64,000 nucleotides of DNA from an uncultured Clostridia bacterium (lineage in GTDB: Bacteria > Bacillota > Clostridia > Christensenellales > UBA1242), in the NCBI GenBank assembly GCA_944382715.1, contig CALWNC010000005.1, positions 1 to 64,000 on the forward strand, read 5' to 3'. How positions within the stretch are numbered: the first letter of the stretch is position 1; each line of letters starts with the position of its first letter. A program made the position numbers and the translations under genes. Positions 1 through 64,000 of the stretch are shown here, in pieces. Below the pieces are notes generated by a model that was given only the letters and a program-made list of their open reading frames with translations, had not been told where the DNA came from and did not search any database.

Positions 1-38
1 AAAGGAGATTTTTTTTCCTCACCGGTTAACCTCTTTTG

Positions 39-63
39 AACCACGCCACTATGGCGTGGTTTT
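39..63 (+). terminator. Hairpin terminator at the window edge
   Basis: A seven-base perfect stem (CCACGCC / GGCGTGG) with a five-base loop is followed by TTTT. It probably ends a plus-strand transcript whose body lies to the left of the window. Bases 1-38 hold a short AGGA/TCCT inverted repeat and no reading frame I can assign; they could be the tail of an RNA gene or of a 3' UTR. Confidence 0.55.
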
Positions 64-74
64 CGTTATACAAT

Positions 75-108
75 AAAAACACCATAGATTTATCTATGGT
101 GTTTTTTT
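75..108 (-). terminator. Terminator of the 113-2004 gene pair
   Basis: A long perfect stem of about 13 bases, AAAACACCATAGA paired with TCTATGGTGTTTT around a TTTA loop, has T/A runs on both sides and so could work in both directions. It lies just past the stop codon of the small acidic gene on the minus strand. Confidence 0.8.
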
Positions 109-112
109 ATTA

Positions 113-310
113 TTAATCTTCGTCATCATCATCAAGTGGGTGAGTTTTGTTGTATTCTTCAACTTCATCTAAATTTTCGGCTAGTTGTCTTAATACATCA
201 GTTGGAAGTTCATTTAGTGTGCTAATCATATCTTTAAGTACTGACATTGATTCGGCTTCTTCGTCAACTTCCGTTTCTGTATCATTTTCTAACTCTTTTT
301 CATCAATCAT
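113..310 (-). CDS. Small acidic protein, function unknown
   Basis: A 65-residue, strongly acidic protein with a low-complexity DDDDED end and a predicted helical middle. It has no cysteines, membrane segment or signal peptide, so it is probably cytoplasmic. The start is supported by a GGGGG ribosome site about seven bases upstream. It begins 20 bases after the end of the 557-residue gene and precedes a strong terminator, so the two genes very likely form a bicistronic unit and this may be a small partner of that protein. I do not recognise the family. Confidence 0.7.
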   Translation of the reverse strand: MIDEKELENDTETEVDEEAESMSVLKDMISTLNELPTDVLRQLAENLDEVEEYNKTHPLDDDDED

Positions 311-330
311 TATTGAACCCCCTTTATTTT

Positions 331-2004
331 TTACATTCCCAAATCTTTTTGAGCTTCCTCAATTTCTGCCTGACTAGCTTTTTTACCATTTTTCCAAGAA
401 TTTCTTCTAGCAATTATGGTTTGTTCTACCAAGAGTTTTGCTGCTTTTAAAGATTCGCCCTTTAATCCAAATGAATTTTCATCTTTTTTCTCAGTTAATT
501 CTCTGTGAACTTTGTAGAGAACATCATTTGATTCACTAGTAGGTGAGCCAAGTTTGTAAATTTGCTTAAAGTCTTCGTAGAATTTAACAAAAATTGGGTC
601 ATCTTTAACATTTGTTACTGCTTGTTTTGCTTCTTGTTTGCTTGTTTGGTCATTTTTTAAATCTTCAACACTTGTTGCAAGTCCATACTCTTCAGCAATT
701 GCTTTACTAATTCTAAATCTTTTCATTAATCTCTTATTTCTATCAATTATAGATTCTTGAGTAGAATGTTTTCTTGCTTCAAAGTTGCCTTGTTTTCTTT
801 CATCGCCTTGGGTAAGCCACTGGTCTTTTCTAATTTCCTTTGAAGCCTTTACAAATTTTAAACATACCTTTTTAATCAAATTTGCTTTTTCTGGGTCGTC
901 TACAGGGAATCCAAGTTCTTGCATTTTTTCAATGCTTGCATTATTTAATTCATACTCAAGGTAATCAAGTGTGTTGTATTTATATTTACTTCCAATAACA
1001 ACTGTGTTGTTTATTAATTTAAATATTTGCCCATAGTATTTTGGGTCAATATTTTTAAGTAAGCTTGGCTTAGATGATTTTTTTGCATCTCCATCACCTT
1101 CAGTGCTTGGTTTAGCATCATCAGTTTCTGGCTTAGGGTCATCTTTTGGATCTGGCTTTGGAGCTTCAGCTTCTTCTCCGTCCTTTTTTGGAGTAGATTT
1201 TTTAACGGCCGGTTTCTTTTTAGGTTTTGGTTTAGAACCTTCTGGATTTGGCTTAGGGTCATCTTTTGGATCTGGCTTTGGAGCTTCAGCTTCTTCTCCG
1301 TCCTTTTTTGGAGTAGATTTTTTAACGGCCGGTTTCTTTTTAGGTTTTGGTTTAGAACCTTCTGGATTTGGCTTAGGGTCGTCTTTTGGATCTGGCTTTG
1401 GAGCTTCAGCTTCTTCTCCGTCCTTTTTTGGAGTGGTTTCTGGTTCGGTTGGCTCTAATGGTTTTTCGTTTTCAAGTTCATCAAGCCCATCATTTGCAAG
1501 TACTTGCTCAGCTTCAAGTCGGTCTTTATATTTTTCCATAAATGCAGAAAGTTTTCCAGAAATGTTAGTTATCATATCATAAGCACTCTGATAGTCATTT
1601 GCAAGTTTTCGATTATATCTTCTGTCGCCCCATTTTTTCTCAGTCTTGGCTTTTTCATTTGCTTCAGTAAATAAATTGTAGTAGTAATTTTCCATATCCT
1701 TAAGTTCATCAAGATTAGTGAGATTTTCCTGTGGATTTTTGAGTTTTTCATCAGTAATCTCATAAGCAATACCAAGTTTTTCTTTTGCTTTTTTAGAAGT
1801 TCTCTTTTGAATATTTTGTTGAACGCCCTGAAGATTCTTTGCAATTTCACTTATCTCGTTCATAAGATTTTCCAAATCAGCCGCATATCTTGCATCTTCT
1901 TCAGCTTCTCTTGCCAAAAGATCTTCTGCTTCTCTATTAATTTCAGCATCATTATCAAGTTCAGCAAGTTCATCTAATAAATCGTTGATATTTCTATCTG
2001 CCAT
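331..2004 (-). CDS. Repeat-containing charged coiled-coil protein, function unknown
   Basis: A 557-residue protein with no signal peptide or membrane segment. Residues 1-190 are charged and helix-rich (probable coiled coil). Residues about 191-310 are a Pro/Lys/Asp/Glu linker built from a 40-residue unit starting TPKKDGEEAEAPKPD, present two full times and once in part. Residues about 320-557 look like a folded helical domain rich in Lys and Glu. The ATG has an AAAAGGAG ribosome site. Upstream are a TTGACA/TATTAT promoter and a TGTCGAA motif in the 5' leader. It is cotranscribed with the 65-residue acidic gene. I recognise no family. The layout, two ordered ends joined by a repeat linker, suggests a structural or scaffold role, but that is only inference. 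Confidence 0.75.
   Translation of the reverse strand: MADRNINDLLDELAELDNDAEINREAEDLLAREAEEDARYAADLENLMNEISEIAKNLQGVQQNIQKRTSKKAKEKLGIAYEITDEKLKNPQENLTNLDELKDMENYYYNLFTEANEKAKTEKKWGDRRYNRKLANDYQSAYDMITNISGKLSAFMEKYKDRLEAEQVLANDGLDELENEKPLEPTEPETTPKKDGEEAEAPKPDPKDDPKPNPEGSKPKPKKKPAVKKSTPKKDGEEAEAPKPDPKDDPKPNPEGSKPKPKKKPAVKKSTPKKDGEEAEAPKPDPKDDPKPETDDAKPSTEGDGDAKKSSKPSLLKNIDPKYYGQIFKLINNTVVIGSKYKYNTLDYLEYELNNASIEKMQELGFPVDDPEKANLIKKVCLKFVKASKEIRKDQWLTQGDERKQGNFEARKHSTQESIIDRNKRLMKRFRISKAIAEEYGLATSVEDLKNDQTSKQEAKQAVTNVKDDPIFVKFYEDFKQIYKLGSPTSESNDVLYKVHRELTEKKDENSFGLKGESLKAAKLLVEQTIIARRNSWKNGKKASQAEIEEAQKDLGM
1131..1436. repeat. 120-bp in-frame tandem repeat (about 2.5 copies)
   Basis: Two complete 120-bp units (about 1131-1250 and 1251-1370) are identical or nearly so and are followed by a partial third copy of about 65 bp. 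The unit length is a multiple of three and encodes the 40-residue Pro/Lys/acidic linker of the 557-residue protein. Near identity at DNA level indicates recent expansion or ongoing homogenisation. Confidence 0.95.
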
Positions 2005-2027
2005 AATAATCTCCTTTTCAAATAAAT

Positions 2028-2034
2028 TTCGACA
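2028..2034 (-). promoter_or_regulatory. Possible Spo0A box in the leader of the 557-residue gene
   Basis: The minus strand reads TGTCGAA, the Spo0A consensus heptamer, between the inferred transcription start (near 2067) and the ribosome site. It is flanked by AAATAAAT and AATTTATTT, forming a larger inverted repeat, and a second inverted repeat (TTTATTTC / GAAATAAA) lies just upstream. A site here would repress rather than activate. A seven-base match in AT-rich DNA is weak evidence alone. Confidence 0.35.
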
Positions 2035-2073
2035 TTTATTTCTATAAGAAATAAAAATTTTATTGTTGCTTAT

Positions 2074-2102
2074 ATAATAATATAATTTGAAATTTTTGTC
2101 AA
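2074..2102 (-). promoter_or_regulatory. Sigma-A-type promoter for the 331-2004 gene
   Basis: On the minus strand TTGACA (2097-2102) and TATTAT (2074-2079) are separated by 17 bases, about 70 bp upstream of the start codon at 2004. Confidence 0.65.
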
Positions 2103-2243
2103 TATGCTTTTAAAAATTGAACACTAAAATCCCTTCTAAAAACACTTTATTTATAGCTATACAACTTTTTGCCTTTTTCTATATGATTAATTGATACTAG
2201 TATTATCTTATAATAATAGTTTATGTAAAAATTTGGTAACTAT

Positions 2244-2272
2244 TAAAAAAAGTCAAACATGGTGTTTGACTT
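2244..2272 (-). terminator. Terminator after the HAD phosphatase gene
   Basis: A ten-base stem, AAGTCAAACA / TGTTTGACTT, with a three-base loop. On the minus strand it is followed by a run of seven T, 25 bases past the stop codon of the HAD gene. Confidence 0.85.
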
Positions 2273-2296
2273 TTCGTTTATTAAAATTTTTAAGAA

Positions 2297-2992
2297 TTAA
2301 AGTACTGATTTTAGTGTATCTATTACTTTGCTAAAAGGAATTTTTGCAACTAAATTTTCTTCGTCAGTCTCATTAGAAATTAAAAATGACTTAATATTGA
2401 CTTTGCTTGCATTTTCGAAGTCTTGAACTTCTCCATCTCCAAAGTAAATAACTTCATCTGGATTAAGATTTGTATTTTGTAGAATTTCTTCATAGTACTT
2501 AGGATTTTGTTTAGAGTAATGTGCATTTTCATAAGATGTAATATAGTCAAAATCAGTTTCATTTAGACCAACAAATTCTAATCTTGTAACAACCCCAACT
2601 TTTGGGAAGAAAGGGGAGGTTGCTAAAATTAGTTTAAGATTGTGTTCCTTGCAAAAGTCAATTGTTTGTCTAGCATATGGGTTTTCGCCGCAATATGCCT
2701 TTGTCTTTTTAAAGTCGGTTGTGTAAAACTCATCAAAGTGAGAAATTTCACTTAATTTTTCATTTGAATATTTTTTGGCAAAAGCTTCCCAAAACACGTC
2801 ATAATTGGTTTTGCTACCATCATTGTTTGTCATAAGATTTGTAAATGCTAAAATATCATGAATTAATTCATCTTTATTAAATCCATATTTGGTCATATAA
2901 TCTCCAATTAGAGATAAGTATCCTTTAACAAATTTGTTTTCGTCCATTGGGAGAAGTGTCCCATCTAAATCAAACATTACAGCTTTAATCAT
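2297..2992 (-). CDS. HAD-family phosphatase
   Basis: A 231-residue haloacid dehalogenase-superfamily hydrolase, probably a small-molecule phosphatase in the cytoplasm. Motif I is FDLDGTL at residues 7-13, giving the nucleophile Asp and the general acid Asp. Motif II is the LATS segment, a Lys follows in the NPKYYEE region, and motif IV is FGDGEVQDF, which binds Mg2+. The helical region between motifs I and II fits a type-1 cap as in phosphoglycolate phosphatase-like enzymes. The ribosome site AAGGAG lies inside the end of the upstream Nudix gene and the two frames overlap by eight bases, so they are translationally coupled. The substrate cannot be told from the sequence. Confidence 0.85.
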   Translation of the reverse strand: MIKAVMFDLDGTLLPMDENKFVKGYLSLIGDYMTKYGFNKDELIHDILAFTNLMTNNDGSKTNYDVFWEAFAKKYSNEKLSEISHFDEFYTTDFKKTKAYCGENPYARQTIDFCKEHNLKLILATSPFFPKVGVVTRLEFVGLNETDFDYITSYENAHYSKQNPKYYEEILQNTNLNPDEVIYFGDGEVQDFENASKVNIKSFLISNETDEENLVAKIPFSKVIDTLKSVL

Positions 2993-3431
2993 TATTAATC
3001 TCCTTAAAGTTCTGATTTTCTTGAAATAATTTATTTAGAAGTTTTTTAGATTTTTTCCAAGCAAGTTTGACAGAATTATGAGTTAACATTCTTTCCACAT
3101 CTTTGTAGTCTGTCCAAATTAATTTGTGATAGTCTGGCGATTCATTATCTGAGCTCCCCTCATCTTTTGCTACATAGTAGAAAACCTTACATCTTTCACT
3201 TTTTTTATTTTTGTATTTAATAATGACAGGCTGTTTGTTTAAAATAGTAACATTTCGTTTAATTTCCTCTGCTGTTTCTCGAATTGCACACTCGGTTAAA
3301 GTTTCATTAATTTCAAGGTGCCCTTTTGGAAATTCGCAGTCGTTATGTTTTTTTCTATAAATTAAGCCAAACTTATTTGTCTCTTTATTATAAACAATAC
3401 AACCAGCCTTCAATATATAGAATTTTCTCAT
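2985..3431 (-). CDS. Nudix hydrolase
   Basis: A Nudix-fold pyrophosphohydrolase of about 148 residues. The Nudix box is visible as GHLEINETLTECAIRETAEE, close to the consensus GX5EX7REUXEEXGU, with the metal-binding glutamates in RETAEE; the last Gly of the box is replaced. Family members hydrolyse nucleoside diphosphates linked to another moiety. I chose the ATG at 3431, beginning MRKFYILKAG, because the fold starts there; a longer frame opening with TTG at 3542 adds 37 hydrophobic AT-rich residues that look like translated intergenic DNA. It is the first gene of a pair with the HAD phosphatase, plausibly a nucleotide clean-up unit. Confidence 0.85.
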   Translation of the reverse strand: MRKFYILKAGCIVYNKETNKFGLIYRKKHNDCEFPKGHLEINETLTECAIRETAEEIKRNVTILNKQPVIIKYKNKKSERCKVFYYVAKDEGSSDNESPDYHKLIWTDYKDVERMLTHNSVKLAWKKSKKLLNKLFQENQNFKEINND

Positions 3432-3684
3432 AAAAACTCCTAAAATATAGATTTTTTTATTAAAAATAAGCAAATTTGCATTTTTTATTGAAATAATTAT
3501 TTTTATTGACTTTAAAATATTAATAAAAACGCAAAAATTCAATTAATTTATTTCAATAAACTTATTTTTTATAGTTATAATTTTCAAGAACTACATTAAT
3601 TTTATATTAAAAATAAAATAAAATCAACTAATAATTCGCTTTTGTTTCAGATTGCAAAAATATAAAAAAATATTTAACAATGTA

Positions 3685-3713
3685 TTGAAAAATATATTAC
3701 CTTTTGATATACT
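3685..3713 (+). promoter_or_regulatory. Promoter for the four-TM membrane protein
   Basis: TTGAAA (3685-3690) and TATACT (3708-3713) with a 17-base spacer, about 15 bp upstream of the ATG at 3729, which implies a very short leader. Confidence 0.65.
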
Positions 3714-3728
3714 AAAAAAGAGATATAT

Positions 3729-4343
3729 ATGGAACAAGAAAAAACTCAAAATAATATTTTCAAAGCAATGCTTAACGCGTTTTTAATGGGTTTAATCGGT
3801 TGCTTTATTTTTGGATTATTTTACTTTTTAGGTATAATTTCATTTATTGGGGCTTATGCAATCTATATTTTGGCAATATATGGTTATAAAAAATCCTTTA
3901 ACAATAAAATTGACAAAAAGGGATATTTTATAACATTTCTAATTTCTCTAGTACAACTGATATTGACAATAATTTTTGTCTATATGATTTATATTAGTAA
4001 TATCTTAGAAATAAATTTAGATAATGCCTTTCCAATATTTTTTCAATTACTTGCAGAAGATGGCGAATTTCAAGTGGCAGTTTTATATGACTTTATTATT
4101 TCAATAGTATTTATGATAATTGGACTTATTACAGATATAATAACTACTAAAATTAGAAATAATAGAATTCAAGAAAATACTACAATTAATGAAAATCAGA
4201 ATAGTGGAGAATCAACAGAAGGAGATTTTACACAAAATTCTTCTGATGAAGAATTTAATGTTAGTGAAAGTTCTTATGAAACTGAAATAAAAGAGATTGA
4301 AAGTGAAATTGATAAGCATATTGAAGAAATTGACAAAAAGTAA
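3729..4343 (+). CDS. Four-TM membrane protein with acidic tail, function unknown
   Basis: A 204-residue integral membrane protein. Hydrophobic segments at about 16-34, 36-53, 66-90 and 117-138 are followed by a soluble, strongly acidic tail (about 145-204) rich in Glu, Asn and Ser. The ribosome site is weak (AAGAGA), and the inferred leader is only about eight to ten bases. The MscS-type channel gene starts 49 bp downstream with no terminator between, so the two are likely cotranscribed and may both act at the membrane. I do not recognise the family. Confidence 0.7.
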   Translation: MEQEKTQNNIFKAMLNAFLMGLIGCFIFGLFYFLGIISFIGAYAIYILAIYGYKKSFNNKIDKKGYFITFLISLVQLILTIIFVYMIYISNILEINLDNAFPIFFQLLAEDGEFQVAVLYDFIISIVFMIIGLITDIITTKIRNNRIQENTTINENQNSGESTEGDFTQNSSDEEFNVSESSYETEIKEIESEIDKHIEEIDKK

Positions 4344-4392
4344 TTTAATTATTTATAAAACTTTAAATTAATAAACAAGAGAGGAGCGAAAA

Positions 4393-5568
4393 ATGGATTG
4401 GAATGCAATGTGGAATGACATTCAAAATTTTTTTAGAAACAATGGCTGGAATATATTACTATTTATTGCAGTTCTTGCCTTTGGTGTAATTTTTATTAAG
4501 TTACTTCTTAACATTTTAAAGAGATTATTAAACAAAACAAAGATGGAAAAAATTGCCATGCAATTTATTGTTGGGGTTGTAAAAGTACTTTTATATTTGG
4601 TATTGGTACTCGTTCTGTTTAGTATTATAGGAATTCAAATTACTGGGATAATGACTGCATTTAGTGCAATCATACTTGCAATTGGCGTTGCACTTGAAAA
4701 TAACATTGCAAACTTTGCAAACGGAATTGTAATAATATCTAGTCGAATGTTTTCAAAGGGCGATTATATTGTCGTAGAAGATGTTAACAATGTAGAGGGA
4801 AGTATAACAAACATAAATTTTCTATTTACCACTTTGATAACTTCCGACAATAGAAGAGTAACTGTGCCAAATAGTATGATGGTCAATAATCCCGTAACTA
4901 ACAATGGTGCAAATACAACAAGAAGAGTTCAAATTACATTTTCAGTCGCTTATGAAAGTGATGTAGAGCTTGTGAAGAAAATTGTAACCGATGTAATGAA
5001 ATCAAATGGAAAGGTTTATTTGGATAAAGATATTTTTTGTAGACTAAAAACCATTAACACTAGCAGTCTTGATTTTTATTCATATTGTTGGGTAGACAAG
5101 GAAGATTACTGGGACGTTTACTATTATTTGATGGAAAATGTGTATAATGAGTTTAAGAGAAATAATATATGCGTGCCATACAGTCAGATGGAAATCAGAA
5201 ATAGAAATGACATAGTTACTCGACCAGTTATTGGAAATAGTTTGCCTAATAGAATTGAAAAACAGAGAGAAATTGTAGAGGATTTTGATTTAGAAAATAT
5301 TGACCTTGCAAAAGTATTTAAATATCATCGTAAAAAGAATAAAAGTAAAACTAATAAAACTAATTCAAATAAGCAAGACTCTAAAAAAGAAATAGTAGAA
5401 AATGATTTAATGGATACGGCAATGGAGCAAAGCATTGCAAAAAAAGAAAAAGAGAGCGAAAGTGTACCGACTAGTTTAAAAGGTGAGGAAGAAACTTTAA
5501 CTAAAAAGGTTGAGGTTTCTCAGGAACTTGAAGTTTCTACAAAAAAATCCGATACTGAACAAAATTAA
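4393..5568 (+). CDS. MscS-family mechanosensitive ion channel
   Basis: A 391-residue small-conductance mechanosensitive channel that would release solutes on hypo-osmotic shock. It has TM1 at about 19-43, TM2 at 57-80 and a pore helix at about 84-118 with the alternating Ala/Gly/Ile pattern ending in NFANGIVIISSRMFSKGDYI. The beta domain with the NVEGSI and TVPNSMM segments follows (about 123-170), then the alpha/beta domain to about residue 290. The last 100 residues are an unusual Lys/Glu-rich disordered tail absent from E. coli MscS (286 residues). The ribosome site is GAGGAG. Confidence 0.93.
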   Translation: MDWNAMWNDIQNFFRNNGWNILLFIAVLAFGVIFIKLLLNILKRLLNKTKMEKIAMQFIVGVVKVLLYLVLVLVLFSIIGIQITGIMTAFSAIILAIGVALENNIANFANGIVIISSRMFSKGDYIVVEDVNNVEGSITNINFLFTTLITSDNRRVTVPNSMMVNNPVTNNGANTTRRVQITFSVAYESDVELVKKIVTDVMKSNGKVYLDKDIFCRLKTINTSSLDFYSYCWVDKEDYWDVYYYLMENVYNEFKRNNICVPYSQMEIRNRNDIVTRPVIGNSLPNRIEKQREIVEDFDLENIDLAKVFKYHRKKNKSKTNKTNSNKQDSKKEIVENDLMDTAMEQSIAKKEKESESVPTSLKGEEETLTKKVEVSQELEVSTKKSDTEQN

Positions 5569-5615
5569 AAAAATAGTTAAATTTTAATGAGATATTATAA
5601 TTTTTTGCAGTTTTT

Positions 5616-5645
5616 AAAGCCATAGAGTATTTCTCTATGGCTTTA
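5616..5645 (+). terminator. Terminator after the MscS gene
   Basis: A twelve-base perfect stem, AAAGCCATAGAG / CTCTATGGCTTT, with a five-base loop and a short T-rich tail, 48 bp past the stop codon. Confidence 0.7.
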
Positions 5646-5750
5646 TTGAATTAAACAAAATTATAAGGATTAGCGAAACTATGCATATAAGTGGTGAAAC
5701 ATTTTATATCTTTAATGTTAAAATAGCTTAATTATATTGAAAATTAATTT

Positions 5751-6485
5751 TTAAAATCTTACAATGCCACCTGAAACAGTTAAAACTTCTCCCGTTATAA
5801 AACTGCTTTCTTCGGTTGACAAAAAATAAACTGCATTTGCAATGTCTTCTGGAAGTCCAAGTCTTTCAAGTGGAGTTTCATTTTTAATATATTTTATAGT
5901 ATTTTTTGTGTAATTACTATTCATTTTTGTATCTATATATCCAGGTGCGATGCAGTTAACTCTAATTGTTGGCGACAATTCTACGGCAAGTGATTTTGTT
6001 AATCCGATAATTCCTGCCTTTGTCGCCGAGTATACACTTTCTAAACTTCCACCAGTTTGACCATAAACCGATGATATCATAACAATATTTCCGTGTTTTT
6101 GAGCCATTAACTTTTTTGTTATTTCACGGGCAAATAGTATTGTACCCCTAAGATTAGTAGAAATAATGTCGTCAATTTCTGAAGTTTCCTTTTCAGCTAA
6201 AAGCTTTTCAGATTCTGCCTTTCCAGCATTTAGTACAACGGCATCAATGTATTCAAATTCACTAAACACGGAATTAACATAGTTTATTATTTCGCTCTCA
6301 TTTCTTTGGTCGCATGACATTGCAAAAACATCAATGTTATATGATTTCAAACTGTTTAAAAATTCATTGTCAAAAGAATTTAAGTAGGTAAGTGCAACAT
6401 TATAGCCATTTTCAGCAAATTTTTTTGCCGTTGCCTTTCCTATATCTCCAAATCCACCAGTAATTAACACCGTTTTTCTTATCAT
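5751..6485 (-). CDS. SDR-family oxidoreductase, FabG-like
   Basis: A 244-residue short-chain dehydrogenase/reductase. The cofactor motif TGGFGDIG is at residues 9-16, NAG at 86-88, the catalytic Ser at about 138-139, and the Tyr152-x3-Lys156 pair lies in VYSATKAG. The length and the C-terminal GEVLTVSGG segment fit the classical 3-oxoacyl-ACP reductase (FabG) type that reduces 3-oxoacyl chains with NAD(P)H. No other fatty-acid genes are nearby, so it may be a side-branch SDR with another substrate. The ribosome site is AGGAGA. It is followed on the same strand, after a gap at 5646-5750, by the MscS terminator region. Confidence 0.85.
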   Translation of the reverse strand: MIRKTVLITGGFGDIGKATAKKFAENGYNVALTYLNSFDNEFLNSLKSYNIDVFAMSCDQRNESEIINYVNSVFSEFEYIDAVVLNAGKAESEKLLAEKETSEIDDIISTNLRGTILFAREITKKLMAQKHGNIVMISSVYGQTGGSLESVYSATKAGIIGLTKSLAVELSPTIRVNCIAPGYIDTKMNSNYTKNTIKYIKNETPLERLGLPEDIANAVYFLSTEESSFITGEVLTVSGGIVRF

Positions 6486-6558
6486 AACAATCTCCTGATA
6501 ACTATTAACAATTGAGTATTATTTTATTCAAGATTTATTCAAAATATTACTAAAATGA

Positions 6559-7158
6559 TTACTCAAATTTTTCAATAATATTATTAGAGGTAATTTTAGC
6601 AATCAATTCTAAATTCTCAAAAAATGATTCGTTATTTTCAATAATCTCATCAAAATCTTTTTCTTGATATGATGGAAGATTTTTCTCTCTGCTTTCAAGA
6701 TATTCTTTTGAAATGTTGTCACGAATTAGAACTCTATTTTTTCTAATTTCATCTGAGCTTTTCATTAATATTTTATAGTCGCTTTCACTAAAAAATTTCA
6801 TTTGAGATAGCAGTGCATATTCTAGTATAATATACTTGTGTGCAGAATTTTCAATTAACATTTGCGTGTGATTTTCCATAAAGTCTTGAGAAAGTTTATT
6901 TAAAATTTTGAGTTTAGCACCATCATTAAAAGCAAGTTTTCCAAGTTCCTTTCTTTTAATTTCTCCACTTTCATCAAAAATTGTATTTCCAAAAACTAAA
7001 AGGAGTTCTTCTTTAATTTTATCATCTTTAAGTGATAGATGAGATATTTTATCTAACTCAAAGATTTCAGCATTTAAAAATTTTGCAAGCATTTTTGAAA
7101 AAGTGCTTTTTCCTGTCCCACTTTTACCCGTAACAGAGATTAAAATTTTATTTTTCAT
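6559..7158 (-). CDS. coaE: Dephospho-CoA kinase (probable)
   Basis: A 199-residue P-loop kinase, probably the last enzyme of coenzyme A synthesis, phosphorylating the 3'-hydroxyl of dephospho-CoA. The P-loop GKSGTGKST is at residues 11-19. The CoaE-type segment FGNTIFDESGEIKRKELGKLAF is at about 55-76, and a lid with Arg residues (RKNRVLIRD) lies near 140-150. The usual DAD after the first strand reads ELD here, so the protein is divergent. The gene lies about 70 bp upstream of the SDR gene on the same strand, so they may be cotranscribed. A different nucleoside- or CoA-type kinase is possible. Confidence 0.75.
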   Translation of the reverse strand: MKNKILISVTGKSGTGKSTFSKMLAKFLNAEIFELDKISHLSLKDDKIKEELLLVFGNTIFDESGEIKRKELGKLAFNDGAKLKILNKLSQDFMENHTQMLIENSAHKYIILEYALLSQMKFFSESDYKILMKSSDEIRKNRVLIRDNISKEYLESREKNLPSYQEKDFDEIIENNESFFENLELIAKITSNNIIEKFE

Positions 7159-7303
7159 AACAATTGAAATTTTATCACAAAAACTTAATAGTGTAAACTA
7201 AATAAATTTAAAATGACCACTTAATAATTTAGGTAAATTAATATTTGCTAAAATAATTGGCAAAAACTCCGAAAAATGTTAATATATTTATATTGGAGGA
7301 ATT

Positions 7304-7900
7304 ATGGAAGGTTTTTTTAAAAAAGATAAAATGAGAATGTTAATTTGGAATATATTTGTCCTTATACTAGGACTTCTCCTTTGCTTTTTAAGGGGGTCAG
7401 CACTTGGAGTGCTTGAAAGAATAATTTCTATATCACTTATAATTTATGCAATTGTTTGCATTGTTTATTATTGTATCTCTCCATTAATAGTTCGTGATAA
7501 TTCATTATTTTTACAGGCAATTTTTATTTTGATTGTTGGAGTGCTTTTAAACATTTTCCCAGCTATCTTTATAATTGGAATTGGAATTTTGATTGCTCTT
7601 GAAGGATTAAAAGGTCTTACAAACTCTATTAACTTAAAAAATTCCAATGTAAAAAATTGGTGGATAGATTTTATTTGTGGATTTATTACATTTTGCTTAG
7701 GTTTAGTTGTTGTAATACTATTTAATACCTCAACTGCATCAAGTATAGTTAGCATTTTACTTGGCGTAACGCTTTTAGTTTATTCTATAGAAAATCTTGT
7801 TTTGATTTTGGTGCTTCATAGGGAGATTAAAAAAATTAAAAAATCAGAATCTGACACCACAAATTCAGACGATGACTTTACTGATTATACAATTAAATAA
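7304..7900 (+). CDS. HdeD/DUF308-like membrane protein
   Basis: A 198-residue protein almost wholly made of membrane helices, about six (10-30, 35-57, 66-83, 86-106, 120-141, 145-170), arranged as two similar three-helix halves as in the HdeD/DUF308 family. A short basic and then Ser/Asp-rich tail ends it. HdeD of E. coli is linked to acid resistance, but the role of Gram-positive members is not established. The ATG has a good TTGGAGG ribosome site. No terminator is visible after the stop; 7901-8169 is AT-rich and holds nothing I can assign. Confidence 0.65.
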   Translation: MEGFFKKDKMRMLIWNIFVLILGLLLCFLRGSALGVLERIISISLIIYAIVCIVYYCISPLIVRDNSLFLQAIFILIVGVLLNIFPAIFIIGIGILIALEGLKGLTNSINLKNSNVKNWWIDFICGFITFCLGLVVVILFNTSTASSIVSILLGVTLLVYSIENLVLILVLHREIKKIKKSESDTTNSDDDFTDYTIK

Positions 7901-8169
7901 ATTAAAAAATACGACAAATATGTTATACAAATTAATATCACTATTATGCAATTTTATTAAAGTTTTAATTGATTATAAATTGTAAAAATAATTAAATTTT
8001 AATGTAAAATTAACATTTTTCTATTTTATTCATTAAATTTTAAAAATTAAAAATTTAAGTTTATAGAATTAAAAGCTATTATTTAAATAAAAGTTTAGAT
8101 CTTTATTTGTTTTAATAATTTTCAACTAATTTTGCAATAGAAAATAGTTTATTTATGGGAGAATATATT

Positions 8170-8856
8170 ATGATAAAATCAAAGGGTTGGAACTGGGAGA
8201 TTGTAGAAGAAGATGAAAGTAGTATTTGGAAAAATCCAAGCATAGAGTCGTATTATTTGCTTTGCAGGTGGAAAAGTCAAAACAAAGTTACATTTCTAGA
8301 TTTGGGCTGTGGACTTGGCAGGCACTCTATTTTATTTGGGGAAAATGGTTTTAATGTATTTTGTTTTGATATAAGTGAAGAAGCTATAAATCGTACTAAA
8401 GATTGGGCAAATCAAGAAAATTTAATTTTTGATTATAAAGTTGGGGATATGTTAAATCTCCCATATGCTGACAACAGTTTTGATTGTATGATTTGTTATA
8501 ATGTTATTTCACATTCGGATACTGAAGGTGTTAAAAAGGTCATTAGTGAGATTTATCGTGTGTTAAATGATAGTGGAGAATGTTACATTACTCTTGGGTC
8601 AAAGGAAACTTGGGGTTTTAAGCAACAAGACTGGCCAATGGTTGATGAGAATACGCGTTTACGAATGGAAAAGGGACCAGAATATGGTGTTCCTCATTTC
8701 TATGCAGACTATGATTTAATAAAAGAATTATTTAATGATTTTAAAATCTTAAAAATAAATCAAATTATTGATTATTTTGAAAATGATGGCAAATTGTTTG
8801 AAAGTTATCATTATCATATATTAGTCCAAAAGCCATCAAAATTGTCAAAAAAATAG
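8170..8856 (+). CDS. Class I SAM-dependent methyltransferase
   Basis: A 228-residue Rossmann-fold methyltransferase. Motif I, VTFLDLGCGLGRHS, at about 40-53 binds S-adenosylmethionine. The acidic residue after strand 2 is in FCFDIS, and motif IV-like ICYNVISHSD and the EIYRVLNDSGECYI helix-strand follow, as in the methyltransf_11/25 group acting on small molecules. I start it at the second ATG (8170) because the GGGAG ribosome site at 8157-8161 overlaps the first ATG (8155) and sits correctly only for the second. The substrate is unknown and the gene appears to stand alone. Confidence 0.85.
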   Translation: MIKSKGWNWEIVEEDESSIWKNPSIESYYLLCRWKSQNKVTFLDLGCGLGRHSILFGENGFNVFCFDISEEAINRTKDWANQENLIFDYKVGDMLNLPYADNSFDCMICYNVISHSDTEGVKKVISEIYRVLNDSGECYITLGSKETWGFKQQDWPMVDENTRLRMEKGPEYGVPHFYADYDLIKELFNDFKILKINQIIDYFENDGKLFESYHYHILVQKPSKLSKK

Positions 8857-9056
8857 TAAGATATAAATTTTTTGAATTAATTTTAAATATAATTTATAAA
8901 TTCTCACTTATAATTTTAGATTTAATTTAACTTATTTTTTAATTTAAATGTTTATTATTTTAATAAATATTCTGGTTATGAATTTTTATTAAAAAAATAT
9001 TAAATTTATTTTTATACATTGTTATAGGAGATTTGAACGCCTTGGAGAAAACACAT

Positions 9057-9542
9057 ATGAATAAAACACTTTTACTTGTAATTGACTTGCAAAAGAGTTT
9101 CATCAATGAAAACACGGAATTTTTGCCTCAAAAGATAGAAAGTTTAATTTCCGAAAATAAGTTTGACTCTGTTGCATTTACAAGATTTATTAATAATGTT
9201 GGAAGTGTATATACTACGAAGTTAAATTGGTTTGGTTGTATTGATGAATCCGATAGAGCAATTGTTATTGATACTAATGACAATGAAGTTTTTGATAAAA
9301 CGGTTTATACTGCATTAAATTCAAAGTTAAAAGATTATTTAATAAAAGAAAATATTGAGAAAGTTTATCTTTGTGGAATAGATAGTGAATGCTGTGTACT
9401 TAAAACAGCATTTGATATGTTTGAAGCCGGCATTGAAGTATATATTTTAAGTGAATATTGCTACAGCACACTGGGAGAAGAGCGACATTTGCAGGCAATG
9501 GAAATATTAAAAAGAAATATAGGTAAAGATTCAGTTATCTAG
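9057..9542 (+). CDS. Isochorismatase-like cysteine hydrolase
   Basis: A 161-residue cysteine hydrolase of the isochorismatase/nicotinamidase superfamily. The catalytic triad is visible: Asp10 in VIDLQKSF, Lys81 in VFDKTVYTAL and Cys113 in CGIDSECCVLKTA. Members hydrolyse nicotinamide, ureidoacrylate and related amides. It is shorter than PncA (about 210) and near the size of the small group. The start at 9057 is chosen for its GGAG site nine bases upstream; an upstream TTG (9033) is only two bases from its own GGAG. The next gene, a glutamine amidotransferase, has its own promoter. Confidence 0.85.
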   Translation: MNKTLLLVIDLQKSFINENTEFLPQKIESLISENKFDSVAFTRFINNVGSVYTTKLNWFGCIDESDRAIVIDTNDNEVFDKTVYTALNSKLKDYLIKENIEKVYLCGIDSECCVLKTAFDMFEAGIEVYILSEYCYSTLGEERHLQAMEILKRNIGKDSVI

Positions 9543-9598
9543 GATAAACTGCATTGGAAATAATTAAAATTTTTTTACAATATAGTTTTATAGTGAAA

Positions 9599-9626
9599 TT
9601 GACAAATATTGCTGGTTTGATATAAT
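9599..9626 (+). promoter_or_regulatory. Promoter for the class I glutamine amidotransferase gene
   Basis: Perfect consensus hexamers TTGACA (9599-9604) and TATAAT (9621-9626) with a 16-base spacer, about 39 bp upstream of the start codon. Confidence 0.8.
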
Positions 9627-9664
9627 TGTTTTAATAAAATATTAATAAATGGAGAAATGTAGTT

Positions 9665-10378
9665 ATGGAAAAACCAATAATAGGTATAGTTTCTAAAAAT
9701 TTAACGGTAAAGGCATATTATAATTGGCAATGGCAAAGAATAAGCGATGCAGTGCGCTGTGCTTTAAATAAAAATGGTGCAATGGTTATTGGAATTCTGC
9801 CACAAAAAGATAGTCAAGATTTTAATCAAGAAGATGAACACGATGAAAGAATAATGACTGAAAGTGAAACTCAAATGCTTGAACACTTAATTAGTATGTG
9901 TGATGGAATTGTTTTACAAGGTGGCATCACTTCACATAACTATGAAGAATACATTGCAAGGTATTGCTATGAAAATAATATTCCTTGTCTTGGAATTTGT
10001 GCAGGCTTTAATAATATGATTAGAGGTTTAGGTGGAACCACTACAAGACTTGTAGATGAAGGCAAACATAACAGACCAGATTTGGATATTGCTCACACCT
10101 GTACAGTTATAGATAAAAATTCACTCTTTTATAAATGCGTAAAAACAGACATAGTTAAGGTTAACAGTATACATAGTTACATTGCCGATGTTGTTCCAAA
10201 AGAACTTTCAGTCATCTCTAAAAGTGATGACGGACAAGTTGAAGTTGTGGAAGCAAAAAATAAGACATTTTATATGGGAATTAAATATCACCCAGAACTT
10301 TTAATAAATACAGATGAAGGACAAAATAATATTTTTAAGTTATTTGTAGAGAGTTGTGCTAAAAATAAAAATTTATAA
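9665..10378 (+). CDS. Gamma-glutamyl-GABA hydrolase-like class I glutamine amidotransferase
   Basis: A 237-residue peptidase C26 / PuuD-like class I amidotransferase fold enzyme. The oxyanion strand is GIVLQGG (81-87), the nucleophile Cys112 sits in LGICAG, and His209/Glu211 are in KYHPE, completing the triad. Family members cleave gamma-glutamyl amide bonds, for example gamma-glutamyl-GABA in putrescine breakdown. The conserved ending and length (usual range 230-250) indicate a full-length enzyme. It has its own consensus promoter and a GGAGAAATG ribosome site. No polyamine genes are adjacent, so the substrate is unproved. Confidence 0.88.
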   Translation: MEKPIIGIVSKNLTVKAYYNWQWQRISDAVRCALNKNGAMVIGILPQKDSQDFNQEDEHDERIMTESETQMLEHLISMCDGIVLQGGITSHNYEEYIARYCYENNIPCLGICAGFNNMIRGLGGTTTRLVDEGKHNRPDLDIAHTCTVIDKNSLFYKCVKTDIVKVNSIHSYIADVVPKELSVISKSDDGQVEVVEAKNKTFYMGIKYHPELLINTDEGQNNIFKLFVESCAKNKNL

Positions 10379-10430
10379 AATAATTAGTAGCTATTGAATT
10401 TTTGTGCTAGGGAAAAAGGTTTCGTGATTG

Positions 10431-10455
10431 AGCTTGTTTGTATTAATAACAAGCT
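10431..10455. other. Intergenic hairpin without a T-run
   Basis: AGCTTGTT and AACAAGCT form an eight-base stem with a nine-base loop in the 240-bp gap between the amidotransferase and aspartokinase genes. No poly-T follows, so it is at best a weak terminator or mRNA 3' end structure. Confidence 0.4.
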
Positions 10456-10578
10456 TGTTATGCTTATCTTTAAAAGCTAGTTCTATGTTAATAATTTAAT
10501 TTTAATAATAAAATTATAAAATATTCTCTAACTTTATGATAACTTATTTATAGAATTCATATAAAAGTTTTTATGTAG

Positions 10579-10608
10579 AAAAAGACCTATTTGAAAAGTA
10601 GGTCTTTT
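10579..10608 (-). terminator. Terminator after the aspartokinase gene
   Basis: A ten-base stem AAAAGACCTA / TAGGTCTTTT with T-runs on both sides, 12 bp past the aspartokinase stop on the minus strand. It can also stop transcripts arriving from the amidotransferase gene. Confidence 0.85.
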
Positions 10609-10619
10609 AAATTGCAATT

Positions 10620-11579
10620 CTAATTTTTTTCTAAAAGATTAAGCTTATCAGACAAAAGATGTAAGATTAGAATATAATTTCTTTCATCAACTAAAAATTC
10701 AACATCGTTTTTATTAATCGTGAAATTGTAAAAATTATAATCGTTTAAGATATTATTGACAGTTTTAATAATTTTATTGCGATTACTTTCGTTAGAAAAT
10801 ACAACGGTAATTTTTCTTAAACTTTCACTAGAACAAATTGAAGTAATGTCGCTTTCAAGATTGTTTACGCTGGTTCCATCTTTACTGGGCTCACTTGATG
10901 CCTTGCAGACAATTGGAGTGTTGAATTTTTTTGCAAGCACACTTGCTCTAAGGTCTAAAACTTTTGAGCCAGCTCTAACCATAGTTACCATGGTATCATA
11001 ATTTACACTTTTTAATTTTTTATAGTTACCGCTTCTAGGGTCTCCAGCAAAAATTCCGTCATAGTCTGAGTAAATTTCTGCTTGTACATTGAATACTGTG
11101 GCTATTGCAACTGCCGTTGTATCTGAACCACCTCTTCCAAGCGTTGTGATTTCGCCATCACCGTTTATTCCTTGAAATCCTGCAACAACGGCAACGACTC
11201 TTTGATCTAAACATTCACTTAATTTGCTTTTATTTAAATAGCAAACTCGTCCAGTATTGTATCCACCAAAAGTTTTTAATTCTATATCTGCACCCGAATA
11301 ACTTTTTGCGGGAACACCTATAGAATTTAGGTGCATGGCAAAAAGCGCTGACGCTTGAGTTTCTCCAGTTGATAGAAGTATTGCCAGCTCTCTATTTGAT
11401 GCCGTATTGTTACCAAAACCTTTACTGAGATTAATTAGACTATTTGTCGTGTCACCAATTGCACTTACTACAACAACAAGTTGTTTTTCTTTTTTATAAA
11501 TATTCCTTATAAATTCACATAACTTTTTAAATTTTTCTTCTGTTTCTAAACTCTTACCACCAAATTTCAAAACTCTCAT
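10620..11579 (-). CDS. lysC: Aspartate kinase, short form
   Basis: A 319-residue aspartokinase, first enzyme of the aspartate-family amino acid pathway (aspartate to 4-phosphoaspartate). KFGGKS is at residues 5-10, and GRGGSDTTA and SDYDGIFAGDPR form the nucleotide and substrate sites. The catalytic domain takes about 235 residues. Only about 80 residues of ACT-like regulatory sequence follow, whereas the usual enzyme has 400-450 residues with two ACT domains, so allosteric control is probably reduced or different. The ATG at 11579 is preferred because the conserved strand begins there; an upstream TTG (11615) adds 12 atypical residues. It is divergent from asd, which encodes the next enzyme of the pathway. 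Confidence 0.9.
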   Translation of the reverse strand: MRVLKFGGKSLETEEKFKKLCEFIRNIYKKEKQLVVVVSAIGDTTNSLINLSKGFGNNTASNRELAILLSTGETQASALFAMHLNSIGVPAKSYSGADIELKTFGGYNTGRVCYLNKSKLSECLDQRVVAVVAGFQGINGDGEITTLGRGGSDTTAVAIATVFNVQAEIYSDYDGIFAGDPRSGNYKKLKSVNYDTMVTMVRAGSKVLDLRASVLAKKFNTPIVCKASSEPSKDGTSVNNLESDITSICSSESLRKITVVFSNESNRNKIIKTVNNILNDYNFYNFTINKNDVEFLVDERNYILILHLLSDKLNLLEKN

Positions 11580-11650
11580 ATTATAAAATATGAAGCTTTT
11601 CAAATTTTGTAACAAATTGATTGCTTAAAATTTAAATTAAGGAGAGTATT

Positions 11651-12613
11651 ATGAGAAAAATTGATGTTGCAATAGTAGGTGCAAGTGGACTTGTAGGTGA
11701 AAAGATTATACAGATTTTAGAAGAAGAAAATTTAATTGAAAATATGAACATTGCACTTTATGTATCAAATAAAAGTGCTGGCAAAGAAATACTTATTGAA
11801 AATAAAATGCATAGATTAGTTTTTCTGGACGAGGGAGCATTAGAAAGAAAGTTTGATATAGTCTTTTTTTCTGCAGGAGATGAAATAAGTAGTCTTTGGG
11901 TACCAAGATTTGCAGAAAAGGGAGCCTTTGTAATAGATAATTCAAATGCATTTAGACACTTAGAGGGTGTTCCACTAGTTATCCCAGAGATAAATATAGA
12001 TAAGGTTAGTAAAAATAGCAAGATTATAGCAAACCCAAATTGTTCTACCATAGAACTGGCAATAGTAATAAATGCACTATCAAAAATTTATGAGATAAAA
12101 AAAATTATTGTTAGTACTTATCAATCGGTTAGTGGAGCAGGAAAAGGAGCACTTTCTGACCTAAAAAATAATACTAAATTTGAAATTCCACAAGGAATTT
12201 GTGGTAATGTAATTCCACGAATTGGTAGTTTAAGTGAAAATGGTTTTTGTACAGAAGAAAACAAAATTATGTTTGAACTTAATAAAATTTTGAATAAAAA
12301 TTATTCAATTTGTGCATCTACTGCAAGAGTTCCAATTCCATATTGTCACACTGAAAGTGTTTATGTAAAATTAACTGAAAATGTAAATTTAGAAGATATT
12401 ATGAAAGAACTTTACAAAGAAAATATTATTTTTAACGAAGATATTGCACTTTCTAGTGAACTTGCTGACAAAAATGAGGTTGCAGTATGCAGGCTTAGAA
12501 AATTCTCAGAAAATGAAATAGCATTTTTTGTGGTTGCAGACAATTTAAGAAGGGGAGCAAGTTACAATGCTGTTTTAATAGCCAAGCACATTATAAACAA
12601 GTTTTTAAATTAA
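11651..12613 (+). CDS. asd: Aspartate-semialdehyde dehydrogenase
   Basis: A 320-residue NADP-dependent enzyme that reduces 4-phosphoaspartate to aspartate semialdehyde, feeding lysine, diaminopimelate, threonine and methionine synthesis. The nucleotide-binding motif VGASGLVG is at 9-16. The catalytic Cys131 lies in NPNCST, followed by the STYQSVSGAGKGAL loop and the RVPIPYCHTESV region with the catalytic His. The length is close to the usual 330-350. The ribosome site is AAGGAG. The divergent neighbour is aspartokinase; the short shared spacer (about 70 bp) must hold both promoters and leaves no room for a lysine riboswitch. Confidence 0.95.
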   Translation: MRKIDVAIVGASGLVGEKIIQILEEENLIENMNIALYVSNKSAGKEILIENKMHRLVFLDEGALERKFDIVFFSAGDEISSLWVPRFAEKGAFVIDNSNAFRHLEGVPLVIPEINIDKVSKNSKIIANPNCSTIELAIVINALSKIYEIKKIIVSTYQSVSGAGKGALSDLKNNTKFEIPQGICGNVIPRIGSLSENGFCTEENKIMFELNKILNKNYSICASTARVPIPYCHTESVYVKLTENVNLEDIMKELYKENIIFNEDIALSSELADKNEVAVCRLRKFSENEIAFFVVADNLRRGASYNAVLIAKHIINKFLN

Positions 12614-12630
12614 TGGCGTGGCATTAATTT
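12607..12630 (+). terminator. Weak terminator overlapping the asd stop codon
   Basis: A nine-base AT-rich stem AAATTAATG / CATTAATTT with a six-base loop and a short T tail. Confidence 0.4.
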
Positions 12631-12717
12631 ATGTCAAGTTTTAATTAATAATTTTAACATATTCACAACTTTTATCTTCATTTTTTATAAATCTTACTGT
12701 TTTCAATATTAATTTAA

Positions 12718-12746
12718 TTGTTAAATAGACAAAATTATATTATAAT
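12718..12746 (+). promoter_or_regulatory. Promoter for the SHOCT membrane protein gene
   Basis: TTGTTA (12718-12723) and TATAAT (12741-12746) with a 17-base spacer, about 50 bp upstream of the start. Confidence 0.65.
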
Positions 12747-12797
12747 AAAATTATAAAAAGCAAATACTAATATAGATATTTTTAGTTGGAGGCTACT

Positions 12798-13598
12798 ATG
12801 ATTGAGAAAAGTAAGATAAAAAGGGGAATTTCTATTTTTTCAATTGTTGGAGTTTGTATAATTGTTGCCGTCTTAGTTTTTGGCGCAATGAAAGTTTTTA
12901 AATTGAACTCTGTAATTGTTGAAATTCTTGGAATTATTGCAATCTTATGTCTTTCTTGTATATTTGCAGGACCTTGGATTGATAGATTAGAACAAAAGAA
13001 AAGCAAAATAATTTCCATTGTTTTTTTGAGTATAATTGGAGTGTGTTTAATTCTTTGGATAATATGCTGGATTATGATGATGAATGCAATTAAAAAAGAC
13101 ACGACTCTTAGCACTGTTAGCTATAATTTAATTAGAATAAGTTTTATAATTACGATACAATTTTTGGTTGCCTCAACGATTTCTTATGTTTTAGTTAAGT
13201 ATAAAAAGACGATGATACCATTTCAGATAATCACATATGTAAGTAATCTTTACATTGATTTTTATTTTACATATTTAATAATTTCTCTTAACATTATTGA
13301 TGGAACTTTAAAATTTACTGGAAATTCATTTATTGTTGGAAATAGAGTAATGCTTTCACTTTTGATAATTGCACTAATATATGTGTTCATTTCAAATGTT
13401 GTCGTTAAAGCAAATGAAAAAAGAAAGCTTGATAATATAATTAATTCTAATAATGATAGTGAAACAAGTTTAAAGCAAGAAATTTCAAATCAAAGTCCTG
13501 ATGAGCGATTAAAGAAGCTAAAAAAGATGTTAGATGACGGATTAATTACAATAGATGAATATGAAAGTAAAAAGAGTGAGATTTTAAAAGATTTGTAA
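12798..13598 (+). CDS. Multi-pass membrane protein with C-terminal SHOCT domain
   Basis: A 266-residue protein with about six hydrophobic segments in the first 210 residues. A short charged linker and a C-terminal SHOCT (short C-terminal oligomerisation) motif follow, with the pattern ERLKKLKKMLDDGLITIDEY. SHOCT motifs are thought to promote oligomerisation and are often the last element of membrane proteins. The ATG at 12798 is used because GGAGG lies six bases upstream; a TTG at 12786 overlaps that ribosome site. It has its own promoter and a strong terminator, so it is monocistronic. The function of the membrane part is unknown. Confidence 0.75.
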   Translation: MIEKSKIKRGISIFSIVGVCIIVAVLVFGAMKVFKLNSVIVEILGIIAILCLSCIFAGPWIDRLEQKKSKIISIVFLSIIGVCLILWIICWIMMMNAIKKDTTLSTVSYNLIRISFIITIQFLVASTISYVLVKYKKTMIPFQIITYVSNLYIDFYFTYLIISLNIIDGTLKFTGNSFIVGNRVMLSLLIIALIYVFISNVVVKANEKRKLDNIINSNNDSETSLKQEISNQSPDERLKKLKKMLDDGLITIDEYESKKSEILKDL

Positions 13599-13601
13599 CA
13601 T

Positions 13602-13630
13602 AATACTTTGCCTTAGGGCAAAGTATTTTT
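13602..13630 (+). terminator. Terminator after the SHOCT protein gene
   Basis: An eleven-base perfect stem AATACTTTGCC / GGCAAAGTATT with a TTAG loop and a T tail. Confidence 0.88.
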
Positions 13631-13656
13631 ATGTTAAAAATTAACAAATATTTAAA

Positions 13657-13685
13657 TTGATTTTTTACTTAATTTTTAATACAAT
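13657..13685 (+). promoter_or_regulatory. Promoter for the RsgI-like lipoprotein gene
   Basis: TTGATT (13657-13662) and TACAAT (13680-13685), 17-base spacer, just upstream of an AGGAGG ribosome site. Confidence 0.6.
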
Positions 13686-13705
13686 AAAATTAGGAGGATA
13701 AGCCT

Positions 13706-14902
13706 ATGAAGATTAAAAAATTTTTTTGCTTTTGCATAACGGCAATGATTTGCTTAGGCAGTTTTATGTTTGTTGGCTGTGGCAATAAACAAACAAGTAA
13801 TGCCAGTGCTACAACTGTTATGAATATGTCCATTAATCCCGAAGTTGAGTTTATTTTAGATGGGGACGGAAAAGTAATAACAGTTAATGCTTTAAATGAA
13901 GATGGTAATTTGATAATTGCTTCGTCTTATTTTGACGACATTGTTGGTAAGTCTGCTCAAGAGGCTGGTACGATTTTTGTGCAGGCATCAAAAGATTATG
14001 GTTTTATTGTTTCTGGTAATTTTCAAACAGAAGATGCAGAAATTGAAGTTTCTTTCTCAGCAGACGATGAAACAATTAATTCTATGTATGAAAATTTAAA
14101 GGAAAACATAGAAAATTTTCTATCAACTGAAAATATCACAGCAACCATAACAAAAGCTGAACAAATTACAAAAGAAAAACTACAAGAACTTGTTGAAGAA
14201 TGTGCACCATATCTTGAAAAAGCTGAAATTGTTGCAATGGAACAGGCAGAACTCATTCGTGAGCTGGCAAATTCTCGAAAAGAAACGGCAGAATTTTATT
14301 CTCAGCAGTTAAAGAAAGCTTACTATGATTCAAAGGCATATGTATTAGAGCAGGCAGAGTTTGAAGCGCTTAAAGAACATTTGACTGAGATTCAAAAAGT
14401 TGCATTCGAAATTGAATACTTTACATATACTCAATCAATTGAAGCAATTGAAACAATTAGGCTTAACTATCTTGTTGGTGAAAATAGTACATATCAAAGG
14501 GCGCTTAACACACTTCGTGAAAGAAAGGCTGAATACCTGGCATTTAGAGAAGAATTATCAAAACTTTCAGAAAATGAGATTAATGAATTGGCACTTAGAC
14601 AGCTAGAAAACCTAGAAAGTGCATTTGAAAAAGCCGAGGACGCACTTATAGAAGCAAATGAAAGTGTTGTTACAATGCTAGATACGGCAAAAGAAAGCAT
14701 TGAACAAAATCATAGCAGAGTAATGGAACAACTTCAAAGTTTAAATTCATCAAGTTATGTAAGTGAAATTTCGGCAAAACAACAAGAGAAATTAAATGAG
14801 TTTTATACAAATTTTGAAAATACTTATAAATCGGCAAAAGATGCTATTAATCAAAATATTAAAAACTTTCAAACTGCAGTAAAAGGTGAAAGTTCAAATT
14901 AA
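13706..14902 (+). CDS. Lipoprotein with RsgI-like domain and long helical tail
   Basis: A 398-residue secreted lipoprotein. A signal peptide ends in the lipobox FVGC, with Cys25 the predicted lipidated residue. Residues about 38-125 (MNMSINPEVEFILDGDGKV, then NALNEDG) resemble the extracytoplasmic domain of anti-sigma-I factors of the RsgI family. Residues about 130-395 are almost wholly helical, rich in Glu, Ala and Lys, and probably form a coiled coil or helical bundle. Unlike true RsgI it has no N-terminal cytoplasmic anti-sigma segment and no sigI gene is adjacent, so a sensing or cell-wall role is only a guess. Own promoter, AGGAGG site and terminator. Confidence 0.75.
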   Translation: MKIKKFFCFCITAMICLGSFMFVGCGNKQTSNASATTVMNMSINPEVEFILDGDGKVITVNALNEDGNLIIASSYFDDIVGKSAQEAGTIFVQASKDYGFIVSGNFQTEDAEIEVSFSADDETINSMYENLKENIENFLSTENITATITKAEQITKEKLQELVEECAPYLEKAEIVAMEQAELIRELANSRKETAEFYSQQLKKAYYDSKAYVLEQAEFEALKEHLTEIQKVAFEIEYFTYTQSIEAIETIRLNYLVGENSTYQRALNTLRERKAEYLAFREELSKLSENEINELALRQLENLESAFEKAEDALIEANESVVTMLDTAKESIEQNHSRVMEQLQSLNSSSYVSEISAKQQEKLNEFYTNFENTYKSAKDAINQNIKNFQTAVKGESSN

Positions 14903-14983
14903 ATTGAATTTTTTGCATTGCAAAGGCATATTAAATTTTAGGATTTAAGGCTATGTAATCTTTGAGAAATCCGAAAAAAGTTA

Positions 14984-15013
14984 GGCGAATCAAATTTTGA
15001 TTCGTCTTTTTTT
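14984..15013 (+). terminator. Terminator after the lipoprotein gene
   Basis: GGCGAATCAAA pairs with TTTGATTCGTC (one G-T pair) and is followed by TTTTTTT, about 80 bp after the stop. Confidence 0.85.
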
Positions 15014-15133
15014 ATGGAATAAAAAAATTAAAACTGAGTAAATTAACAAATTTATTTTTAAGAAAAATAGCATTTTTTACGGGAAATTGGTGCACGTTTA
15101 GATTTATAACTAAAAAGTAAAAATATGAATAAA

Positions 15134-15178
15134 TTCGACATAAATTTACATTTTTGTATTTTAAGAAGTGGTTATAAT
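15134..15178 (+). promoter_or_regulatory. Spo0A-type promoter of spoIIE
   Basis: TTCGACA (15134-15140) is the exact reverse complement of the Spo0A box TGTCGAA. It is followed by TTTACA (15145-15150) and TATAAT (15173-15178) with a 22-base spacer. Spo0A-activated sigma-A promoters of the spoIIG/spoIIE type in Bacillus subtilis have this unusual long spacer with a 0A box at the -35 region. The inferred start (near 15185) leaves a leader of only about 11 bases before the ATG. Confidence 0.65.
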
Positions 15179-15195
15179 TTTACTATTATATTGGT

Positions 15196-17460
15196 ATGAG
15201 AAAAGAAAAGCTTATAAAGGTGCTCAAAGAAGTGGGAATGGTTGCAATGCAATTTTTTTTCTCACGAATTTTCTTATTTGATCACCTTTCACCAGTAGGT
15301 CTTGCTTTTGCATTTATTAGGCTTTTTTTTAACGGCAACATTTTTGTAGTAACGGGAGGTTATGCACTATCTAAACTATATACATTTTTTGATTTTTCTG
15401 AAATGATAATTTGTGCATATGAAATTGTTTTTTTAACCCTGTATTATTTTACTAAAGAGTTTGTAAAAATTAAAAGGAAGCTTTTGCTTGTTTATATTTT
15501 TATGATACTTTCAAATGCTCTTAGGCTTTATTACGAAATGTTTATGCTAGTCGATTTAATTTTCTTTTTTATAAACCTAATTTCTGAAATAATAGTGCTA
15601 CACTATTTTTATAAGCTCTTTACAATCTATAAAAATAAGTTTATTTTTTGTAGATTTTCTCGCCTTGATTACTTTATGTTTTCCCTAACTGTTTTATTTT
15701 TATCTATTGGAATATTTAGTTACAAAATTTTACTTGTTTTGTTTGGCATATTTTTGATAAATCTTGCACTAATATTAATTTGTAAAATTATTTCAATTGA
15801 AAAATATTTAGTCTTTTCAATTTTCTTTGCACTTGGAGCTGTTGTTGCATCTGGGGATTCGCTTTTTTTAGTGTATAGTACCATCTGTGCCGTGCTTCTT
15901 GCTGAAATGCGTGATTTTAATAAAATTATATTCTTTTTCCTATCACTGGTTGTCTTTGGAGCGTGTGGCTTTATATTTAATATGATATCTATATTAACAA
16001 TTTTTGCCTTTATCTTGCCACCTCTTATTTATCTAGCTTTGCCAAATAAGTTCACTATGATTCTTTCAAATTTCTTTGAACATGGCGAGCAAAATTATAT
16101 TTACAAATATTCAAATGAAAATCGAATAAATCAAGTTAAGAATAAGCTTTTATTAATGTCGAATACACTCTCATTAATGCAAAATAACTTTAAATTACTT
16201 CTTGTTGGGAAAATTGATAGGGATAGAGCATGCAAAGAACTTGCCGTTGATATAATACAGAATTGTTGCACAAATTGTGAATACTATAAATCCTGCTATA
16301 TGGGCAACATTAATAAACGCTCACTTGTTGAAGAATTAATAAAAAAATCAATTGAATATGATGGCATTAATTTTTCAGATGTAACAAACGGTCTTCAATC
16401 TTACTGTGCAAAAAGCTCAATGCTTATGGGCGAGATTAATAGAATTGCAAAACTCTATCTTTCATATGAAAGTGCAATGAAGAGTGAAGATGAAAGTAAA
16501 CTTGTAATTGCAAACGAATTACAGAATTTTGCAAATATATTTTTTGATTTTACTAAAATAATTGATAACTTTTCTATTTTAAACGAAAGACTGTCAAGGA
16601 ATTTAAAAGAAAGTCTACTAAATAGTATGATTGATGTTAAAGAAGCTGGAATATTTGAAACTAGCACTGGCATTAAATCGGTTGGGGTCATTTCAACTAA
16701 TGAACAGATTTTGAAAAAAGAAATGCTTGATTCTATTTATAGGGTAATAAAAAATAGAGTTAAACTTAAAGATGTTCGTCATATTGAGTATTCAGGACTA
16801 AGCTATGCAACATTTTTACCAGTAAGTAAACTTAAAATTTCATTTTCAATTTCGTCAAAGGCAAAAGAAGAAAAAAATGGTGACAATGCAGTGGTTCAAC
16901 GATTAGATGAAAATAGATATTTTATTGCGATTGCAGATGGAATGGGGCACGGAGAAAAAGCTAATAGAATTTCTGCTATGGTACTATCACTTATAAAGTC
17001 CCTATTTGAGGTTGGTTTTCAAGAAGATTTAATAATTCAGTCAGTAAACAAACTTCTTTTACCTGCTGGCCTTGACAATTTCACAACTTTAGATTCCTGC
17101 GTTATAGACCTAGAAAATGAAGTTTGCACTTTTGTAAAACTTGGCTCTAGCGTTTCAATTTTAAAACACAAAACGACAAGTGAAATTATTGCTTGTGAAA
17201 GTCTTCCAATAGGAATTGTCCAAAATATAAAACCGACAATAATAAAAAAGCAAATAACTGCTGGAGATATGATTTTTATTGCAAGTGATGGAATTGTAGA
17301 TGCCTTTGGTTCAATAGACACTTATAAAAGTTTTATAAACGACTCAAAAATCTTCAATATGAAGAAATACTTAGATGATGTTCTTTCGGACGCAGAGTAT
17401 CAAAATAAAAAACACCCTGATGATATGACAATTATTGGCATAAATTTATTGAAAAATTGA
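15196..17460 (+). CDS. spoIIE: Stage II sporulation protein E
   Basis: A 754-residue membrane-bound PP2C-type serine phosphatase that in endospore formers dephosphorylates SpoIIAA to release sigma F in the forespore and takes part in polar septation. The N-terminal third (about 1-290) contains some ten hydrophobic helices. The middle region (290-540) includes a Cys-rich segment (CCTNCEYYKSC) typical of SpoIIE. The phosphatase domain (about 545-754) carries DGMGHG at 581-586 and SDGIVDAF with Asp698, the metal-binding aspartates. The length (B. subtilis 827) is slightly short. No strong ribosome site precedes the ATG. A Spo0A-type promoter lies upstream and tilS follows closely, as in the Bacillus spoIIE region. 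Confidence 0.92.
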   Translation: MRKEKLIKVLKEVGMVAMQFFFSRIFLFDHLSPVGLAFAFIRLFFNGNIFVVTGGYALSKLYTFFDFSEMIICAYEIVFLTLYYFTKEFVKIKRKLLLVYIFMILSNALRLYYEMFMLVDLIFFFINLISEIIVLHYFYKLFTIYKNKFIFCRFSRLDYFMFSLTVLFLSIGIFSYKILLVLFGIFLINLALILICKIISIEKYLVFSIFFALGAVVASGDSLFLVYSTICAVLLAEMRDFNKIIFFFLSLVVFGACGFIFNMISILTIFAFILPPLIYLALPNKFTMILSNFFEHGEQNYIYKYSNENRINQVKNKLLLMSNTLSLMQNNFKLLLVGKIDRDRACKELAVDIIQNCCTNCEYYKSCYMGNINKRSLVEELIKKSIEYDGINFSDVTNGLQSYCAKSSMLMGEINRIAKLYLSYESAMKSEDESKLVIANELQNFANIFFDFTKIIDNFSILNERLSRNLKESLLNSMIDVKEAGIFETSTGIKSVGVISTNEQILKKEMLDSIYRVIKNRVKLKDVRHIEYSGLSYATFLPVSKLKISFSISSKAKEEKNGDNAVVQRLDENRYFIAIADGMGHGEKANRISAMVLSLIKSLFEVGFQEDLIIQSVNKLLLPAGLDNFTTLDSCVIDLENEVCTFVKLGSSVSILKHKTTSEIIACESLPIGIVQNIKPTIIKKQITAGDMIFIASDGIVDAFGSIDTYKSFINDSKIFNMKKYLDDVLSDAEYQNKKHPDDMTIIGINLLKN

Positions 17461-17494
17461 TAAAAATATTGTATTATATAATCAGGTGAAAGTT

Positions 17495-18823
17495 ATGTTA
17501 TCAAAGTATATTAATAGTAATTTATTAAATTCAAGTGATAGAATTGCAGTCGGTGTCTCTGGTGGTGCAGACTCAATGCTTTTATTAATGGCTCTTTTAG
17601 AAAAACAAAAAGAGATTGGATTTTATTTAAAGGCCGTTCACATTAATCATCACTTGCGTGGGATTGAAAGTGATAGAGATAGTGAATTTGTTAGGTCATT
17701 TTGTGAGAATCATAGTATTGACTATGTAATTTGTGATGTTGATGTAAATGAACTGAGAACTCTAAAAAAGAAGGGTGTGGAAGAGTCGGCAAGAATTGCT
17801 AGGTTTGATGCAATTTTTAATGAGATGAAACTTGAAAAACTAAACAAGCTCTTTTTAGCCCATCATGCAAATGACCAAGCAGAAACCATTTTAATGCATA
17901 TTTTTAGAGGTGCAGGAATCAGTGGAGCATCTGGAATAAGGGCAAATGAACTAATCTATAGACCATTTATGAATTTAAAAAAGTCTGAAATACTTGAAAT
18001 TTGCAAAGAAAATAACATTGAATACATAACCGATTCTACTAATGCAGAAAATATTTATACTAGAAACTACATGAGAAATGTTGTAATTCCTGCCATTGAA
18101 AAGGTATATCCAAATGCCGTTGAAATGATTTGTAGTTTTGGTGAAAGATGCGATGAAATTCAAACCTTTATAGAGAGTCAGCTTGATATGGGACTCATTG
18201 TTCAAAGAAAGGACTCAGTTTTAGTTAGGGAAGAAGTTTTTAAGTCTTTAAAGTTTGTTTTAAGGGAATATCTTAAAGTTTCATTTCAAAAGATTGGCAT
18301 ATATTCAGACATAGAACAAAAACACTATGAAATGTTAGAACAACTCGTGCATTTGCCTGTAAACTCAATGATGAATTTTCCTCATGGCGCAGTGGCAAAA
18401 AGGGTGTATGAGGGAATTGCACTTTACAAAAGACACGCTAAGAAAATTGCCCTTTCTGAGCACCAATTTTGTGAAGGGGTTACAGTGCTTGAAGGATATG
18501 GACAGGTTAAGGTCGAAATTGTTGATAGTGAAGATGTTATTTATGGTGACGGCAGTCTATATGTAGATTACTATAAAATACCAGTTAGTGCAGTTTGGAG
18601 ATGTAGAAAAAAAGGTGATGTTTTTGCAAAACTTGGCTCAGGCACTAAAAAGTTAAATGACTATTTAACCGATAAAAAAATAGAGGCAAATGACAGAGAT
18701 TATATTCCAATACTTGCAAATAACAATATAGTCTTTGTTGTTGGGAATATAGAGATTAGTGAATATGTTAAAATTGATAAGTCCACAGATAAAATAGCTC
18801 GAATTACGCTTACACAAAATTAG
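17495..18823 (+). CDS. tilS: tRNA(Ile)-lysidine synthetase
   Basis: A 442-residue enzyme that converts C34 of the CAU-anticodon tRNA(Ile) to lysidine, allowing AUA decoding; this is essential in most bacteria. The PP-loop SGGADS lies at about 22-27 and the substrate loop HHLRGIESDRDSEF near 52-65. The AHHANDQAETILM segment and the RNYMRN motif follow, and a C-terminal TilS domain ends it. The start is the ATG at 17495, five bases after AGGTGA; a GTG at 17486 lies inside that ribosome site. It begins 34 bp after spoIIE, so it is probably cotranscribed with it, in the same order as in Bacillus. Confidence 0.95.
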   Translation: MLSKYINSNLLNSSDRIAVGVSGGADSMLLLMALLEKQKEIGFYLKAVHINHHLRGIESDRDSEFVRSFCENHSIDYVICDVDVNELRTLKKKGVEESARIARFDAIFNEMKLEKLNKLFLAHHANDQAETILMHIFRGAGISGASGIRANELIYRPFMNLKKSEILEICKENNIEYITDSTNAENIYTRNYMRNVVIPAIEKVYPNAVEMICSFGERCDEIQTFIESQLDMGLIVQRKDSVLVREEVFKSLKFVLREYLKVSFQKIGIYSDIEQKHYEMLEQLVHLPVNSMMNFPHGAVAKRVYEGIALYKRHAKKIALSEHQFCEGVTVLEGYGQVKVEIVDSEDVIYGDGSLYVDYYKIPVSAVWRCRKKGDVFAKLGSGTKKLNDYLTDKKIEANDRDYIPILANNNIVFVVGNIEISEYVKIDKSTDKIARITLTQN

Positions 18824-18842
18824 CATTAGTAATATTTTACAT

Positions 18843-18872
18843 TTGACAACAATACTCAATTAATAATATAAT
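18843..18872 (+). promoter_or_regulatory. Promoter for the 36-residue peptide operon
   Basis: TTGACA (18843-18848) and TATAAT (18867-18872), both perfect consensus, with an 18-base spacer, about 45 bp upstream of the small ORF. Confidence 0.75.
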
Positions 18873-18917
18873 AAATATAAATAAAAGATAAATCCTAAAA
18901 TAAGGTAGGGAAAAACT

Positions 18918-19028
18918 ATGTTAATGTTTAAAAAATTTAGCATCTTTAAATTGATAGGCATTGCTCTCGTAACGGTAATTGCTCTATTTTTCGTATTTAA
19001 AGCATCAATTACAGGAAGTATTGTATAG
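18918..19028 (+). CDS. 36-residue single-span membrane peptide
   Basis: The ORF begins MLMFKKFSIFKLIGIALV, continues as one hydrophobic helix and ends KASITGSIV. The N-terminal basic residues suggest the C-terminus lies outside. A GGTAGGG ribosome site eight bases upstream and a consensus promoter support expression. It ends two bases before the next ATG, which lacks its own ribosome site, so translation of that gene probably depends on this one. The function is unknown. It could be a true small membrane protein or a leader controlling the downstream gene. Confidence 0.65.
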   Translation: MLMFKKFSIFKLIGIALVTVIALFFVFKASITGSIV

Positions 19029-19030
19029 AA

Positions 19031-19927
19031 ATGAAATTAACTAAAAAGAAAGCAGGTATTTTTGCCTTGAAAATTTTTGCTGTGCTTTTTTTTATTGTAG
19101 CCGTTTTTGCGAGTGGATTTTTATTTTTGGATAAAATTATTATACCTAAGTATTTTGGAGAATATGACATTAATGGTTTAGGCGACCTAATAGGCGTAGT
19201 GTCATCTCTTTATAGCTCACCCGATGAAAAGTCGCTTGTAAAAAATGGCTATAGTGATACAGACCTTACAAGTGGCGTGGAAAAGTTACAGGGCGCAGGA
19301 TATAAAATAGAAGACGATGGCACAATTTTACCAGAAAATATGTCCACATTTAAGGGAACTGGCAAAGTAACTTTAACAGATAGGGAATTCTCTGCAATTT
19401 GTAATAGGTTGCTTCAAACTCAAATTCTTGAAGATTCTTTGCCAAATCTAAACTACATAAACATTATGAATATTACTATTGTAGATTTGGTGGTTACGCC
19501 CGATGACGAAAGTTACAATGAAGAAACAGGTACATATTCAAAGGCAAATATTTTATTTATTATAAAAGTGGGGACAGACGATTTGCGAACACAGATCGCA
19601 CTTCAAATGCAGACTCCAGAAGCACTAATAAAAATGATAATTCCAAGTGAACTTTATTTTACTGTTAACTATGACATTGACTTAAATGCCGAGGAAGAGA
19701 ATAGAACAACGGGAACCATTGCAATTAATGGTAAAACTGAAAAACAAAGTGAGATACTTATTAATCTTTTAATTGAATTTATTTTTCCAAGTGAAAGTGA
19801 AATGAATATTGAAAAATTTACAAAAGAAATAGGAAATGTTGCACTTTCTGGAATTGACACTCTTGGCAATTTTAGTTTCTTAAAAGATGTTGAAGGTTCG
19901 GGTTTAAATGGAATGCTGATTGAATAG
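19031..19927 (+). CDS. Membrane-anchored extracytoplasmic protein, function unknown
   Basis: A 298-residue protein with one N-terminal hydrophobic segment (about 9-31) preceded by KKK, so either an anchored outside domain or an uncleaved signal. The rest is soluble, with mixed alpha/beta predicted content and no cysteine motif, lipobox or catalytic signature I recognise. It begins two bases after the 36-residue peptide and is followed 11 bp later by a zinc-ribbon protein, forming a three-gene unit downstream of tilS. Confidence 0.65.
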   Translation: MKLTKKKAGIFALKIFAVLFFIVAVFASGFLFLDKIIIPKYFGEYDINGLGDLIGVVSSLYSSPDEKSLVKNGYSDTDLTSGVEKLQGAGYKIEDDGTILPENMSTFKGTGKVTLTDREFSAICNRLLQTQILEDSLPNLNYINIMNITIVDLVVTPDDESYNEETGTYSKANILFIIKVGTDDLRTQIALQMQTPEALIKMIIPSELYFTVNYDIDLNAEEENRTTGTIAINGKTEKQSEILINLLIEFIFPSESEMNIEKFTKEIGNVALSGIDTLGNFSFLKDVEGSGLNGMLIE

Positions 19928-19938
19928 GAGAGGAAATA

Positions 19939-20172
19939 TTGGAAGGTAATAGAAAAATTAGATTTATAGCTGAGTGTCCACTTTGTGAAAGTCGAAACAT
20001 TATTGAATCAAAATTGATTGGGTATCATCAATATGTGTATGTTTCTACTGGTTTTCTTCATCATAGTAGTCTTATTTCAAGGGTATGTTTAGATTGTGGA
20101 AATGTTGTCCAAATTTATGCTGAAAAACCAGAAAAATTAATAAAAAATGAAAAGAAAAAAAATAGATTTTAA
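19939..20172 (+). CDS. Small zinc-ribbon protein
   Basis: A 77-residue protein with two Cys pairs, CPLC (about 14-17) and CLDC (about 51-54), enough for one zinc ribbon, followed by a Lys-rich end. The start is a TTG with a good GGAGAGG site five bases upstream; no ATG lies nearby in frame. It closes the operon and is followed by a strong terminator. Such proteins may bind nucleic acid or another protein; nothing here decides which. Confidence 0.7.
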   Translation: MEGNRKIRFIAECPLCESRNIIESKLIGYHQYVYVSTGFLHHSSLISRVCLDCGNVVQIYAEKPEKLIKNEKKKNRF

Positions 20173-20204
20173 AAAGTGTCTTGAAATAAATCAAGACACT
20201 TTTT
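20171..20204 (+). terminator. Terminator after the zinc-ribbon gene
   Basis: A stem of about 14 bases, AAAAAGTGTCTTGA / TCAAGACACTTTTT with a six-base loop and a T tail, starting at the stop codon. It is symmetrical and may also serve the minus strand. Confidence 0.9.
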
Positions 20205-20309
20205 ATTTGTTAATTATATTTTTGAGTTTACTGAATTTAAATAAACTTGTATAGGAACAATTAATAGTAAACAATTTATCTAAAAAATATTTTAAATTTT
20301 GCTGATTTT

Positions 20310-22961
20310 TTATGGTAATTTTACAGAAACCATAATGGCTTTTGCAGTTTTTTCTTTGGGTTTAATAAATAGTTTGCCAATTTCTACAAGAGGAATAATA
20401 GAAATGCTGGTAATTGAAACTATTAACCATTGTAAATTATTTAGATAAGAAAGGTTAAATAGATTTGCAAAAAATGGAACAAAATAAACTCCTAAAATCA
20501 TCGCAAAAAGTATCACAAAACTAAAATTGAAAAACTTATTTTTAAATATGTTTGTTTTAAATATGCTTCTTTCACTTTTGCAGTTAATGGCATGAATTAT
20601 TTGCATCAAGCATATGGTCATAAACGACATAGTGCTTGCAACTTCATTTCCAAATTTCCATTTCGCCAAAACAAACATTATAAGTACTATGAGTGACTGA
20701 ATAAAGCCCTGATAAAGTATTGATGTACCTGTTGTTCCCGATAAAATTGATTTTGATGAATCTCTTGGTGGCTTATCCATAATATTTTTTTCTGGAGGTT
20801 CAATTCCAAGTGCAAATGCCGGCAAACTGTCTGTCACAAGATTGATAAATAGTATCTGCGTTGCCGTTAAAAAGATTGCATCTGGAACTACTAATGAAGT
20901 TACAAATATTCCGAGTACTTCTACAATATTTGTTGAGAGTAAAAACAAGATAGTCTTTGTAATATTTTGATAAATTGTACGACCTTCTTCAATTGCACAT
21001 ACTATTGTTGAAAAATTATCATCGGCAATTATAATATCAGCAACCTCTTTTGTAACATCAGTGCCCGTAATCCCCATACAAGCTCCAATATCTGCTTGTT
21101 TTATGCTTGGTGCATCGTTAATTCCATCTCCCGTCATTGCAACGATGTTGCCAGAGGCTTTTAACGCCTCCACAATTTTAAGTTTATGTCCTGGGGTCAC
21201 TCTTGCAAAAATTGAATACTTATAAATTATTTTTGCAAGCTCTTTACTGGTAAGTTTATTAATTTCTCCACCCGTTAAAATTTCTTTTTTAGACTTTGCA
21301 ATATCTAATTTTTTTGCAATAGAAAGTGCAGTAGATGGGTGGTCGCCAGTTATCATAATTACTTTAAGTCCCGCTCTTTTACACTGTTTAATTGCCTTTT
21401 TTGCCTCGTCTCTTGGTGGGTCAAGAATGCCAAAAAAACCAGCAAATGTTAAGTTTTCTTCATCTATTCCATTTTCGGCATCTTTATAGGCAAATGCTAT
21501 TACTCTTTCGCCATATTCGCAAACCTCTTCATTTTGCGATAAGATTTTGTTTCTTAAACTCTCTGTAAGTGTGGTTTCTGTATTGTTAATAATGGTTTTA
21601 GTGCACTTTTTGAGTATAAAGTCAAGCGCCCCTTTTGATAGTAGCATTTTTTTGCCATTCTCTTCCACTAAAACAGACATCATTTTTTTTGTGGAATTAA
21701 ACTCATTTTCTCGGAGTTTAGTCGCTTGAGATTTTATGTATTCACAGTCAATCTTTTTAGACTGTAAAAAGCGAACAATTGCAGTTTCTGTTGCATCAGC
21801 AATAATTTTACCGTTTTCAATTTTTGCACTATTACATATTGAGCCAATTTTTGTAATTATTGAAATGTCATAATTACCTGCTTCTTCTGCAGAAAAAAGG
21901 TTTGTTCCGTTATAAATATGCTTAACTGACATTTCATTTTTTGTAAGTGTTCCAGTTTTATCAGAGCAGATTATATTACACGACCCCAGAGTTTCTACTG
22001 CGGATAGTTTTTTGATAATTGCATTCTTTTTTGCAAGTCTTTGAACTCCAAGTGCCATTATTATGGTGATGACAGCAGGCAAACTTTCTGGAATGGCTGC
22101 AACTGCAAGTGCGACTGAAGTTAAAAGAGAATCAATAATTGATTGGTTTTTGTTTAAAAATATTTGAACTAAAAAAACAATGACTACTATTCCCAAAATT
22201 CCTATAGTTAGGAACTTGCCAATTTTGTCAATGTTTTTTTCAAGAGGAGTTTTTTCTTTTTTAGTCTGTCCTAAAACTTTTGCAATTTTACCAATTTCAG
22301 TATTTTTGCCTGTAGCAATAACGATACCTTTTCCTTTACCAGAAGTTACATTTGTACCAGAAAAACAAATATTTTCTTGGTCGGCAATAGTAAGATTTTC
22401 TTTATTTAAACAGATATCTGTTTTAGAAACAGAGTGGCTTTCACCTGTAAGGGAACTTTCATTACACTTTAAATTATTACAAGAAATAATTCTAATGTCG
22501 GCAGGTACAATGTCGCCAGTTTTAAGTTCTACTATATCTCCGGGTACAATTTCATGGACCTTGATTTTCTGCAATTTTCCGTCACGATACACTTTTGCAA
22601 AAGGCTCTGTTGATTTTTCAAGGGCACTTAGAGCATTTTCAGCTTTTTGTTCTTGCAAAACTCCAACAATGGCATTTATAATAACAATTGCAAGAATTAG
22701 TATTCCCTCAAACATACTTTCTAAGTCACTATGAATTACTGCCATTGAAATAGAAATAATTGCTGAAATGATTAATATTATAATCATTATGTTTTTAAAT
22801 TCATTTAAAACTTTTCTAAAAAAGCCTATTTTTTTTTGCTTTTCAAGCTTATTTTCACCATATTTTGCAATTTTTTCAGTGGCATTTGAAGTTGATAATC
22901 CATTCTGATTTGAATCAAATTCAAGGTAGATTTGTTTTAACTCTCTGTTATAATATTCCAC
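20310..22961 (-). CDS. P-type Ca2+-transporting ATPase
   Basis: An 883-residue P2-type cation pump with the SERCA/PMCA-like bacterial layout, probably exporting Ca2+. It has an N-terminal cation ATPase domain, the TGES actuator loop and the PEGLPA-like motif PESLPA in M4. The phosphorylated Asp334 lies in SDKTGTLT, the hinge is MTGDGINDAP, and about six C-terminal membrane helices follow. I start it at the GTG (22961) because AAGGAG lies six bases upstream; the frame extends to 23024 but those 21 residues lack a ribosome site. It appears to be monocistronic. Mn2+ or another cation cannot be excluded. Confidence 0.92.
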   Translation of the reverse strand: MEYYNRELKQIYLEFDSNQNGLSTSNATEKIAKYGENKLEKQKKIGFFRKVLNEFKNIMIIILIISAIISISMAVIHSDLESMFEGILILAIVIINAIVGVLQEQKAENALSALEKSTEPFAKVYRDGKLQKIKVHEIVPGDIVELKTGDIVPADIRIISCNNLKCNESSLTGESHSVSKTDICLNKENLTIADQENICFSGTNVTSGKGKGIVIATGKNTEIGKIAKVLGQTKKEKTPLEKNIDKIGKFLTIGILGIVVIVFLVQIFLNKNQSIIDSLLTSVALAVAAIPESLPAVITIIMALGVQRLAKKNAIIKKLSAVETLGSCNIICSDKTGTLTKNEMSVKHIYNGTNLFSAEEAGNYDISIITKIGSICNSAKIENGKIIADATETAIVRFLQSKKIDCEYIKSQATKLRENEFNSTKKMMSVLVEENGKKMLLSKGALDFILKKCTKTIINNTETTLTESLRNKILSQNEEVCEYGERVIAFAYKDAENGIDEENLTFAGFFGILDPPRDEAKKAIKQCKRAGLKVIMITGDHPSTALSIAKKLDIAKSKKEILTGGEINKLTSKELAKIIYKYSIFARVTPGHKLKIVEALKASGNIVAMTGDGINDAPSIKQADIGACMGITGTDVTKEVADIIIADDNFSTIVCAIEEGRTIYQNITKTILFLLSTNIVEVLGIFVTSLVVPDAIFLTATQILFINLVTDSLPAFALGIEPPEKNIMDKPPRDSSKSILSGTTGTSILYQGFIQSLIVLIMFVLAKWKFGNEVASTMSFMTICLMQIIHAINCKSERSIFKTNIFKNKFFNFSFVILFAMILGVYFVPFFANLFNLSYLNNLQWLIVSITSISIIPLVEIGKLFIKPKEKTAKAIMVSVKLP

Positions 22962-23308
22962 TTTTTGCTCCTTATCTAATAAAGGTATATTATTTGAAAT
23001 ATAAAAAAATTCACATTGAAGCAAAAATCTTTATCAATATGGCTTGTTCATTGTTAAAAAAAATATTAACTTATGTAAGAAAATTAAAATATAAAACTGT
23101 ACTATGTTATTAATTTATTAATAATGAATAAAATATCAGACTTAAAAATAATTTTTCAAAAAAATAAACAACATAAAAAGTTAAATTGTGCATAATTAAA
23201 AAGGACATATAGTATGTCCTTTTGTCCTTTAAATTTACTATGATTTTAAATTTATAATATTAGTTTATAGTAAGTTTTATAAATAACTATAATGAATAAA
23301 ATATTTTA
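22962..23308. other. Intergenic region with one terminator
   Basis: An AT-rich gap of about 350 bp holding the promoter region of the Ca2+ ATPase gene. It contains a hairpin at about 23199-23223 (AAAAGGACATA / TATGTCCTTTT) that, read on the minus strand, is followed by a T-rich tail and ends the RadC-like gene. I see no further gene. Confidence 0.7.
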
Positions 23309-24823
23309 TTATTGAAATTTAAATTTATTATTTTTTGCTTCAGACTTATCAAGCAAATATTCATTAGAATTATTAGATAGATATATCTTTCTTTCTCTTG
23401 AAAAGTTTAGTGATTTAAATGCTATTTCTTTTAATTTTTGTAAAATATTCTGTGATGCAAGCGAAATTGCCTTATCTCTACCAACAATAATATGGTCAAC
23501 AAGTTCAATTGAGTTTAGTAGACAACTACAAATTAGTGTATATGTAAAACTACAATCTTCATCTGACATAATGGCTTCGCCATTTGGGTGATTATGTGAA
23601 ATGATTATTCTATTGCATTTTGAGTCAAGAGCAAGTTCTGTAATACTACGAATTTGCACAGAAACTTCATCAGATGAACCTGACCTAAGTAATTTATATT
23701 TTTTTACTTGATTTGATTTAGTCAGACAAATAACATAAAACTGTTCAACATCTATACCACGAAACAATTTACTACAAAATGTTTTTGCTTCAAATGCTGT
23801 ATTAATACTGTCCATGTCAGGAGTGTCAATGCTGGGATTTAAAGAACTTATTAACTTAATGAGTAGTGCTGAATTTTCTTTTACGCCTTTTACAGTAATA
23901 AGCTTGTTAAACTCTGCTGAAAAAACTTCTTTAAGTGAACCAAACTCATTAATAAGTCTATGTGCAATAGGATTCGTATCTTTTTGTGGTATTGCAAAAA
24001 ATAGTAATAGTTCTAATTTTTGAATATCTGTTAAGTATGAAATGCCATTATTTAGAAATTGATTTTTTAATCTTTGTCTGTGGTGTATGTGAATTTTAGT
24101 TTCATCATCTTGAGTTTTGCTAACGGTTTTTGTTTGGATTTTAGTTTTTTTAGTTGCACTTGATTTTGTTTTTTCTTCATTAGTTGCTAATTGATTTTGA
24201 CTATTATCTATATTAAGTATATTTTCAACAATTTTTGCTGGCTTGTCATTGCTTAGTGAATCAACTTTTGTATCAATAATAGCTTTATTTTTTTTAGAAA
24301 TTGGCTTATTTACTTTATTGGGTTTTATGTTTTCACTTGTAAGTCCAGTTTGGCTATTAGTAAAATCGGAAATTGTTTTTAAGTCACTATTACTAATACT
24401 TAGCTGTTTCTCTTTTAATTTATTTGTTACAAATTCGCTTTTTATGTTTTCAATGCTTGATGAATTTTTGCCTAAAATCCCACTATCCGATTGAAAAGAA
24501 TTTTGCCCTTCAGTTTTATCTTGAATTTGATGTTTTAAAAGTTTTTCATCAATGTCATCTTTCAAAGTTATGGTATTTTCATTTGATTTTTTATCTTTAT
24601 ATTTTTTGAATTCAGTTAAAATCTCTTCAAAACTTGGATTCTTTCTAGCTTCCTTTCTTGGAATTTGCAGTTTTTGTTCATTGTCTACACTTTGCCTAAA
24701 TGATTTTGGCGTAATTTTGTCATCATATTTAACTTTAATGACATCAGCCGTAATAACATTAGAGCTACTATCATCGTAGTCGACTTGCCTAACTTTAATT
24801 ATGTTCTTTTTAATTTCAGTCAT
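23309..24823 (-). CDS. RadC-like JAB/MPN-domain protein with long disordered N-terminus
   Basis: A 504-residue protein. Residues about 245-480 match the RadC family: a helix-hairpin-helix part (LINEFGSLKEVF, VKGVKENSA) and a JAMM metal site, His410-x-His412 with Ser420 and Asp423, in SHNHPNG. RadC proteins are about 220-230 residues; here roughly 240 extra residues precede the domain, rich in Lys, Ser, Asn, Glu and Thr and likely disordered. RadC's once-assumed repair role is not established. It stands alone between a terminator and a divergent ABC exporter. Confidence 0.85.
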   Translation of the reverse strand: MTEIKKNIIKVRQVDYDDSSSNVITADVIKVKYDDKITPKSFRQSVDNEQKLQIPRKEARKNPSFEEILTEFKKYKDKKSNENTITLKDDIDEKLLKHQIQDKTEGQNSFQSDSGILGKNSSSIENIKSEFVTNKLKEKQLSISNSDLKTISDFTNSQTGLTSENIKPNKVNKPISKKNKAIIDTKVDSLSNDKPAKIVENILNIDNSQNQLATNEEKTKSSATKKTKIQTKTVSKTQDDETKIHIHHRQRLKNQFLNNGISYLTDIQKLELLLFFAIPQKDTNPIAHRLINEFGSLKEVFSAEFNKLITVKGVKENSALLIKLISSLNPSIDTPDMDSINTAFEAKTFCSKLFRGIDVEQFYVICLTKSNQVKKYKLLRSGSSDEVSVQIRSITELALDSKCNRIIISHNHPNGEAIMSDEDCSFTYTLICSCLLNSIELVDHIIVGRDKAISLASQNILQKLKEIAFKSLNFSRERKIYLSNNSNEYLLDKSEAKNNKFKFQ

Positions 24824-24934
24824 ATCTTTACTCCGTATATTCCTCTTTCTGTTACTATTTTTTTAAATTATAACATATGATTTAAAAAGTTAAAAGTTTT
24901 TAAATCATATTTTTAGAATGATTTTAAATTTGAA

Positions 24935-24963
24935 TTGCATTTTTAAAATTTTATGAGTATAAT
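24935..24963 (+). promoter_or_regulatory. Promoter of the heterodimeric ABC exporter operon
   Basis: TTGCAT (24935-24940) and TATAAT (24958-24963) with a 17-base spacer. The inferred start near 24970 supports the ATG at 24992 and excludes the upstream ATG at 24953. Confidence 0.7.
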
Positions 24964-24991
24964 ACTTTGTGTTATAAAAAAAGGAGGAAAT

Positions 24992-26752
24992 ATGCTAAAA
25001 CTTTTAAAGAATTTGCAAAAAAGAGATTTATTATTTTTAATTATTAGCACGGGTTTTATAGTTCTACAAGTTTGGCTTGAACTAAAAATACCTGAGTATA
25101 TGCAGACAATTGTCAGTTTAATCATTTCTGTAGAAAACTCAATGAATGAAATACTTCATAACGGAGGATTGATGCTTGTCTGTGCTGTTGCAAGTGCGAT
25201 TTCATCAGTAATAGTTGGGTTCTTCTCTGCTAGAATTGCAACAAATCTTGCAAGAAGACTTAGAGGAAAAGTATTTAACAAAGTTATAGACTTTTCAAGC
25301 GCTGAGGTTAAACACTTTTCAACTGCAAGTTTGATTACTCGTACCACAAACGATATCACACAAGTACAAAATATTCTTGCAATAGGTTTGCAACTTTTAA
25401 TTAAAGCGCCAGTAATGGCAATTTGGGCACTTTGTAAAATTGTTAGCACCAACTGGCAATGGACAACTGCAACGGCTGTTTCAGTAGGAATAATATTTGT
25501 ATTTATTGTCGTAATAATTATTGCCGTACTACCTAAATTTAAGAAGGTTCAAACTCTTACTGATAACTTAAACAGGGTTACTAGGGAAGAGCTCACAGGA
25601 ACAAGAGTTGTAAGAGCATTTAATGCTGAGCAGTATCAAGCTGATAAGTTTGAAAAGGCTAATGATGACATTACAAAAACTCACTTATTCACTGTAAACT
25701 TTATGTCATTTTTAGAGCCAGTTATGATGCTTGTTATGAGTGGACTGCCACTAGCAATCTATTTAATAGGTGCTTGGCTCATTCATGGAGAAGCAAACAT
25801 TTTTACTCAAACCGAGATTTTCTCACAAATGACTACATTTAGTACCTATGCTATTCAAGTAGTAATGAGTTTTGTAATGCTTGTTATGATATTTATAATG
25901 CTTCCAAGAGCTCAAGTTTCAGCTAAGAGAATTTTAGAAGTTCTTGAAACAAAATCAACAATTGTTGATGGTAAAGGTTCAGATACCCCAATTAAAAAGG
26001 GAGAAGTTCAATTTGTTAACGTTGGATTTAAGTATCCAGATGCAGAAGAGTATGTTCTTCATGATATTAGCTTTAAGGCAGAAAGGGGACAGACAGTTGC
26101 ATTTATTGGTTCTACAGGAAGTGGAAAAAGTACACTTATTAACCTTGTTCCAAGACTTTATGATGCAACAGAAGGACAAGTCATTGTTGATGGAGTTAAT
26201 GTAAAAGACTATAAGATATCTGACCTAAATAATATTGTTGGTTATATTGCTCAGAAGCCTATACTTTTCTCAGGAACAGTTAACAGCAATGTAAAATTTG
26301 GTGAAGTTGATGGTAAAAAAGTTCCAGATGAAAATGTAGATTATGCTCTTGATATTTCACAATCTAAATTTGTTTATGAACTTGAAAATCAGAAAGATGC
26401 AAGAATTGATCAAGGTGGAAAAAATGTTTCTGGTGGTCAAAAGCAAAGACTTGCCATTGCGAGAGCACTTGCAAGAAAACCTGAAATTTTAATATTTGAT
26501 GATAGTTTTTCAGCTCTTGATTATAAAACTGATAAACTCTTAAGAGAAGCTATTAAAGAAAAAGCCGAAGGGACAACTTGTCTTATCGTTGCACAGAGAA
26601 TTGGTACTATTAAAAATGCTGATAAGATTATTGTTCTTGATAGTGGAAAGATAGTTGGTGAAGGAACTCACGATGAATTAATGGAAAGTTGTGAAGTTTA
26701 CAAAGAAATTGCACTATCTCAGCTATCAAAGGAGGAACTAGAAAATGCCTAG
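24992..26752 (+). CDS. ABC exporter half-transporter, degenerate-site subunit
   Basis: A 586-residue exporter half with an ABC transmembrane domain of six helices (about 1-320) and a nucleotide-binding domain. Walker A is GSTGSGKST at 373-381 and the signature is NVSGGQKQR. Walker B ends FDDS, with Asp504 where the catalytic Glu is expected, which predicts a weak ATPase site. The ATG at 24992 follows AAGGAGG. The next gene overlaps by eight bases and encodes the complementary half. In known heterodimeric exporters (TM287/288, LmrCD, BmrCD) this subunit carries the non-catalytic Walker B. The substrate, possibly drugs or peptides, is unknown. Confidence 0.93.
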   Translation: MLKLLKNLQKRDLLFLIISTGFIVLQVWLELKIPEYMQTIVSLIISVENSMNEILHNGGLMLVCAVASAISSVIVGFFSARIATNLARRLRGKVFNKVIDFSSAEVKHFSTASLITRTTNDITQVQNILAIGLQLLIKAPVMAIWALCKIVSTNWQWTTATAVSVGIIFVFIVVIIIAVLPKFKKVQTLTDNLNRVTREELTGTRVVRAFNAEQYQADKFEKANDDITKTHLFTVNFMSFLEPVMMLVMSGLPLAIYLIGAWLIHGEANIFTQTEIFSQMTTFSTYAIQVVMSFVMLVMIFIMLPRAQVSAKRILEVLETKSTIVDGKGSDTPIKKGEVQFVNVGFKYPDAEEYVLHDISFKAERGQTVAFIGSTGSGKSTLINLVPRLYDATEGQVIVDGVNVKDYKISDLNNIVGYIAQKPILFSGTVNSNVKFGEVDGKKVPDENVDYALDISQSKFVYELENQKDARIDQGGKNVSGGQKQRLAIARALARKPEILIFDDSFSALDYKTDKLLREAIKEKAEGTTCLIVAQRIGTIKNADKIIVLDSGKIVGEGTHDELMESCEVYKEIALSQLSKEELENA

Positions 26753-28553
26753 AATGGGACAAGGTGGAAAAGTTCCACAAAAAGCAAAGAATACAAAAAA
26801 ATCACTGGGAAAACTTTTAAGATATATTAAAGGTTATGCCCCAATGATAATTATTTCAATGATACTTATTATTGCTAGCACAATATTTAGATTGGTAGGT
26901 CCAAATAAACTTGGTGACCTGACAAACATTATAACAATTTCACTCAGAACTTTCGTTCCTTTTGAAATGTCTGAAATTTGGGATATTGGAATTACATTAA
27001 TAGTTTTGTATGCACTTGGTTTTGCTTTTACCTATATATCTAATGTAATTATTGCAAGAGTTTGCTTTAAGATGAGCAAAAATCTTAGGAGCGACATTTC
27101 AAACAAAATTAATAAATTGCCACTCAAATATTTGGACAGAACACCTTATGGTGACATACTTTCTTGTGTTTCTAACGATGTAGATACCATTGGACAAACT
27201 CTTCAACAAAGTGCATCTGGACTTGTAAGTGCAATTGTACTATTTATTGGCTCATTAATTATGATGTTCGTTACCAATTGGATAATGGCACTTTCTGCAA
27301 TAGCTTCAACCATTATTGGTTTTGCAATCATGATCTTGATTATCAGAAAATCACAAAAGTACTTTTTAGCTCAACAGGTAATGCTTGGAAAATTGGACGG
27401 CGTTATTGAAGAGGTTTATGCAGGTCAGTCAATAGTAAAAACTTATAATGGAAATAGAGAAGTAACTAAAGATTTTGATAAAGTCAATGATAAACTTTAT
27501 GTTAGTGCTTGGAAATCTCAATTTTTATCTGGAATAATGCAACCTCTTATGGGCTTTGTTGGAAATTTAGGTTATGTAGTTGTTTGTATCGTAGGTGCAG
27601 TGCTATTTATTAGAGGTCAAATTGATTTTAGTGCAATTACTGCATTTATGATTTATGTTAGATATTTTACAAATCCTCTTTCTCAAATTGCACAGGCAAT
27701 GACCAATATTCAAACAGCAGCTGCTGCTAGTGAAAGAGTTTTTGACTTTTTGGACGAAGAAGAAATTTCTGATGAAACGGGCAAGTTTGCTATTTTGCCA
27801 GAAATCAAGGGAAATGTATCAATTGAAAATGTAAAATTTGGATATGACCAAGATAGAGAAATTATTCACAACTTCTCAGCAGAAATTAAGGCTGGTCAAA
27901 AAGTTGCAATTGTTGGACCAACTGGTGCAGGTAAAACCACTATAGTAAATTTACTTATGAGATTTTATGAGATAAATAGTGGTAGTATAGAAATTGATGG
28001 CGTATCTATTTCTGATATGAACAGAAGTCAACTTCGAGATATTTTTTCAATGGTACTTCAAGACACTTGGCTTTTTGAAGGCACAATCAGAGAAAATCTT
28101 GTTTACAATAAAACGGGAATTACTGATGAGGACCTTTGGAGAGTTTGTGATGCATGTGGACTTGGTCACTTTATAAAAACTCTTCCTAATGGCTTTGATA
28201 CTATGCTTTCAGACGAAACCAATGTTTCAGTTGGACAAAAACAGCTTTTAACTATTGCAAGGGCAATGCTTCAGAATGCTCCAATGTTAATTTTGGACGA
28301 AGCAACCAGTAATGTTGACACGCGTACAGAAGTATTAATTCAACAGGCAATGGATAAACTTACAGAAAATCGTACGAGTTTTGTTATTGCTCACCGACTT
28401 TCAACAATTAAAAATGCAGATTTAATCTTAGTATTAAAAGATGGAGATGTAATTGAATCTGGCAACCATGAACAGCTTATTGAAAAGAATGGTTTTTATG
28501 CAGATTTGTATAACAGTCAGTTCTCTCTTGATGGTAGTGAAGTTATGGAATAA
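26745..28553 (+). CDS. ABC exporter half-transporter, catalytic subunit
   Basis: A 602-residue partner of the preceding exporter half. A short Gly/Lys-rich N-terminus (MPRMGQGGKVPQK) precedes six membrane helices. The nucleotide-binding domain has Walker A GPTGAGKTT and a Walker B ending LDEATSNVD with catalytic Glu519. The signature is altered to NVSVGQKQL instead of LSGGQ. Canonical Walker B here plus degenerate signature, against the reverse in the partner, gives one full and one degenerate ATP site. AAGGAGG sits inside the upstream gene, so the two are translationally coupled. Confidence 0.93.
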   Translation: MPRMGQGGKVPQKAKNTKKSLGKLLRYIKGYAPMIIISMILIIASTIFRLVGPNKLGDLTNIITISLRTFVPFEMSEIWDIGITLIVLYALGFAFTYISNVIIARVCFKMSKNLRSDISNKINKLPLKYLDRTPYGDILSCVSNDVDTIGQTLQQSASGLVSAIVLFIGSLIMMFVTNWIMALSAIASTIIGFAIMILIIRKSQKYFLAQQVMLGKLDGVIEEVYAGQSIVKTYNGNREVTKDFDKVNDKLYVSAWKSQFLSGIMQPLMGFVGNLGYVVVCIVGAVLFIRGQIDFSAITAFMIYVRYFTNPLSQIAQAMTNIQTAAAASERVFDFLDEEEISDETGKFAILPEIKGNVSIENVKFGYDQDREIIHNFSAEIKAGQKVAIVGPTGAGKTTIVNLLMRFYEINSGSIEIDGVSISDMNRSQLRDIFSMVLQDTWLFEGTIRENLVYNKTGITDEDLWRVCDACGLGHFIKTLPNGFDTMLSDETNVSVGQKQLLTIARAMLQNAPMLILDEATSNVDTRTEVLIQQAMDKLTENRTSFVIAHRLSTIKNADLILVLKDGDVIESGNHEQLIEKNGFYADLYNSQFSLDGSEVME

Positions 28554-28558
28554 TAAAA

Positions 28559-28608
28559 AGACTTTTACATATGACTTTTATTTAAAGTTAATGTAAAAGT
28601 TTTTTTTA
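28559..28608 (+). terminator. Terminator of the ABC exporter operon
   Basis: ACTTTTACAT (28561-28570) pairs with ATGTAAAAGT (28591-28600) and is followed by a run of T. Confidence 0.85.
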
Positions 28609-28678
28609 CTAAAATTTTAAAGAAAGATACAAATTGCTAAATTTTTATTGTTACAAATAAAATTTATTGTTTATTTTG

Positions 28679-28707
28679 TTGCAAGAAATGAAAAAAAGAT
28701 ATAAAAT
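28679..28707 (+). promoter_or_regulatory. Promoter abutting the zinc-ribbon membrane protein start
   Basis: TTGCAA (28679-28684) and TAAAAT (28702-28707) with a 17-base spacer. The -10 element ends only six bases before the ATG at 28714, so the transcript would be leaderless or nearly so. Confidence 0.55.
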
Positions 28708-28713
28708 AAAGGT

Positions 28714-29751
28714 ATGGAACTAAATTCAGAAGTATTAAATTCAAAATGCCAAAGCTGTGGTAGTGAGCTTGTATATAATCCAAAGCTTGGTTGTTTGACG
28801 TGCAAATATTGTTCGTCAAATGTTTATTTGCCAAAAACAAGAGAAGATGCAGTTATAGTTAGACAGTATAGTTCAGATTTTCACCCAAGTCAACTTAACC
28901 AAGCACTTAAAGCATACAAGTGTAATGGCTGTGGAAATGTATATTATATGTCTAGTGATGAATCTTCAAAGCAATGTCCTAATTGTGGAATGACTTCAAG
29001 TACTATTAGTGAAGACCCAGGTTTTTGTGCAGATGGCGTTGTACCTTTTAAGGTAACTAAAGAACAGGCTAAAAGTATCTTTGAAAAGTATTTAAAAACA
29101 GAAGGAATTACTTTAAATGCCAAAGAGAGTGAACTTGAAGGTGTCTTTATTCCAGTTTGGAACTTTATGTACAATATAGATTCTTTTTATTCAGCAAGTG
29201 CAACAGAACTAAAAAGATATTCTGACGGAACTTATTACAGCGTATCCAAACCAGTTTATGGCGAAAAACATAAAAGAGTAAAATCACATGATGTTTCTGC
29301 AACTAATCTTGAAGCAGATGAATTCTTGGACCTTTTTGATGAAAATGATTATGCTGGAATAATTCCTTATTCCCCAGAGTATACCTATGGATATAAAGTA
29401 GACACGATCAATAAAGATATTCACGACTATTATTATGGCATCACGTCAAAGGCAGAAGAAGATACAAAATCTGAAATATCTAAAAAAGTGCTTAACTCAT
29501 ATAAGGAAGTTTCTGGACTTAGCGTGGATAGTAGAGTAAATGATGTTTACTTTAATTTTACTTATGTTCCTGTTTATGTTAATAAGTACACTAGAAGAAA
29601 AAAGACTTATAAAACTTATATCAGTGGAACAACGGGCAAAGTTATTGGACATTCACCAACATCAGCAAAGAACGCACTTAAAACACTTTTAAAGTTACTA
29701 CTAGTTGCAGGTTTGGTAGCATTAATCATTTTAATCATAACTGCAGAATAA
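28714..29751 (+). CDS. Zinc-ribbon protein with C-terminal membrane anchor
   Basis: A 345-residue protein. Two zinc ribbons open it: CQSCG with CKYC (about 12-35) and CNGCG with CPNCG (about 71-95). A mixed alpha/beta domain (about 110-310) contains WNFMYNIDSFY and a repeated YVPVYV-type strand. One C-terminal hydrophobic helix (about 322-342) ends it. Similar proteins are usually catalogued as TFIIB-type or PriA-like zinc-ribbon proteins on the ribbon alone; I see no helicase motif. The topology suggests a tail-anchored cytoplasmic protein. Monocistronic, with a terminator downstream. Confidence 0.7.
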   Translation: MELNSEVLNSKCQSCGSELVYNPKLGCLTCKYCSSNVYLPKTREDAVIVRQYSSDFHPSQLNQALKAYKCNGCGNVYYMSSDESSKQCPNCGMTSSTISEDPGFCADGVVPFKVTKEQAKSIFEKYLKTEGITLNAKESELEGVFIPVWNFMYNIDSFYSASATELKRYSDGTYYSVSKPVYGEKHKRVKSHDVSATNLEADEFLDLFDENDYAGIIPYSPEYTYGYKVDTINKDIHDYYYGITSKAEEDTKSEISKKVLNSYKEVSGLSVDSRVNDVYFNFTYVPVYVNKYTRRKKTYKTYISGTTGKVIGHSPTSAKNALKTLLKLLLVAGLVALIILIITAE

Positions 29752-29830
29752 AATAGCCGTGCCATGATTGAAAATAGAAAAAATAAATTGTACCAATTTG
29801 TTTAAATATTTTGGGATTAAAAATAATATG

Positions 29831-29868
29831 AGAGTTGAGATATAAAAATTTCAACTCTTTTTATTTTT
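29831..29868 (+). terminator. Terminator after the zinc-ribbon membrane protein
   Basis: AGAGTTGA / TCAACTCT stem with a twelve-base loop, followed by TTTTATTTTT. Confidence 0.8.
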
Positions 29869-30276
29869 GTATTTAAAATGCAAAAAAAAACAACTTAAAA
29901 TGTAACAAAAACACAAAAATAAATAATTAAAATAATAAAAGTTTTGCTGTATAAATCAACATAAATAAAAGTTTATTAAAAAATTGTTAAACCAAAAAAT
30001 CAAATTAGAAGTTCCTCATAAAGTCACTATTTTCAACTTCAAATGTAATAGTCAAAAGTATGAAAACTAATTAAATGTGTTCTTTTTTATTTTTCAAGTT
30101 TTATTTCTATGGTTATTAAGTGTTTTAAGTGGCTGTGTTAAGTTCAATACTTGTAAAATATCAACCTTTTACTAAATATCTAAAAATATGAATTTAGTAA
30201 TCAAATGAATGCTTATCAAAAAAATGATTTTTTTATTTTTTTATATATTATAATAAAAATATTAGGAGAAAAAATT
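29869..30276. other. AT-rich intergenic stretch
   Basis: About 400 bp of very AT-rich DNA with stop codons in all frames. Apart from the probable promoter of the 83-residue gene I see nothing in it: no repeat, hairpin with a T-run, or conserved RNA motif. Confidence 0.6.
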
Positions 30277-30528
30277 ATGGATTTTAAAGTAACATTTGAA
30301 GGTTTTACTCTGATAAGTAAAAGGAAACCAAGAGAGTATGACCCTTGCATTTTAGTTTGGAAAAACAGTAAAGGTAAATTTGATATAAGTGTTGGAGTAT
30401 ACAATAAGCAAGAAAAATCTTTTTATGTCAACTATGGATATGGTGGACTTATTTTAGATTTAGATGTTGTCGTTGCTTGGAAGCGTCTTGATCAATTTAA
30501 AGTAGAAACAATACAAGAAAATGATTGA
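30277..30528 (+). CDS. Small soluble protein, function unknown
   Basis: An 83-residue protein starting MDFKVTFEGF with the segment CILVWKNSKGKFDISVGVYN and a later VVVAWKRLD. Alternating strands and the ending W-x-R-L faintly recall small phage-associated proteins of the DUF551 type, but I cannot establish homology. The start at 30277 follows a good AGGAG site; an upstream ATG (30205) would add 24 hydrophobic AT-rich residues and lacks one. The two paralogous small genes follow. Confidence 0.6.
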   Translation: MDFKVTFEGFTLISKRKPREYDPCILVWKNSKGKFDISVGVYNKQEKSFYVNYGYGGLILDLDVVVAWKRLDQFKVETIQEND

Positions 30529-30569
30529 TGAGTTAGATAATAAATTATTATATAATCGAGAGGTTGTTT

Positions 30570-30899
30570 ATGTTTAAAATGGAAATTGAAATTGATAGAG
30601 AAATTTTAGAAAAAGATGGCTGGGATTTTGACTATTCAATAGGTGTTTTGTGTGACGGATTAAAAAAAGCTGGATTTAATGAAGAAATTAATGAAAATGG
30701 AAGATTACTTTATGCTGGAACAAATTCAGATAAGGATTTAGCTTATATGGGGCTTGTTGCAGAAAGTTTAGTAAAAGAAGATTGGTTTAAAAAATGTTGT
30801 AAGAAATGGTTACTACTAAGTGATATAAAGTCTGAAGATGGCTCTTTTCATATTGAAGGCGATTGGATTAAAACTTACAAAAAACATAAAGAATGGTAA
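30570..30899 (+). CDS. Small protein, first member of a tandem paralogous pair
   Basis: A 109-residue acidic soluble protein, clearly homologous to the next gene over its whole length. Shared blocks are KMEIE, KAGF, LAYMG, CKKW and DGSF-x-IEGDWI. It has no membrane segment, signal or known catalytic motif. The ATG at 30570 follows GAGAGG by six bases, and a TATAAT lies at about 30551. I do not recognise the family. Tandem small acidic paralogues are common among immunity proteins, but no toxin gene is adjacent, so that is only a possibility. Confidence 0.65.
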   Translation: MFKMEIEIDREILEKDGWDFDYSIGVLCDGLKKAGFNEEINENGRLLYAGTNSDKDLAYMGLVAESLVKEDWFKKCCKKWLLLSDIKSEDGSFHIEGDWIKTYKKHKEW

Positions 30900-30914
30900 A
30901 AAAGGAGATTAAAT

Positions 30915-31244
30915 ATGTTAAAAATGGAAATTGAATTGGATAGTAAGATTATAGATAAACTTGGATATAATTCTGAAAAATTATTTGAATTTTTACCAAC
31001 CTTATTTGAAAAGGCAGGATTTATCAAAGAAAAAGCTGAAAATGGTTATTTTTTATATCGTGGACCAGGATTAAATACAGATTTGGCTTATATGGGTATA
31101 GTTGCTAATGGTTTAGTTGAACAAGACTGGGTAAAAATGAGTTGTAAAAAATGGTTTTTACTTACTGACAGAGGTTCAAAAGATGGTTCTTTTTACATCG
31201 AAGGTGATTGGATTGAATCATATAAAAAATATGGTAGGTGGTAA
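30915..31244 (+). CDS. Small protein, second member of the tandem pair
   Basis: A 109-residue protein of exactly the same length as its upstream paralogue and roughly half identical to it, with the same LAYMG, CKKW and DGSFYIEGDWI landmarks. It starts 15 bp after the first copy ends, with an AAAGGAG site, so the two are cotranscribed. The central region (about 15-50) has diverged most, which would fit different partners. Function unknown. Confidence 0.65.
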   Translation: MLKMEIELDSKIIDKLGYNSEKLFEFLPTLFEKAGFIKEKAENGYFLYRGPGLNTDLAYMGIVANGLVEQDWVKMSCKKWFLLTDRGSKDGSFYIEGDWIESYKKYGRW

Positions 31245-31650
31245 TATGGATAAATCAAAAAAAACGAACTGTATTAAATTTTGATTTAGATTAAGATTAA
31301 TTAATAGACTAAATAAAAATTATTGTGAAATAGTAATTAATTAACAAAAATGATATGTTTATAATCTAAACTTTATCTTTTAAGATAGAGTTTTTAATTT
31401 TTCAAATTTAAAAGTATGAATTTTAGTAAATTTTTCTTAGAAAGGTTTTAATGTACAATTAAAATTATTTTAAATTAATCAAAAATGAATATTTTATAAT
31501 TAATTCTTATTTTTTTTACAATTAAAAATAATTATAACATTTATAATAGACAAAAACATTAAAGGAGAAATCTCAAATTTTAGTAAAATAATAAATAATT
31601 AAAGAAAAGATAAATAAAATTAAAAATGTAAAAAAGAAATAATTAAAAAT
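31245..31650. other. Gene-poor stretch with possible gene remnants
   Basis: A 12-codon ORF (31246-31284) follows a good AGGTGG ribosome site directly after the paralogous pair, then stops. At about 31561 a perfect AAAGGAG site leads into a frame without a start codon that soon stops. Both look like the 5' ends of lost genes. The remainder is AT-rich with nothing I can assign. Confidence 0.4.
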
Positions 31651-31675
31651 AAAAAAACGCAATTTAGCGTTTTTT
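31651..31675 (-). terminator. Terminator of the ispH/MBL operon
   Basis: AACGC / GCGTT stem extended by A/T pairs. On the minus strand it is followed by TTTTTTTATTTTT, about 50 bp past the MBL gene stop. Confidence 0.75.
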
Positions 31676-31722
31676 ATAGTGTTTATTATTAAAATGTTTA
31701 ATAAGTCAAATTGTTTTATAAT

Positions 31723-32340
31723 TTAAAAGAAAATTTTGCAAATTATATTTTCACTAATGGTGTCTAAAAATACCTTTGCGTCTTCACTAGTTCCAACAAT
31801 TGAGCCATAGTGGGTAGGAATAACCAGTTTTGGCATAATTTTATTTGTTAAATTTCCTGCTTCAACGGCTGTCATAGTGTATGTTCCACCAACTGGAACA
31901 AATAAAATATCACACTCTGCATTTTCAAGTTCGGGAGTTGCATCACAGTCACCAGTAATGATATAACTAATTCCGTCCTTAATTATCTTGTAACCAACCC
32001 AACCATATTCTTTTTTGTGAAAGTTTTTGTTTATATTGTATGCAGGGATTGTTTCAATTTCAAAGCCGTCAAGTGAAATTTTTTGATTTGGAGCAACATA
32101 TATAACTTTGTTTGAATATTTTGCAAGTTTTTCTTTTGCATCTTCTGTTGCAATTATAATTGTTTCAGGGGTAATAACATTGTCAATATCTTCAATGCTC
32201 AAGTGGTCATAGTGTGGGTGGGTTAAAAATATATATTTAGCCTTTTTGTCAAGTCCCTTTGTTAAATAAGGGTCAAAAAACAAATTATCAATTTGTATTG
32301 AACTGTGTGCATTTACATTAATATTTATATGGTCTGACAT
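31723..32340 (-). CDS. MBL-fold metal-dependent hydrolase
   Basis: A 205-residue metallo-beta-lactamase-fold protein of the UPF0173/YtkL-like type. The metal motif HPHYDH is in LTHPHYDHLS near residue 36, with ITGDCDATPE in the middle and IPTHYGSI near the end supplying further ligands. Such proteins are predicted hydrolases of unknown substrate. It overlaps the end of ispH by 16 bases and has an AAGGTGA ribosome site, so it is translationally coupled to ispH. Confidence 0.85.
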   Translation of the reverse strand: MSDHININVNAHSSIQIDNLFFDPYLTKGLDKKAKYIFLTHPHYDHLSIEDIDNVITPETIIIATEDAKEKLAKYSNKVIYVAPNQKISLDGFEIETIPAYNINKNFHKKEYGWVGYKIIKDGISYIITGDCDATPELENAECDILFVPVGGTYTMTAVEAGNLTNKIMPKLVIPTHYGSIVGTSEDAKVFLDTISENIICKIFF

Positions 32341-33227
32341 ATTTCACCTTCTATTTTGTTTTTTAAATTTTTTAATTCTTCAGGGTCAGTTGAAGCCCCA
32401 GCTGTTATTCCAATTTTAATTTCTTTAGTAAGTGTTATGTTTTCTTTTTCAACTAATTCTTTCCAATTTTCCGTGTTATCAATAAATATTGTTTTACAGA
32501 TCTTGCTTAAATTGTTGTAAAGCTCAGTTGTGTTACTTGATGTTTTTGAACCAACAACAAGCATTAAGTCTACTTTTTTTGCAAGTTCACTTGAAGAAAG
32601 ATTAATTGCTTTTCCTGCTCCACAGACTGAAAAATTTACTACTAATTCGTTGTTGTTTTTGCTGAGTAATAACTCAATTTTTTGTATTAAATTTTTGGCA
32701 TTGTTTTCATTAAATGTTGTTTGGCAAGTTAAATAGAATTTTTGATTTTTAGCATCACGCAATTTTTCGCAGTCTTCTTCTGTTTCAATTAAGATTACGG
32801 GTGTTTTACTCCAACCTATCGTACCAGCAATTTCAGGGTGCATTTTTGAATTGTTTCTGCCGTATTTTCCAATAATGATATTTGTAAATCCATTAGCTGA
32901 ATATTTGTTTACAAAATCGTGAATTTGTTTAACATTTACACAGGTGCAATCAATGTAACTAATATTATGCCTATTTAAGTATTCATAAGTTTCAGGAGGT
33001 TCACCATGTGCCCTAATTATTATAGTGTCACCTAAATTGAATTCGTCAAGCGAGTGTTTAATACCAATTCCAAGGCTTTTAAGGTGAGAATTTACATTCT
33101 CATTGTGAACAATTTCCTTAAATAGAAAGACATTTGAATTTTTTTTGATTGCGTCAGTTGCACATTTAATTGCATTTTTACAACCAGCACAAAGTCCACA
33201 AATCGGAGCAATAGTAATATTATCCAT
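32325..33227 (-). CDS. ispH: 4-hydroxy-3-methylbut-2-enyl diphosphate reductase, divergent
   Basis: A 300-residue iron-sulfur enzyme, the last step of the MEP isoprenoid pathway (HMBPP to IPP and DMAPP). The three cluster cysteines are found in LCAGC, DCTCVNV and NFSVCGAG. Substrate residues are also present: His in IVHNENV, His in RAHGE, His/Glu in HPEIAGTIG, Thr in QTT, and Ser/Asn in GSKTSSNTTEL. The usual signature after the third Cys (AT-x-x-RQ) is replaced by GAGKAIN, making this an outlying member. The ribosome site is AGGTGA. A downstream MBL hydrolase overlaps it. Confidence 0.85.
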   Translation of the reverse strand: MDNITIAPICGLCAGCKNAIKCATDAIKKNSNVFLFKEIVHNENVNSHLKSLGIGIKHSLDEFNLGDTIIIRAHGEPPETYEYLNRHNISYIDCTCVNVKQIHDFVNKYSANGFTNIIIGKYGRNNSKMHPEIAGTIGWSKTPVILIETEEDCEKLRDAKNQKFYLTCQTTFNENNAKNLIQKIELLLSKNNNELVVNFSVCGAGKAINLSSSELAKKVDLMLVVGSKTSSNTTELYNNLSKICKTIFIDNTENWKELVEKENITLTKEIKIGITAGASTDPEELKNLKNKIEGEICQTI

Positions 33228-33374
33228 TCATTTCACCTAGATACATTGTATCAAATTTATTCAATATTATCAAATGATTTGTTAAACATAATTTTTGTAT
33301 TGCAAAAATTTCAAATAAATTATATAATATGTTGTATAGTGTAATATAATGAGCAGTTTTGGGCTCAATTGCTA

Positions 33375-33383
33375 TGCTATAAT
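33375..33383 (+). promoter_or_regulatory. Extended -10 promoter of the activase/rel operon
   Basis: TGC followed by TATAAT (33378-33383) forms an extended -10 element without a well-placed -35. The inferred start near 33390 favours the ATG at 33409 over that at 33349. Confidence 0.5.
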
Positions 33384-33408
33384 TATAAAAAAAATTAGAG
33401 TGATACAT

Positions 33409-36384
33409 ATGGGAATAAATAATTTAGTAACAAATGAAGGAATAAGTTTAGGAATTGATGTGGGCTCAACCACAATAAAACTAGCATTAATTAGAGATAA
33501 TAAGATAGTATATAGTTGTTATGAAAGGCATCTTGCACAAATAAAGCAAAAAGTTATTAGTCAACTAGAAAAGATAAAACCGCTTGTAAAGGATAATAAA
33601 ATCAAAGTAGCCTTCTCTGGCTCTTCGGGATTGGGACTTGCAGAAGAACTAGGTCTTCCATTTATCCAAGAAGTATTTGCAACCAGTGAACTAGTAAAAG
33701 CAACGGAAAGTGACACTGATGTGGTTATTGAACTTGGTGGCGAAGATGCAAAAGTAATTTTCTTTGGAAATGGTACTGATGAAAGAATGAATGGAACTTG
33801 TGCTGGAGGAACTGGTGCATTTATTGACCAAATGGCAACGCTTATGAATATTTCTACAAGCGAACTAGATGAGTTAAGCCTTAAAAGTGAAAAAATTTAT
33901 CCAATTGCTTCAAGATGTGGAGTATTTGCCAAGTCAGATATACAGCCCCTTTTAAACCAAGGTGCAAAAAAGGAAGATATATGTGCCAGTATTTATCAGG
34001 CAATAGTAAATCAAACTATAGCAGGTCTTGCACAGGGACGAAAGATTGAAGGAAAGGTATTATTTTTAGGTGGGCCACTTACTTTTTGTAAAGGACTAAG
34101 AAAGCAATTTATAAAATCACTTAATTTAGATGAATCAAAAGCTATATGTCCTGAATACTCATCTATTTCAGTTGCTGTGGGAAGCTCGATTTATGCTTCA
34201 AAACATGACTTCACAATAACAGTTGATGAAATAATTTCAAAGATAAAAAACGCAATTTCAAGCAAAAAAATTACAAAAACGCTTGCACCTTTGTTTAAAA
34301 CTCAAGAAGAATACGAAAATTTCTTGCTTCGTCACTCAAAGGCAACGGTGGAAGAAGTTGATATTAATGATATAGTTGGAAAAGCATATCTTGGCATTGA
34401 CTGTGGAAGTACAACTACCAAGCTTGTATTAATTAGTGAAGATAACAAGATAATATATTCTTATTACAGTTCAAACCAAGGAAACCCAGTAAGTATTATA
34501 AAGGCAGAACTAATTAAAATTTATGAACTAATGGGAGATAGGATACAAATTGCTGGTAGTTGCGTAACTGGATATGGTGAAGAACTTATAAAAAAGGCAC
34601 TTAATGTTGATAAGGGTTTGGTTGAAACCTTAGCTCACTATAAATCTGCAAAGTATTTTAATCCAAATGTTGACTATATCTTAGATATAGGTGGACAGGA
34701 CATTAAGTGTTTTAAAATTAGAAACGGAGCAATTGACAGCATAAGTCTAAATGAAGCTTGCTCTTCTGGCTGTGGTTCATTTATTGAAACATTCGCAAAG
34801 TCGTTAGGTTTTACTGTAAAAGAATTTGCAAAACTTGCAATTTTTGCAAAAAATCCTGTTGATTTAGGTTCAAGATGTACAGTCTTTATGAATTCTCAGG
34901 TAAAGCAAGCACAAAAAGATGGTGCAGATGCTGGCGATATTTCAGCAGGACTTTCAATAAGTGTTGTTAAAAATGCACTTTACAAAGTTATTAGAGAAGT
35001 TTCGGCAAGTTCGCTCGGCAATAATATTATTGTCCAAGGTGGTACATTTTTAAACGATGCAGTACTAAGAGCTTTTGAAAGAGAAATTGGCAAAGATGTT
35101 ATTAGACCAGTAATTGCAGGGCTTATGGGTGCTTATGGTTGTGCACTTTATGCAAAGGGATTAAATTTAAGTAAAAGTAGTTTGATTTCATATAATGATT
35201 TATTAAACTTTACACATACCTCTAAAATGGTGAAATGTAATGGTTGTGGCAATAACTGCAATCTTACAATTAATATTTTTGGAAGTGGTGAAAGATTTGT
35301 TTCTGGTAATCAATGCGAAAAGGGTGCAGGCTTAGCACAAAAACAGGCAGAGTTAGAAGAAGTTCCAAATCTATTTAAATTTAAGCGAGATAAGCTTGAA
35401 AGTATGTTTACTTCAACTAATGACCAATCAAAATTTACGATTGGACTGCCACTTACTCTTGGAATGTATGAACTTTTGCCATTTTGGAAAACTCTGTTTG
35501 AAAATCTTGGGTTTAATGTCGTTGTTTCAGGATTTACTACAAAACAAATGTATATAAAAGGTCAGTATACAATTCCAAGTGATACTATTTGTTATCCTGC
35601 AAAGGTAATGCATGGACACATTATTGAGTTAATTGAAAGAAAAGTAGATGCAATCTTTTATCCAAGTTTGACTTATAATATAGATGAAAAATATGGAGAT
35701 AATTACTATAATTGTCCTGTTGTGGCTTATTACTCTGAACTTTTAAAGGGTAATCTAGATGAACTTCAAAGTACCAAACTTCTCTATCCATATTTAAACA
35801 TTAATGATTTTAAAGAACTTGAAAAAGAATTGTACAACGAATTGACGAAAATCTGCAAAATTAATCGAAAAACATTGAAAAATGCAATAGAAACTGCAAA
35901 AAAAGCCTATGATAATTATAAGAATGACATAAAAGAAGAAGGAAAGAGAGCGCTTGAATATGCTAAGACTCACGGGAAATATGCATTAATTTTAGCGGGC
36001 AGACCATATCATATTGATCCAGAGATTTGTCATGGAATTGACAAACTTGCAGTGTCTTTGGGCTTTGTGGTATTGTCAGAAGATAGTATATCTGATATAG
36101 TGCCAGCTAAAAACCTAAATGTTTTAAATCAGTGGACATTTCATTCAAGAATGTACAATGCAAGTGCGTTTGCCGTGCAAAATGAAAATGTTGAAGTCGT
36201 TCAACTTGTTTCATTTGGTTGTGGACTTGATGCAGTTACAACAGATGAAGTTCGTTCTATTCTTGAACAAAATGGAAAACTTTATACACAAATAAAAATT
36301 GATGAGATAACCAATCTTGGTGCTGTAAAAATCAGACTAAGAAGTTTAAAGGGTGTATTAGATGAAAAAAGAAATAAAAACTAA
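33409..36384 (+). CDS. 2-hydroxyacyl-CoA dehydratase activase-like protein, double ATPase
   Basis: A 991-residue protein. Two BcrAD/BadFG-type ASKHA ATPase domains follow each other: residues about 12-265, with GIDVGSTTIKL and the cluster-binding GTCAGGTGAF helix, and about 305-570, with GIDCGSTTTKLV and ACSSGCGSF. A Cys-rich segment (CNGCGNNC) and a DUF2229-type domain with AGRPYHIDPEICHG follow. Classical activases such as HgdC (about 260 residues) use ATP and a [4Fe-4S] cluster to inject an electron into a dehydratase. The role of these long orphan versions is not known. The next gene overlaps by 23 bases. Confidence 0.85.
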   Translation: MGINNLVTNEGISLGIDVGSTTIKLALIRDNKIVYSCYERHLAQIKQKVISQLEKIKPLVKDNKIKVAFSGSSGLGLAEELGLPFIQEVFATSELVKATESDTDVVIELGGEDAKVIFFGNGTDERMNGTCAGGTGAFIDQMATLMNISTSELDELSLKSEKIYPIASRCGVFAKSDIQPLLNQGAKKEDICASIYQAIVNQTIAGLAQGRKIEGKVLFLGGPLTFCKGLRKQFIKSLNLDESKAICPEYSSISVAVGSSIYASKHDFTITVDEIISKIKNAISSKKITKTLAPLFKTQEEYENFLLRHSKATVEEVDINDIVGKAYLGIDCGSTTTKLVLISEDNKIIYSYYSSNQGNPVSIIKAELIKIYELMGDRIQIAGSCVTGYGEELIKKALNVDKGLVETLAHYKSAKYFNPNVDYILDIGGQDIKCFKIRNGAIDSISLNEACSSGCGSFIETFAKSLGFTVKEFAKLAIFAKNPVDLGSRCTVFMNSQVKQAQKDGADAGDISAGLSISVVKNALYKVIREVSASSLGNNIIVQGGTFLNDAVLRAFEREIGKDVIRPVIAGLMGAYGCALYAKGLNLSKSSLISYNDLLNFTHTSKMVKCNGCGNNCNLTINIFGSGERFVSGNQCEKGAGLAQKQAELEEVPNLFKFKRDKLESMFTSTNDQSKFTIGLPLTLGMYELLPFWKTLFENLGFNVVVSGFTTKQMYIKGQYTIPSDTICYPAKVMHGHIIELIERKVDAIFYPSLTYNIDEKYGDNYYNCPVVAYYSELLKGNLDELQSTKLLYPYLNINDFKELEKELYNELTKICKINRKTLKNAIETAKKAYDNYKNDIKEEGKRALEYAKTHGKYALILAGRPYHIDPEICHGIDKLAVSLGFVVLSEDSISDIVPAKNLNVLNQWTFHSRMYNASAFAVQNENVEVVQLVSFGCGLDAVTTDEVRSILEQNGKLYTQIKIDEITNLGAVKIRLRSLKGVLDEKRNKN

Positions 36385-37663
36385 AATGATTGATGGAGTT
36401 TTATATGATGAATCTGGCGACCCAATTTTCACAGAGGAAATGAAAAAGGACTATACTTTGCTCGTTCCAATGATGTTGCCAATTCACTTTAATCTCATAA
36501 AAAAACTAATATTAAACTATGGCTTTAAAGCTGAATTTTTAGATTATAGTGGACTAGAAGTCGCTCAAACAGGACTGAAATATGTTCATAATGATACATG
36601 TTATCCTGCAACACTCGTTATTGGAGAAATGATGCAAGCAGTTTTATCGGGAAAATATGATACGCATAAAATTGCACTTGTAATCACTCAGTCAGGTGGT
36701 GGTTGCAGGGCTTCAAATTATCTTAATTTGATTAAAAAGGCTTTAAAAAAAGCAGACCTTAGATACATTCCCGTTTTGTCATTAAACTTTGCGGGGCTAA
36801 AGACCCAACCGGGATTTAAGTTTACACTGCCACAGTTATATGGATTATTAAAGTGTTTGATTTATGGAGATTTGTTAATGCTCTTAAAAAATCAATGTAA
36901 ACCTTATGAAAAAAATAATGGTGATACTGAAAAATTAATTAACTATTGGATTGAAAAGTTATCTGAAGAGTTTAAAGATAAGAAAAATCTTAAGTATAGC
37001 CATGTGAAAAAGAATATGCGACTAATCGTTAGGGATTTTAATAAACTTGAATTAACCAATGTGGCGAAACCAAAAGTTGGAATTGTAGGTGAGATTTTTG
37101 TTAAATATTCACCACTTGGGAACAATAATTTAGAAGAATTTTTAATGAGTGAGGGGGCAGAAGTTTATGTTCCGGGCATTCTTGACTTTTTGTTATATTT
37201 TCTTAGCAATAATGTTTACGATACTAAACTCTATGGTGTTCGCAAAAAAACAGCATTTATTTCAAAAATTGCATATAAATTCTTGTTAAAAAAGGAAAAA
37301 GATATTATAATTGCAGTAAAAAGTGAAAGTAAATTTGCACCACCAACTCTATTTTCTGAAACTGAGAAGATGAGAAAGGGTTACATTAGTGAAGGTATGA
37401 AAATGGGGGAAGGTTGGCTTCTTACTGCAGAAATGATTGAACTAATTAGTCGTGGTATTAATAACATTGTTTGCACTCAACCATTTGGTTGTTTGCCAAA
37501 TCACATAGCAGGTAAAGGAATGATTAAGCAAATTAGAGAAAAAAATCCACAGGCGAACATTATTGCCATTGATTATGATGCCAGTGCATCAAAAGTCAAT
37601 CAAGAAAACCGTATAAAACTCATGTTAGAAAATGCCAAGCAAAACTTAAATCAAACCACATAG
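36362..37663 (+). CDS. Acyl-CoA dehydratase activase-related protein, HgdB-like
   Basis: A 433-residue partner of the preceding gene, resembling the dehydratase-subunit-like C-terminal part of long activase homologues. Conserved Cys-containing segments include NDTCYPATL, SGGGCRASNY and CTQPFGCLPNH, likely iron-sulfur ligands. In some anaerobes the two parts occur as one polypeptide of about 1,400 residues; here they are separate but overlapping and translationally coupled. No CoA-transferase or true dehydratase pair is nearby, so a fermentation role for 2-hydroxyacyl-CoA is unproven. Confidence 0.8.
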   Translation: MKKEIKTKMIDGVLYDESGDPIFTEEMKKDYTLLVPMMLPIHFNLIKKLILNYGFKAEFLDYSGLEVAQTGLKYVHNDTCYPATLVIGEMMQAVLSGKYDTHKIALVITQSGGGCRASNYLNLIKKALKKADLRYIPVLSLNFAGLKTQPGFKFTLPQLYGLLKCLIYGDLLMLLKNQCKPYEKNNGDTEKLINYWIEKLSEEFKDKKNLKYSHVKKNMRLIVRDFNKLELTNVAKPKVGIVGEIFVKYSPLGNNNLEEFLMSEGAEVYVPGILDFLLYFLSNNVYDTKLYGVRKKTAFISKIAYKFLLKKEKDIIIAVKSESKFAPPTLFSETEKMRKGYISEGMKMGEGWLLTAEMIELISRGINNIVCTQPFGCLPNHIAGKGMIKQIREKNPQANIIAIDYDASASKVNQENRIKLMLENAKQNLNQTT

Positions 37664-37676
37664 TAAGGAGATAGCT

Positions 37677-39764
37677 ATGATAGATGAGGAATTTTTAAAG
37701 TCAAAGTATAATGATGACTATGAAAAAATTACACATACGCAGTTTATGCTATCAGATAGATTTTCAGACGAAAAAGAACTGCTTGAAGATTCTGAAAATA
37801 TCGCCAGACTTGTTATAAATTTAAAACTTGATTCACGAAGCGTTTGTGCATCAATGATTTTTCCTTTCTTAAAAGCCGAAAAAATTTCAAGTGATGAATT
37901 TGAAGATGAAGAGATTAAACTTCTTCTTGAACTGCTTCAAAAATGTGAAAAATATTCTGCTGACTACTCTGATGCTGAAGGATTAAAAGAGATGCTTCTT
38001 GCAATCACAAAGGACATTAGAGTAATTATAATAAAAAGTGCAGAAATGCTTGTTTTTGCACGAAAAAATGTTGAAAATACTCATGATTTATCTGCAATTA
38101 ATGCATTTAAAGCAATCGATGATATTTTTGCTCCAATTTCTGCTAGACTTGGACTTAGTGAAATTAAATCCGAGTTTCAAGATTTGTCTTTTAAATTTCA
38201 TGAACCAGAGGTTTTCAAAAAATTAAGCGAAGATGTAGCAAAAGAAACTCGTGCTAATGGTCGAATGATGGAATGTGTGGTCCGTGACATTAAAAAGCTT
38301 ATGAAGAGTTCTAATATTGATTGCACTGTTTATGGTAGAATTAAGCACATTTCAAGTATTTATAATAAGATTAAAAATAAAAACTACACATTAAAAAATA
38401 TCTATGATATTTGTGCCGTTAGAATTTTAGTTAATTCAGTTAGTGAGTGCTATATGGCGCTGGGTTTTGTTCATGCAAATTTTGTTCCAGTTGATGGAAG
38501 ATTTAAAGATTACATTGCTAGTCCAAAACCAAATGGTTATAGATCTCTTCATACCACGGTCTATTTTGATAATGAATTTTTTGAAGTTCAAATTCGTACT
38601 TATGAAATGCATGACTTTGCTGAATATGGTGTAGCCGCTCACTTTCTTTATAAAGAACATAAAAAATCAATGGCAGGACTTGACAGTAAGTTACTTTGGA
38701 TAAGAAAATTACTTGAGAATAAGGATGATGTCTCAAGTGAAAAATTACTTGAAGAGTTGAAAACAGATGTGTATTTAGGTGAAATTTTTGTTCAAACTCC
38801 AAAGGGGAAAGTTATCAAACTTCTTGAAAATTCAACTCCAATAGATTTTGCTTATGCCATTCACTCAGATGTGGGAAATCATTGCACGGGTGCAAAAGTA
38901 AATGGAATTATGACTCCGTTAATGTCACCACTTTCAAATGGTGATGTTGTTGAGATTATGACCTCAGTTTCTTCAAAAGGCCCTTCAAGAGATTGGCTTA
39001 AGATTGTCAAAATGCAGTCTACTAAAGATAAGATTAATAGCTTTTATAAAAAGCAAATGAAAGAAGAGAATATAAAACTCGGCAAATCTATGGTAGAACA
39101 ATATGCTAAAAATCTTGATGTCAGTTTATCTTCAATTCTTAAAGATGAATGGATAGAACCTATATTAAGGAAAAATTCATTTACTTCAATTGATGAGATG
39201 TATGCTGCAATTGGTTATGGTTCAATTACTGCTGAAAGATTTGTTAACAGACTACTAAGTTCAAAGAGAGCAGAAGAACAAAAAACAAAAACTATTCTTG
39301 ATGACATTGCCAAAAATCCTTTAAAATTTGAAACAAAGTCAGACATTATTGGGGCAGAGGGTACGCTTACTAAATATTGTAAATGTTGCAATCCAATTCC
39401 CGGCGATGATATTGTTGGGTATGTTTCAAGGGGAAGAGGTATAATTATACACAAAAAGTCTTGTGAAAATGTTTCAAAACTTCCTCAAGATAGGTTTATT
39501 AAAGTGGGCTGGAATGAAAATAAAAACGCTGACTTAACATTTACTTCTTTTGTTGACCTTGTTGCAAAAAATAATAATAATATTTATCTTGAGTTAACAA
39601 ATGCTTTAAGTGAACTTGGAGTAAAGGTTGCATCACTGAATTCAAATCAAAACAAACTTGGCGAGCTAATTTTAAAAGTTGGTGTACTTGTTAAAGATAA
39701 AAATCAGTTAACGCAGGTTAAAAACAAATTGGGCTCACTTGGCTCTGTTTATGAGGTGTTATAG
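37677..39764 (+). CDS. (p)ppGpp synthetase with degenerate hydrolase domain
   Basis: A 695-residue RelA/SpoT-family protein that should make (p)ppGpp from ATP and GDP/GTP. The synthetase domain keeps its motifs: GRIKHISSIYNKI (220-232), RFKDYIASPKPNGYRSLHT (275-293) and EVQIRT (303-308). TGS (about 368-430), a helical region and a C-terminal ACT domain (about 625-695) follow, as in long Rel proteins. The N-terminal hydrolase domain is recognisable but has lost its metal site: the LLHD position reads MIFP (60-63) and the LADR position SAEM (121-124). The protein is thus predicted to be synthetase-only. It is third in the activase operon, with an AAGGAG ribosome site. Confidence 0.93.
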   Translation: MIDEEFLKSKYNDDYEKITHTQFMLSDRFSDEKELLEDSENIARLVINLKLDSRSVCASMIFPFLKAEKISSDEFEDEEIKLLLELLQKCEKYSADYSDAEGLKEMLLAITKDIRVIIIKSAEMLVFARKNVENTHDLSAINAFKAIDDIFAPISARLGLSEIKSEFQDLSFKFHEPEVFKKLSEDVAKETRANGRMMECVVRDIKKLMKSSNIDCTVYGRIKHISSIYNKIKNKNYTLKNIYDICAVRILVNSVSECYMALGFVHANFVPVDGRFKDYIASPKPNGYRSLHTTVYFDNEFFEVQIRTYEMHDFAEYGVAAHFLYKEHKKSMAGLDSKLLWIRKLLENKDDVSSEKLLEELKTDVYLGEIFVQTPKGKVIKLLENSTPIDFAYAIHSDVGNHCTGAKVNGIMTPLMSPLSNGDVVEIMTSVSSKGPSRDWLKIVKMQSTKDKINSFYKKQMKEENIKLGKSMVEQYAKNLDVSLSSILKDEWIEPILRKNSFTSIDEMYAAIGYGSITAERFVNRLLSSKRAEEQKTKTILDDIAKNPLKFETKSDIIGAEGTLTKYCKCCNPIPGDDIVGYVSRGRGIIIHKKSCENVSKLPQDRFIKVGWNENKNADLTFTSFVDLVAKNNNNIYLELTNALSELGVKVASLNSNQNKLGELILKVGVLVKDKNQLTQVKNKLGSLGSVYEVL

Positions 39765-40492
39765 TGGAGTATTCTTTTAAGTTTGATTCAGAGCAGGACT
39801 ATGAAAATTTTAGAGTTTTTCTTCAATCTCAAAAAAAGGTCAGAAGTGAAGAGGAAGCAAATAAACATAGGGCAATTGTCAATACAAAAAAAGAGGTTTT
39901 GGGAATACCAATGCAACCTATTAGAGAAATTGCAAAGCAAATATCCAAAGATTGTCCGTTAGAGTTTTTAAAATATGCAGAAAACGATATTTATGAAGAA
40001 TTACTCATTAAAGGTCTAGTAATTGCTTCGCTTAATGACAAGGATAGATTGTTTTTAGAATTAGAAAAATATATTAGACAAATAGATTCGTGGGTGTTTT
40101 GTGATTCAGTTGTTTCAACAATGAAATGGCTCAAAAAAACGCAATTTAATGAAAAATATTTTGAATATTTCTATAATCTTTGCTTTGAAAGTGAAGAATT
40201 TGTTGCAAGATTTGGTATTGTTACTCTTATGGTATACTATATTGATGATGAACATATTGATAAAGTTTTATATATGTGCAAGAGCGTTCATAATGAAAAA
40301 TTCTATGTTCAAATGGCAATTGCATGGCTTGTTAGTGTAAGCTTTGTAAAATATAGAGAAAAAACTTATAAATTGCTTGAAAGTAAAGTGCTAGACAAAT
40401 TCACGCAAAATAAGTCTATTTCAAAATGTCGTGATTCATTTAGAGTTTCTAGTTTGGATAAAGAGAATTTAATTCAATTTAGAATTAAATAA
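39764..40492 (+). CDS. DNA alkylation repair protein, AlkD-like
   Basis: A 242-residue all-helical HEAT-repeat protein of the AlkD/AlkC family, which excises alkylated bases. Family landmarks are LGIPMQPIREIAKQI near residue 47, the DSWVFCDSVVSTMKWL helix with its Asp, and FVARFGIVTLMVYYI. The start is a GTG whose G is the last base of the rel stop codon, so the two are translationally coupled. Some AlkD homologues are enzymatically silent, and this one is divergent at its C-terminus. Confidence 0.8.
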   Translation: MEYSFKFDSEQDYENFRVFLQSQKKVRSEEEANKHRAIVNTKKEVLGIPMQPIREIAKQISKDCPLEFLKYAENDIYEELLIKGLVIASLNDKDRLFLELEKYIRQIDSWVFCDSVVSTMKWLKKTQFNEKYFEYFYNLCFESEEFVARFGIVTLMVYYIDDEHIDKVLYMCKSVHNEKFYVQMAIAWLVSVSFVKYREKTYKLLESKVLDKFTQNKSISKCRDSFRVSSLDKENLIQFRIK

Positions 40493-40765
40493 ATAAAAAA
40501 TATAACTTCTTGATTTAAATTTATTAAAATTTATGTCATTGACAAAATTATAGGGTTTGCATACAATTTAATTAATATTTAATGGAATAATTTTAAGATT
40601 ATATTTAAAAATGAAAATTTTAAAATATAACTAACAAGTAAATATAATTATTTTAATAGATATAAAAAAGATTTTTATTAAAAACTTAAAATTTCAAATT
40701 ATTATAAACTTAATATATTTAAATATTAATGTTCTACGAAATACTCGGAGAGGCCACTAATAAAG

Positions 40766-41335
40766 ATGAAAAATTTAGATATTGATAAATACAATAAGGC
40801 ACTTTTTTTTGCACAGAAGGCTCATCAAAATCAAAAAATGAAGTATCCAAGTGATGCTCCATACATTTTGCATTGTGTGGGAGTTGCTAATATCGCATTA
40901 GTTGCAAGTGAAAATGATTCTACTCACAATTTAGACAGAAATTTAATTGCACAGGTAGCTTTATTACATGACACCCTAGAAGATACCAGTACTAGCTTTG
41001 GTGAACTAAAAAAGGAGTTTGGTGATAGTGTTGCAAAAGGCGTATTGGCGTTAACTAAAAATGAAAATCTAACAAGTTACGAGAGTATGCAAGATTCAAT
41101 AAATAGAATAAAGCAACAACCAATAGAAATTGCCATAGTAAAACTTGCTGATCGAACATTTAATTTAAGGTGCAGAGTTTCAAGTTGGTCACATGAAAAA
41201 CAACTATCTTATATTGAAGAGGGAAAATTAATTTTGAAAGAACTTGGATATTCTTCTGAGTTCCTTTCTGAGAAGTTACAATCAAATATTGATAACCTTA
41301 CAAATGAGATTTATCAAAATAGACAATTTGAATAA
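40766..41335 (+). CDS. Small HD-domain (p)ppGpp hydrolase-like protein
   Basis: A 189-residue stand-alone HD protein of the small alarmone hydrolase (MESH1-like) type. All hydrolase landmarks missing from the upstream Rel are present: His36 in YILHCVGVAN, ALLHDTLEDT with His68/Asp69 and Glu72/Asp73, and KLADRTFNLR with Asp129 and Asn133. Such enzymes remove the 3'-pyrophosphate of (p)ppGpp. A GGAGAGG ribosome site lies somewhat far (about 13 bases) upstream. It is monocistronic, 273 bp after the rel operon, and followed by a strong terminator. Other nucleotide substrates, or NADPH as in human MESH1, are possible. Confidence 0.85.
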   Translation: MKNLDIDKYNKALFFAQKAHQNQKMKYPSDAPYILHCVGVANIALVASENDSTHNLDRNLIAQVALLHDTLEDTSTSFGELKKEFGDSVAKGVLALTKNENLTSYESMQDSINRIKQQPIEIAIVKLADRTFNLRCRVSSWSHEKQLSYIEEGKLILKELGYSSEFLSEKLQSNIDNLTNEIYQNRQFE

Positions 41336-41336
41336 T

Positions 41337-41372
41337 AAAAACCTTTAACAAAATTGTTAAAGGTTTTATTTT
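41337..41372 (+). terminator. Terminator after the HD hydrolase gene
   Basis: AAAACCTTTAACAA / TTGTTAAAGGTTTT, about 14 pairs with a tiny loop, then ATTTTTG. It starts right at the stop codon. Confidence 0.9.
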
Positions 41373-41576
41373 TGAAAAAATAATCAAATAAATCAGAAAT
41401 TGATTAAATTTAATTTAATTTTGCATTTTTTAGTGATTTTTACAATAATATATTGGAAAAAATAATAAAAAAGTGCAAATAATATTATATTTTATTAAAA
41501 TTGACTGCTATTTTTGCGTATTTCTGTTGCAAATAACTATTTATTATTAAAAATACTATTATAAATTTGAATTTTT

Positions 41577-42539
41577 TTAAAATTCACGAATATTATCTCT
41601 TATAAATAGTCTTTTTATTGCTTCATCTTTTGATATCTTACCATTAATTATATCATAAACAGTTTGTGTAATAGGTAATTCTACATTTACTTGATTTGCC
41701 ATTTTTAAAAGTGCTGAAGAAGTTGCTATACCTTCTGCAAGCTTATCAAATTTTTCACCTTTTGCAAATTTTTCTCCAAACATTCTGTTATGAGAAAATT
41801 CAGAAAATAGTGTCGCTTCGTAATCTCCAAGATGACAAAGTCCATAGGCTGAGAGTTCATTACCACCACAAGCTTTTATAAGTCTTGAAATTTCTCTAGC
41901 ACCTCTTGCCATTAGTCCACCTTTAAGTGAAGAATATCCATAACCATCAAGTAGACCTGCTGCAATTCCCATAACATTTTTTGCGGCAGCTCCAATTTCA
42001 GAGCCAATTATATCTTGCCCTTGGTAAAATCTAATAAGATCAGAGCGAAGATTTTTTACAAGAAACTCGGATAACTCATTATTATAAGAATCTATAAGCA
42101 TAACACTTGGAACTCCATGTGTAAATGCCTGTATATGACCGGGTCCAACCCAAACGGCAATATTTTCTTTTGGAATTCCATATTGAATTAATATTGATGA
42201 TAGCCTCAATCCTGTATTGTCCTCAATGCCTTTCATGCATAAAATGTATTTTTTTAATTTGTAGCCTTCTATTTTAGAAACACTATCCATAAGATTTCTA
42301 ACTGCTTGTGCACTAATTGAAATTATAATGTATTCACTCTTGTTAAGTGCATATGATAAATCGTGAGTTAGTTCAATCTCTTCAGGAAATTCAACATATT
42401 CATTTTTTCTTGTTTTAAATAAACTTTCAACTAATGGGTCATTTTCTCTGCCCCAAACTGTTACATTATTATTGTTTTTGTTTAAATACCAAGCTATAAA
42501 AGAACCCCAGCGACCACAGCCAAGTAGTGTAAAATTCAT
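41577..42539 (-). CDS. gpsA: NAD(P)H-dependent glycerol-3-phosphate dehydrogenase
   Basis: A 320-residue enzyme that reduces dihydroxyacetone phosphate to sn-glycerol 3-phosphate for phospholipid synthesis. The dinucleotide motif GCGRWGSFIAW opens the protein (about 7-17). The GPGHIQAFTHGVPS segment, the catalytic Lys in EIGAAAKNVMGIAAG, and the KGGLMARGAREISRL substrate helix follow in order. Family length is about 330. The ribosome site is AAAGGAGATAAAC. It is divergent from the release-factor-like operon. Confidence 0.95.
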   Translation of the reverse strand: MNFTLLGCGRWGSFIAWYLNKNNNNVTVWGRENDPLVESLFKTRKNEYVEFPEEIELTHDLSYALNKSEYIIISISAQAVRNLMDSVSKIEGYKLKKYILCMKGIEDNTGLRLSSILIQYGIPKENIAVWVGPGHIQAFTHGVPSVMLIDSYNNELSEFLVKNLRSDLIRFYQGQDIIGSEIGAAAKNVMGIAAGLLDGYGYSSLKGGLMARGAREISRLIKACGGNELSAYGLCHLGDYEATLFSEFSHNRMFGEKFAKGEKFDKLAEGIATSSALLKMANQVNVELPITQTVYDIINGKISKDEAIKRLFIRDNIREF

Positions 42540-42648
42540 AGTTTATCTCCTTTAATTTCATATATTATATGATAGCACTTCTGACTAAAATATAAAAATA
42601 AAATTTAGCTAAAATTAAATTAATTCTTTTCAATTATATGTTATTTAT

Positions 42649-42677
42649 TTGAAAAAGTAGTGTTTTTTTGGTATTAT
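42649..42677 (+). promoter_or_regulatory. Promoter abutting the release-factor-like gene
   Basis: TTGAAA (42649-42654) and TATTAT (42672-42677) with a 17-base spacer. The -10 ends six bases before the ATG at 42684 and no ribosome site precedes it, so the mRNA is predicted to be leaderless. Confidence 0.6.
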
Positions 42678-42683
42678 ATTACT

Positions 42684-43679
42684 ATGGCAGATTTAAATCA
42701 GCAATTCGTAGTGCAATTAAAAGAAATTGAAAGGGAATTTGATGAGCTAAATGAGCTTTTAAACTCCGTAGAAATTATGTCAGATAATGTGCTTTTTTTG
42801 TATTATAAAAAAAGATATGATGAGATTTCTGTTATTGCAAATAAATTTAAGCAGTTAAAAATAATTGAAAAACAATTGATTGAAAATGAAGAGATTTTGC
42901 GTAGTGAAGAGGAAAATTCGTTAATCTCTGAATTTAAAGAAGATATAGTTGCTTTGACAGACCAAAAACAAAAATTAATTACAGAAATTAAGCAAGAAAT
43001 TGCAGACTCAAAAGTTGTATGTGTGGAAGTTGCCAAAGTTGAAGTTTCTTATAGTAATGGCGAAAAAGAAAATTTGCAAGTATTAAAGGATTTATTAAAA
43101 AATTATGCCAATCAAAAACAAGCCTCAATAAATGTAATTAAACAAACTGAAACTTCTTATAGTTGTGAGATAACTGGATTAAATTCTTATTGTGATTTAT
43201 CTTTACTAATTGGGAATAATAAAATCATAAATCAAAAAAAAGAATCTTTATTTAAGGTCTCTGTTTTAAAATTAGTTCGAGAAGATTATAAATTAAACGA
43301 AGATGATATTCATATTGAAACTTTAAAGTCCAGTGGAGCAGGAGGTCAGCACATAAATAAAACTGAAAGTGCGATAAGGATTGTACACATACCAACTGGC
43401 ATTAGTGTATTGTGCCAAGACGAGCGTTCGCAAAAAATGAATAGAGAAAGAGCATATACGCAGTTACAAGAAAAATTAAATAATTATTATCAAAAAAAAC
43501 AACAAAAAGAACTGGAAAATCAAAGAAAATTAATAAAAAATGCACTTTTTTCAACTACTCCGACTTGTGTTTTTGATTTTGACAAGCATAAATTTATTTA
43601 CACCAAAACCAAAAAAGAATATGATATTTCACAAATTTTAAATGGAAATTTAGAAATTATTTCAAGAGATATAATATAA
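42684..43679 (+). CDS. Release-factor-like GGQ protein
   Basis: A 331-residue class I release factor homologue. A helical N-terminal domain (about 1-110) precedes a shortened middle domain. The catalytic domain is well conserved: [18 protein letters not shown] with GGQ at 220-222, then HIPTGI, CQDERSQ and a basic coiled tail. The codon-reading part is not: where RF1 and RF2 have the PxT/SPF loop and the HRVQRVP...GRIHTS stretch, this protein has unrelated sequence (about 165-200). It should hydrolyse peptidyl-tRNA but not read standard stop codons as RF1/RF2 do. It heads a six-gene operon, and the helicase frame starts within its stop codon. It could be a divergent true RF or a ribosome-rescue factor. 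Confidence 0.82.
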
Positions 43680-46108
43680 TGGCAAATAAAATTAATGTTG
43701 AAGTAAATAGTGGTAAAACAATTCTTTCAAGTGAAACTAAGATTTTCAAAACTGAAAGTTTCTTTTATCAAACAAAAAAAATTGCAAATATTGATAATTT
43801 TATCTTAAAAATTGCAGAAAATTTCACAAATTTATTTGAAAAAATCAAATCGTTAGATGGTACTAATTCTGCAAATGCATTTTGTGTTCAAACACTTAAT
43901 GGTGAGTTTTCTTTTCTGTTTAAACTGGGATATCAAATAAATGGAATTTATGGTATAAATGAAAAAGATATAATATTTTTTGAAATGATAAACGGAAAAG
44001 ATAAATTAAAATCAAAGGATCAAAGAATTAATATATTTTTGAAACAATCCAAAATCTTTACCGTGGTTATATCACCTTTTATGGCAGAAATAGATGAATC
44101 TATTTTTAAAAAGAATTACTTGATTTCATCTTCTGAGTTTATAAATTTTCCAATGCTTAGCGAAAAGCAAATGAAGTTAGTTCAAATAGAAAATGAAAAT
44201 GTTTTAGTTCAAGGCGTAGCTGGAAGTGGCAAAACAAATGTTTGTATCAGTAAAATAATTTTTACAGCTAGTAGATTTTATTCAGGTAAGATTCTCTATA
44301 CTACCTTTTCAAGGGGGCTATTGATTGATACTAAAAATAAGATAGAAATTTTCAAAAATTCTATTCAAAACTTAATAGACGATTATAAAAATAATAGAAT
44401 AGTTTTTCTAGATAAAAATCATAAGAAGGCAATTGAGAATAGGCTTGGAATTTATATAGTTTCGAACAATGATACAAATACAATAAAATCATTAGAAAAA
44501 ATGGTTGAGTTTTTTAACAAACAAATAGACTACAAATTATTCGAAGACTTATATAGAGATACTTTTGGGGAAGAACCAAAAATTTGTGGCGAAAATGAAT
44601 TTATTAAAGAGTTTTTACCAAACTTACAAAATCACCAACTTAAAAATAGACTTGATAAATTAAAAAATATTTCATTATCAATAATTTATAAAGAAATTTA
44701 TGGAATGATATTTGGTTGTTTTAAAGATGAGTATGAATTGTTGACGCTTAACGAGTACAAGGAAAAAAGACAAGGTAGTTTTAGTGGAGAAGAATGTGAA
44801 ATAATATATTTACTTGCAAAAGAGTTTGATAAATATAAAAAATCGCAAAACTTGTTTGATAATAACAGTATTTCCTTCAAATTAATGCAAAATATAGAAA
44901 AAATAAAAAAATATTCACTTTCAATAATTGACGAAGTTCAAGATTATACAGAGAAGAACTTAAATTTTTTAAAGCAAATTTCTATAAAGATGTTTTGTGT
45001 TGGTGATGCTCTTCAAATGATTAACCCTTCATATTTTAGTTTTGCCTATTTAAAGCAATTAATGTATAGGGAAGGTGTCACCAATGTTGCAGAACTTGAA
45101 TGCAATTACAGAAACAATAAAAAAATTGTTGAACTATTAGATGGTTTGTCGGAAATAAACACAACATTTTTTGGGACCCATAGCTTTGTTTTAAAGGGTG
45201 AAAGTATAGATGAAAATACACTTTCAAATGTAATATATACTGGTGACAAGCAGTTTATAGAAAAACTTAAAAGTGAAAAATTTGAAAATTTTACAATACT
45301 TGTAACTGACCAAAAAGAAAAAAATGAACTTAAAAAACTAATCAACAAGCAAGAAATTTTGACAATTTCTGAAGTAAAAGGTTTAGAAAGAGAAACAGTA
45401 GTTTTATATAACATTTTATCGGATAATAGTGATAAGTGGCTTAGACTTAATGAACTTAAAATTAATCATAAAACCGCCGATGAAAATTCTGTTTATAGAT
45501 ATTATTTTAATCTATTTTATGTGGGGTTATCAAGGGGGAAACACAATATCTTTGTTTATGAATGCAAAAAAATCCCAATCTTTGCTGATTTTATAAACGA
45601 AAACTTTTCGATTTTAAATGGGAACGATGCCTATGATAAATTTACTGATATTGTTGGCAAAATTGAAATTGATGAAGATGATATATTAGAAAGAATTAAT
45701 GAATTTATAAAACTTGGTCAATTTGACAATGCAAGATTTTATGCAGATAAGCTTGATGACGACTTTGAAAGTAAAAGGCAGTTTGAAAAGATTGATGCTT
45801 ATGAAAACTATATATTTAAAGGGAAGAATAAGCAGGCAGGTATAAAACTTTGGAAAGCAGGTCTAATTACCGAGGCAAAAGAACAGTTTGAAATTTGTGG
45901 TGAAAAAAAATTAATTGAATTCTTAGAAACTCTTGAAAATAAAAATCAAACTAATCTTGATGCTGATATTGTGAGATTTTTTGTTGATTTTGAAGATAAC
46001 CCAGACGCACAGGAATTAATATTAGATGTGCTCCGTCAAGATTTGGAACAGGTTAAAGAAAATCATAAAGTAATTAAGGAAAAACTCAAAAAATATAAGG
46101 AGAAATAG
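43679..46108 (+). CDS. UvrD-like superfamily 1 helicase with helical repeat tail
   Basis: An 809-residue protein. An N-terminal domain of unknown type (1-165) precedes SF1 motifs: Walker A GVAGSGKTN at 179-187, motif II IIDEVQD (Asp418-Asp422), motif III CVGDALQMI, motif IV CNYRNN, motif V TISEVKGLE and motif VI FYVGLSRGKHN. Residues about 640-809 hold TPR-like helix pairs (FDNARFYADKL, ITEAKEQFEICG). This resembles the UvrD-repeat layout of TRANK1-like proteins more than repair helicases. The ATG shares its A with the stop codon of the release-factor-like gene. It may act on RNA or ribosomes rather than DNA; this is inference. Confidence 0.82.
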   Translation: MANKINVEVNSGKTILSSETKIFKTESFFYQTKKIANIDNFILKIAENFTNLFEKIKSLDGTNSANAFCVQTLNGEFSFLFKLGYQINGIYGINEKDIIFFEMINGKDKLKSKDQRINIFLKQSKIFTVVISPFMAEIDESIFKKNYLISSSEFINFPMLSEKQMKLVQIENENVLVQGVAGSGKTNVCISKIIFTASRFYSGKILYTTFSRGLLIDTKNKIEIFKNSIQNLIDDYKNNRIVFLDKNHKKAIENRLGIYIVSNNDTNTIKSLEKMVEFFNKQIDYKLFEDLYRDTFGEEPKICGENEFIKEFLPNLQNHQLKNRLDKLKNISLSIIYKEIYGMIFGCFKDEYELLTLNEYKEKRQGSFSGEECEIIYLLAKEFDKYKKSQNLFDNNSISFKLMQNIEKIKKYSLSIIDEVQDYTEKNLNFLKQISIKMFCVGDALQMINPSYFSFAYLKQLMYREGVTNVAELECNYRNNKKIVELLDGLSEINTTFFGTHSFVLKGESIDENTLSNVIYTGDKQFIEKLKSEKFENFTILVTDQKEKNELKKLINKQEILTISEVKGLERETVVLYNILSDNSDKWLRLNELKINHKTADENSVYRYYFNLFYVGLSRGKHNIFVYECKKIPIFADFINENFSILNGNDAYDKFTDIVGKIEIDEDDILERINEFIKLGQFDNARFYADKLDDDFESKRQFEKIDAYENYIFKGKNKQAGIKLWKAGLITEAKEQFEICGEKKLIEFLETLENKNQTNLDADIVRFFVDFEDNPDAQELILDVLRQDLEQVKENHKVIKEKLKKYKEK

Positions 46109-46110
46109 AT

Positions 46111-46824
46111 ATGGATAATAAAGAAGTAAATTCATTGATAGAGGCATTTGTTGGATATAGAGAAATGCTTGTGCCAATTCAGTCAGATTTAAGTGAATTT
46201 CTAAATACCTATGAACTACTCAGAACAGATATTGATAAACTTTCAAATTCTTTTTCAGATGACGCGAAGTCAAAACTTGATGAAATTTATAAAAGCTTGG
46301 CAATTCAAGCTCAAAAGTCAGAAGAATTAACAAAAAAGGTTGACCAGTTTTTGAGAAGTTCAACTAAATATACAGAAGAAGTGGATAAATTAATTTCTAC
46401 TTTTGAAAATATTGAAACTAGGATAACGGGTATTAACGAGATTGAAAAGAGAGCAGAAACTCAGATTGCAAAATTAGACGCTATAATGGAAGAGAAAAAA
46501 AGGAGTTATAATCTTAAAGAACTTGAAAAGAGTTTAGATAGCTATAATGCAAATCTTCAGGCAGTAAGTGATTTTGTTAATAAAGATGTGGCTGAAAATA
46601 TTGTTTCTAATACCAAAATGATTCAATCAATAAAAGATGGAAGCGAAAATATTGTAAAAAGACTTGAAGACGAGAAGAAAAGTATTGATGAATTATATTT
46701 AAGCTATAAAACTTCAAACGATTTGCTTCGTAAAATTGTTGAAAAAGACGATGTAAATGAAGAATATATATTTGATATTATTGATAAGTGGGCAGAAAAT
46801 AGACATATAAAAATAAAAAAATAG
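46111..46824 (+). CDS. Coiled-coil protein, function unknown
   Basis: A 237-residue, highly charged, cysteine-free protein that is nearly all heptad-patterned helix (about 10-215), with a short C-terminal segment (EEYIFDIIDKWAENRHIKIKK). No membrane segment or signal. It starts two bases after the helicase stop, with an AAGGAG site, and ends 13 bp before the beta-helix membrane protein. It could link the cytoplasmic helicase to the membrane protein of the same operon, but this is only suggested by order. Confidence 0.7.
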   Translation: MDNKEVNSLIEAFVGYREMLVPIQSDLSEFLNTYELLRTDIDKLSNSFSDDAKSKLDEIYKSLAIQAQKSEELTKKVDQFLRSSTKYTEEVDKLISTFENIETRITGINEIEKRAETQIAKLDAIMEEKKRSYNLKELEKSLDSYNANLQAVSDFVNKDVAENIVSNTKMIQSIKDGSENIVKRLEDEKKSIDELYLSYKTSNDLLRKIVEKDDVNEEYIFDIIDKWAENRHIKIKK

Positions 46825-46837
46825 GAGGTAATTATTT

Positions 46838-49072
46838 ATGGATAGTCAAAGCATTAAAACTCTATTTCAAGCAGTAAAAAATGATGACTTAAAAACCTTT
46901 AAAAGTTTAATTTTGTCAAACTCAGATTTAAATTTATGTTTTGGCAGATTTCCTCTCCTATCAGTATGTTATCTCTATAATAGTTACAACATTTTAAATA
47001 AGTATGAAAAGTATATGCTAGGTATAAAGACCTATAATGAGGTCACAGAATATATAGAAATTTATTTAAAGTTTAAAAAATATGCAAAAAAATCAATAAG
47101 ACTTTTTTTAAATGGTGAAAAGGTTGAACCTATACTTATGCTCGCGGTTATTGATGAGCGAGAAAAAATCGCAAAATATTATGATAAACTTTATAAAAAT
47201 GATGAAATTTTGCAAAAATTAGAGATAATTTATAAAATTACTAATAAAGAAATAGTTTATGCAAATCAAAATTTATTTGAGGCGGCTTCAAAAAAGGTTG
47301 CAGTAAAAAAGCCACTAGGTCTTATTTTAACTGCCCTAGTAATGTGTTTAATGTTGGTCTTTCCAATAATTAGCATAACAATTATTTCTAATAGTTATGG
47401 AATTGGATCAAGGTCTAATCCAATACATATTAGAAATGAAACAGAATTTATAACTGCTCTAAATAAGGGAAGTAGATATTATATTCTTGACAATGATATA
47501 TATTTAACTCAAAATATCACTGTAGCAAATTTTTCTGGAACACTTGATGGAGATAACTATACCATTTATGCTGGTGATAGTCAAACGGGAGCAATTTTTA
47601 CAAATCTTAGTGGCAGTATAGAGAATATTAAAATTGAAATTGAGTATGAAAATTTGCAAATTCGTGGTAATTTTTCTGTAATTGCACATAATTTAACGGG
47701 AAATATTGTAAACACTGAAATTGCAGGCAATATAAATGCTGTCTTTGAAACAACTTCAGATACTTATCTTTCCCTGTATGTTATTAATAATAGCGGTACT
47801 ATTTCAAATTGTAATTTAAGTGTAGATGTTTCTGTTTCAAACTCATCAAATCAAAATGCATACTTAACGGGGTTCTCTGGAGTAAACTCTGGTTCAATTA
47901 TTAATTGTAAAACTGGAAATAACTTATTTACCACTGAAACGGTAGACACGGCTACATATGCGATTGAAAATAATGGAACAATTTCTGATTCATCAAGTTC
48001 TGTGTCTTTGACTCAAACTTCAGATAAAGAATGGCACCCTAACACTGCTGGAATTGCAATTAATAATAATGGCACAATTTCTAACACTCAAAATTTTGGC
48101 AGTGTGAGTTCAATTTCTAATAATGAACTGACTTCTTCTTCTGTAAATTCAAGTTTCGCACTTTATGCTAGTGGTGTAGTAGTAAATAATGCAGGTACAA
48201 TTTCAAATACCGAGAATTCAGGTTTAATTACTGGAATCGCACAGACTGCAAATATTTATGTTTCGGGTATAGTATGTTTAAATACTTTTAGTTATGAAAT
48301 TAACGGCAACCAGTTAAGTATAACTTCTCAGGGCAGAATAGATAATTGCAAAAATTTAGGTACGATTACTGGAACTTCACAAAGAAATGATCTAGAATCT
48401 GTCTATTTATATGCTGGAGGAATTGCCAGTGTTAGCTTAACCACCATTTCAAATTCTACCAGTTCGGGAAAAATAAATTGCAGTTCAGTTTCTTCAATTA
48501 TTTATGCTGGAGGAATTGCAGGTCAAGGTGGTTATGGTAATTATAGTGCATATGTTGAAAGAAATATTTCAAATTCATTTTCGGATTGTCAAATAGATGT
48601 TAGTTCAAATGTAGAAGTAATTGTTGGTGGTGTGGTTGGTTACAGCTATGCAACTAATATTAACGGTTCGGGTTTTGTTGGAAATATTAATATTAACTCT
48701 GTAATTGCAGAAGTTGGAGGCATTGCAGGGTTTGCATATCTTGCAACAATTTCAAACTCATATTCTGGTGCAAGCTTTAGTTTAGTAAGTGGCAGTGAAA
48801 GTGGCAGCCAAGAAGGGAATTCTCAAGCAGAAGAAAATCAAGTTTATATCTCAATGCTTGTGGGTTTGTATTTGACAAATTCAACAACAATTTATGTATC
48901 GAACAATTTATCAGTGGAAAATGTTACTTATCCTGCACTTAGATACCAACAAATAAATATTTTTGGTAATTATTCTGAAATTGTTGAAGTGACTGCCAGT
49001 GAATGCAACACTACACTTTTTGGCTCGGTAGAGGAAATGCTTGAATATGTACAAAGTGGAGGTGTAAACTAA
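46838..49072 (+). CDS. Membrane-spanning protein: helical inside domain, beta-helix outside domain
   Basis: A 744-residue protein in three parts. Residues 1-155 are helical and cytoplasmic, starting with ankyrin-like LFQAVKNDDLKTFKSLI. One membrane helix lies at about 160-184 (ALVMCLMLVFPIISITII). Residues about 190-744 are a repetitive, Asn/Ser/Thr-rich region with many G-x-I-x-N and GGIAG turns (GTISNTENSG, AGGIASVS, VGGVVGYS), as in GLUG-motif right-handed beta-helix surface proteins. There is no LPXTG anchor or signal peptidase site, so the membrane helix is the anchor. An adhesin or glycan-binding outer domain with an inside contact domain is likely. The next frame overlaps its stop codon. 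Confidence 0.78.
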   Translation: MDSQSIKTLFQAVKNDDLKTFKSLILSNSDLNLCFGRFPLLSVCYLYNSYNILNKYEKYMLGIKTYNEVTEYIEIYLKFKKYAKKSIRLFLNGEKVEPILMLAVIDEREKIAKYYDKLYKNDEILQKLEIIYKITNKEIVYANQNLFEAASKKVAVKKPLGLILTALVMCLMLVFPIISITIISNSYGIGSRSNPIHIRNETEFITALNKGSRYYILDNDIYLTQNITVANFSGTLDGDNYTIYAGDSQTGAIFTNLSGSIENIKIEIEYENLQIRGNFSVIAHNLTGNIVNTEIAGNINAVFETTSDTYLSLYVINNSGTISNCNLSVDVSVSNSSNQNAYLTGFSGVNSGSIINCKTGNNLFTTETVDTATYAIENNGTISDSSSSVSLTQTSDKEWHPNTAGIAINNNGTISNTQNFGSVSSISNNELTSSSVNSSFALYASGVVVNNAGTISNTENSGLITGIAQTANIYVSGIVCLNTFSYEINGNQLSITSQGRIDNCKNLGTITGTSQRNDLESVYLYAGGIASVSLTTISNSTSSGKINCSSVSSIIYAGGIAGQGGYGNYSAYVERNISNSFSDCQIDVSSNVEVIVGGVVGYSYATNINGSGFVGNININSVIAEVGGIAGFAYLATISNSYSGASFSLVSGSESGSQEGNSQAEENQVYISMLVGLYLTNSTTIYVSNNLSVENVTYPALRYQQINIFGNYSEIVEVTASECNTTLFGSVEEMLEYVQSGGVN

Positions 49073-49365
49073 TGAGGCTTTTAGGGAAATTATTATATCA
49101 GAAAAATAATAAGCTAAAGTTTATTTTATTAATATTATTATTTTGTCTTGCAATTTTAGATATTACTTTGATTATTTTTGATATTGTACAGTTTGTATTA
49201 GTTGAAAACAATAGGGCAAGCTTGTCAACATTCTTTGTACCTTTTAATGTAATATCAATAATATTAAACGCTGGCTGTTTGATTTATTTGATTGTTGTGG
49301 TGGCACTTAGTTTAAGAAAAGTTAAAAGTAAAGTAAAAAGGGAAAATAATAATGAACGGATTTGA
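49072..49365 (+). CDS. Small two-TM membrane protein
   Basis: A 97-residue protein with two hydrophobic helices (about 16-40 and 58-82) and a basic C-terminal tail (RKVKSKVKREN), so both ends are probably cytoplasmic. The ATG overlaps the stop codon of the beta-helix protein, and the frame overlaps the following HAD gene by 14 bases. This is tight coupling that implies joint function with its neighbours. Family not recognised. Confidence 0.68.
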   Translation: MRLLGKLLYQKNNKLKFILLILLFCLAILDITLIIFDIVQFVLVENNRASLSTFFVPFNVISIILNAGCLIYLIVVVALSLRKVKSKVKRENNNERI

Positions 49366-49918
49366 TTTTGATAAAACAATTTATAGAGGTGATTGCAGTA
49401 CTAATTTCTTTTTCTATATGATTTTCACTAGGTTTTATTTGCTTATATTTTCGCCTTACTTTTTAGTTGTTTTTTTACTTTATGGTTTACATTTAATAGG
49501 CAAGAAAAAGTTTAAAGAACTAATGTTTTTCTTTATTCCATGGCATAAGAATATTGATAAAATAACTGCAAAATTTTGGAAGAAAAATATAAAAAAAATA
49601 GAAAATTGGTACCTTGATATTCAAAAAGATGATGACATTATCATATCTGCAGGACTTGAATTTATTGTAAGACCAGCAATAGAGATGCTTGGAATAAAAA
49701 CGCTTTTGGCGACAAGGTATGATACAAGTACTGGAAAAATATCTGGTGAAAATTGCTATAATAAAGAGAAAGTCATAAGATTTAGAGAAATTTATCCTAA
49801 TGAAACACTTGAAGCCTTTTATAGTGACTCGCTGAGTGATTTGCCAATGATGGAAATCTCAAAAAGAGCATTCTTGGTTACAAAATCAAAGCCAAATGAA
49901 ATTTATGTAAATAAATAG
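49352..49918 (+). CDS. HAD-IB phosphatase with hydrophobic cap
   Basis: A 188-residue HAD-superfamily phosphatase of the phosphoserine-phosphatase type. Motif I is FDFDKTI (Asp5, Asp7), motif II is SAGLEFIVRP, motif III has Lys in GENCYNKEKVIR, and motif IV is YSDSLSDLPMM. The cap region (about 18-55) is a strongly hydrophobic stretch (YLLIFSPYFLVVFLLYGL) that may sit in the membrane, as in HAD-IB enzymes acting on lipid-linked or membrane substrates. It is the last gene of the release-factor-like operon. Confidence 0.82.
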   Translation: MNGFDFDKTIYRGDCSTNFFFYMIFTRFYLLIFSPYFLVVFLLYGLHLIGKKKFKELMFFFIPWHKNIDKITAKFWKKNIKKIENWYLDIQKDDDIIISAGLEFIVRPAIEMLGIKTLLATRYDTSTGKISGENCYNKEKVIRFREIYPNETLEAFYSDSLSDLPMMEISKRAFLVTKSKPNEIYVNK

Positions 49919-50301
49919 GAATACAACTATATTAATGTTAGTAAAAAATAGAAAGTCAAAAAAATAAATATTTTCTTAAATAAATATTTTTAATATATAA
50001 AAATAATATATTAGCTTACTATTTTTTAAACTACTAAAAAGAGCATTTTACTTTATGTACATATTAACTTTTTTTTATTTTTTTATTCTGCCAATTTAGA
50101 AATGATTTAACCTTAGTCTGCTATTCTTGAAACTAATAAAAAAGGAACTTTACTTTTTTGTGTATAGTTCCTTTTGTTTTTGTGCTAATTTCAAATTGTT
50201 TTTTTGTGCTAGCTTCAAAAGGTTTAATTTTACAAATATTTATTGTAAATATTATAAATTTGAAAGATTTAAAATAATTTTGAACATTTTATTTTATTAT
50301 T
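49919..50301. other. Intergenic region between the operon and the CRISPR locus
   Basis: AT-rich, no gene. A terminator at about 50138-50182 (AAAAGGAACT / AGTTCCTTTT, then GTTTTTG) closes the upstream operon. The 50 bp around it resemble the segment at 50013-50062, suggesting a decayed earlier copy of the same terminator. Immediately after it, two imperfect direct repeats of about 24 bp (TTTTTGTGCTA...TTCAAA) lie at about 50176-50225. Confidence 0.6.
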
Positions 50302-50330
50302 TTGAAAAATAAACTTATTTATGTTATACT
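50302..50330 (+). promoter_or_regulatory. Candidate cas9 operon promoter
   Basis: TTGAAA (50302-50307) and TATACT (50325-50330) with a 17-base spacer point toward cas9. The mRNA would start near 50337 and carry a leader of about 125 bases that is antisense to the entire tracrRNA gene. Confidence 0.6.
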
Positions 50331-50421
50331 AAAAAAAGAAAAGACTGAAAGGTCTTTTCTTTTGCATCACCTGATGCTGTGATTAGATAACATTTATTTG
50401 AACTCGTTATGTTATTCTAAT
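50331..50421 (-). ncRNA. tracrRNA of the type II-A CRISPR system
   Basis: Read on the minus strand from A50421. The anti-repeat pairs with the array repeat through 14 bases (50406-50419, complementary to GTTATGTTATTCTA). A four-base bulge (GAGT) and a six-base lower stem (UCAAAU against GUUUGA) follow, the same geometry as S. pyogenes. Next come a nexus-like segment (AAATGTTATCTAATCA), a hairpin GCATC/GATGC (50364-50377), and a terminator hairpin GAAAAGAC/GTCTTTTC (50338-50359) with seven T. Size is about 91 nt. Its promoter starts transcription almost exactly at the anti-repeat. Confidence 0.9.
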
Positions 50422-50427
50422 GTGTTA

Positions 50428-50456
50428 ATTATATCATTAATTTCATAAGGAGTCAA
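50428..50456 (-). promoter_or_regulatory. tracrRNA promoter overlapping the cas9 ribosome site
   Basis: On the minus strand TTGACT (50451-50456) and a perfect TATAAT (50428-50433) are separated by exactly 17 bases. The -35 element overlaps the cas9 AAGGAG (50447-50452), so cas9 translation signals and tracrRNA transcription signals share the same DNA. Confidence 0.85.
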
Positions 50457-50460
50457 ATAT

Positions 50461-53400
50461 ATGATTGATAAAAATTATTTTATTGGTTTTGATATTGGAA
50501 CAAATAGTGTTGGATATGCAGTAACTGATACAAATTATAATATAATTAGGTTAAAAGGGAAGCGAGCTTGGGGTGTTCGTCTTTTTGATGAGGCAAAAAC
50601 GGCAGTAGAGAGAAGGGCAAAGCGTGCGAGTCGTCGTAGACTTGATAGGAGAAAACTTAAACTGAAATGGCTTCAAGAAATTTTTGAACCTGAGATCAAT
50701 AAAATTGATAATAAATTTTTAATTCGTTTAAAATATAGTAATTTATGGCAAGAAGATAAACTTAAAATGGACGATTCATTGCTCACAAAAGACTCACTTT
50801 TTTATGGAGAGGTTAACGGTAAAAATTATACTGACAAAGATTACTATAATGAATACCCAACAATCTACCATTTACGAAAAGAGTTGACTCAAATACCTGC
50901 AAAAGATGTGAGATTTTTGTATCTCGCACTGCACAACATAATCAAAAGAAGAGGTCACTTTTTATACGAGGGAATGTATAGTCAAAATATTGATTTTGCA
51001 AAGATATATAACGAGTTTTTAGTTTATTGCAAAAATATAAATGAAGAAATGTTGAGTTTTTCATTAAATGCAATTTTAAATAATTCTGAAAGTGAAATTT
51101 TATCATATCTAAAGATTGGTTCTATTAGAGATAGAAAACTACAATTTTATAAATTGATGGGTGCTAACGACAAAACTTCAAAAAAGATTGTTGATATTAT
51201 GTTAGAAGGAAAGGGGACCACAAAAGATATTTTTATTTTGGGGGAAGAAATAGAGCCTACTAAATTTTCTTTTGATGATCCAAATTTTGAGGGTGAAATC
51301 TATTATGAACTTTCAAAGGTTTTAAGTGATGAACAATTAATTTTAATTGATAAATTAAAAGAAATCAATTCGGTTTTAAACTTAAAAAAAATTCTTGGGG
51401 AAAACAATTACATTTGTGAAGCAATGGTAGATGTTTTTAATGAACATAAGTTACAACTCAAAATGTTTAAGCACTTTATAAAAAAATATCATTCTTCAAA
51501 ATATTTTGATATTTTTAGAAATCCTCTTTCAAGTGAAAAAAATAAGTTTTCTTTTGTGAATTATCCATATTATATTGGATTGTCAAACTTTGGTGGAAAT
51601 GGAAAATTTAAGAATATTGGGAGTAGTGTTACACTTACAAACTCAAAAGGTCTAAAAGAAGATTTTTATAAGTTTGTTATGGAAATTTTAAATTTGCCAC
51701 CAGAAAAAACTTTAAATATTGATGAATATAAAAGTAAAAAGGCTGAAATTATTGAGCTTATTGAAAATAATAATTTCTTAAACAGACAAAGGTCAAGAGC
51801 AAATACAGTATTTCCAAACAAACTATATGAAAAGGAAGTAAGAAGAATTTTAGATATAAATGTAACAAAATTTAGTTTTTTAAAAGCAACTGATGATACT
51901 GGACTCACAAATTATGAAAAGATTTTAAAAATTTTAACATTTAAAATTCCTTATTTTGTTGGACCTATTGGAAACGGCAAAGAAGATGAAAACACTTATT
52001 CTTGGTCTAATAGAATTAGTAATCAACCTATTTACCCATGGACAATAGACAAAATTGTTAATTTTGATATATCCGAAGAAGCATTTATCAGTAAAATGAT
52101 AAATAAATGCACTTATTTAAGTGATTACTATGTTCTTCCAAAACATTCACTTCTTTATAGTAGATTTTGCGTGCTAAATGAATTAAACAAATTAAAAATT
52201 AATGGAAACAATATAAGTGTTGAATTAAAGCAGTTAATATTTAATAAATTATTTAAGAACTCGAAAAAAGTCACCCTGAAAAGTTTAAAGGAATTTTTAC
52301 TTTGTGAAGGAAAATTTTCAAATGATGAAATAAAGGATATTGAAATTTCTGGAATAGATAAAGATTTTGCAAACGATTATTCATCATATTATCAAATGAA
52401 AAATATCTTTGGTGAAGAATTCATTGATGGAAATTTGGATATTGTAGAAAATATTATCAAGTACATTACAATCATAAATGATAAAAATAGACTTGAAAAA
52501 AGGATTGAAAGAGAGTATGGTAATATTATTTCTACCGAAAATATAAAGAAGCTAAAAGCATTGAATTATTCTGATTGGGGAAGATTATCTGAAGAATTTA
52601 TTGCAAAATTATTCTTTATTAATATAAAAACAGGTGAAAAAACTACAATAATTGATGAACTTTGGAATACGAACCAAAATTTGCAAGAAATTTTATTTAA
52701 TAGTTCATACACTCTAAATGATGTTTTAGAAACGAATTCGCAAAAGACTATTAAAGATTTGACTTATGAGAGTGTGCAGGAACTTTATTGCTCGCCTAGT
52801 GTAAAGCGTGGCGTTTGGCAAACTATTTGTATGCTAAAAGAGATTATAAAACTTACTGGAAAAGAACCTGAGAAAGTTTTTGTTGAAGTTACTCGTCATG
52901 ATGAGAAAAAAGGTGAAGATGGAAGAAAACTTTCAAGAAAAAATAACTTGTTAAAAATATATAATTCAAAAGAGTTTAAGTCAATAGTAAATGAAATAGA
53001 TTTTGATTTATCTAAGCTAAATGATGAACTTAATAGTAAAAATGACAGTGAACTTAGAAGCGAGAAATTATATTTGTATTTTTTGCAACTGGGGAAGTGC
53101 GCTTATTCAGGTGAGCCAATAAATATTTTAGATATATACAAAGATAATTTATATGATGTTGACCACATTATACCACAGTCTATTTTGAAAGATGATAGTA
53201 TAACAAATAAGGTTTTAGTAAAACAGGATTATAATAAAAATAAAAGTGATACTTATCCAATTTCAAAAAGATTTAATTGGGTGAAGCAACAGGATTATTT
53301 TTGGAAAATTTTAGTAAAATTAAATCTCATGGATAAGGAAAAATATTCAAGACTTGTCAGAAATGATGACTTGACCGAAGATGAGATAGGTGGTTTTGTT

Positions 53401-54711
53401 GCAAGGCAACTTGTGCAAACCAATCAAACTGTTAAGGCAGTTGTTGATTTGATAAAGAATTCTTTAAGTAATTCACGAAATGTTGTTTATTCAAAAGCTA
53501 GATTCGTATCAGAATTTAGAAAAGAAACGGAGATTTTTAAAAGTAGAGAGGTAAATGACTATCATCATGCAAAAGATGCATACCTTAATGTTGTTGTTGG
53601 CAATATCTTGTATAATAGATTTACTGATGATCCAAGAAATTTTTATAAAAATAAATTTAATATAGGTAAGACTAAGAACATAAAAAAGCTTTTTAAAGAA
53701 ACAATATTTAGTTATAGGAATGGTGAAATCATTTGGAATGGATTAAGTGATATTTCAAGAATAAAAGAAATTGCAAACAGAAACGATTGCATTGTAAGTC
53801 ATATGAGTTTTAAAAACTTAAATGGTGCATATTATGATGAAACCATATATAAAAGTCATAAAAACAATAAAAACACAAAAGCAAAAATTAGTTTAAAGGG
53901 AGATGAGAACAATCCACTAAGTTCATATGAAAAATATGGTGGGTATAATAATATGTCGTCTGCTTATTTTATGCTTGTTGAAAGTGAAGATAAGAAAGGA
54001 AATAAGATAAAAACCATAGAAACTGTGCCAATATTTGCAGTTAGAAAATTTAAAGGGAACGATGATTTTGATGAAAAAATCTTAGATTATTTAACAAAGG
54101 AAAATCATTTGATTAATGCAAGAGTACTCATAAAAGATTTAAATATTAAATCAACTATAAAAATTGGTAAAGGCGAATATTTGCTTGCAGGAAAAACTGA
54201 AGATAGATATGTACTCCACAATGCAAATGAATGGAATATTTCTAATGAGAATATTAAATATATAAAGGGAATTGAAAAATATATTCAAATGAAAACTCAG
54301 AAAAAAACTGCAAATCTTATGGAAATTGACGAAAAAGTAGTTATATCTCCTAAGGCAACCGATAAAAATTCTGAAATTATAATAAGCAAAAAAGAAAATG
54401 AAAATCTATACGAGTTGTTAATTGCTCAGTTTGATAAGGATATGTATAAGGGCTTGGCTCTTGAAAATGTTGGGAAAAAATTAAACGAAAAGAAAGAAAA
54501 GTTTGACTCTTTGTCAGCATTAGAGCAGGCTGAACTTATTTTTAATGTCATAAAGAGGCTTTCAACTGGTGCCACACTTGCAGATTTAAAATTAATAGGA
54601 GATAGTTCCAATGTTGGTAAAATATCAATAAGTAAGAATATAACAAACTTAGATGTGTATTTAATTAAACGCTCATTTACTGGCTTATTTGAAAAACACA
54701 TTAAACTTTGA
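50461..54711 (+). CDS. cas9: Cas9 endonuclease, type II-A
   Basis: A 1416-residue RNA-guided DNA endonuclease, slightly longer than SpyCas9 (1368). RuvC-I has Asp11 in FDIGTNSVGYAV. An Arg-rich bridge helix (KRASRRRLDRRKLK, about 55-70) and a long recognition lobe follow. RuvC-II has Glu809 in VFVEVTR, the HNH domain has Asp901/His902 in DVDHIIPQS and an Asn in NKNKSD, and RuvC-III has His1035 and Asp1039 in YHHAKDAYLN. All catalytic residues are present, so the enzyme should be active. The C-terminal PAM-interacting region differs from well-known Cas9s, and I cannot predict the PAM. AAGGAG ribosome site eight bases from the ATG. First gene of cas9-cas1-cas2-csn2. Confidence 0.98.
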   Translation: MIDKNYFIGFDIGTNSVGYAVTDTNYNIIRLKGKRAWGVRLFDEAKTAVERRAKRASRRRLDRRKLKLKWLQEIFEPEINKIDNKFLIRLKYSNLWQEDKLKMDDSLLTKDSLFYGEVNGKNYTDKDYYNEYPTIYHLRKELTQIPAKDVRFLYLALHNIIKRRGHFLYEGMYSQNIDFAKIYNEFLVYCKNINEEMLSFSLNAILNNSESEILSYLKIGSIRDRKLQFYKLMGANDKTSKKIVDIMLEGKGTTKDIFILGEEIEPTKFSFDDPNFEGEIYYELSKVLSDEQLILIDKLKEINSVLNLKKILGENNYICEAMVDVFNEHKLQLKMFKHFIKKYHSSKYFDIFRNPLSSEKNKFSFVNYPYYIGLSNFGGNGKFKNIGSSVTLTNSKGLKEDFYKFVMEILNLPPEKTLNIDEYKSKKAEIIELIENNNFLNRQRSRANTVFPNKLYEKEVRRILDINVTKFSFLKATDDTGLTNYEKILKILTFKIPYFVGPIGNGKEDENTYSWSNRISNQPIYPWTIDKIVNFDISEEAFISKMINKCTYLSDYYVLPKHSLLYSRFCVLNELNKLKINGNNISVELKQLIFNKLFKNSKKVTLKSLKEFLLCEGKFSNDEIKDIEISGIDKDFANDYSSYYQMKNIFGEEFIDGNLDIVENIIKYITIINDKNRLEKRIEREYGNIISTENIKKLKALNYSDWGRLSEEFIAKLFFINIKTGEKTTIIDELWNTNQNLQEILFNSSYTLNDVLETNSQKTIKDLTYESVQELYCSPSVKRGVWQTICMLKEIIKLTGKEPEKVFVEVTRHDEKKGEDGRKLSRKNNLLKIYNSKEFKSIVNEIDFDLSKLNDELNSKNDSELRSEKLYLYFLQLGKCAYSGEPINILDIYKDNLYDVDHIIPQSILKDDSITNKVLVKQDYNKNKSDTYPISKRFNWVKQQDYFWKILVKLNLMDKEKYSRLVRNDDLTEDEIGGFVARQLVQTNQTVKAVVDLIKNSLSNSRNVVYSKARFVSEFRKETEIFKSREVNDYHHAKDAYLNVVVGNILYNRFTDDPRNFYKNKFNIGKTKNIKKLFKETIFSYRNGEIIWNGLSDISRIKEIANRNDCIVSHMSFKNLNGAYYDETIYKSHKNNKNTKAKISLKGDENNPLSSYEKYGGYNNMSSAYFMLVESEDKKGNKIKTIETVPIFAVRKFKGNDDFDEKILDYLTKENHLINARVLIKDLNIKSTIKIGKGEYLLAGKTEDRYVLHNANEWNISNENIKYIKGIEKYIQMKTQKKTANLMEIDEKVVISPKATDKNSEIIISKKENENLYELLIAQFDKDMYKGLALENVGKKLNEKKEKFDSLSALEQAELIFNVIKRLSTGATLADLKLIGDSSNVGKISISKNITNLDVYLIKRSFTGLFEKHIKL

Positions 54712-54718
54712 GGTAAAA

Positions 54719-55618
54719 ATGGGATTTAGAACTATTGTTATTCAAAATCGCTCCAAACTTGATTTAAAGATGAATTATTTGGTTTGTCGAGGAGAAAATG
54801 AAATTAAAGTATATATTCCTGAAATATCCTATTTAATATTAGAATCAACTGCAATTTCACTCACAACTGCATTACTTAGCGAGCTTATAAAAAATAATGT
54901 AAAAGTAATATTTTGTGACGAGAAGCACAGTCCAGAAAGTGAACTCGTTGGATTATATGGGAACTATAATTGTGTTAGTAAATTAAAAAGTCAAATTTTT
55001 TGGAAGGAAGATATTAAGTCGTGGATATGGCAAGAAATTATAAAAAATAAAATCTATCAACAATCTCTTTTTTTGAATGAACTAAATTATAAACAAGAAT
55101 TTGAACTATTAAACAATTATTATCAAAATGTTGAAATAAATGATACGACTAATCGTGAGGGTCATTCTGCAAAAGTATATTTTAATGCTATTTTTGGCAA
55201 TGATTTTTGCAGAAGGGAAGAGGGAAACATTAACAGGGCATTAAATTATGGCTATTCACTTTTGCTTTCGTGTTTTAATCGTGAGATAGTGAAACAAGGA
55301 TATTCTACACAACTTGGCATTTGGCATAAAAATGAGTTTAATTACTACAATTTAAGCAGTGATCTTATGGAACCATTTAGAATCATTGTTGATAGATTTG
55401 TATTTAAAATATTAATTCAAAGTGTTGACTTTAAAGAATATAAGTTGCAATTACTAAAAATATTTGATTTACAACTTCTTATTGACGGGAAAAAACAATT
55501 TTTAGAAAATGCAATTTCAATTTATTGTCAAAGCATTTTTGAAAATCTTAATAATAATTTAAGGAATAAGATAAAATTTTATGAGTTGCAGAATTATGAG
55601 AATGATAATATTTTTTGA
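54719..55618 (+). CDS. cas1: Cas1 integrase, type II-A
   Basis: A 299-residue spacer integrase; with Cas2 it inserts new spacers at the leader end of the array. The opening MGFRTIVIQNRSKLDLKMN and the REGHSAKVYFNAIFG segment, holding metal-binding Glu and nearby residues, are typical of type II Cas1, as is LMEPFRIIVDRFVF. I start at the ATG 54719, with GAGG six bases upstream overlapping the cas9 stop; an in-frame ATG at 54689 lies inside cas9. The length fits the family (about 290-305). Confidence 0.96.
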   Translation: MGFRTIVIQNRSKLDLKMNYLVCRGENEIKVYIPEISYLILESTAISLTTALLSELIKNNVKVIFCDEKHSPESELVGLYGNYNCVSKLKSQIFWKEDIKSWIWQEIIKNKIYQQSLFLNELNYKQEFELLNNYYQNVEINDTTNREGHSAKVYFNAIFGNDFCRREEGNINRALNYGYSLLLSCFNREIVKQGYSTQLGIWHKNEFNYYNLSSDLMEPFRIIVDRFVFKILIQSVDFKEYKLQLLKIFDLQLLIDGKKQFLENAISIYCQSIFENLNNNLRNKIKFYELQNYENDNIF

Positions 55619-55901
55619 TTTACCCACCATAACAACAAAGGATTTAAAGGAATATAGAAACTTTAGAAAATTTTTAATAAAAAATGGTTTTATTATGATG
55701 CAAGAGTCAGTATATTCAAGGTTGATTTTAAATAATAATTCTGCAAAGTTATTAAAAAATCAAGTTTATAAGAATCTTCCAAGTGCTGGACTTATTCAAA
55801 TGCTTCAAGTTACTGAAAAACAATTTGCAAATATTGAATATATGAGGGGAAAATCTCAAAATAAAATTTTAGATTCAAATGAAAGGATAACTATTTTATG
55901 A
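55596..55901 (+). CDS. cas2: Cas2, type II-A
   Basis: A 101-residue structural partner of Cas1 in the integration complex. It begins MRMIIFFDLPT, with the conserved Asp of the ferredoxin-like fold, and continues with YRNFRKFLIKNGFIMMQESVYSR, standard for type II Cas2. The frame overlaps the end of cas1 by 23 bases; an earlier ATG at 55581 would add five residues. The csn2 ATG overlaps its stop codon (ATGA). Confidence 0.95.
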   Translation: MRMIIFFDLPTITTKDLKEYRNFRKFLIKNGFIMMQESVYSRLILNNNSAKLLKNQVYKNLPSAGLIQMLQVTEKQFANIEYMRGKSQNKILDSNERITIL

Positions 55902-56560
55902 AGCTTGTTCATTCAGATTTCTTATTTCAAATAGATTTTGAAGAAAATGATTGCTACTCATTAATAATTGAAAATTCAAAAGAATTTTATAATAAAACTA
56001 ATGAGTTATACTGTCAATCCAATGGAGGTGACGGAAATTTTGTATTGTCAGATAATTCTGAAATAAGCATATCAAAAAATTGTCTTTATATTTATGACTA
56101 TTATGGGGATTTTTTAAATAGTAAAAAGACTATTTCATCAATAAATAAAAAAGTAGTAGAGATTTTAAAAAACAATGATTTTCTTCAAGAGTTTAATGAA
56201 ATTAATAAATTGATTTTTAATATTAATGATAGGGTAATTGAAGAACTGGATTATAATGTTGAATATATTGATAATTTTGATTTTGAAACATTTGTAAAGT
56301 TGTCTAATTATACGATAAAAACAGATGTGTCATTGCTTGAAAATTTAATTGCATATATCCAAATTTATGCACAAAATGAAAATAAAAAATTGTTAGTGTT
56401 TATTAACTTGTTTTCAGTTTTAGAAAAAGAAGAGATAAAATTACTAATAAAACAAATTAGATATATGCAATTAAATATTTTATTTATTGATTCAAACCAA
56501 AAATACAAATTTGAGGATATAAAAACAATTATAATTGATGAAGACCTTTGTATAATTTGA
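55898..56560 (+). CDS. csn2: Csn2, type II-A adaptation protein
   Basis: A 220-residue member of the classical short Csn2 group, the same length as the S. pyogenes protein. Csn2 forms Ca2+-stabilised tetrameric rings that bind DNA ends during spacer acquisition. The N-terminal strand-rich part (MKLVHSDFLFQIDFEEND), the central helical region and the ending VFINLFSVLEKEEIKLL, then LNILFIDSNQKY, match the family pattern. It overlaps cas2 by four bases. Its stop codon lies inside the array promoter. Confidence 0.93.
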   Translation: MKLVHSDFLFQIDFEENDCYSLIIENSKEFYNKTNELYCQSNGGDGNFVLSDNSEISISKNCLYIYDYYGDFLNSKKTISSINKKVVEILKNNDFLQEFNEINKLIFNINDRVIEELDYNVEYIDNFDFETFVKLSNYTIKTDVSLLENLIAYIQIYAQNENKKLLVFINLFSVLEKEEIKLLIKQIRYMQLNILFIDSNQKYKFEDIKTIIIDEDLCII

Positions 56561-56585
56561 CAAAAGAGAGTAAAAGTACTAGAAT
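56557..56585 (+). promoter_or_regulatory. CRISPR array promoter overlapping the csn2 stop
   Basis: Perfect TTGACA (56557-56562), whose TGA is the csn2 stop codon, and TAGAAT (56580-56585) with a 17-base spacer. Transcription should start near 56592, about 44 bases before repeat 1. Confidence 0.82.
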
Positions 56586-56590
56586 AAAAA

Positions 56591-56635
56591 TATATAGAAT
56601 AAATGCCGTAAGCATAAATAATTCCGATCTTTGAG
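56591..56635 (+). promoter_or_regulatory. CRISPR leader with anti-repeat and integration-anchor motif
   Basis: TATATAGAATAA (56591-56602) is the exact reverse complement of bases 15-26 of the repeat, so the 5' end of the pre-crRNA can fold onto repeat 1 (56650-56661) with a loop of about 47 bases. The leader ends CTTTGAG (56629-56635) directly against repeat 1, one base from ATTTGAG, the leader-anchoring sequence known for streptococcal type II-A integration. Confidence 0.75.
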
Positions 56636-57133
56636 GTTTGAGAGTTATGTTATTCTATATACTACTAAAACTAAAAAGTTTTATTGATGGTTATTTGAGT
56701 GGTTTGAGAGTTATGTTATTCTATATACTACTAAAACTTCTTCGGCATCGTAATCCAAATTGCCAGTGTTTGAGAGTTATGTTATTCTATATACTACTAA
56801 AACAATGTATAATGCTATCATAATTCATCCTTCGTTTGAGAGTTATGTTATTCTATATACTACTAAAACAAAAGCAAATCACGAGTAATAGGAACATAAG
56901 TTTGAGAGTTATGTTATTCTATATACTACTAAAACGATTGTTTAAACGAAAAAATTAAATAAGGTGTTTGAGAGTTATGTTATTCTATATACTACTAAAA
57001 CGTTTTAGAAATAGTAAAACATATGAAACAAGTTTGAGAGTTATGTTATTCTATATACTACTAAAACGTTTTGCCTAATGGAACTAGTCCAGATGCAGTT
57101 TGAGAGTTATGTTATTCTATATACAACTATAAT
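56636..57133 (+). CRISPR. CRISPR array, 8 repeats and 7 spacers, type II-A
   Basis: Repeats of 36 bases start GTTTGAGAGTTATGTT and end ACTACTAAAAC. They begin at 56636, 56702, 56768, 56834, 56900, 56966, 57032 and 57098. All seven spacers are exactly 30 bases. The first seven repeats are identical; the last differs at about three positions in its 3' end, the usual sign of the leader-distal end, which puts the leader on the csn2 side. The repeat aligns with the S. pyogenes type II-A repeat in the same orientation and is complementary to the tracrRNA found upstream of cas9. Confidence 0.99.
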
Positions 57134-57262
57134 TATAAATGCAAAATAATTTAATTTGTAGCTATATTTGTTTTGCGATGGCTGATAAATGGGAATAAAA
57201 AACTACAATAGATAATATTATTAAAAAGTAAAATATAAAAAAAGATAACCTACTTTATTATT

Positions 57263-57292
57263 TTGTAATAAATGTATTAAATGGAATATAAT
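57263..57292 (+). promoter_or_regulatory. Promoter for the post-CRISPR membrane protein
   Basis: TTGTAA (57263-57268) and TATAAT (57287-57292) with an 18-base spacer, in the 254-bp gap after the array. No terminator hairpin is visible between the last repeat and this site. Confidence 0.5.
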
Positions 57293-57387
57293 GATATGTT
57301 TAATATATAAGAATATGAAAAACACGAAAATTTAAAATATTATATATATTGATTTGATTATATTTAAAATTATAGTGGGGTGTTTAG

Positions 57388-58335
57388 ATGTCAGATATTG
57401 ATTTGTATGATAGTAGTGGAAATTATTATGGCACTTTGAGAAATGACGATTCTGGTGGAGGAGGGCCACAGCCTAATGAAGCATACTTTAAAAATAGTTT
57501 TTTCAAAATAATATTATTATTTTTTGGGTGGATTTTATTTGGAGTACTCACATACAACATGATAATTCACTTGATATTGCCATCAAGTAATATTTTGTTT
57601 GGTTTAATTAATTCATTTCCATTAATCATTACATTGCTAATAATTTTAATATTTAATTGTAGAACATTTGCTAAACTAGTATTTTGGATAAAAGTAAAAA
57701 AAATGATGAATTCTTATGCTACTAATGGTATAGTAAAAGGTAAATTTTTTACAAAAAAACTGAACAACGAAATAAATGGATTTATTATTAATAAAATAAA
57801 GATAACAAAAGAAAATACAGAGAAAATAATAGATATGGATTTATATCTTGATGAATTAAATGAAATATATAAAAATAATAAAGGTATATCAGTTAAGACA
57901 TTAAGGATATTTTCCATTGCTATAACAATACTAATTTATTTTTTATCATTTCTTATTATTATATTAAAAAGTTTTACACTAGTAAATGTAAATATACAAG
58001 AAGCTTTAATGGCACTTATTGGTATGGTGTTTGGATTTGGAATAATTTATATTATTGCTGAAAATATAATTGAAATTGTAAAAAGAATTAAGCCTAAAAG
58101 TATAATAATTAGTATGATTGTTTCTTTAAGTTTTGGTGCCATAATTGGATATATTTTACAAATATTGATATTTTTAATGCTAGAATTAATTTTTGTTTCA
58201 AGAAATTTTGATAGTATTAACCTTGGATTAGAATGTGTAATTATAGGCATTTTAGGAACATTTGAAATTTGTAATTTAATTATATTAAAAACACATAGAT
58301 ATAAGGGAATAGAAGAGCTAAACATAAATAAATAA
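57388..58335 (+). CDS. Multi-pass membrane protein next to the CRISPR array, function unknown
   Basis: A 315-residue protein. A soluble Gly/Asp-rich N-terminus (to about 33) precedes two membrane helices (about 37-60 and 65-90). A cytoplasmic charged stretch (about 95-165) and four more helices (about 172-195, 207-230, 242-270, 285-303) follow. The start has a GGGGTG ribosome site. I recognise no family. It has its own promoter, and its place beside the array may be coincidental; no Cas-accessory signature is visible. Confidence 0.65.
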   Translation: MSDIDLYDSSGNYYGTLRNDDSGGGGPQPNEAYFKNSFFKIILLFFGWILFGVLTYNMIIHLILPSSNILFGLINSFPLIITLLIILIFNCRTFAKLVFWIKVKKMMNSYATNGIVKGKFFTKKLNNEINGFIINKIKITKENTEKIIDMDLYLDELNEIYKNNKGISVKTLRIFSIAITILIYFLSFLIIILKSFTLVNVNIQEALMALIGMVFGFGIIYIIAENIIEIVKRIKPKSIIISMIVSLSFGAIIGYILQILIFLMLELIFVSRNFDSINLGLECVIIGILGTFEICNLIILKTHRYKGIEELNINK

Positions 58336-58360
58336 AATCTAAATTTTCTTAATATTAGAT

Positions 58361-58395
58361 AAAAAGACATCTAATTGAATTTAGGTGTCTTTTTG
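58361..58395. terminator. Bidirectional terminator between convergent genes
   Basis: AAAAAGACATCTAA pairs with TTAGGTGTCTTTTT (one G-T pair). It lies between the membrane protein gene and the thioesterase gene, and its right arm contains the thioesterase stop codon. Confidence 0.82.
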
Positions 58396-58821
58396 TGTTA
58401 CATAGTTTTTCATAATTTCATCTATTTTAGGGTATTGCTTTTTAATAATAATTGGTTTTCCACTTTTACTGGTAAAACAGTGACAAGAAGAGCCGACAAA
58501 TACAACTTTACTATCTTTTTCATTAATCATTTTATAAGAAAATTCAAATTTTACCCCATTGTAATGAGAAAGTTCTACCTCAATTATAATTTTGTCACCA
58601 AAGGTTGTTGGTAATTTGTAATCACAATTAATTGAAATTACTGGGGAAATGATGCCAAGGTTTTCCATTAAATTATAATTGCAATTAATCGTTTCTAAAT
58701 AATATATTCTTGACTCTTCCATAAAACGAATATAATTTGAATGATGAGTGATTCCCATTTTGTCAGTTTCATAATAGTTAATTGACCGTGAATATTTTAC
58801 AATAAAATCTTGATTTTTCAT
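58381..58821 (-). CDS. Acyl-CoA thioesterase, hotdog fold
   Basis: A 146-residue 4HBT/YbgC/FadM-type thioesterase that hydrolyses acyl-CoA. The active-site segment YYETDKMGITHHSNY (residues 16-30) holds the catalytic Asp20 and the following Gly and His residues; the hotdog helix and five strands follow, with the usual length (130-150). An AGAGGA ribosome site precedes the ATG. It is monocistronic. The acyl substrate is unknown. Confidence 0.9.
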   Translation of the reverse strand: MKNQDFIVKYSRSINYYETDKMGITHHSNYIRFMEESRIYYLETINCNYNLMENLGIISPVISINCDYKLPTTFGDKIIIEVELSHYNGVKFEFSYKMINEKDSKVVFVGSSCHCFTSKSGKPIIIKKQYPKIDEIMKNYVTQKDT

Positions 58822-59208
58822 ATTGATTCCTCTAACTATAATTATACAAATTTAAAAAATTAAATCAAATATATTTATTAAATTGTTAAAATTTTGTAAA
58901 TGTATAATTTGTACTTAATTAAGTAAAAATATACATTTTTATTAATTAACAAATTTAAAATTTATCAAAAGTTATTGATAAGCAAATATAAATTGAAAAC
59001 AGAAAATAGATTTAATATAGTAGAGAAATTGAAAAGTGATTTAGTTATCTGTTTTTTATAAAAACATTAATTTGTGGATTTTACAAATTTTAAATAAAAA
59101 ATATAAAATTATAAATAAAATTAGTATAACTAATATTATTTTTTTGCATATTAATAAACTATAAGAGTAGGATTAAATGAATATTCAGGAAAAGCAAAAG
59201 GATAAAAT
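58822..59208. other. AT-rich intergenic region between divergent genes
   Basis: About 390 bp containing the divergent promoters of the thioesterase and ZIP transporter genes. Apart from the small upstream ORF at 59177 I see no gene or structured element. Confidence 0.6.
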
Positions 59209-59212
59209 ATGA
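59177..59212 (+). CDS. 11-residue upstream ORF coupled to the ZIP transporter gene
   Basis: The ORF MNIQEKQKDKI begins six bases after TAGGA and ends in TGA, which overlaps the ZIP start codon as ATGA. It could be a regulatory leader peptide or simply serve translational coupling. Very short, so chance is a real alternative. Confidence 0.35.
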   Translation: MNIQEKQKDKI

Positions 59213-59979
59213 TAAATGTACTTTTGGGAATTATGATACCATTTATAGGCACTACCCTTGGAAGTGCATTGGTATTTTTTATGAAAAATACACTTAATTA
59301 TAGGCTAGAAAAATTCTTTTTGGGAATTGCAGGTGGGGTAATGATATCAGCATCAATTTGGTCATTATTACTTCCCGCAATTGATTGGTCAGAAGGACTC
59401 GGCATTCCCGTATGGTTACCATCAACAATAGGACTTGTAGTTGGCTTTTTACTGCTTTTAATAATAAACGCAGTTACGGGGAAACTACAAAAAAATGGGG
59501 AAAATGATCTTTCTAAAACTAAAGACAAATCAATAATGATTTTTGCAGTAACTTTGCACAATATTCCAGAAGGACTTGCTGTGGGAGTTGCCCTTGCCGT
59601 TGCATATTTTAATGCAACCAGTTTCAGTGCAATGTCTGCATTAATGTTATCTATTGGGATTGCAATTCAAAATTTTCCAGAAGGTGCAATAGTTTCTATG
59701 CCATTAAAGAGTTGTGGAATGAGCAAGGGAAAATCATTTATGTATGGAGTTTTATCGGGAGCTGTCGAACCAATTGCTGGAATCATTGCATTTTTTATAA
59801 CTGGCTTTGTGTCTTCAATTTTACCATTTGTGTTGTCTTTTGCTGCCGGGGCTATGATTTTTGTGGTAATTAGCGAGCTTATACCAGAATCACAAGAAGG
59901 TGGTCAAGGGAACATAGCAAGCATTGGTTTTGCGTTTGGTTTTATATTGATGATGGTTTTAGATATTGCTTTAGGTTAA
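59209..59979 (+). CDS. ZIP-family metal ion transporter
   Basis: A 256-residue transporter with about eight membrane helices, of the ZupT/GufA-like bacterial ZIP group, probably importing Zn2+ or other divalent metals. Metal-site motifs are LHNIPEGLAVG (His117, Asn118, Glu121) in helix 4 and QNFPEGAIVS (Asn155, Glu158) in helix 5. A shortened, poorly charged loop (about 92-108) lies between helices 3 and 4. The AAAGGAT ribosome site is inside the upstream 11-codon ORF. Confidence 0.92.
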   Translation: MINVLLGIMIPFIGTTLGSALVFFMKNTLNYRLEKFFLGIAGGVMISASIWSLLLPAIDWSEGLGIPVWLPSTIGLVVGFLLLLIINAVTGKLQKNGENDLSKTKDKSIMIFAVTLHNIPEGLAVGVALAVAYFNATSFSAMSALMLSIGIAIQNFPEGAIVSMPLKSCGMSKGKSFMYGVLSGAVEPIAGIIAFFITGFVSSILPFVLSFAAGAMIFVVISELIPESQEGGQGNIASIGFAFGFILMMVLDIALG

Positions 59980-60042
59980 TTAAATAAAACCTAAAAATGA
60001 AAATTCATATTCATTTTAAAGAAATATTTAAATAAAAAAATT

Positions 60043-60083
60043 AAAGTTTGTCAAGAAAAAATCTTTGTCAAACTTTTTTTTAT
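60043..60083 (+). terminator. Terminator after the ZIP gene
   Basis: AAGTTTG / CAAACTT with further internal pairing (AAG/CTT), then TTTTTTTT. Confidence 0.75.
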
Positions 60084-60125
60084 TAATATTTTACAATAAA
60101 ATCATAGTTATTTGTAAATGGTTGG

Positions 60126-60134
60126 TGATATAAT
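60126..60134 (+). promoter_or_regulatory. Extended -10 promoter of the ABC/FtsX fusion genes
   Basis: TGA followed by TATAAT (60129-60134), an extended -10 element, about 34 bp upstream of the ATG, which also has an AAGGAG site. Confidence 0.5.
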
Positions 60135-60167
60135 AAAAAAGATATTTTAGTCTTTCAAGGAGAATTT

Positions 60168-62399
60168 ATGATAAAACTTGTAAATGTTTCAAAGATTTAT
60201 AATAATAGTGGAGTGCTTACTACAGGTCTACATAATATTTCACTAGAGCTTTCGAGGGGAGAAATTGTTGCAATTACTGGTGAGTCGGGTTCTGGCAAGT
60301 CAACACTTTTAAATGTGCTTACAAAAATGGATCTTTTTGATGAAGGTGAGTATTACTATAAGGGCAATGAAACTTCATATTTTGATGTAAACGATATGGA
60401 TAATTTTCGTAAAAATAAAGTCGGCTTTATTTTTCAAAATTATAATATTATTGATTCATATTCAGTGCTAGAAAATGTTATGTTGCCTTTTAAAATTAAA
60501 GGTATGGATAAGGCAACTGCAAAGACTAGAGCTATGGAACTTATTGAGAAAGTGGGACTCAAACATAGATGGAAAAATAAGGGTGTGCAGTTATCGGGTG
60601 GTGAAAAGCAAAGATGCGTTATCGCTAGGGCACTGGCGTCTGACTGTGAAATACTAGCTTGCGATGAACCAACAGGAAATCTTGACAGCAAGACAAGTGA
60701 GGAAATAATCTCATTAATTAAAGAGGTTGCAAAGGATAAACTTGTTTTAATTGTTACACATAATTTTGAACAAGTAAAGGACATTGTTACAAGAAAAATT
60801 AAAGTCCACAATGGTGAAATTGTAGAAGATACAATTTATAAATCCATGCCAGCAGATGAGGACATTCCACTAGATCTAGATTATGTTCCTTTGAAAAAGA
60901 AGATAAAAGTAAACATTGCAAAAAATAATCTAGTTAATACTCCTAAAAGAACATTTTTATCTGTGCTGGTATTTTTGTTTGTAGCAATTTTTGCTCTTAG
61001 CCTTTATCAAGCAATTTACTATATGAGAGATAATGAATTTTACTTAAATAATTTTTTATATAAAGGCGATAATAAGTTAATTGTTTATAATATAAATAAT
61101 GACCGAACGGTTAACTTAGATGATATAAAAAGTGTAACTTCTGAGTATGGTGTAAATAATTTTTATGAGCAGAGCACATATTCTGTATATTTTAATGATA
61201 TAGGCTATTCTTTAATGGTTTGTTATGAAAAAAATCCAATGTCACTCAAACTTGATGGTGGTAGACTACCAGAATCAGAAAATGAATGTGTTTTGATGAT
61301 TCCTAAAGATTATTACATTGAAGGAGAAGATTATTTAAATCAAAATTTTTCAATAAATATGTATTCTTATAATTATGAGCTTGTAAATGTTACTGACTTT
61401 ACTGTAGTTGGTTACACTTATAGAAGCGACATAACTTGTTGTATGATTACTGGCAATGACAAATTTGAAGAAATAGTTAAAATTTGTAGTATCTTTAATG
61501 GTAGCGATTCATTATATTTTAACTATGATGAGTCTACGCTTGATTGGGATAAAGAAAACGAAAGCGAAAATATTGATAATAGCGAATTTGTCACAGATTA
61601 TTTAGATATTGTGATAGAAACAAATCCAGATGATATTTATCAAACTTACTTGAATGTTATTATTGATCCAACGCTAGAGAAATCTTACTTGTTACTTGAA
61701 AGTTATTACTCTATGTATAATGAAGAAACATTTTTTGTTTCAGATATTGTATATTCAGGTTATACATTTACAGTAAGTGATACGGCATTAGATATTCAAT
61801 ATGAAGATAATGTAAGTAATACAATTTATATAGGACGAGATTTTATAAATCAAATAGAAAAAAATCCATACGAAATTTCAATCTATACTGAAAATAAAAG
61901 TTTAACTATTTCTATTTTTGAAAATATGGGCTATGTATGTGCAGATGTAAAAACATTTTCAAACGAATCATCTTTAGTTCACTTTATAACAAATCTTTGG
62001 TCTTATGTAATGATGGTGATTTCAAGTGTTGTAATAGTAATTATATATTTCATTTCATACGTAATCTTGGCAAAAATTTATACGTCAAAAAAGAAAGATT
62101 ATACAATACTTAGAACTTTGGGAATAAGTAAGAGGGATATGAAAGATATTGTTTTATATGAAGTTATGGCACAAACAATTTTTGTCAGCGTTCTTACTTA
62201 TCTTGTCTTATTTATTACAAGTAGGTTTTATATTGGTGGAGTGTTTGTAATTTTCTCTAAGATATCTATATTCTCAACAATTTTGTACTTTGTTATTATG
62301 CTAATTTTTGGATACTTCATAGCTAGGAGATTTAATTCAAAATTATTTAAATTTAGTGTAAATGCAACTTTGAAGGGAGGAGAAGCAAAAAATGATTAA
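60168..62399 (+). CDS. ABC transporter, ATPase fused to FtsX-like permease
   Basis: A 743-residue fusion. The ATPase domain (about 1-225) has Walker A GESGSGKST (38-46), the signature LSGGEKQR and Walker B ending DEPTGNLD, as in the MacB/LolD/BceA group. A membrane helix at about 262-287 is followed by a large outside domain (about 288-610), rich in Tyr, Asp and Asn, and then three C-terminal helices (about 617-735) of FtsX/MacB type. In Bacillota such transporters mostly deal with antimicrobial peptides or cell-envelope functions. It overlaps the next fusion gene by eight bases. No two-component system is seen within the window. Confidence 0.88.
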   Translation: MIKLVNVSKIYNNSGVLTTGLHNISLELSRGEIVAITGESGSGKSTLLNVLTKMDLFDEGEYYYKGNETSYFDVNDMDNFRKNKVGFIFQNYNIIDSYSVLENVMLPFKIKGMDKATAKTRAMELIEKVGLKHRWKNKGVQLSGGEKQRCVIARALASDCEILACDEPTGNLDSKTSEEIISLIKEVAKDKLVLIVTHNFEQVKDIVTRKIKVHNGEIVEDTIYKSMPADEDIPLDLDYVPLKKKIKVNIAKNNLVNTPKRTFLSVLVFLFVAIFALSLYQAIYYMRDNEFYLNNFLYKGDNKLIVYNINNDRTVNLDDIKSVTSEYGVNNFYEQSTYSVYFNDIGYSLMVCYEKNPMSLKLDGGRLPESENECVLMIPKDYYIEGEDYLNQNFSINMYSYNYELVNVTDFTVVGYTYRSDITCCMITGNDKFEEIVKICSIFNGSDSLYFNYDESTLDWDKENESENIDNSEFVTDYLDIVIETNPDDIYQTYLNVIIDPTLEKSYLLLESYYSMYNEETFFVSDIVYSGYTFTVSDTALDIQYEDNVSNTIYIGRDFINQIEKNPYEISIYTENKSLTISIFENMGYVCADVKTFSNESSLVHFITNLWSYVMMVISSVVIVIIYFISYVILAKIYTSKKKDYTILRTLGISKRDMKDIVLYEVMAQTIFVSVLTYLVLFITSRFYIGGVFVIFSKISIFSTILYFVIMLIFGYFIARRFNSKLFKFSVNATLKGGEAKND

Positions 62400-64000
62400 G
62401 ATAAATGGACTAAATAAATTTTATAATAAAGGTAAAAATAATGAAATTCATGTTATTAATAATGTTTCGCTAAATCTTCCAGATAAAGGTTTGATTACAC
62501 TTTTCGGCAAGTCTGGTAGTGGTAAAACCACTCTACTAAATGTTATTGGTGGACTTGATAGAGCAACAGGCACTTTGACTTATGATGACTTAGAACTTAA
62601 AAATTATAATATGGGCAAAATTGATAAGTATAGAAGAGAGCATATTGGATATGTATTTCAAAATTATAATTTGCTTACTGAAAAAACGGTTTGGGAAAAT
62701 CTTGAAATAGCTCTTCAAGCTGTTGACATTACGACAAAAGAAGAGGTTGAAAAGCGAATTGAGTATAGTTTAAAAGCTGTTGGCTTGTATAAATTTCGTA
62801 AAAAACCTGCGTTTGCACTTTCTGGTGGACAAATGCAAAGAGTTTCAATTGCAAGAGCACTTGTAAAGAATTCAAAGATAATAATAGCTGATGAACCAAC
62901 GGGAAATCTTGATAGTGAAAATTCTGTTGAAATTATGAACATTTTGAAAAAGATTTCTAAAAATTCACTGGTGCTTTTAGTTACACACGACAAAGAACTT
63001 GCAGAGTTCTATTCTGATAAAATTATAGAAATTTCGGATGGCAAAGTTGAAAATATTAGAGATACTTCTGACAGTGCATCACTAAGTGATAGGCTTACAG
63101 GTAATAATATATATCTTAAAGATTTACAATCTTATGAAGGGCAAACAGACAATCTAAAATATCACATTTATGTTGATGAAGGAGAACTTGAAGATTTAGA
63201 GTTTACCATTGTTAAAAAGAATAATCAGCTTTATTTAAAGTCAAATCAAAAAATTAAACTTCTTGAAGATACAAATCTTAAACTTATTGATGACCATTAC
63301 AAAGAAATCAAAAAAGATGAAGTTGAAGAAAACTTTAATTATGATACTTCTTGGTATAATGATAAAAAATCGCAAAACTTTTTTAAGCGTACCTTCGAAA
63401 ACTTAAAATTATCATTTAAAGGCTTCTTTAGGGGAAGAAAACGAACAAAATTCTTTCATTTTGCGTTTTTATTAATAGGTGCAGTTTTGGCTTTCTTAAA
63501 TATAACTTTTGCAACCTATTCAAAAATAAATATCTCAGACTTTGTTTATGATAAAGATGTCTACAGTATAGAAAATTATTATGAAATGGCTAGTAGTAAT
63601 GAGGGATATAACAAATTGAGCGAGGCTATTAATGAAGCCTTTGATGAGAATCTTATTGATGAATTTCTTCAACTTACTTCTGTCTATAACTATCGCAATT
63701 TTTATCTAAGTAGTTTTGATACAAGGGGACTTGGAGTTTATTATACGGAATTGTCCGATAAACTCATTGAAGATAGCGAGATTTTGTGTGGAAGAAGGTC
63801 TGAAACAAAATCAGAAGTTGTAATTAGTAATGTGCTTGCAGATCAAATGTTAAAAATTCTAAATTACCCATCAGCGACATATACTTCTCTTATTGGGCGT
63901 GAAATTTCTGGCAGAAGATCATCTTCAACTTGTACAATTGTTGGAATTGTAAATAAGGACTCAAAAGCAGTTTATTATAATGATACTTCAGAAAGTGCAT
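62392..64000 (+). CDS. ABC transporter ATPase-permease fusion, 3' end outside the window
   Basis: An open frame from the ATG at 62392 to the window end, 536 codons visible. The ATPase domain has Walker A GKSGSGKTT, the signature LSGGQMQR and Walker B ADEPTGNLD. A charged linker (about 220-345), a first membrane helix (about 360-382) and the start of an outside domain follow. Same plan as the upstream gene, so the two probably form a heterodimeric MacB-like transporter. The ATG overlaps the end of the previous gene, with a GGGAGG site inside it. Confidence 0.88.
   Translation, partial: MIKINGLNKFYNKGKNNEIHVINNVSLNLPDKGLITLFGKSGSGKTTLLNVIGGLDRATGTLTYDDLELKNYNMGKIDKYRREHIGYVFQNYNLLTEKTVWENLEIALQAVDITTKEEVEKRIEYSLKAVGLYKFRKKPAFALSGGQMQRVSIARALVKNSKIIIADEPTGNLDSENSVEIMNILKKISKNSLVLLVTHDKELAEFYSDKIIEISDGKVENIRDTSDSASLSDRLTGNNIYLKDLQSYEGQTDNLKYHIYVDEGELEDLEFTIVKKNNQLYLKSNQKIKLLEDTNLKLIDDHYKEIKKDEVEENFNYDTSWYNDKKSQNFFKRTFENLKLSFKGFFRGRKRTKFFHFAFLLIGAVLAFLNITFATYSKINISDFVYDKDVYSIENYYEMASSNEGYNKLSEAINEAFDENLIDEFLQLTSVYNYRNFYLSSFDTRGLGVYYTELSDKLIEDSEILCGRRSETKSEVVISNVLADQMLKILNYPSATYTSLIGREISGRRSSSTCTIVGIVNKDSKAVYYNDTSESA

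Follow-up and report, generated by a model that had tools for sequence, protein, structure and literature searches.

We find that a conserved five-gene unit, encoded within a stretch of 64,000 nucleotides of Clostridia DNA (hereafter the window), is a previously undescribed system, and that its first product, the release-factor paralogue RFL, is a further class of GGQ release factor. At the level of sequence, our analysis demonstrates the unit itself, its conservation and the co-occurrence of its members; the GGQ and ATPase motifs are intact, and RFL has lost both elements that read stop codons. We propose that this order-specific system combines a codon-independent peptidyl-tRNA hydrolase (RFL) with a helicase and a coiled-coil protein near the membrane, a reading that we hold with slightly less than even confidence. 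The likely role of the unit is to release stuck ribosomes or to silence them.

The unit and its distribution

Re-reading of the sequence located all six plus-strand open reading frames that a preliminary description had joined into one transcription unit, and a probable terminator where it had placed one near 50,150 (Table 1). The conserved unit comprises five of these genes (42684-49365), encoding RFL, helicase, coiled-coil protein, membrane protein and a small protein with two transmembrane (TM) helices. The sixth product, a HAD phosphatase (domain E 9.3e-17, profile search), had also been counted as a member, but it is a neighbour in the window's own genus only; its gene is probably co-transcribed with the unit at the window locus.

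Table 1. Positions of the unit, its motifs and its flanking signals in the window
Feature	Position	Strand	Properties and basis
Promoter, predicted	42649..42677	+	TTGAAA, 17 nt, TATTAT, with TGG immediately 5′ of the -10; promoter scan, sequence and family conservation against control genes
RFL, release-factor paralogue	42684..43679	+	Three RF domains; GGQ retained, no PxT/SPF loop and no helix-5 GGxEA
GGQ catalytic motif of RFL	43341..43349	+	Residues 220-222; invariant in 74/74 members
SF1A (Rep/UvrD/PcrA-like) helicase	43679..46108	+	Own N-terminal domain (1-150), helical C-terminal tail; 1-nt overlap with RFL
Helicase Walker A	44213..44239	+	GVAGSGKTN; motif reading; Walker A and DExQD in 80/80 named loci
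Coiled-coil protein	46111..46824	+	237 aa; no known family; 2-nt gap after helicase
Membrane protein	46838..49072	+	One TM helix between an ankyrin-like helical part (cytoplasmic) and a right-handed beta-helix predicted to lie outside; 13-nt gap after coiled coil
TM helix of membrane protein	47306..47395	+	Residues 157-186; KKVAVKK just before (inside-positive); sequence and model
Right-handed beta-helix of membrane protein	47420..48637	+	About residues 195-600; IgA1-protease/GLUG type; model and fold match
Small 2-TM protein	49072..49365	+	Fifth gene of the conserved unit; relatives 72-112 aa; 1-nt overlap with membrane-protein gene
HAD-IB phosphatase	49352..49918	+	Genus-level neighbour, outside the conserved unit; 14-nt overlap with 2-TM gene
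Intrinsic terminator, probable	50139..50180	+	AAAAGGAACT...AGTTCCTTTTGTTTTT; read directly; missed by terminator scan, its loop being too long for the scan

The conserved neighbourhood that the preliminary description had suggested looking for does exist in relatives. Among the 80 named best helicase loci, all hosted by uncultured Clostridia MAGs, the coiled-coil gene accompanies the helicase in 79, RFL in 74 and the membrane-protein gene in 73; in 72 loci RFL immediately precedes the helicase. The genes are arranged in the same way in several families of the order and in the 80 named loci, so that the unit is not a chance arrangement. Genomes lacking an adjacent RFL mostly encode one elsewhere (unlinked cases are G248, G269 and genus g60), and in a set of 40 relatives a third release factor is present in 7/7 helicase-bearing genomes and in 0/33 others. 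Protein distances point the same way, the helicase correlating with RFL at r 0.91 and with the coiled-coil protein at 0.85, compared with 0.58 for the host RF1.

The distribution is patchy: the unit occurs in 44/297 genomes of the order and is absent from every other sampled genus of the window's own family. Beyond the order, 391 genomes of the class and 299 of the phylum yielded only partial helicase relatives (110-150 bits) and no strong coiled-coil match. Members of the genus share one gene order, and the genes on either side, among them gpsA and a relA-like gene, are fixed as well. Identity across the family is 39-80% for the coiled-coil protein; within one genus, identity is 39-41% for RFL and the membrane protein and 83% for RF1. 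The unlinked RFL genes, the restriction to one order and the predicted leaderless start considered below all go beyond what had been noted before.

The surroundings lend little to the defence role that had been considered earlier. The CRISPR locus beside the unit is a neighbour in the window's genome only, no cas9 homologue was found at the other cassette loci scanned, and the adjacency is incidental. A defence island was likewise rejected, the 122 flanking genes belonging mostly to metabolic families with only scattered PADLOC matches. Carriage by phages or plasmids was rejected too: phage records gave no match, viral contigs only a 35-residue fragment, and no plasmid match covered 80%. The preliminary observation of an unusual gene cluster thus stands, and more firmly than when first made; its interpretation is supported in part, with HAD membership and the CRISPR adjacency as a sign of defence falling away.

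RFL retains its catalytic site and has lost both codon-reading elements

RFL is recognisably a release factor of full domain complement. Profile searches identify the GGQ-bearing RF-1 domain (E 6.7e-30), as had been called before, and a PCRF domain at 29.3 bits (cut-off 24), which places domain 1 in the protein. Against RF1 structures the RFL profile aligns with E about 1e-76, beginning at RFL residue 7, and the gap in this alignment falls exactly at the PxT loop. RFL nevertheless scores below the curated models of both prfA (131.7 vs 423 bits) and prfB (103.6 vs 370 bits), and it forms a clade separate from RF1 and RF2 (SH-aLRT 99). Ordinary RF1 and RF2 are encoded elsewhere in the window's genome, so that RFL is its third release factor.

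Careful analysis of the family reveals that the two regions have fared very differently. The GGQ motif is kept in 74/74 members (and in 32/32 of those in the alignment), whereas the PxT/SPF anticodon loop is found in 0/32 aligned sequences, with RF1s from the same genomes shown alongside retaining it; of two pattern matches to PxT/SPF, neither is in the loop, that of L107 following the strand and that of L154 being N-terminal. The GG(D/E)EA motif, which sits at the tip of helix 5 and contacts the first stop-codon base in RF1 and RF2 (PMC1586002), is present in 1/74 members only (L130, genome G047). We therefore agree with the preliminary description that this is a GGQ protein without codon-reading loops; the plain second RF1 that would have spoken against it did not materialise, both elements being lost. 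This clean loss next to a perfectly retained catalytic site is what sets the class apart, and raises the testable question of whether a full-size release factor can act without decoding, and by what it would be coupled to the membrane. We also considered recoding, since three RFL matches showed one internal TGA each; this was rejected as trivial, the TGA lying just upstream of the start codon.

Known bacterial GGQ release factors comprise RF1, RF2, ArfB and PrfH (survey PMC6514570). RFL resembles RF1 and RF2 in domain order, GGQ domain and full-length profile match, but differs in its missing loop and GGxEA motif, its altered switch loop and its own clade. The nearest known factor with an altered anticodon loop is PrfH, which rescues ribosomes as a counter to toxins (PMC9223846, PMC6514570, PMC1586002). 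Like RFL, PrfH (RFH), found with RtcB2, is a GGQ paralogue with altered anticodon loop and helix-5 GG, and its operon, of sporadic occurrence, also encodes a nucleic-acid enzyme. However, PrfH lacks the domain 1 that RFL keeps, and it shows a 3-residue loop gap and GP for GG where RFL has lost about 9 loop residues and the whole GG motif. RFL stays below the PrfH model TIGR03072 (96.7 vs 166.65 bits), and the operon partners differ as well: RtcB2 for PrfH; helicase, coiled coil and membrane proteins for RFL. No RtcB was found among the unit's own genes or the 25 commonest families listed for the 122 neighbours. ArfB (YaeJ)/ICT1 and C12orf65 share the GGQ motif and a stop-codon-free action, known for those proteins and presumed for RFL; they have a basic tail and neither domain 1 nor 2, in contrast to the three-domain RFL, which also falls below the ArfB cut-off (47.4 vs 100 bits).

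The helicase and membrane components

The earlier SF1 assignment holds. The helicase carries Walker A, a DExQ Walker B, motifs IV-VI and the Rep/UvrD core fold, and its best structural match is Rep (Z 19.0, 399 residues aligned). It thus resembles Rep, UvrD, PcrA, HelD and GajB in core fold and ATPase motifs, but is distinguished from SF1A helicases, HelD and GajB by its own N-terminal domain, its helical tail and its constant RFL, coiled-coil and membrane-protein partners. For this N-terminus we considered a RelE/ParE-like fold, which profile comparisons and PDB searches did not support in this helicase family: the hhalign probability against ParE is about 0.2%, and weak matches lead only to the N-termini of distant helicases. 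A RelE-looking motif is present in those distant helicases; such a domain in this family would have tied the helicase to the ribosomal A site. The Foldseek fold search left out helicase residues 1-146 and the ankyrin-like part, and a missing match in these regions is no evidence.

The structure model of the membrane protein comprises a helical N-terminus, the TM helix and the beta-helix, the last matching that of IgA1 protease (Z 25.0, fold search). Model and fold match support the receptor-like protein proposed earlier, with a predicted topology of ankyrin-like part inside and beta-helix outside. The shared fold (GLUG-type surface repeats) concerns this predicted extracellular part; unlike IgA1 protease, the protein has no protease domain, and its beta-helix is connected, by way of the TM helix, with a cytoplasmic domain that is ankyrin-like.

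Among defence systems, the weak best PADLOC matches of the helicase are to GajB of Gabija (E 1.7e-10), and the coiled coil matches ZorA weakly (E 1e-4). Gabija pairs GajB with the ATPase-TOPRIM protein GajA, and Zorya pairs ZorA with ZorB in a membrane motor; in PADLOC the unit has neither a GajA nor a ZorB match. A matching system was found neither in PADLOC, nor in the libraries searched, nor in the release-factor survey (PMC6514570), in line with the earlier statement that none was known. No counterpart has been described for a unit in which RFL is linked with a helicase, a coiled-coil protein and a membrane protein of beta-helix type.

Predicted leaderless start and possible roles

In the window, the last T of the TATTAT -10 element lies exactly 6 nt before the RFL ATG, and there is no Shine-Dalgarno (SD) sequence. 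Judging from these signals, the RFL mRNA is predicted to be leaderless, with the A of ATG as +1; an in-frame GTG lies upstream at 42660. An extended -10 element 5-7 nt upstream of ATG occurs in 45/88 RFL genes (at exactly 6 nt in 43 of these 45) and in 11/423 control genes (2.6%), a background estimated on other genes of the same loci; SD-like sequences are found in 12% of RFL genes against 53% of controls. In part of the family a normal SD replaces the leaderless start (e.g. L111, L155, L166), and not all predicted starts are secure. Leaderless mRNAs continue to be translated when canonical initiation is blocked by kasugamycin (PMC4929434), and the predicted start suggests a route to keep a rescue factor produced under blocked initiation.

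In the mechanism that we propose, RFL would cleave peptidyl-tRNA independently of the codon on ribosomes unable to terminate (stalled, collided or damaged). The ATP-driven SF1A translocase and the coiled-coil protein, as an adaptor, may act alongside it, and the membrane protein, through its inside and outside parts, would place this action at or near the membrane. The leaderless RFL mRNA would still be translated when SD-dependent or 30S initiation is blocked. The beta-helix protein may sense or tether an outside attack (phage, bacteriocin or contact toxin) as the trigger. The rapid change in RFL and the membrane protein is more in keeping with a conflict role than with housekeeping. We infer the ribosome as the target of RFL, the action of helicase and RFL on one complex, and outside attack as the trigger; the helicase could instead act on DNA, which would count against this explanation, as do the mostly metabolic flanks, the missing link to phage or plasmid records, the presence of SmpB and those RFL genes that have an SD. 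The fullest version, in which a release factor class without decoding, made from a leaderless mRNA and so still produced under failed initiation, joins a helicase and a surface sensor in a membrane-linked emergency response to attack on ribosomes or translation, is rather less likely, and we offer it as speculation.

A related possibility, which we regard as unlikely, is an abortive effector against phages or competitors: the membrane protein or helicase would sense attack and free RFL, which would cut peptidyl-tRNA indiscriminately and stop translation. Left unchecked, a GGQ protein that reads no codons would be toxic, and the patchy spread, the rapid divergence and the GajB matches fit such a role, as does a distant helicase and coiled-coil pair immediately downstream of DarT1 with its NADAR antitoxin. 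Defence-island context is not consistent, however, the GajA and ZorB partners are absent, and RFL is sometimes encoded apart from the other genes, an unusual arrangement for a toxin under tight control.

Housekeeping quality control, with the unit as a membrane-tethered rescue station for ribosomes making membrane or surface proteins, is doubtful too. The two membrane proteins and the constant order with fixed flanks across the genus agree with it; the unit's absence from the other sampled genera of the family and a divergence far above that of RF1 do not.

It is improbable that RFL has left translating ribosomes and now serves in regulation, in peptidyl-tRNA hydrolysis off the ribosome or in assembly of the helicase complex. 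Domain 2 and the switch-loop region are strongly diverged and certain members are short (about 250-285 aa), as such a change might leave them, but domain 1 retains its PE-x-x-D motif, and GGQ and the GxGGQ-NK pocket around it are unchanged, or almost so, in 74/74 members even as the rest of the protein drifts. A plain extra RF1 reading stop codons, suggested by full-length similarity to RF1, is highly improbable with both codon-reading elements gone in the aligned family and ordinary RF1 and RF2 already in the genome. Finally, SmpB is present, so that trans-translation rescue is probably not missing, and its replacement by the unit was rejected.

Composition and distribution of the unit

The six open reading frames of the preliminary description were confirmed at their positions, all on the plus strand and with junctions of 1–14 nt overlaps or gaps. 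Pfam assigns an RF-1 domain (E 6.7e-30) and a PCRF domain to gene 1, which encodes the release-factor-like protein (RFL), UvrD-helicase to gene 2 and HAD to gene 6, and yields no convincing family for genes 3–5. Within the order, 44 of the 297 genomes examined carry the helicase; they are scattered across several families, identity outside the window’s own genus is 36–46%, and the other sampled genera in the window’s own family lack the gene. The order RFL, helicase, coiled coil, membrane protein is repeated in the helicase genomes of the order, with different flanking genes. A separate scan with one genome per species gave 80 helicase loci, all from records of uncultured Clostridia (Clostridia bacterium, Clostridiales and Christensenella sp. 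MAGs); 79 of these loci include the coiled-coil gene and 73 that of the membrane protein, 74 have an RFL, which in 72 cases sits immediately 5′ of the helicase, and contig ends account for most missing partners. Conservation extends in many loci to a fifth gene, which encodes a two-transmembrane (2-TM) protein of 72–112 aa and overlaps or closely trails the membrane-protein gene. The unit is real and comprises five genes. The HAD gene, previously counted as a sixth member, is confined to the window’s own genus, and the proximity to CRISPR is likewise incidental: among the loci scanned, cas9 lies beside the unit in this genome only, and the type II locus is not tied to the RFL unit in relatives.

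Features of the window between the unit and the end of the CRISPR locus
Feature	Window position	Strand	Remark
Probable tracrRNA	50327-50456	-	between unit and cas9
Strong extended promoter of probable tracrRNA	50456-50428	-	TTGACT-17-TATAAT
CRISPR-repeat-like stretch in probable tracrRNA	near 50397-50421
Terminator of probable tracrRNA	50363-50334	-
Type II CRISPR locus	50461-57135		cas9 (1416 aa), cas1- and cas2-like ORFs
Additional ORF of CRISPR locus	55898-56560		220 aa
CRISPR array	56634-57132		66-nt period

A large putative RelA/SpoT-like protein, named from its sequence (window 37677-39764), adjoins the unit in its own genus, and a homologue lies downstream of the unit in g60, a genus of another family (loci L094 10076-12280, L096 10917-13088 and L098 2858-5047). 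This neighbour common to two lineages is possibly due to chance.

A third release factor

The RFL aligns along its length with RF1 (profile against RF1 structures, E ~1e-76), with a gap of ~9 residues exactly over HRVQRVPATESQGRIHTS, the PxT loop. In a joint alignment PxT is lost in 32 of 32 RFLs and retained in the same-genome RF1s shown, and the switch-loop region of the RFL is altered. The helix-5 motif GG(D/E)EA, which touches the first base of the stop codon (PMC1586002), is gone from every RFL but that of genome G047 (L130 2500-3549); this RFL, with GGEEA and a somewhat longer loop, may be a transitional form linking RF1 to the other RFLs. GGQ is present in all 74 RFLs. A quick tree with long branches places the RFL in a clade separate from RF1 and RF2 (SH-aLRT 99), and within-genus identity is 39% for the RFL versus 83% for RF1.

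Outside the unit, the 1.61-Mb host genome also has conventional genes for RF1 and RF2, with open frames of 359 and 387 aa respectively, which makes the RFL a third release factor. Among 40 relatives, a third factor occurs in 7 of 7 helicase-bearing genomes versus 0 of 33 others; the seven represent two lineages, and the count therefore does not amount to 40 independent points. In genomes G248 and G269 and in several g60 genomes, the RFL lies not beside the helicase but elsewhere in the genome, with GGQ present and the PxT loop absent; in a few less complete g60 genomes the search found two release factors only. Pairwise distances correlate with those of the helicase at 0.91 for the RFL, 0.85 for the coiled coil and 0.82 for the membrane protein, versus 0.58 for the host RF1. 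These patterns point to a functional link between the genes of the unit, beyond mere proximity.

Near the unlinked g60 RFL genes (L269 2973-3905, L270 414-1418, L271 3761-4774), a gene encodes a SipW-type exported protein with the N-terminal start MKKRLLITSIVMMLVVAVALSTATYAWFTSN.

Predicted leaderless start of the RFL

A feature that had escaped the preliminary description is the RFL start. The window’s RFL promoter, TTGAAA-17-TATTAT, stops 6 nt 5′ of the ATG, and the predicted +1 is therefore the A of the ATG. An extended −10 (TGnTAnnnT) 5–7 nt before the ATG precedes 45 of 88 RFL genes, and in 43 of these the spacing is exactly 6 nt; among other genes from the same loci with an upstream gap of at least 60 nt, the figure is 11 of 423 (Fisher p 1.6e-29, to be read as an effect size, the sequences being related). 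SD-like motifs occur at 12% of RFL genes, 53% of other genes and 84% of coiled-coil genes. The unlinked RFLs of L269 and L271 likewise have a leaderless-type start; some members of the family (L111, L155, L166) have a short leader and SD in its place. Leaderless mRNAs are still translated when kasugamycin blocks canonical initiation (PMC4929434). These upstream sequences predict expression of the RFL from a leaderless mRNA. In two own-genus species, a second gene (L066 1849-2769, L067 9808-10695) also has an apparent leaderless start, its extended −10 being separated from the ATG by 6 nt; its protein contains ...KICGLCAGC... and is presumably IspH.

Partner proteins, proposed action and distant relatives

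The helicase model (pLDDT 83.5) matches Rep (Z 19.0, rmsd 3.9, 399 residues) and UvrD/PcrA (Z 17–18) over residues ~156–650, and Walker A and B are present in 80 of 80 helicases. A RelE/ParE identity for residues 1–150 was not supported. The membrane protein has a predicted topology with a helical ankyrin-like N-terminus and a TM helix (157–186) preceded by an inside-positive basic stretch; its beta-helix matches that of IgA1 protease (Z 25.0, rmsd 3.0, 260 residues). The coiled coil, 39–80% identical across the family, matched no family above cut-off.

The sequences establish an intact GGQ, lost decoding, an intact ATPase and a co-inherited partner set. We propose that the RFL would release peptides without codon dependence on stalled or damaged ribosomes, that the helicase, as an ATP-driven translocase, may assist this release, and that the membrane protein may localise or trigger it. 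The closest precedent in logic is PrfH–RtcB2, which rescues colicin E3-cut ribosomes (PMC9223846; PMC6514570). The main rival to such ribosome rescue is an abortive effector that shuts down translation; the second is quality control localised at the membrane.

Surveyed bacterial GGQ factors comprise RF1, RF2, ArfB and PrfH (PMC6514570). Although the RFL forms a new branch within a superfamily already known, we regard the system as new, because none of its partners corresponds to a partner in a known GGQ system. PADLOC holds no system like it, and a search of open-licence papers found no description of it, although one may exist elsewhere.

The phages searched gave no match; viral contigs and plasmids gave none of any great length. 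A wider search, through 391 class-level and 299 phylum-level genomes, turned up only partial helicase relatives (110–150 bits), and a coiled-coil gene adjoins two or three of them. One such pair lies immediately 3′ of a DarT1-like gene and its NADAR antitoxin (L196 3647-9996), which hints that helicase and coiled coil form a module employed in conflicts. A CRISPR-like FQSPKGRLQT repeat frame also lies near this pair. At L195 (5522-12328), an AAA_5 (MoxR/McrB-like) ATPase and a protein of 745 aa come after another distant helicase, and the group may be a conflict system in its own right.

What the first reader, a model, noticed from the sequence alone, without database searches (positions are those of the whole stretch)
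50331..50456. tracrRNA gene interlocked with the cas9 start: shared promoter and ribosome-site DNA
The sequence shows a minus-strand tracrRNA (anti-repeat 14 bp, GAGT bulge, 6-bp lower stem, hairpin, terminator) with TTGACT-17-TATAAT. The predicted start falls on the anti-repeat, so there is probably no long form. The -35 overlaps the cas9 AAGGAG. In S. pyogenes a long tracrRNA form represses the cas promoter; here control may instead come from RNA polymerase occupancy or antisense pairing.
Basis: partly seen in the sequence, partly recalled or inferred. Interest (0 to 1): 0.72.

Follow-up and report, generated by a model that had tools for sequence, protein, structure and literature searches.

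The report
tracrRNA nested antisense to cas9 leader
In this gut bacterium and many relatives, the small RNA that Cas9 needs is read from the opposite strand of the DNA just before the cas9 gene, so the two transcripts probably overlap and could restrain each other; the layout is real and conserved, but its effect has not been measured.

Summary
A type II-A tracrRNA gene lies on the minus strand at about 50421-50331. Its promoter (TTGACT-17-TATAAT) reaches into the cas9 ribosome site; the -35 and AAGGAG share two bases.

The only strong plus-strand promoter upstream of cas9, TTGAAA-17-TATACT (50302-50330), abuts the tracrRNA terminator. If it drives cas9, the first 85 nt of the 124-nt cas9 leader are the exact complement of the whole tracrRNA.

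Across 72 non-redundant loci of Clostridia and some other phyla, plus-strand promoters are enriched beyond the tracrRNA 3' end (28 of 72) and absent between tracrRNA and cas9 (0 of 72). The tracrRNA -35 lies near the cas9 start in 64 of 72. Anti-repeats match their own repeats.

I found no sign of a long, self-guiding tracrRNA. This resembles the P2cas promoter proven in Group B Streptococcus, without the P1cas/tracr-L module.

Best reading: face-to-face transcription units, one short tracrRNA, a fully antisense cas9 leader, with mutual interference or RNA pairing likely but unproven. A ribosome-site switch model was tested and is not conserved. New variant of a known kind.

The parts
50331..50421 (-). 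tracrRNA gene (about 91 nt), short form only
   Evidence: anti-repeat, bulge, lower stem, hairpin, terminator read directly; cofold with repeat -40.2 kcal/mol; only perfect 14-mer outside the array
50396..50419 (-). anti-repeat: 14-bp upper stem (50419-50406), GAGT bulge (50405-50402), 6-bp lower stem (50401-50396)
   Evidence: cognate pairing conserved in 52 loci with arrays, native -27.6 vs swapped -13.9 kcal/mol
50334..50363 (-). tracrRNA intrinsic terminator stem, followed by T7 ending at 50331
   Evidence: 12 pairs; 2 terminators found vs 0.2 expected in the region
50428..50456 (-). P_tracr: TTGACT (50456-50451), 17 bp, TATAAT (50433-50428)
   Evidence: TTGAC invariant in 10 of 10 family loci; P_tracr significant in 61 of 72 loci
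50447..50452 (+). cas9 ribosome-binding site AAGGAG, sharing 50451-50452 with the P_tracr -35
   Evidence: sequence; position
50302..50330 (+). candidate cas operon promoter P_cas: TTGAAA, 17 bp, TATACT with TG extension; predicted start about 50337, abutting the tracrRNA T-tract
   Evidence: 10 of 12 matches, second best site in region; class enriched in relatives
50337..50460 (+). predicted 124-nt cas9 mRNA leader; 50337-50421 exactly complementary to the tracrRNA
   Evidence: follows from P_cas position; cofold -143.2 kcal/mol
50461..54711 (+). cas9 (1416 aa)
   Evidence: NCBIfam TIGR01865, E 5e-256
54689..55618 (+). cas1 (type II)
   Evidence: TIGR03639, E 1e-88
55581..55901 (+). cas2
   Evidence: TIGR01573
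55898..56560 (+). csn2 (makes the locus type II-A)
   Evidence: TIGR01866, E 7e-37
56636..57133 (+). CRISPR array, 8 repeats of 36 nt, 7 spacers of 30 nt; last repeat degenerate at its 3' end

Best explanation
This is a type II-A CRISPR-Cas9 locus in which the tracrRNA gene is nested, antisense, inside the leader of the cas operon. Two promoters face each other about 85 bp apart. P_tracr lies on the cas9 ribosome site and fires leftward, giving only a short tracrRNA that ends at its terminator. P_cas abuts that terminator and fires rightward through the tracrRNA gene into cas9. There is no second cas promoter in the gap and no long, self-guiding tracrRNA. Inferred: transcription from one promoter reduces the other, and the cas9 leader and tracrRNA can form a long RNase III-type duplex, so Cas9 and tracrRNA output are coupled in cis. 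Shown in sequence: tracrRNA, promoters by consensus and conservation, geometry, no long-form signature. Not shown: any transcript, and any regulatory effect. My confidence is about 0.85 in the layout and about 0.4 that the overlap matters for regulation; the figure given is for the combined statement.
For: P_cas candidate TTGAAA-17-TATACT at 50302-50330. In 30 loci, best plus promoters beyond the tracrRNA 3' end beat shuffles (combined p 7e-8, 10 of 29 with enough sequence); the gap does not (0 of 30) and the reverse strand does not (p 0.86, 2 of 29). In 72 non-redundant loci: upstream p 8e-15 (28 of 72), gap p 0.99997 (0 of 72), reverse-strand control p 0.40 (7 of 72), P_tracr p 1e-50 (61 of 72). 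At one locus per 70%-identity Cas9 cluster, extended -10 score of 7 or more: 38 of 70 upstream plus, 6 of 70 upstream minus, 2 of 70 gap; paired p 6e-7. P_tracr -35 within -30..+2 of the cas9 ATG in 64 of 72. Cognate repeat:anti-repeat pairing in 52 loci. No repeat mimic upstream. [quoted passage not shown]
Against: No RNA data for this organism. Only 28 of 72 loci have a P_cas candidate that is individually significant, and several family members (L006, L009, L011, L015) have none by this score. Combined p-values treat related loci as independent. The P_cas start is predicted, so the leader's 5' end is too. GBS strains with both promoters show that such overlap can coexist with a P1cas in the gap. 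In GBS, P2cas is controlled by CovR; no counterpart was sought here.
Confidence: 0.55

Rival explanations
1. Compact packing without regulation. The overlap of P_tracr with the cas9 ribosome site and the antisense leader are by-products of a short intergenic region; both promoters work independently enough that neither interference nor pairing matters.
For: The -35 sits at several offsets: around -5 to -13 or around -20 to -25 from the ATG, with outliers to -79, so exact ribosome-site overlap is not required. In GBS, immunity works with transcription through the tracrRNA gene (PMC12216829 passages).
Against: The face-to-face order is kept in Cas9s that differ by more than 60% of residues, whereas spacing would be free to open if neutral. 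Two strong promoters 85 bp apart are expected from general knowledge to interfere.
Confidence: 0.38
2. tracrRNA as translation activator. The leader copy of the anti-repeat (50396-50410) pairs with the ribosome site (50444-50457); tracrRNA binding would free it, coupling Cas9 synthesis to tracrRNA supply.
For: In the window the ribosome site is paired in the predicted leader fold (unpaired 0.17) and core:ribosome-site pairing is -12.7 kcal/mol, the strongest of 30 loci.
Against: Not beyond chance in the window (4 of 40 shuffles as low) and not conserved: 15 family loci mean unpaired 0.45 against 0.42 for shuffles, p 0.45. The complementarity follows from TTGAC next to GGAG facing TTTGAACTC.
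Confidence: 0.05
3. A long tracrRNA acts as a natural single guide that represses the cas promoter, as in S. pyogenes and GBS.
For: In the window the complement of the ribosome site (TTTGACTCCTTATG) resembles the repeat and could pair with the anti-repeat (-11.2 kcal/mol).
Against: That pairing is not beyond shuffles (p 0.13) and is absent in relatives (combined p 0.86, 15 loci). No strong minus promoter upstream, predicted starts on the anti-repeat, and no P1cas-like target promoter in the gap (0 of 72).
Confidence: 0.05
4. cas9 has no dedicated promoter and is transcribed by read-through from the upstream genes (ending 49918); the leader is still antisense to tracrRNA but longer.
For: Upstream genes are co-oriented; several relatives lack a significant P_cas.
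Against: About 540 bp separate cas9 from the upstream gene; plus-strand promoters are enriched just beyond the tracrRNA 3' end across loci.
Confidence: 0.1

Closest known systems
[quoted passage not shown] passages read)
   Same: tracrRNA antisense upstream of cas9; a cas promoter at the tracrRNA 3' end reading through the tracrRNA gene; in CC-17 strains it is the only cas promoter
   Different: GBS also has Ptracr-L and usually P1cas, CovR binds P2cas, and P2cas lies about 300 bp from cas9; here about 124 bp, no gap promoter, no long form, and P_tracr lies on the ribosome site
S. pyogenes type II-A tracr-L/tracr-S system (PMC11417352 passages; the original tracr-L paper is cited there and was not read)
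   Same: type II-A genes, antisense upstream tracrRNA, short form
   Different: no second upstream tracrRNA promoter, no repeat mimic, no gap promoter to serve as target
Listeria monocytogenes cas9 locus (L165)
   Same: antisense tracrRNA close upstream of cas9; best plus promoter at -301, beyond the tracrRNA
Face-to-face promoter pairs with transcriptional interference and cis-antisense RNAs (recalled, no call)
   Same: two promoters firing at each other over a short shared region
   Different: here one product is a functional guide-RNA cofactor

Membership tests
Type II-A CRISPR-Cas | cas9, cas1, cas2 and csn2 in one operon | tested here: met
   TIGR01865, TIGR03639, TIGR01573, TIGR01866 above cut-offs
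Type II-A CRISPR-Cas | array transcribed in the direction of the cas genes, with cognate repeat | tested here: met
   8 repeats at 56636-57133; plus orientation gives the anti-repeat pairing
tracrRNA gene | anti-repeat pairing with the repeat, bulge and lower stem, then terminator | tested here: met
tracrRNA gene | RNase III co-processing with crRNA and Cas9 binding | not testable with these tools
   needs RNA and protein work
tracr-L autorepression system | second, upstream tracrRNA promoter | tested here: not met
   only P_tracr and a weak site at 51173-51144 on the minus strand upstream of the tracrRNA within 50000-51200
tracr-L autorepression system | 5' extension that pairs with the anti-repeat | tested here: not met
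   window p 0.13, 15 family loci combined p 0.86
tracr-L autorepression system | cas promoter between tracrRNA and cas9 | tested here: not met
   0 of 72 loci
tracr-L autorepression system | guide match with PAM in the cas promoter | not tested
   PAM of this Cas9 unknown
P2cas-type cas promoter (GBS) | plus-strand promoter at the tracrRNA 3' end | tested here: met
   sequence only: 50302-50330; enriched in relatives
P2cas-type cas promoter (GBS) | drives cas transcription | not testable with these tools
   needs RNA data

The most novel reading that the evidence does not exclude
Across a large group of Clostridial and related type II-A systems, tracrRNA has a second job: as the perfect cis-antisense of the cas9 leader, with its promoter on the cas9 ribosome site, it limits Cas9 (and is itself limited), replacing the tracr-L autorepression known from streptococci.
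Probability: 0.35. Interest if true: 0.75.

Novelty: new variant of a known kind. Interest (0 to 1): 0.5.

Why it matters
Cas9 is costly to over-express, and the only tracrRNA-based brake described in the papers read here needs a long tracrRNA and a cas promoter in the gap. This group seems to have neither, yet keeps a face-to-face layout. If the antisense overlap sets Cas9 levels, tracrRNA is a regulator as well as a cofactor in many gut bacteria, and the GBS antisense RNA, called unique to that species in 2015 (PMC4448216), is one case of a common design. It also makes a concrete prediction that one reporter fragment can test.

Tried and rejected
Ribosome-site sequestration opened by tracrRNA: strong in the window fold but not conserved. 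Long tracrRNA or natural single guide: no support. A spacer aimed at the promoter region: no spacer shares 9 nt or more with 50281-50470. A tracrRNA elsewhere: none. Rfam: no tracrRNA family hit in 44000-64000, only a sub-threshold snoR43 match. First Cas9 scan of genome contigs found no relatives; the alignment query did.

Rows dropped; 36 of 297 genomes matched; I used 16 family loci plus the window and left out truncated L012 and L014, L017 (no recognisable tracrRNA core), and L022-L031 (a different, shorter Cas9 lineage); 47 of 396 genomes matched a chance-prone pattern; of 50 stretches read (L032-L061), 14 had a Cas9 start downstream, one a repeat of L013, so 13 were used. L082-L091 were left out of the start survey as records of loci already held (L082-L086 and L088-L090 were used only); of 73 loci (70, 3) 65 gave a start; 95 loci, 9 dropped for no core or too short, 14 as redundant, 72 kept. 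L045's start was mis-chosen by the script. Fisher p-values assume independence; one search is the clustered check.

Papers: passages only of PMC11417352, PMC12216829, PMC4448216, PMC6431027, PMC3936727, PMC6882279 and PMC8224270. Searches for a published clade-wide description found none in this library, which lacks most subscription papers; I saw listings and the passages named, not every listed paper.

Full report
What is there. The window holds a complete type II-A locus: cas9 50461-54711, cas1, cas2, csn2 and an 8-repeat array at 56636-57133. On the minus strand just upstream of cas9 lies a tracrRNA gene. The tracrRNA cofolds with the repeat at -40.2 kcal/mol. The exact 14-mer occurs nowhere else in the 1.61-Mb assembly except the 8 repeats. 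The -35 shares two bases with the cas9 AAGGAG (50447-50452); the rest of the promoter lies directly upstream of it.

The missing piece. Scanning both strands of 50000-51200 gives, as the two best-placed sites, P_tracr (11 of 12) and a plus-strand promoter TTGAAA-17-TATACT at 50302-50330 (10 of 12, with TG). Another plus-strand site of 10 of 12 lies inside cas9 (50705-50734), where it cannot serve the cas9 start. The number of sites in the region (7) is no more than in shuffles (7.3), so score and conservation carry the case. The upstream promoter abuts the T-tract of the tracrRNA terminator (50337-50331). A transcript starting near 50337 would carry a 124-nt leader, of which 50337-50421 is the exact complement of the tracrRNA; the computed duplex is -143.2 kcal/mol. 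Each promoter therefore lies at the edge of the other's gene.

Conservation in the family. Cas9 relatives in the same family carry the same block. In ten aligned loci TTGAC is invariant, spacing is 17 in nine by the scan (the tenth, L010, scored 15 there and 17), and the predicted start falls on the anti-repeat. In L006 and L008 the ribosome site has drifted (AAGGGG, GAGAGG) while TTGAC stays, so the -35 is kept for its own sake. Among 101 ribosome-site-preceded ORFs in the fetched DNA, GTCAA within 14 nt of the ATG occurs in 16, of which 15 are these cas9 genes.

Conservation beyond. Pattern search in the order, an alignment-based scan of named genomes and a viral-contig scan gave loci from uncultured Clostridia, Lachnospiraceae and other Eubacteriales, Riflebacteria, a Selenomonadales bin and others (titles; many are metagenome bins, so their taxonomy is as deposited). 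In 72 non-redundant loci the minus-strand P_tracr between the cas9 start and the anti-repeat is significant in 61. Its -35 lies within -30..+2 of the ATG in 64 and in the ribosome-site zone (-17..-4) in 40; many others have it just upstream of the ribosome site, at about -20 to -25. Exact ribosome-site overlap is thus one of two common positions, and outliers reach -79 (L123). The plus-strand promoter beyond the tracrRNA 3' end is significant in 28 of 72 (combined p 8e-15), the reverse strand of the same DNA in 7 (p 0.40), and the gap between tracrRNA and cas9 in 0 (p 0.99997). Taking one locus per 70%-identity Cas9 cluster, an extended -10 scoring 7 or more of 8 occurs upstream in 38 of 70, on the reverse strand in 6 of 70, in the gap in 2 of 70 (paired p 6e-7). 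In 52 loci whose array was in reach, anti-repeats pair with their own repeat at -27.6 kcal/mol on average against -13.9 when swapped (none of 5000 permutations as low); one locus, L160, pairs weakly (-7.4). These are genuine tracrRNAs.

No long form. S. pyogenes and GBS make a long tracrRNA that folds on itself and guides Cas9 to the cas promoter in the gap (PMC11417352, PMC12216829; passages). Here there is no strong upstream minus promoter, no upstream segment that mimics the repeat (15 family loci, combined p 0.86; window alone p 0.13), and no gap promoter to be targeted (0 of 72). The guide-target part could not be tested because the PAM is unknown.

How it most likely works. The sequence shows two face-to-face promoters with a shared 85-bp region. 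From established knowledge of such pairs (recalled), polymerases moving toward each other reduce each other's output, and complementary RNAs are RNase III substrates. [quoted passage not shown] Earlier RNA sequencing saw a ~100-nt antisense RNA over the tracrRNA 3' end, described as unique to S. agalactiae and suggested to modulate tracrRNA (PMC4448216, passages). I infer that the group studied here runs on a P2cas-like promoter alone. Whether the overlap is a regulator or just compact packing cannot be decided from sequence; I put the regulatory reading near 0.4 and packing near as likely.

Tested and not supported. In the window, the leader copy of the anti-repeat can pair with the ribosome site, which would make tracrRNA an activator of cas9 translation. 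Across 15 family loci the ribosome site is no more hidden than with shuffled leaders (0.45 vs 0.42 unpaired; p 0.45). I reject it as the general mechanism.

Novelty. The components are known; a cas promoter at the tracrRNA 3' end is known in one species. What seems new, within the library searched, is that the nested antisense layout with P_tracr at the cas9 start and no gap promoter is the common state of a wide group of type II-A loci. I class it as a new variant of a known kind.

Noticed in passing
50376-50421 minus strand; also L003-L016, L051, L069, L094, L098, L107, L144: The tracrRNA anti-repeat is complementary to its own nexus region (window AUUAGAAUAACAU / AUGUUAUCUAAU), so free tracrRNA may fold into a hairpin that crRNA must displace. 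A swap test over 75 loci favours native pairs (no permutation of 2000 as low; family alone p 0.077), but relatedness is not controlled and most single loci are not significant.
   Followed up: partly
50444-50457 plus vs 50410-50396 minus: The cas9 ribosome-site stretch CATAAGGAGTCAAA is a near copy of the tracrRNA anti-repeat core CATAACGAGTTCAAA; unusually close in this genome, weaker in relatives.
   Followed up: yes
L033, L037, L038, L102, L106, L135 upstream of cas9: In these relatives the tracrRNA has extra 5' sequence that pairs back onto the upper anti-repeat, a repeat-like 5' hairpin starting at about the predicted start site; reminiscent of a single-guide fold without a guide (read by eye).
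   Followed up: no
L133 upstream of cas9 (about 2330-2480): A tracrRNA-like sequence lies on the same strand as cas9 instead of antisense, an apparent inversion of the usual layout.
   Followed up: no
L116, L123, L129, L143, L153, L157: Longer core-to-ATG distance (118-153 nt); where scored, the P_tracr -35 lies 42 to 79 nt from the cas9 start instead of next to it.
   Followed up: no
57098-57133: The last repeat has a changed 3' end and the first repeat is preceded by TTTGAG, placing the leader at the csn2 side (the leader motif is recalled).
   Followed up: no
50331-50363 plus strand: The cas leader would begin with the complement of the tracrRNA terminator hairpin, so early termination or attenuation of cas transcripts is possible; GBS shows a ~100-nt RNA from the equivalent promoter.
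   Followed up: no
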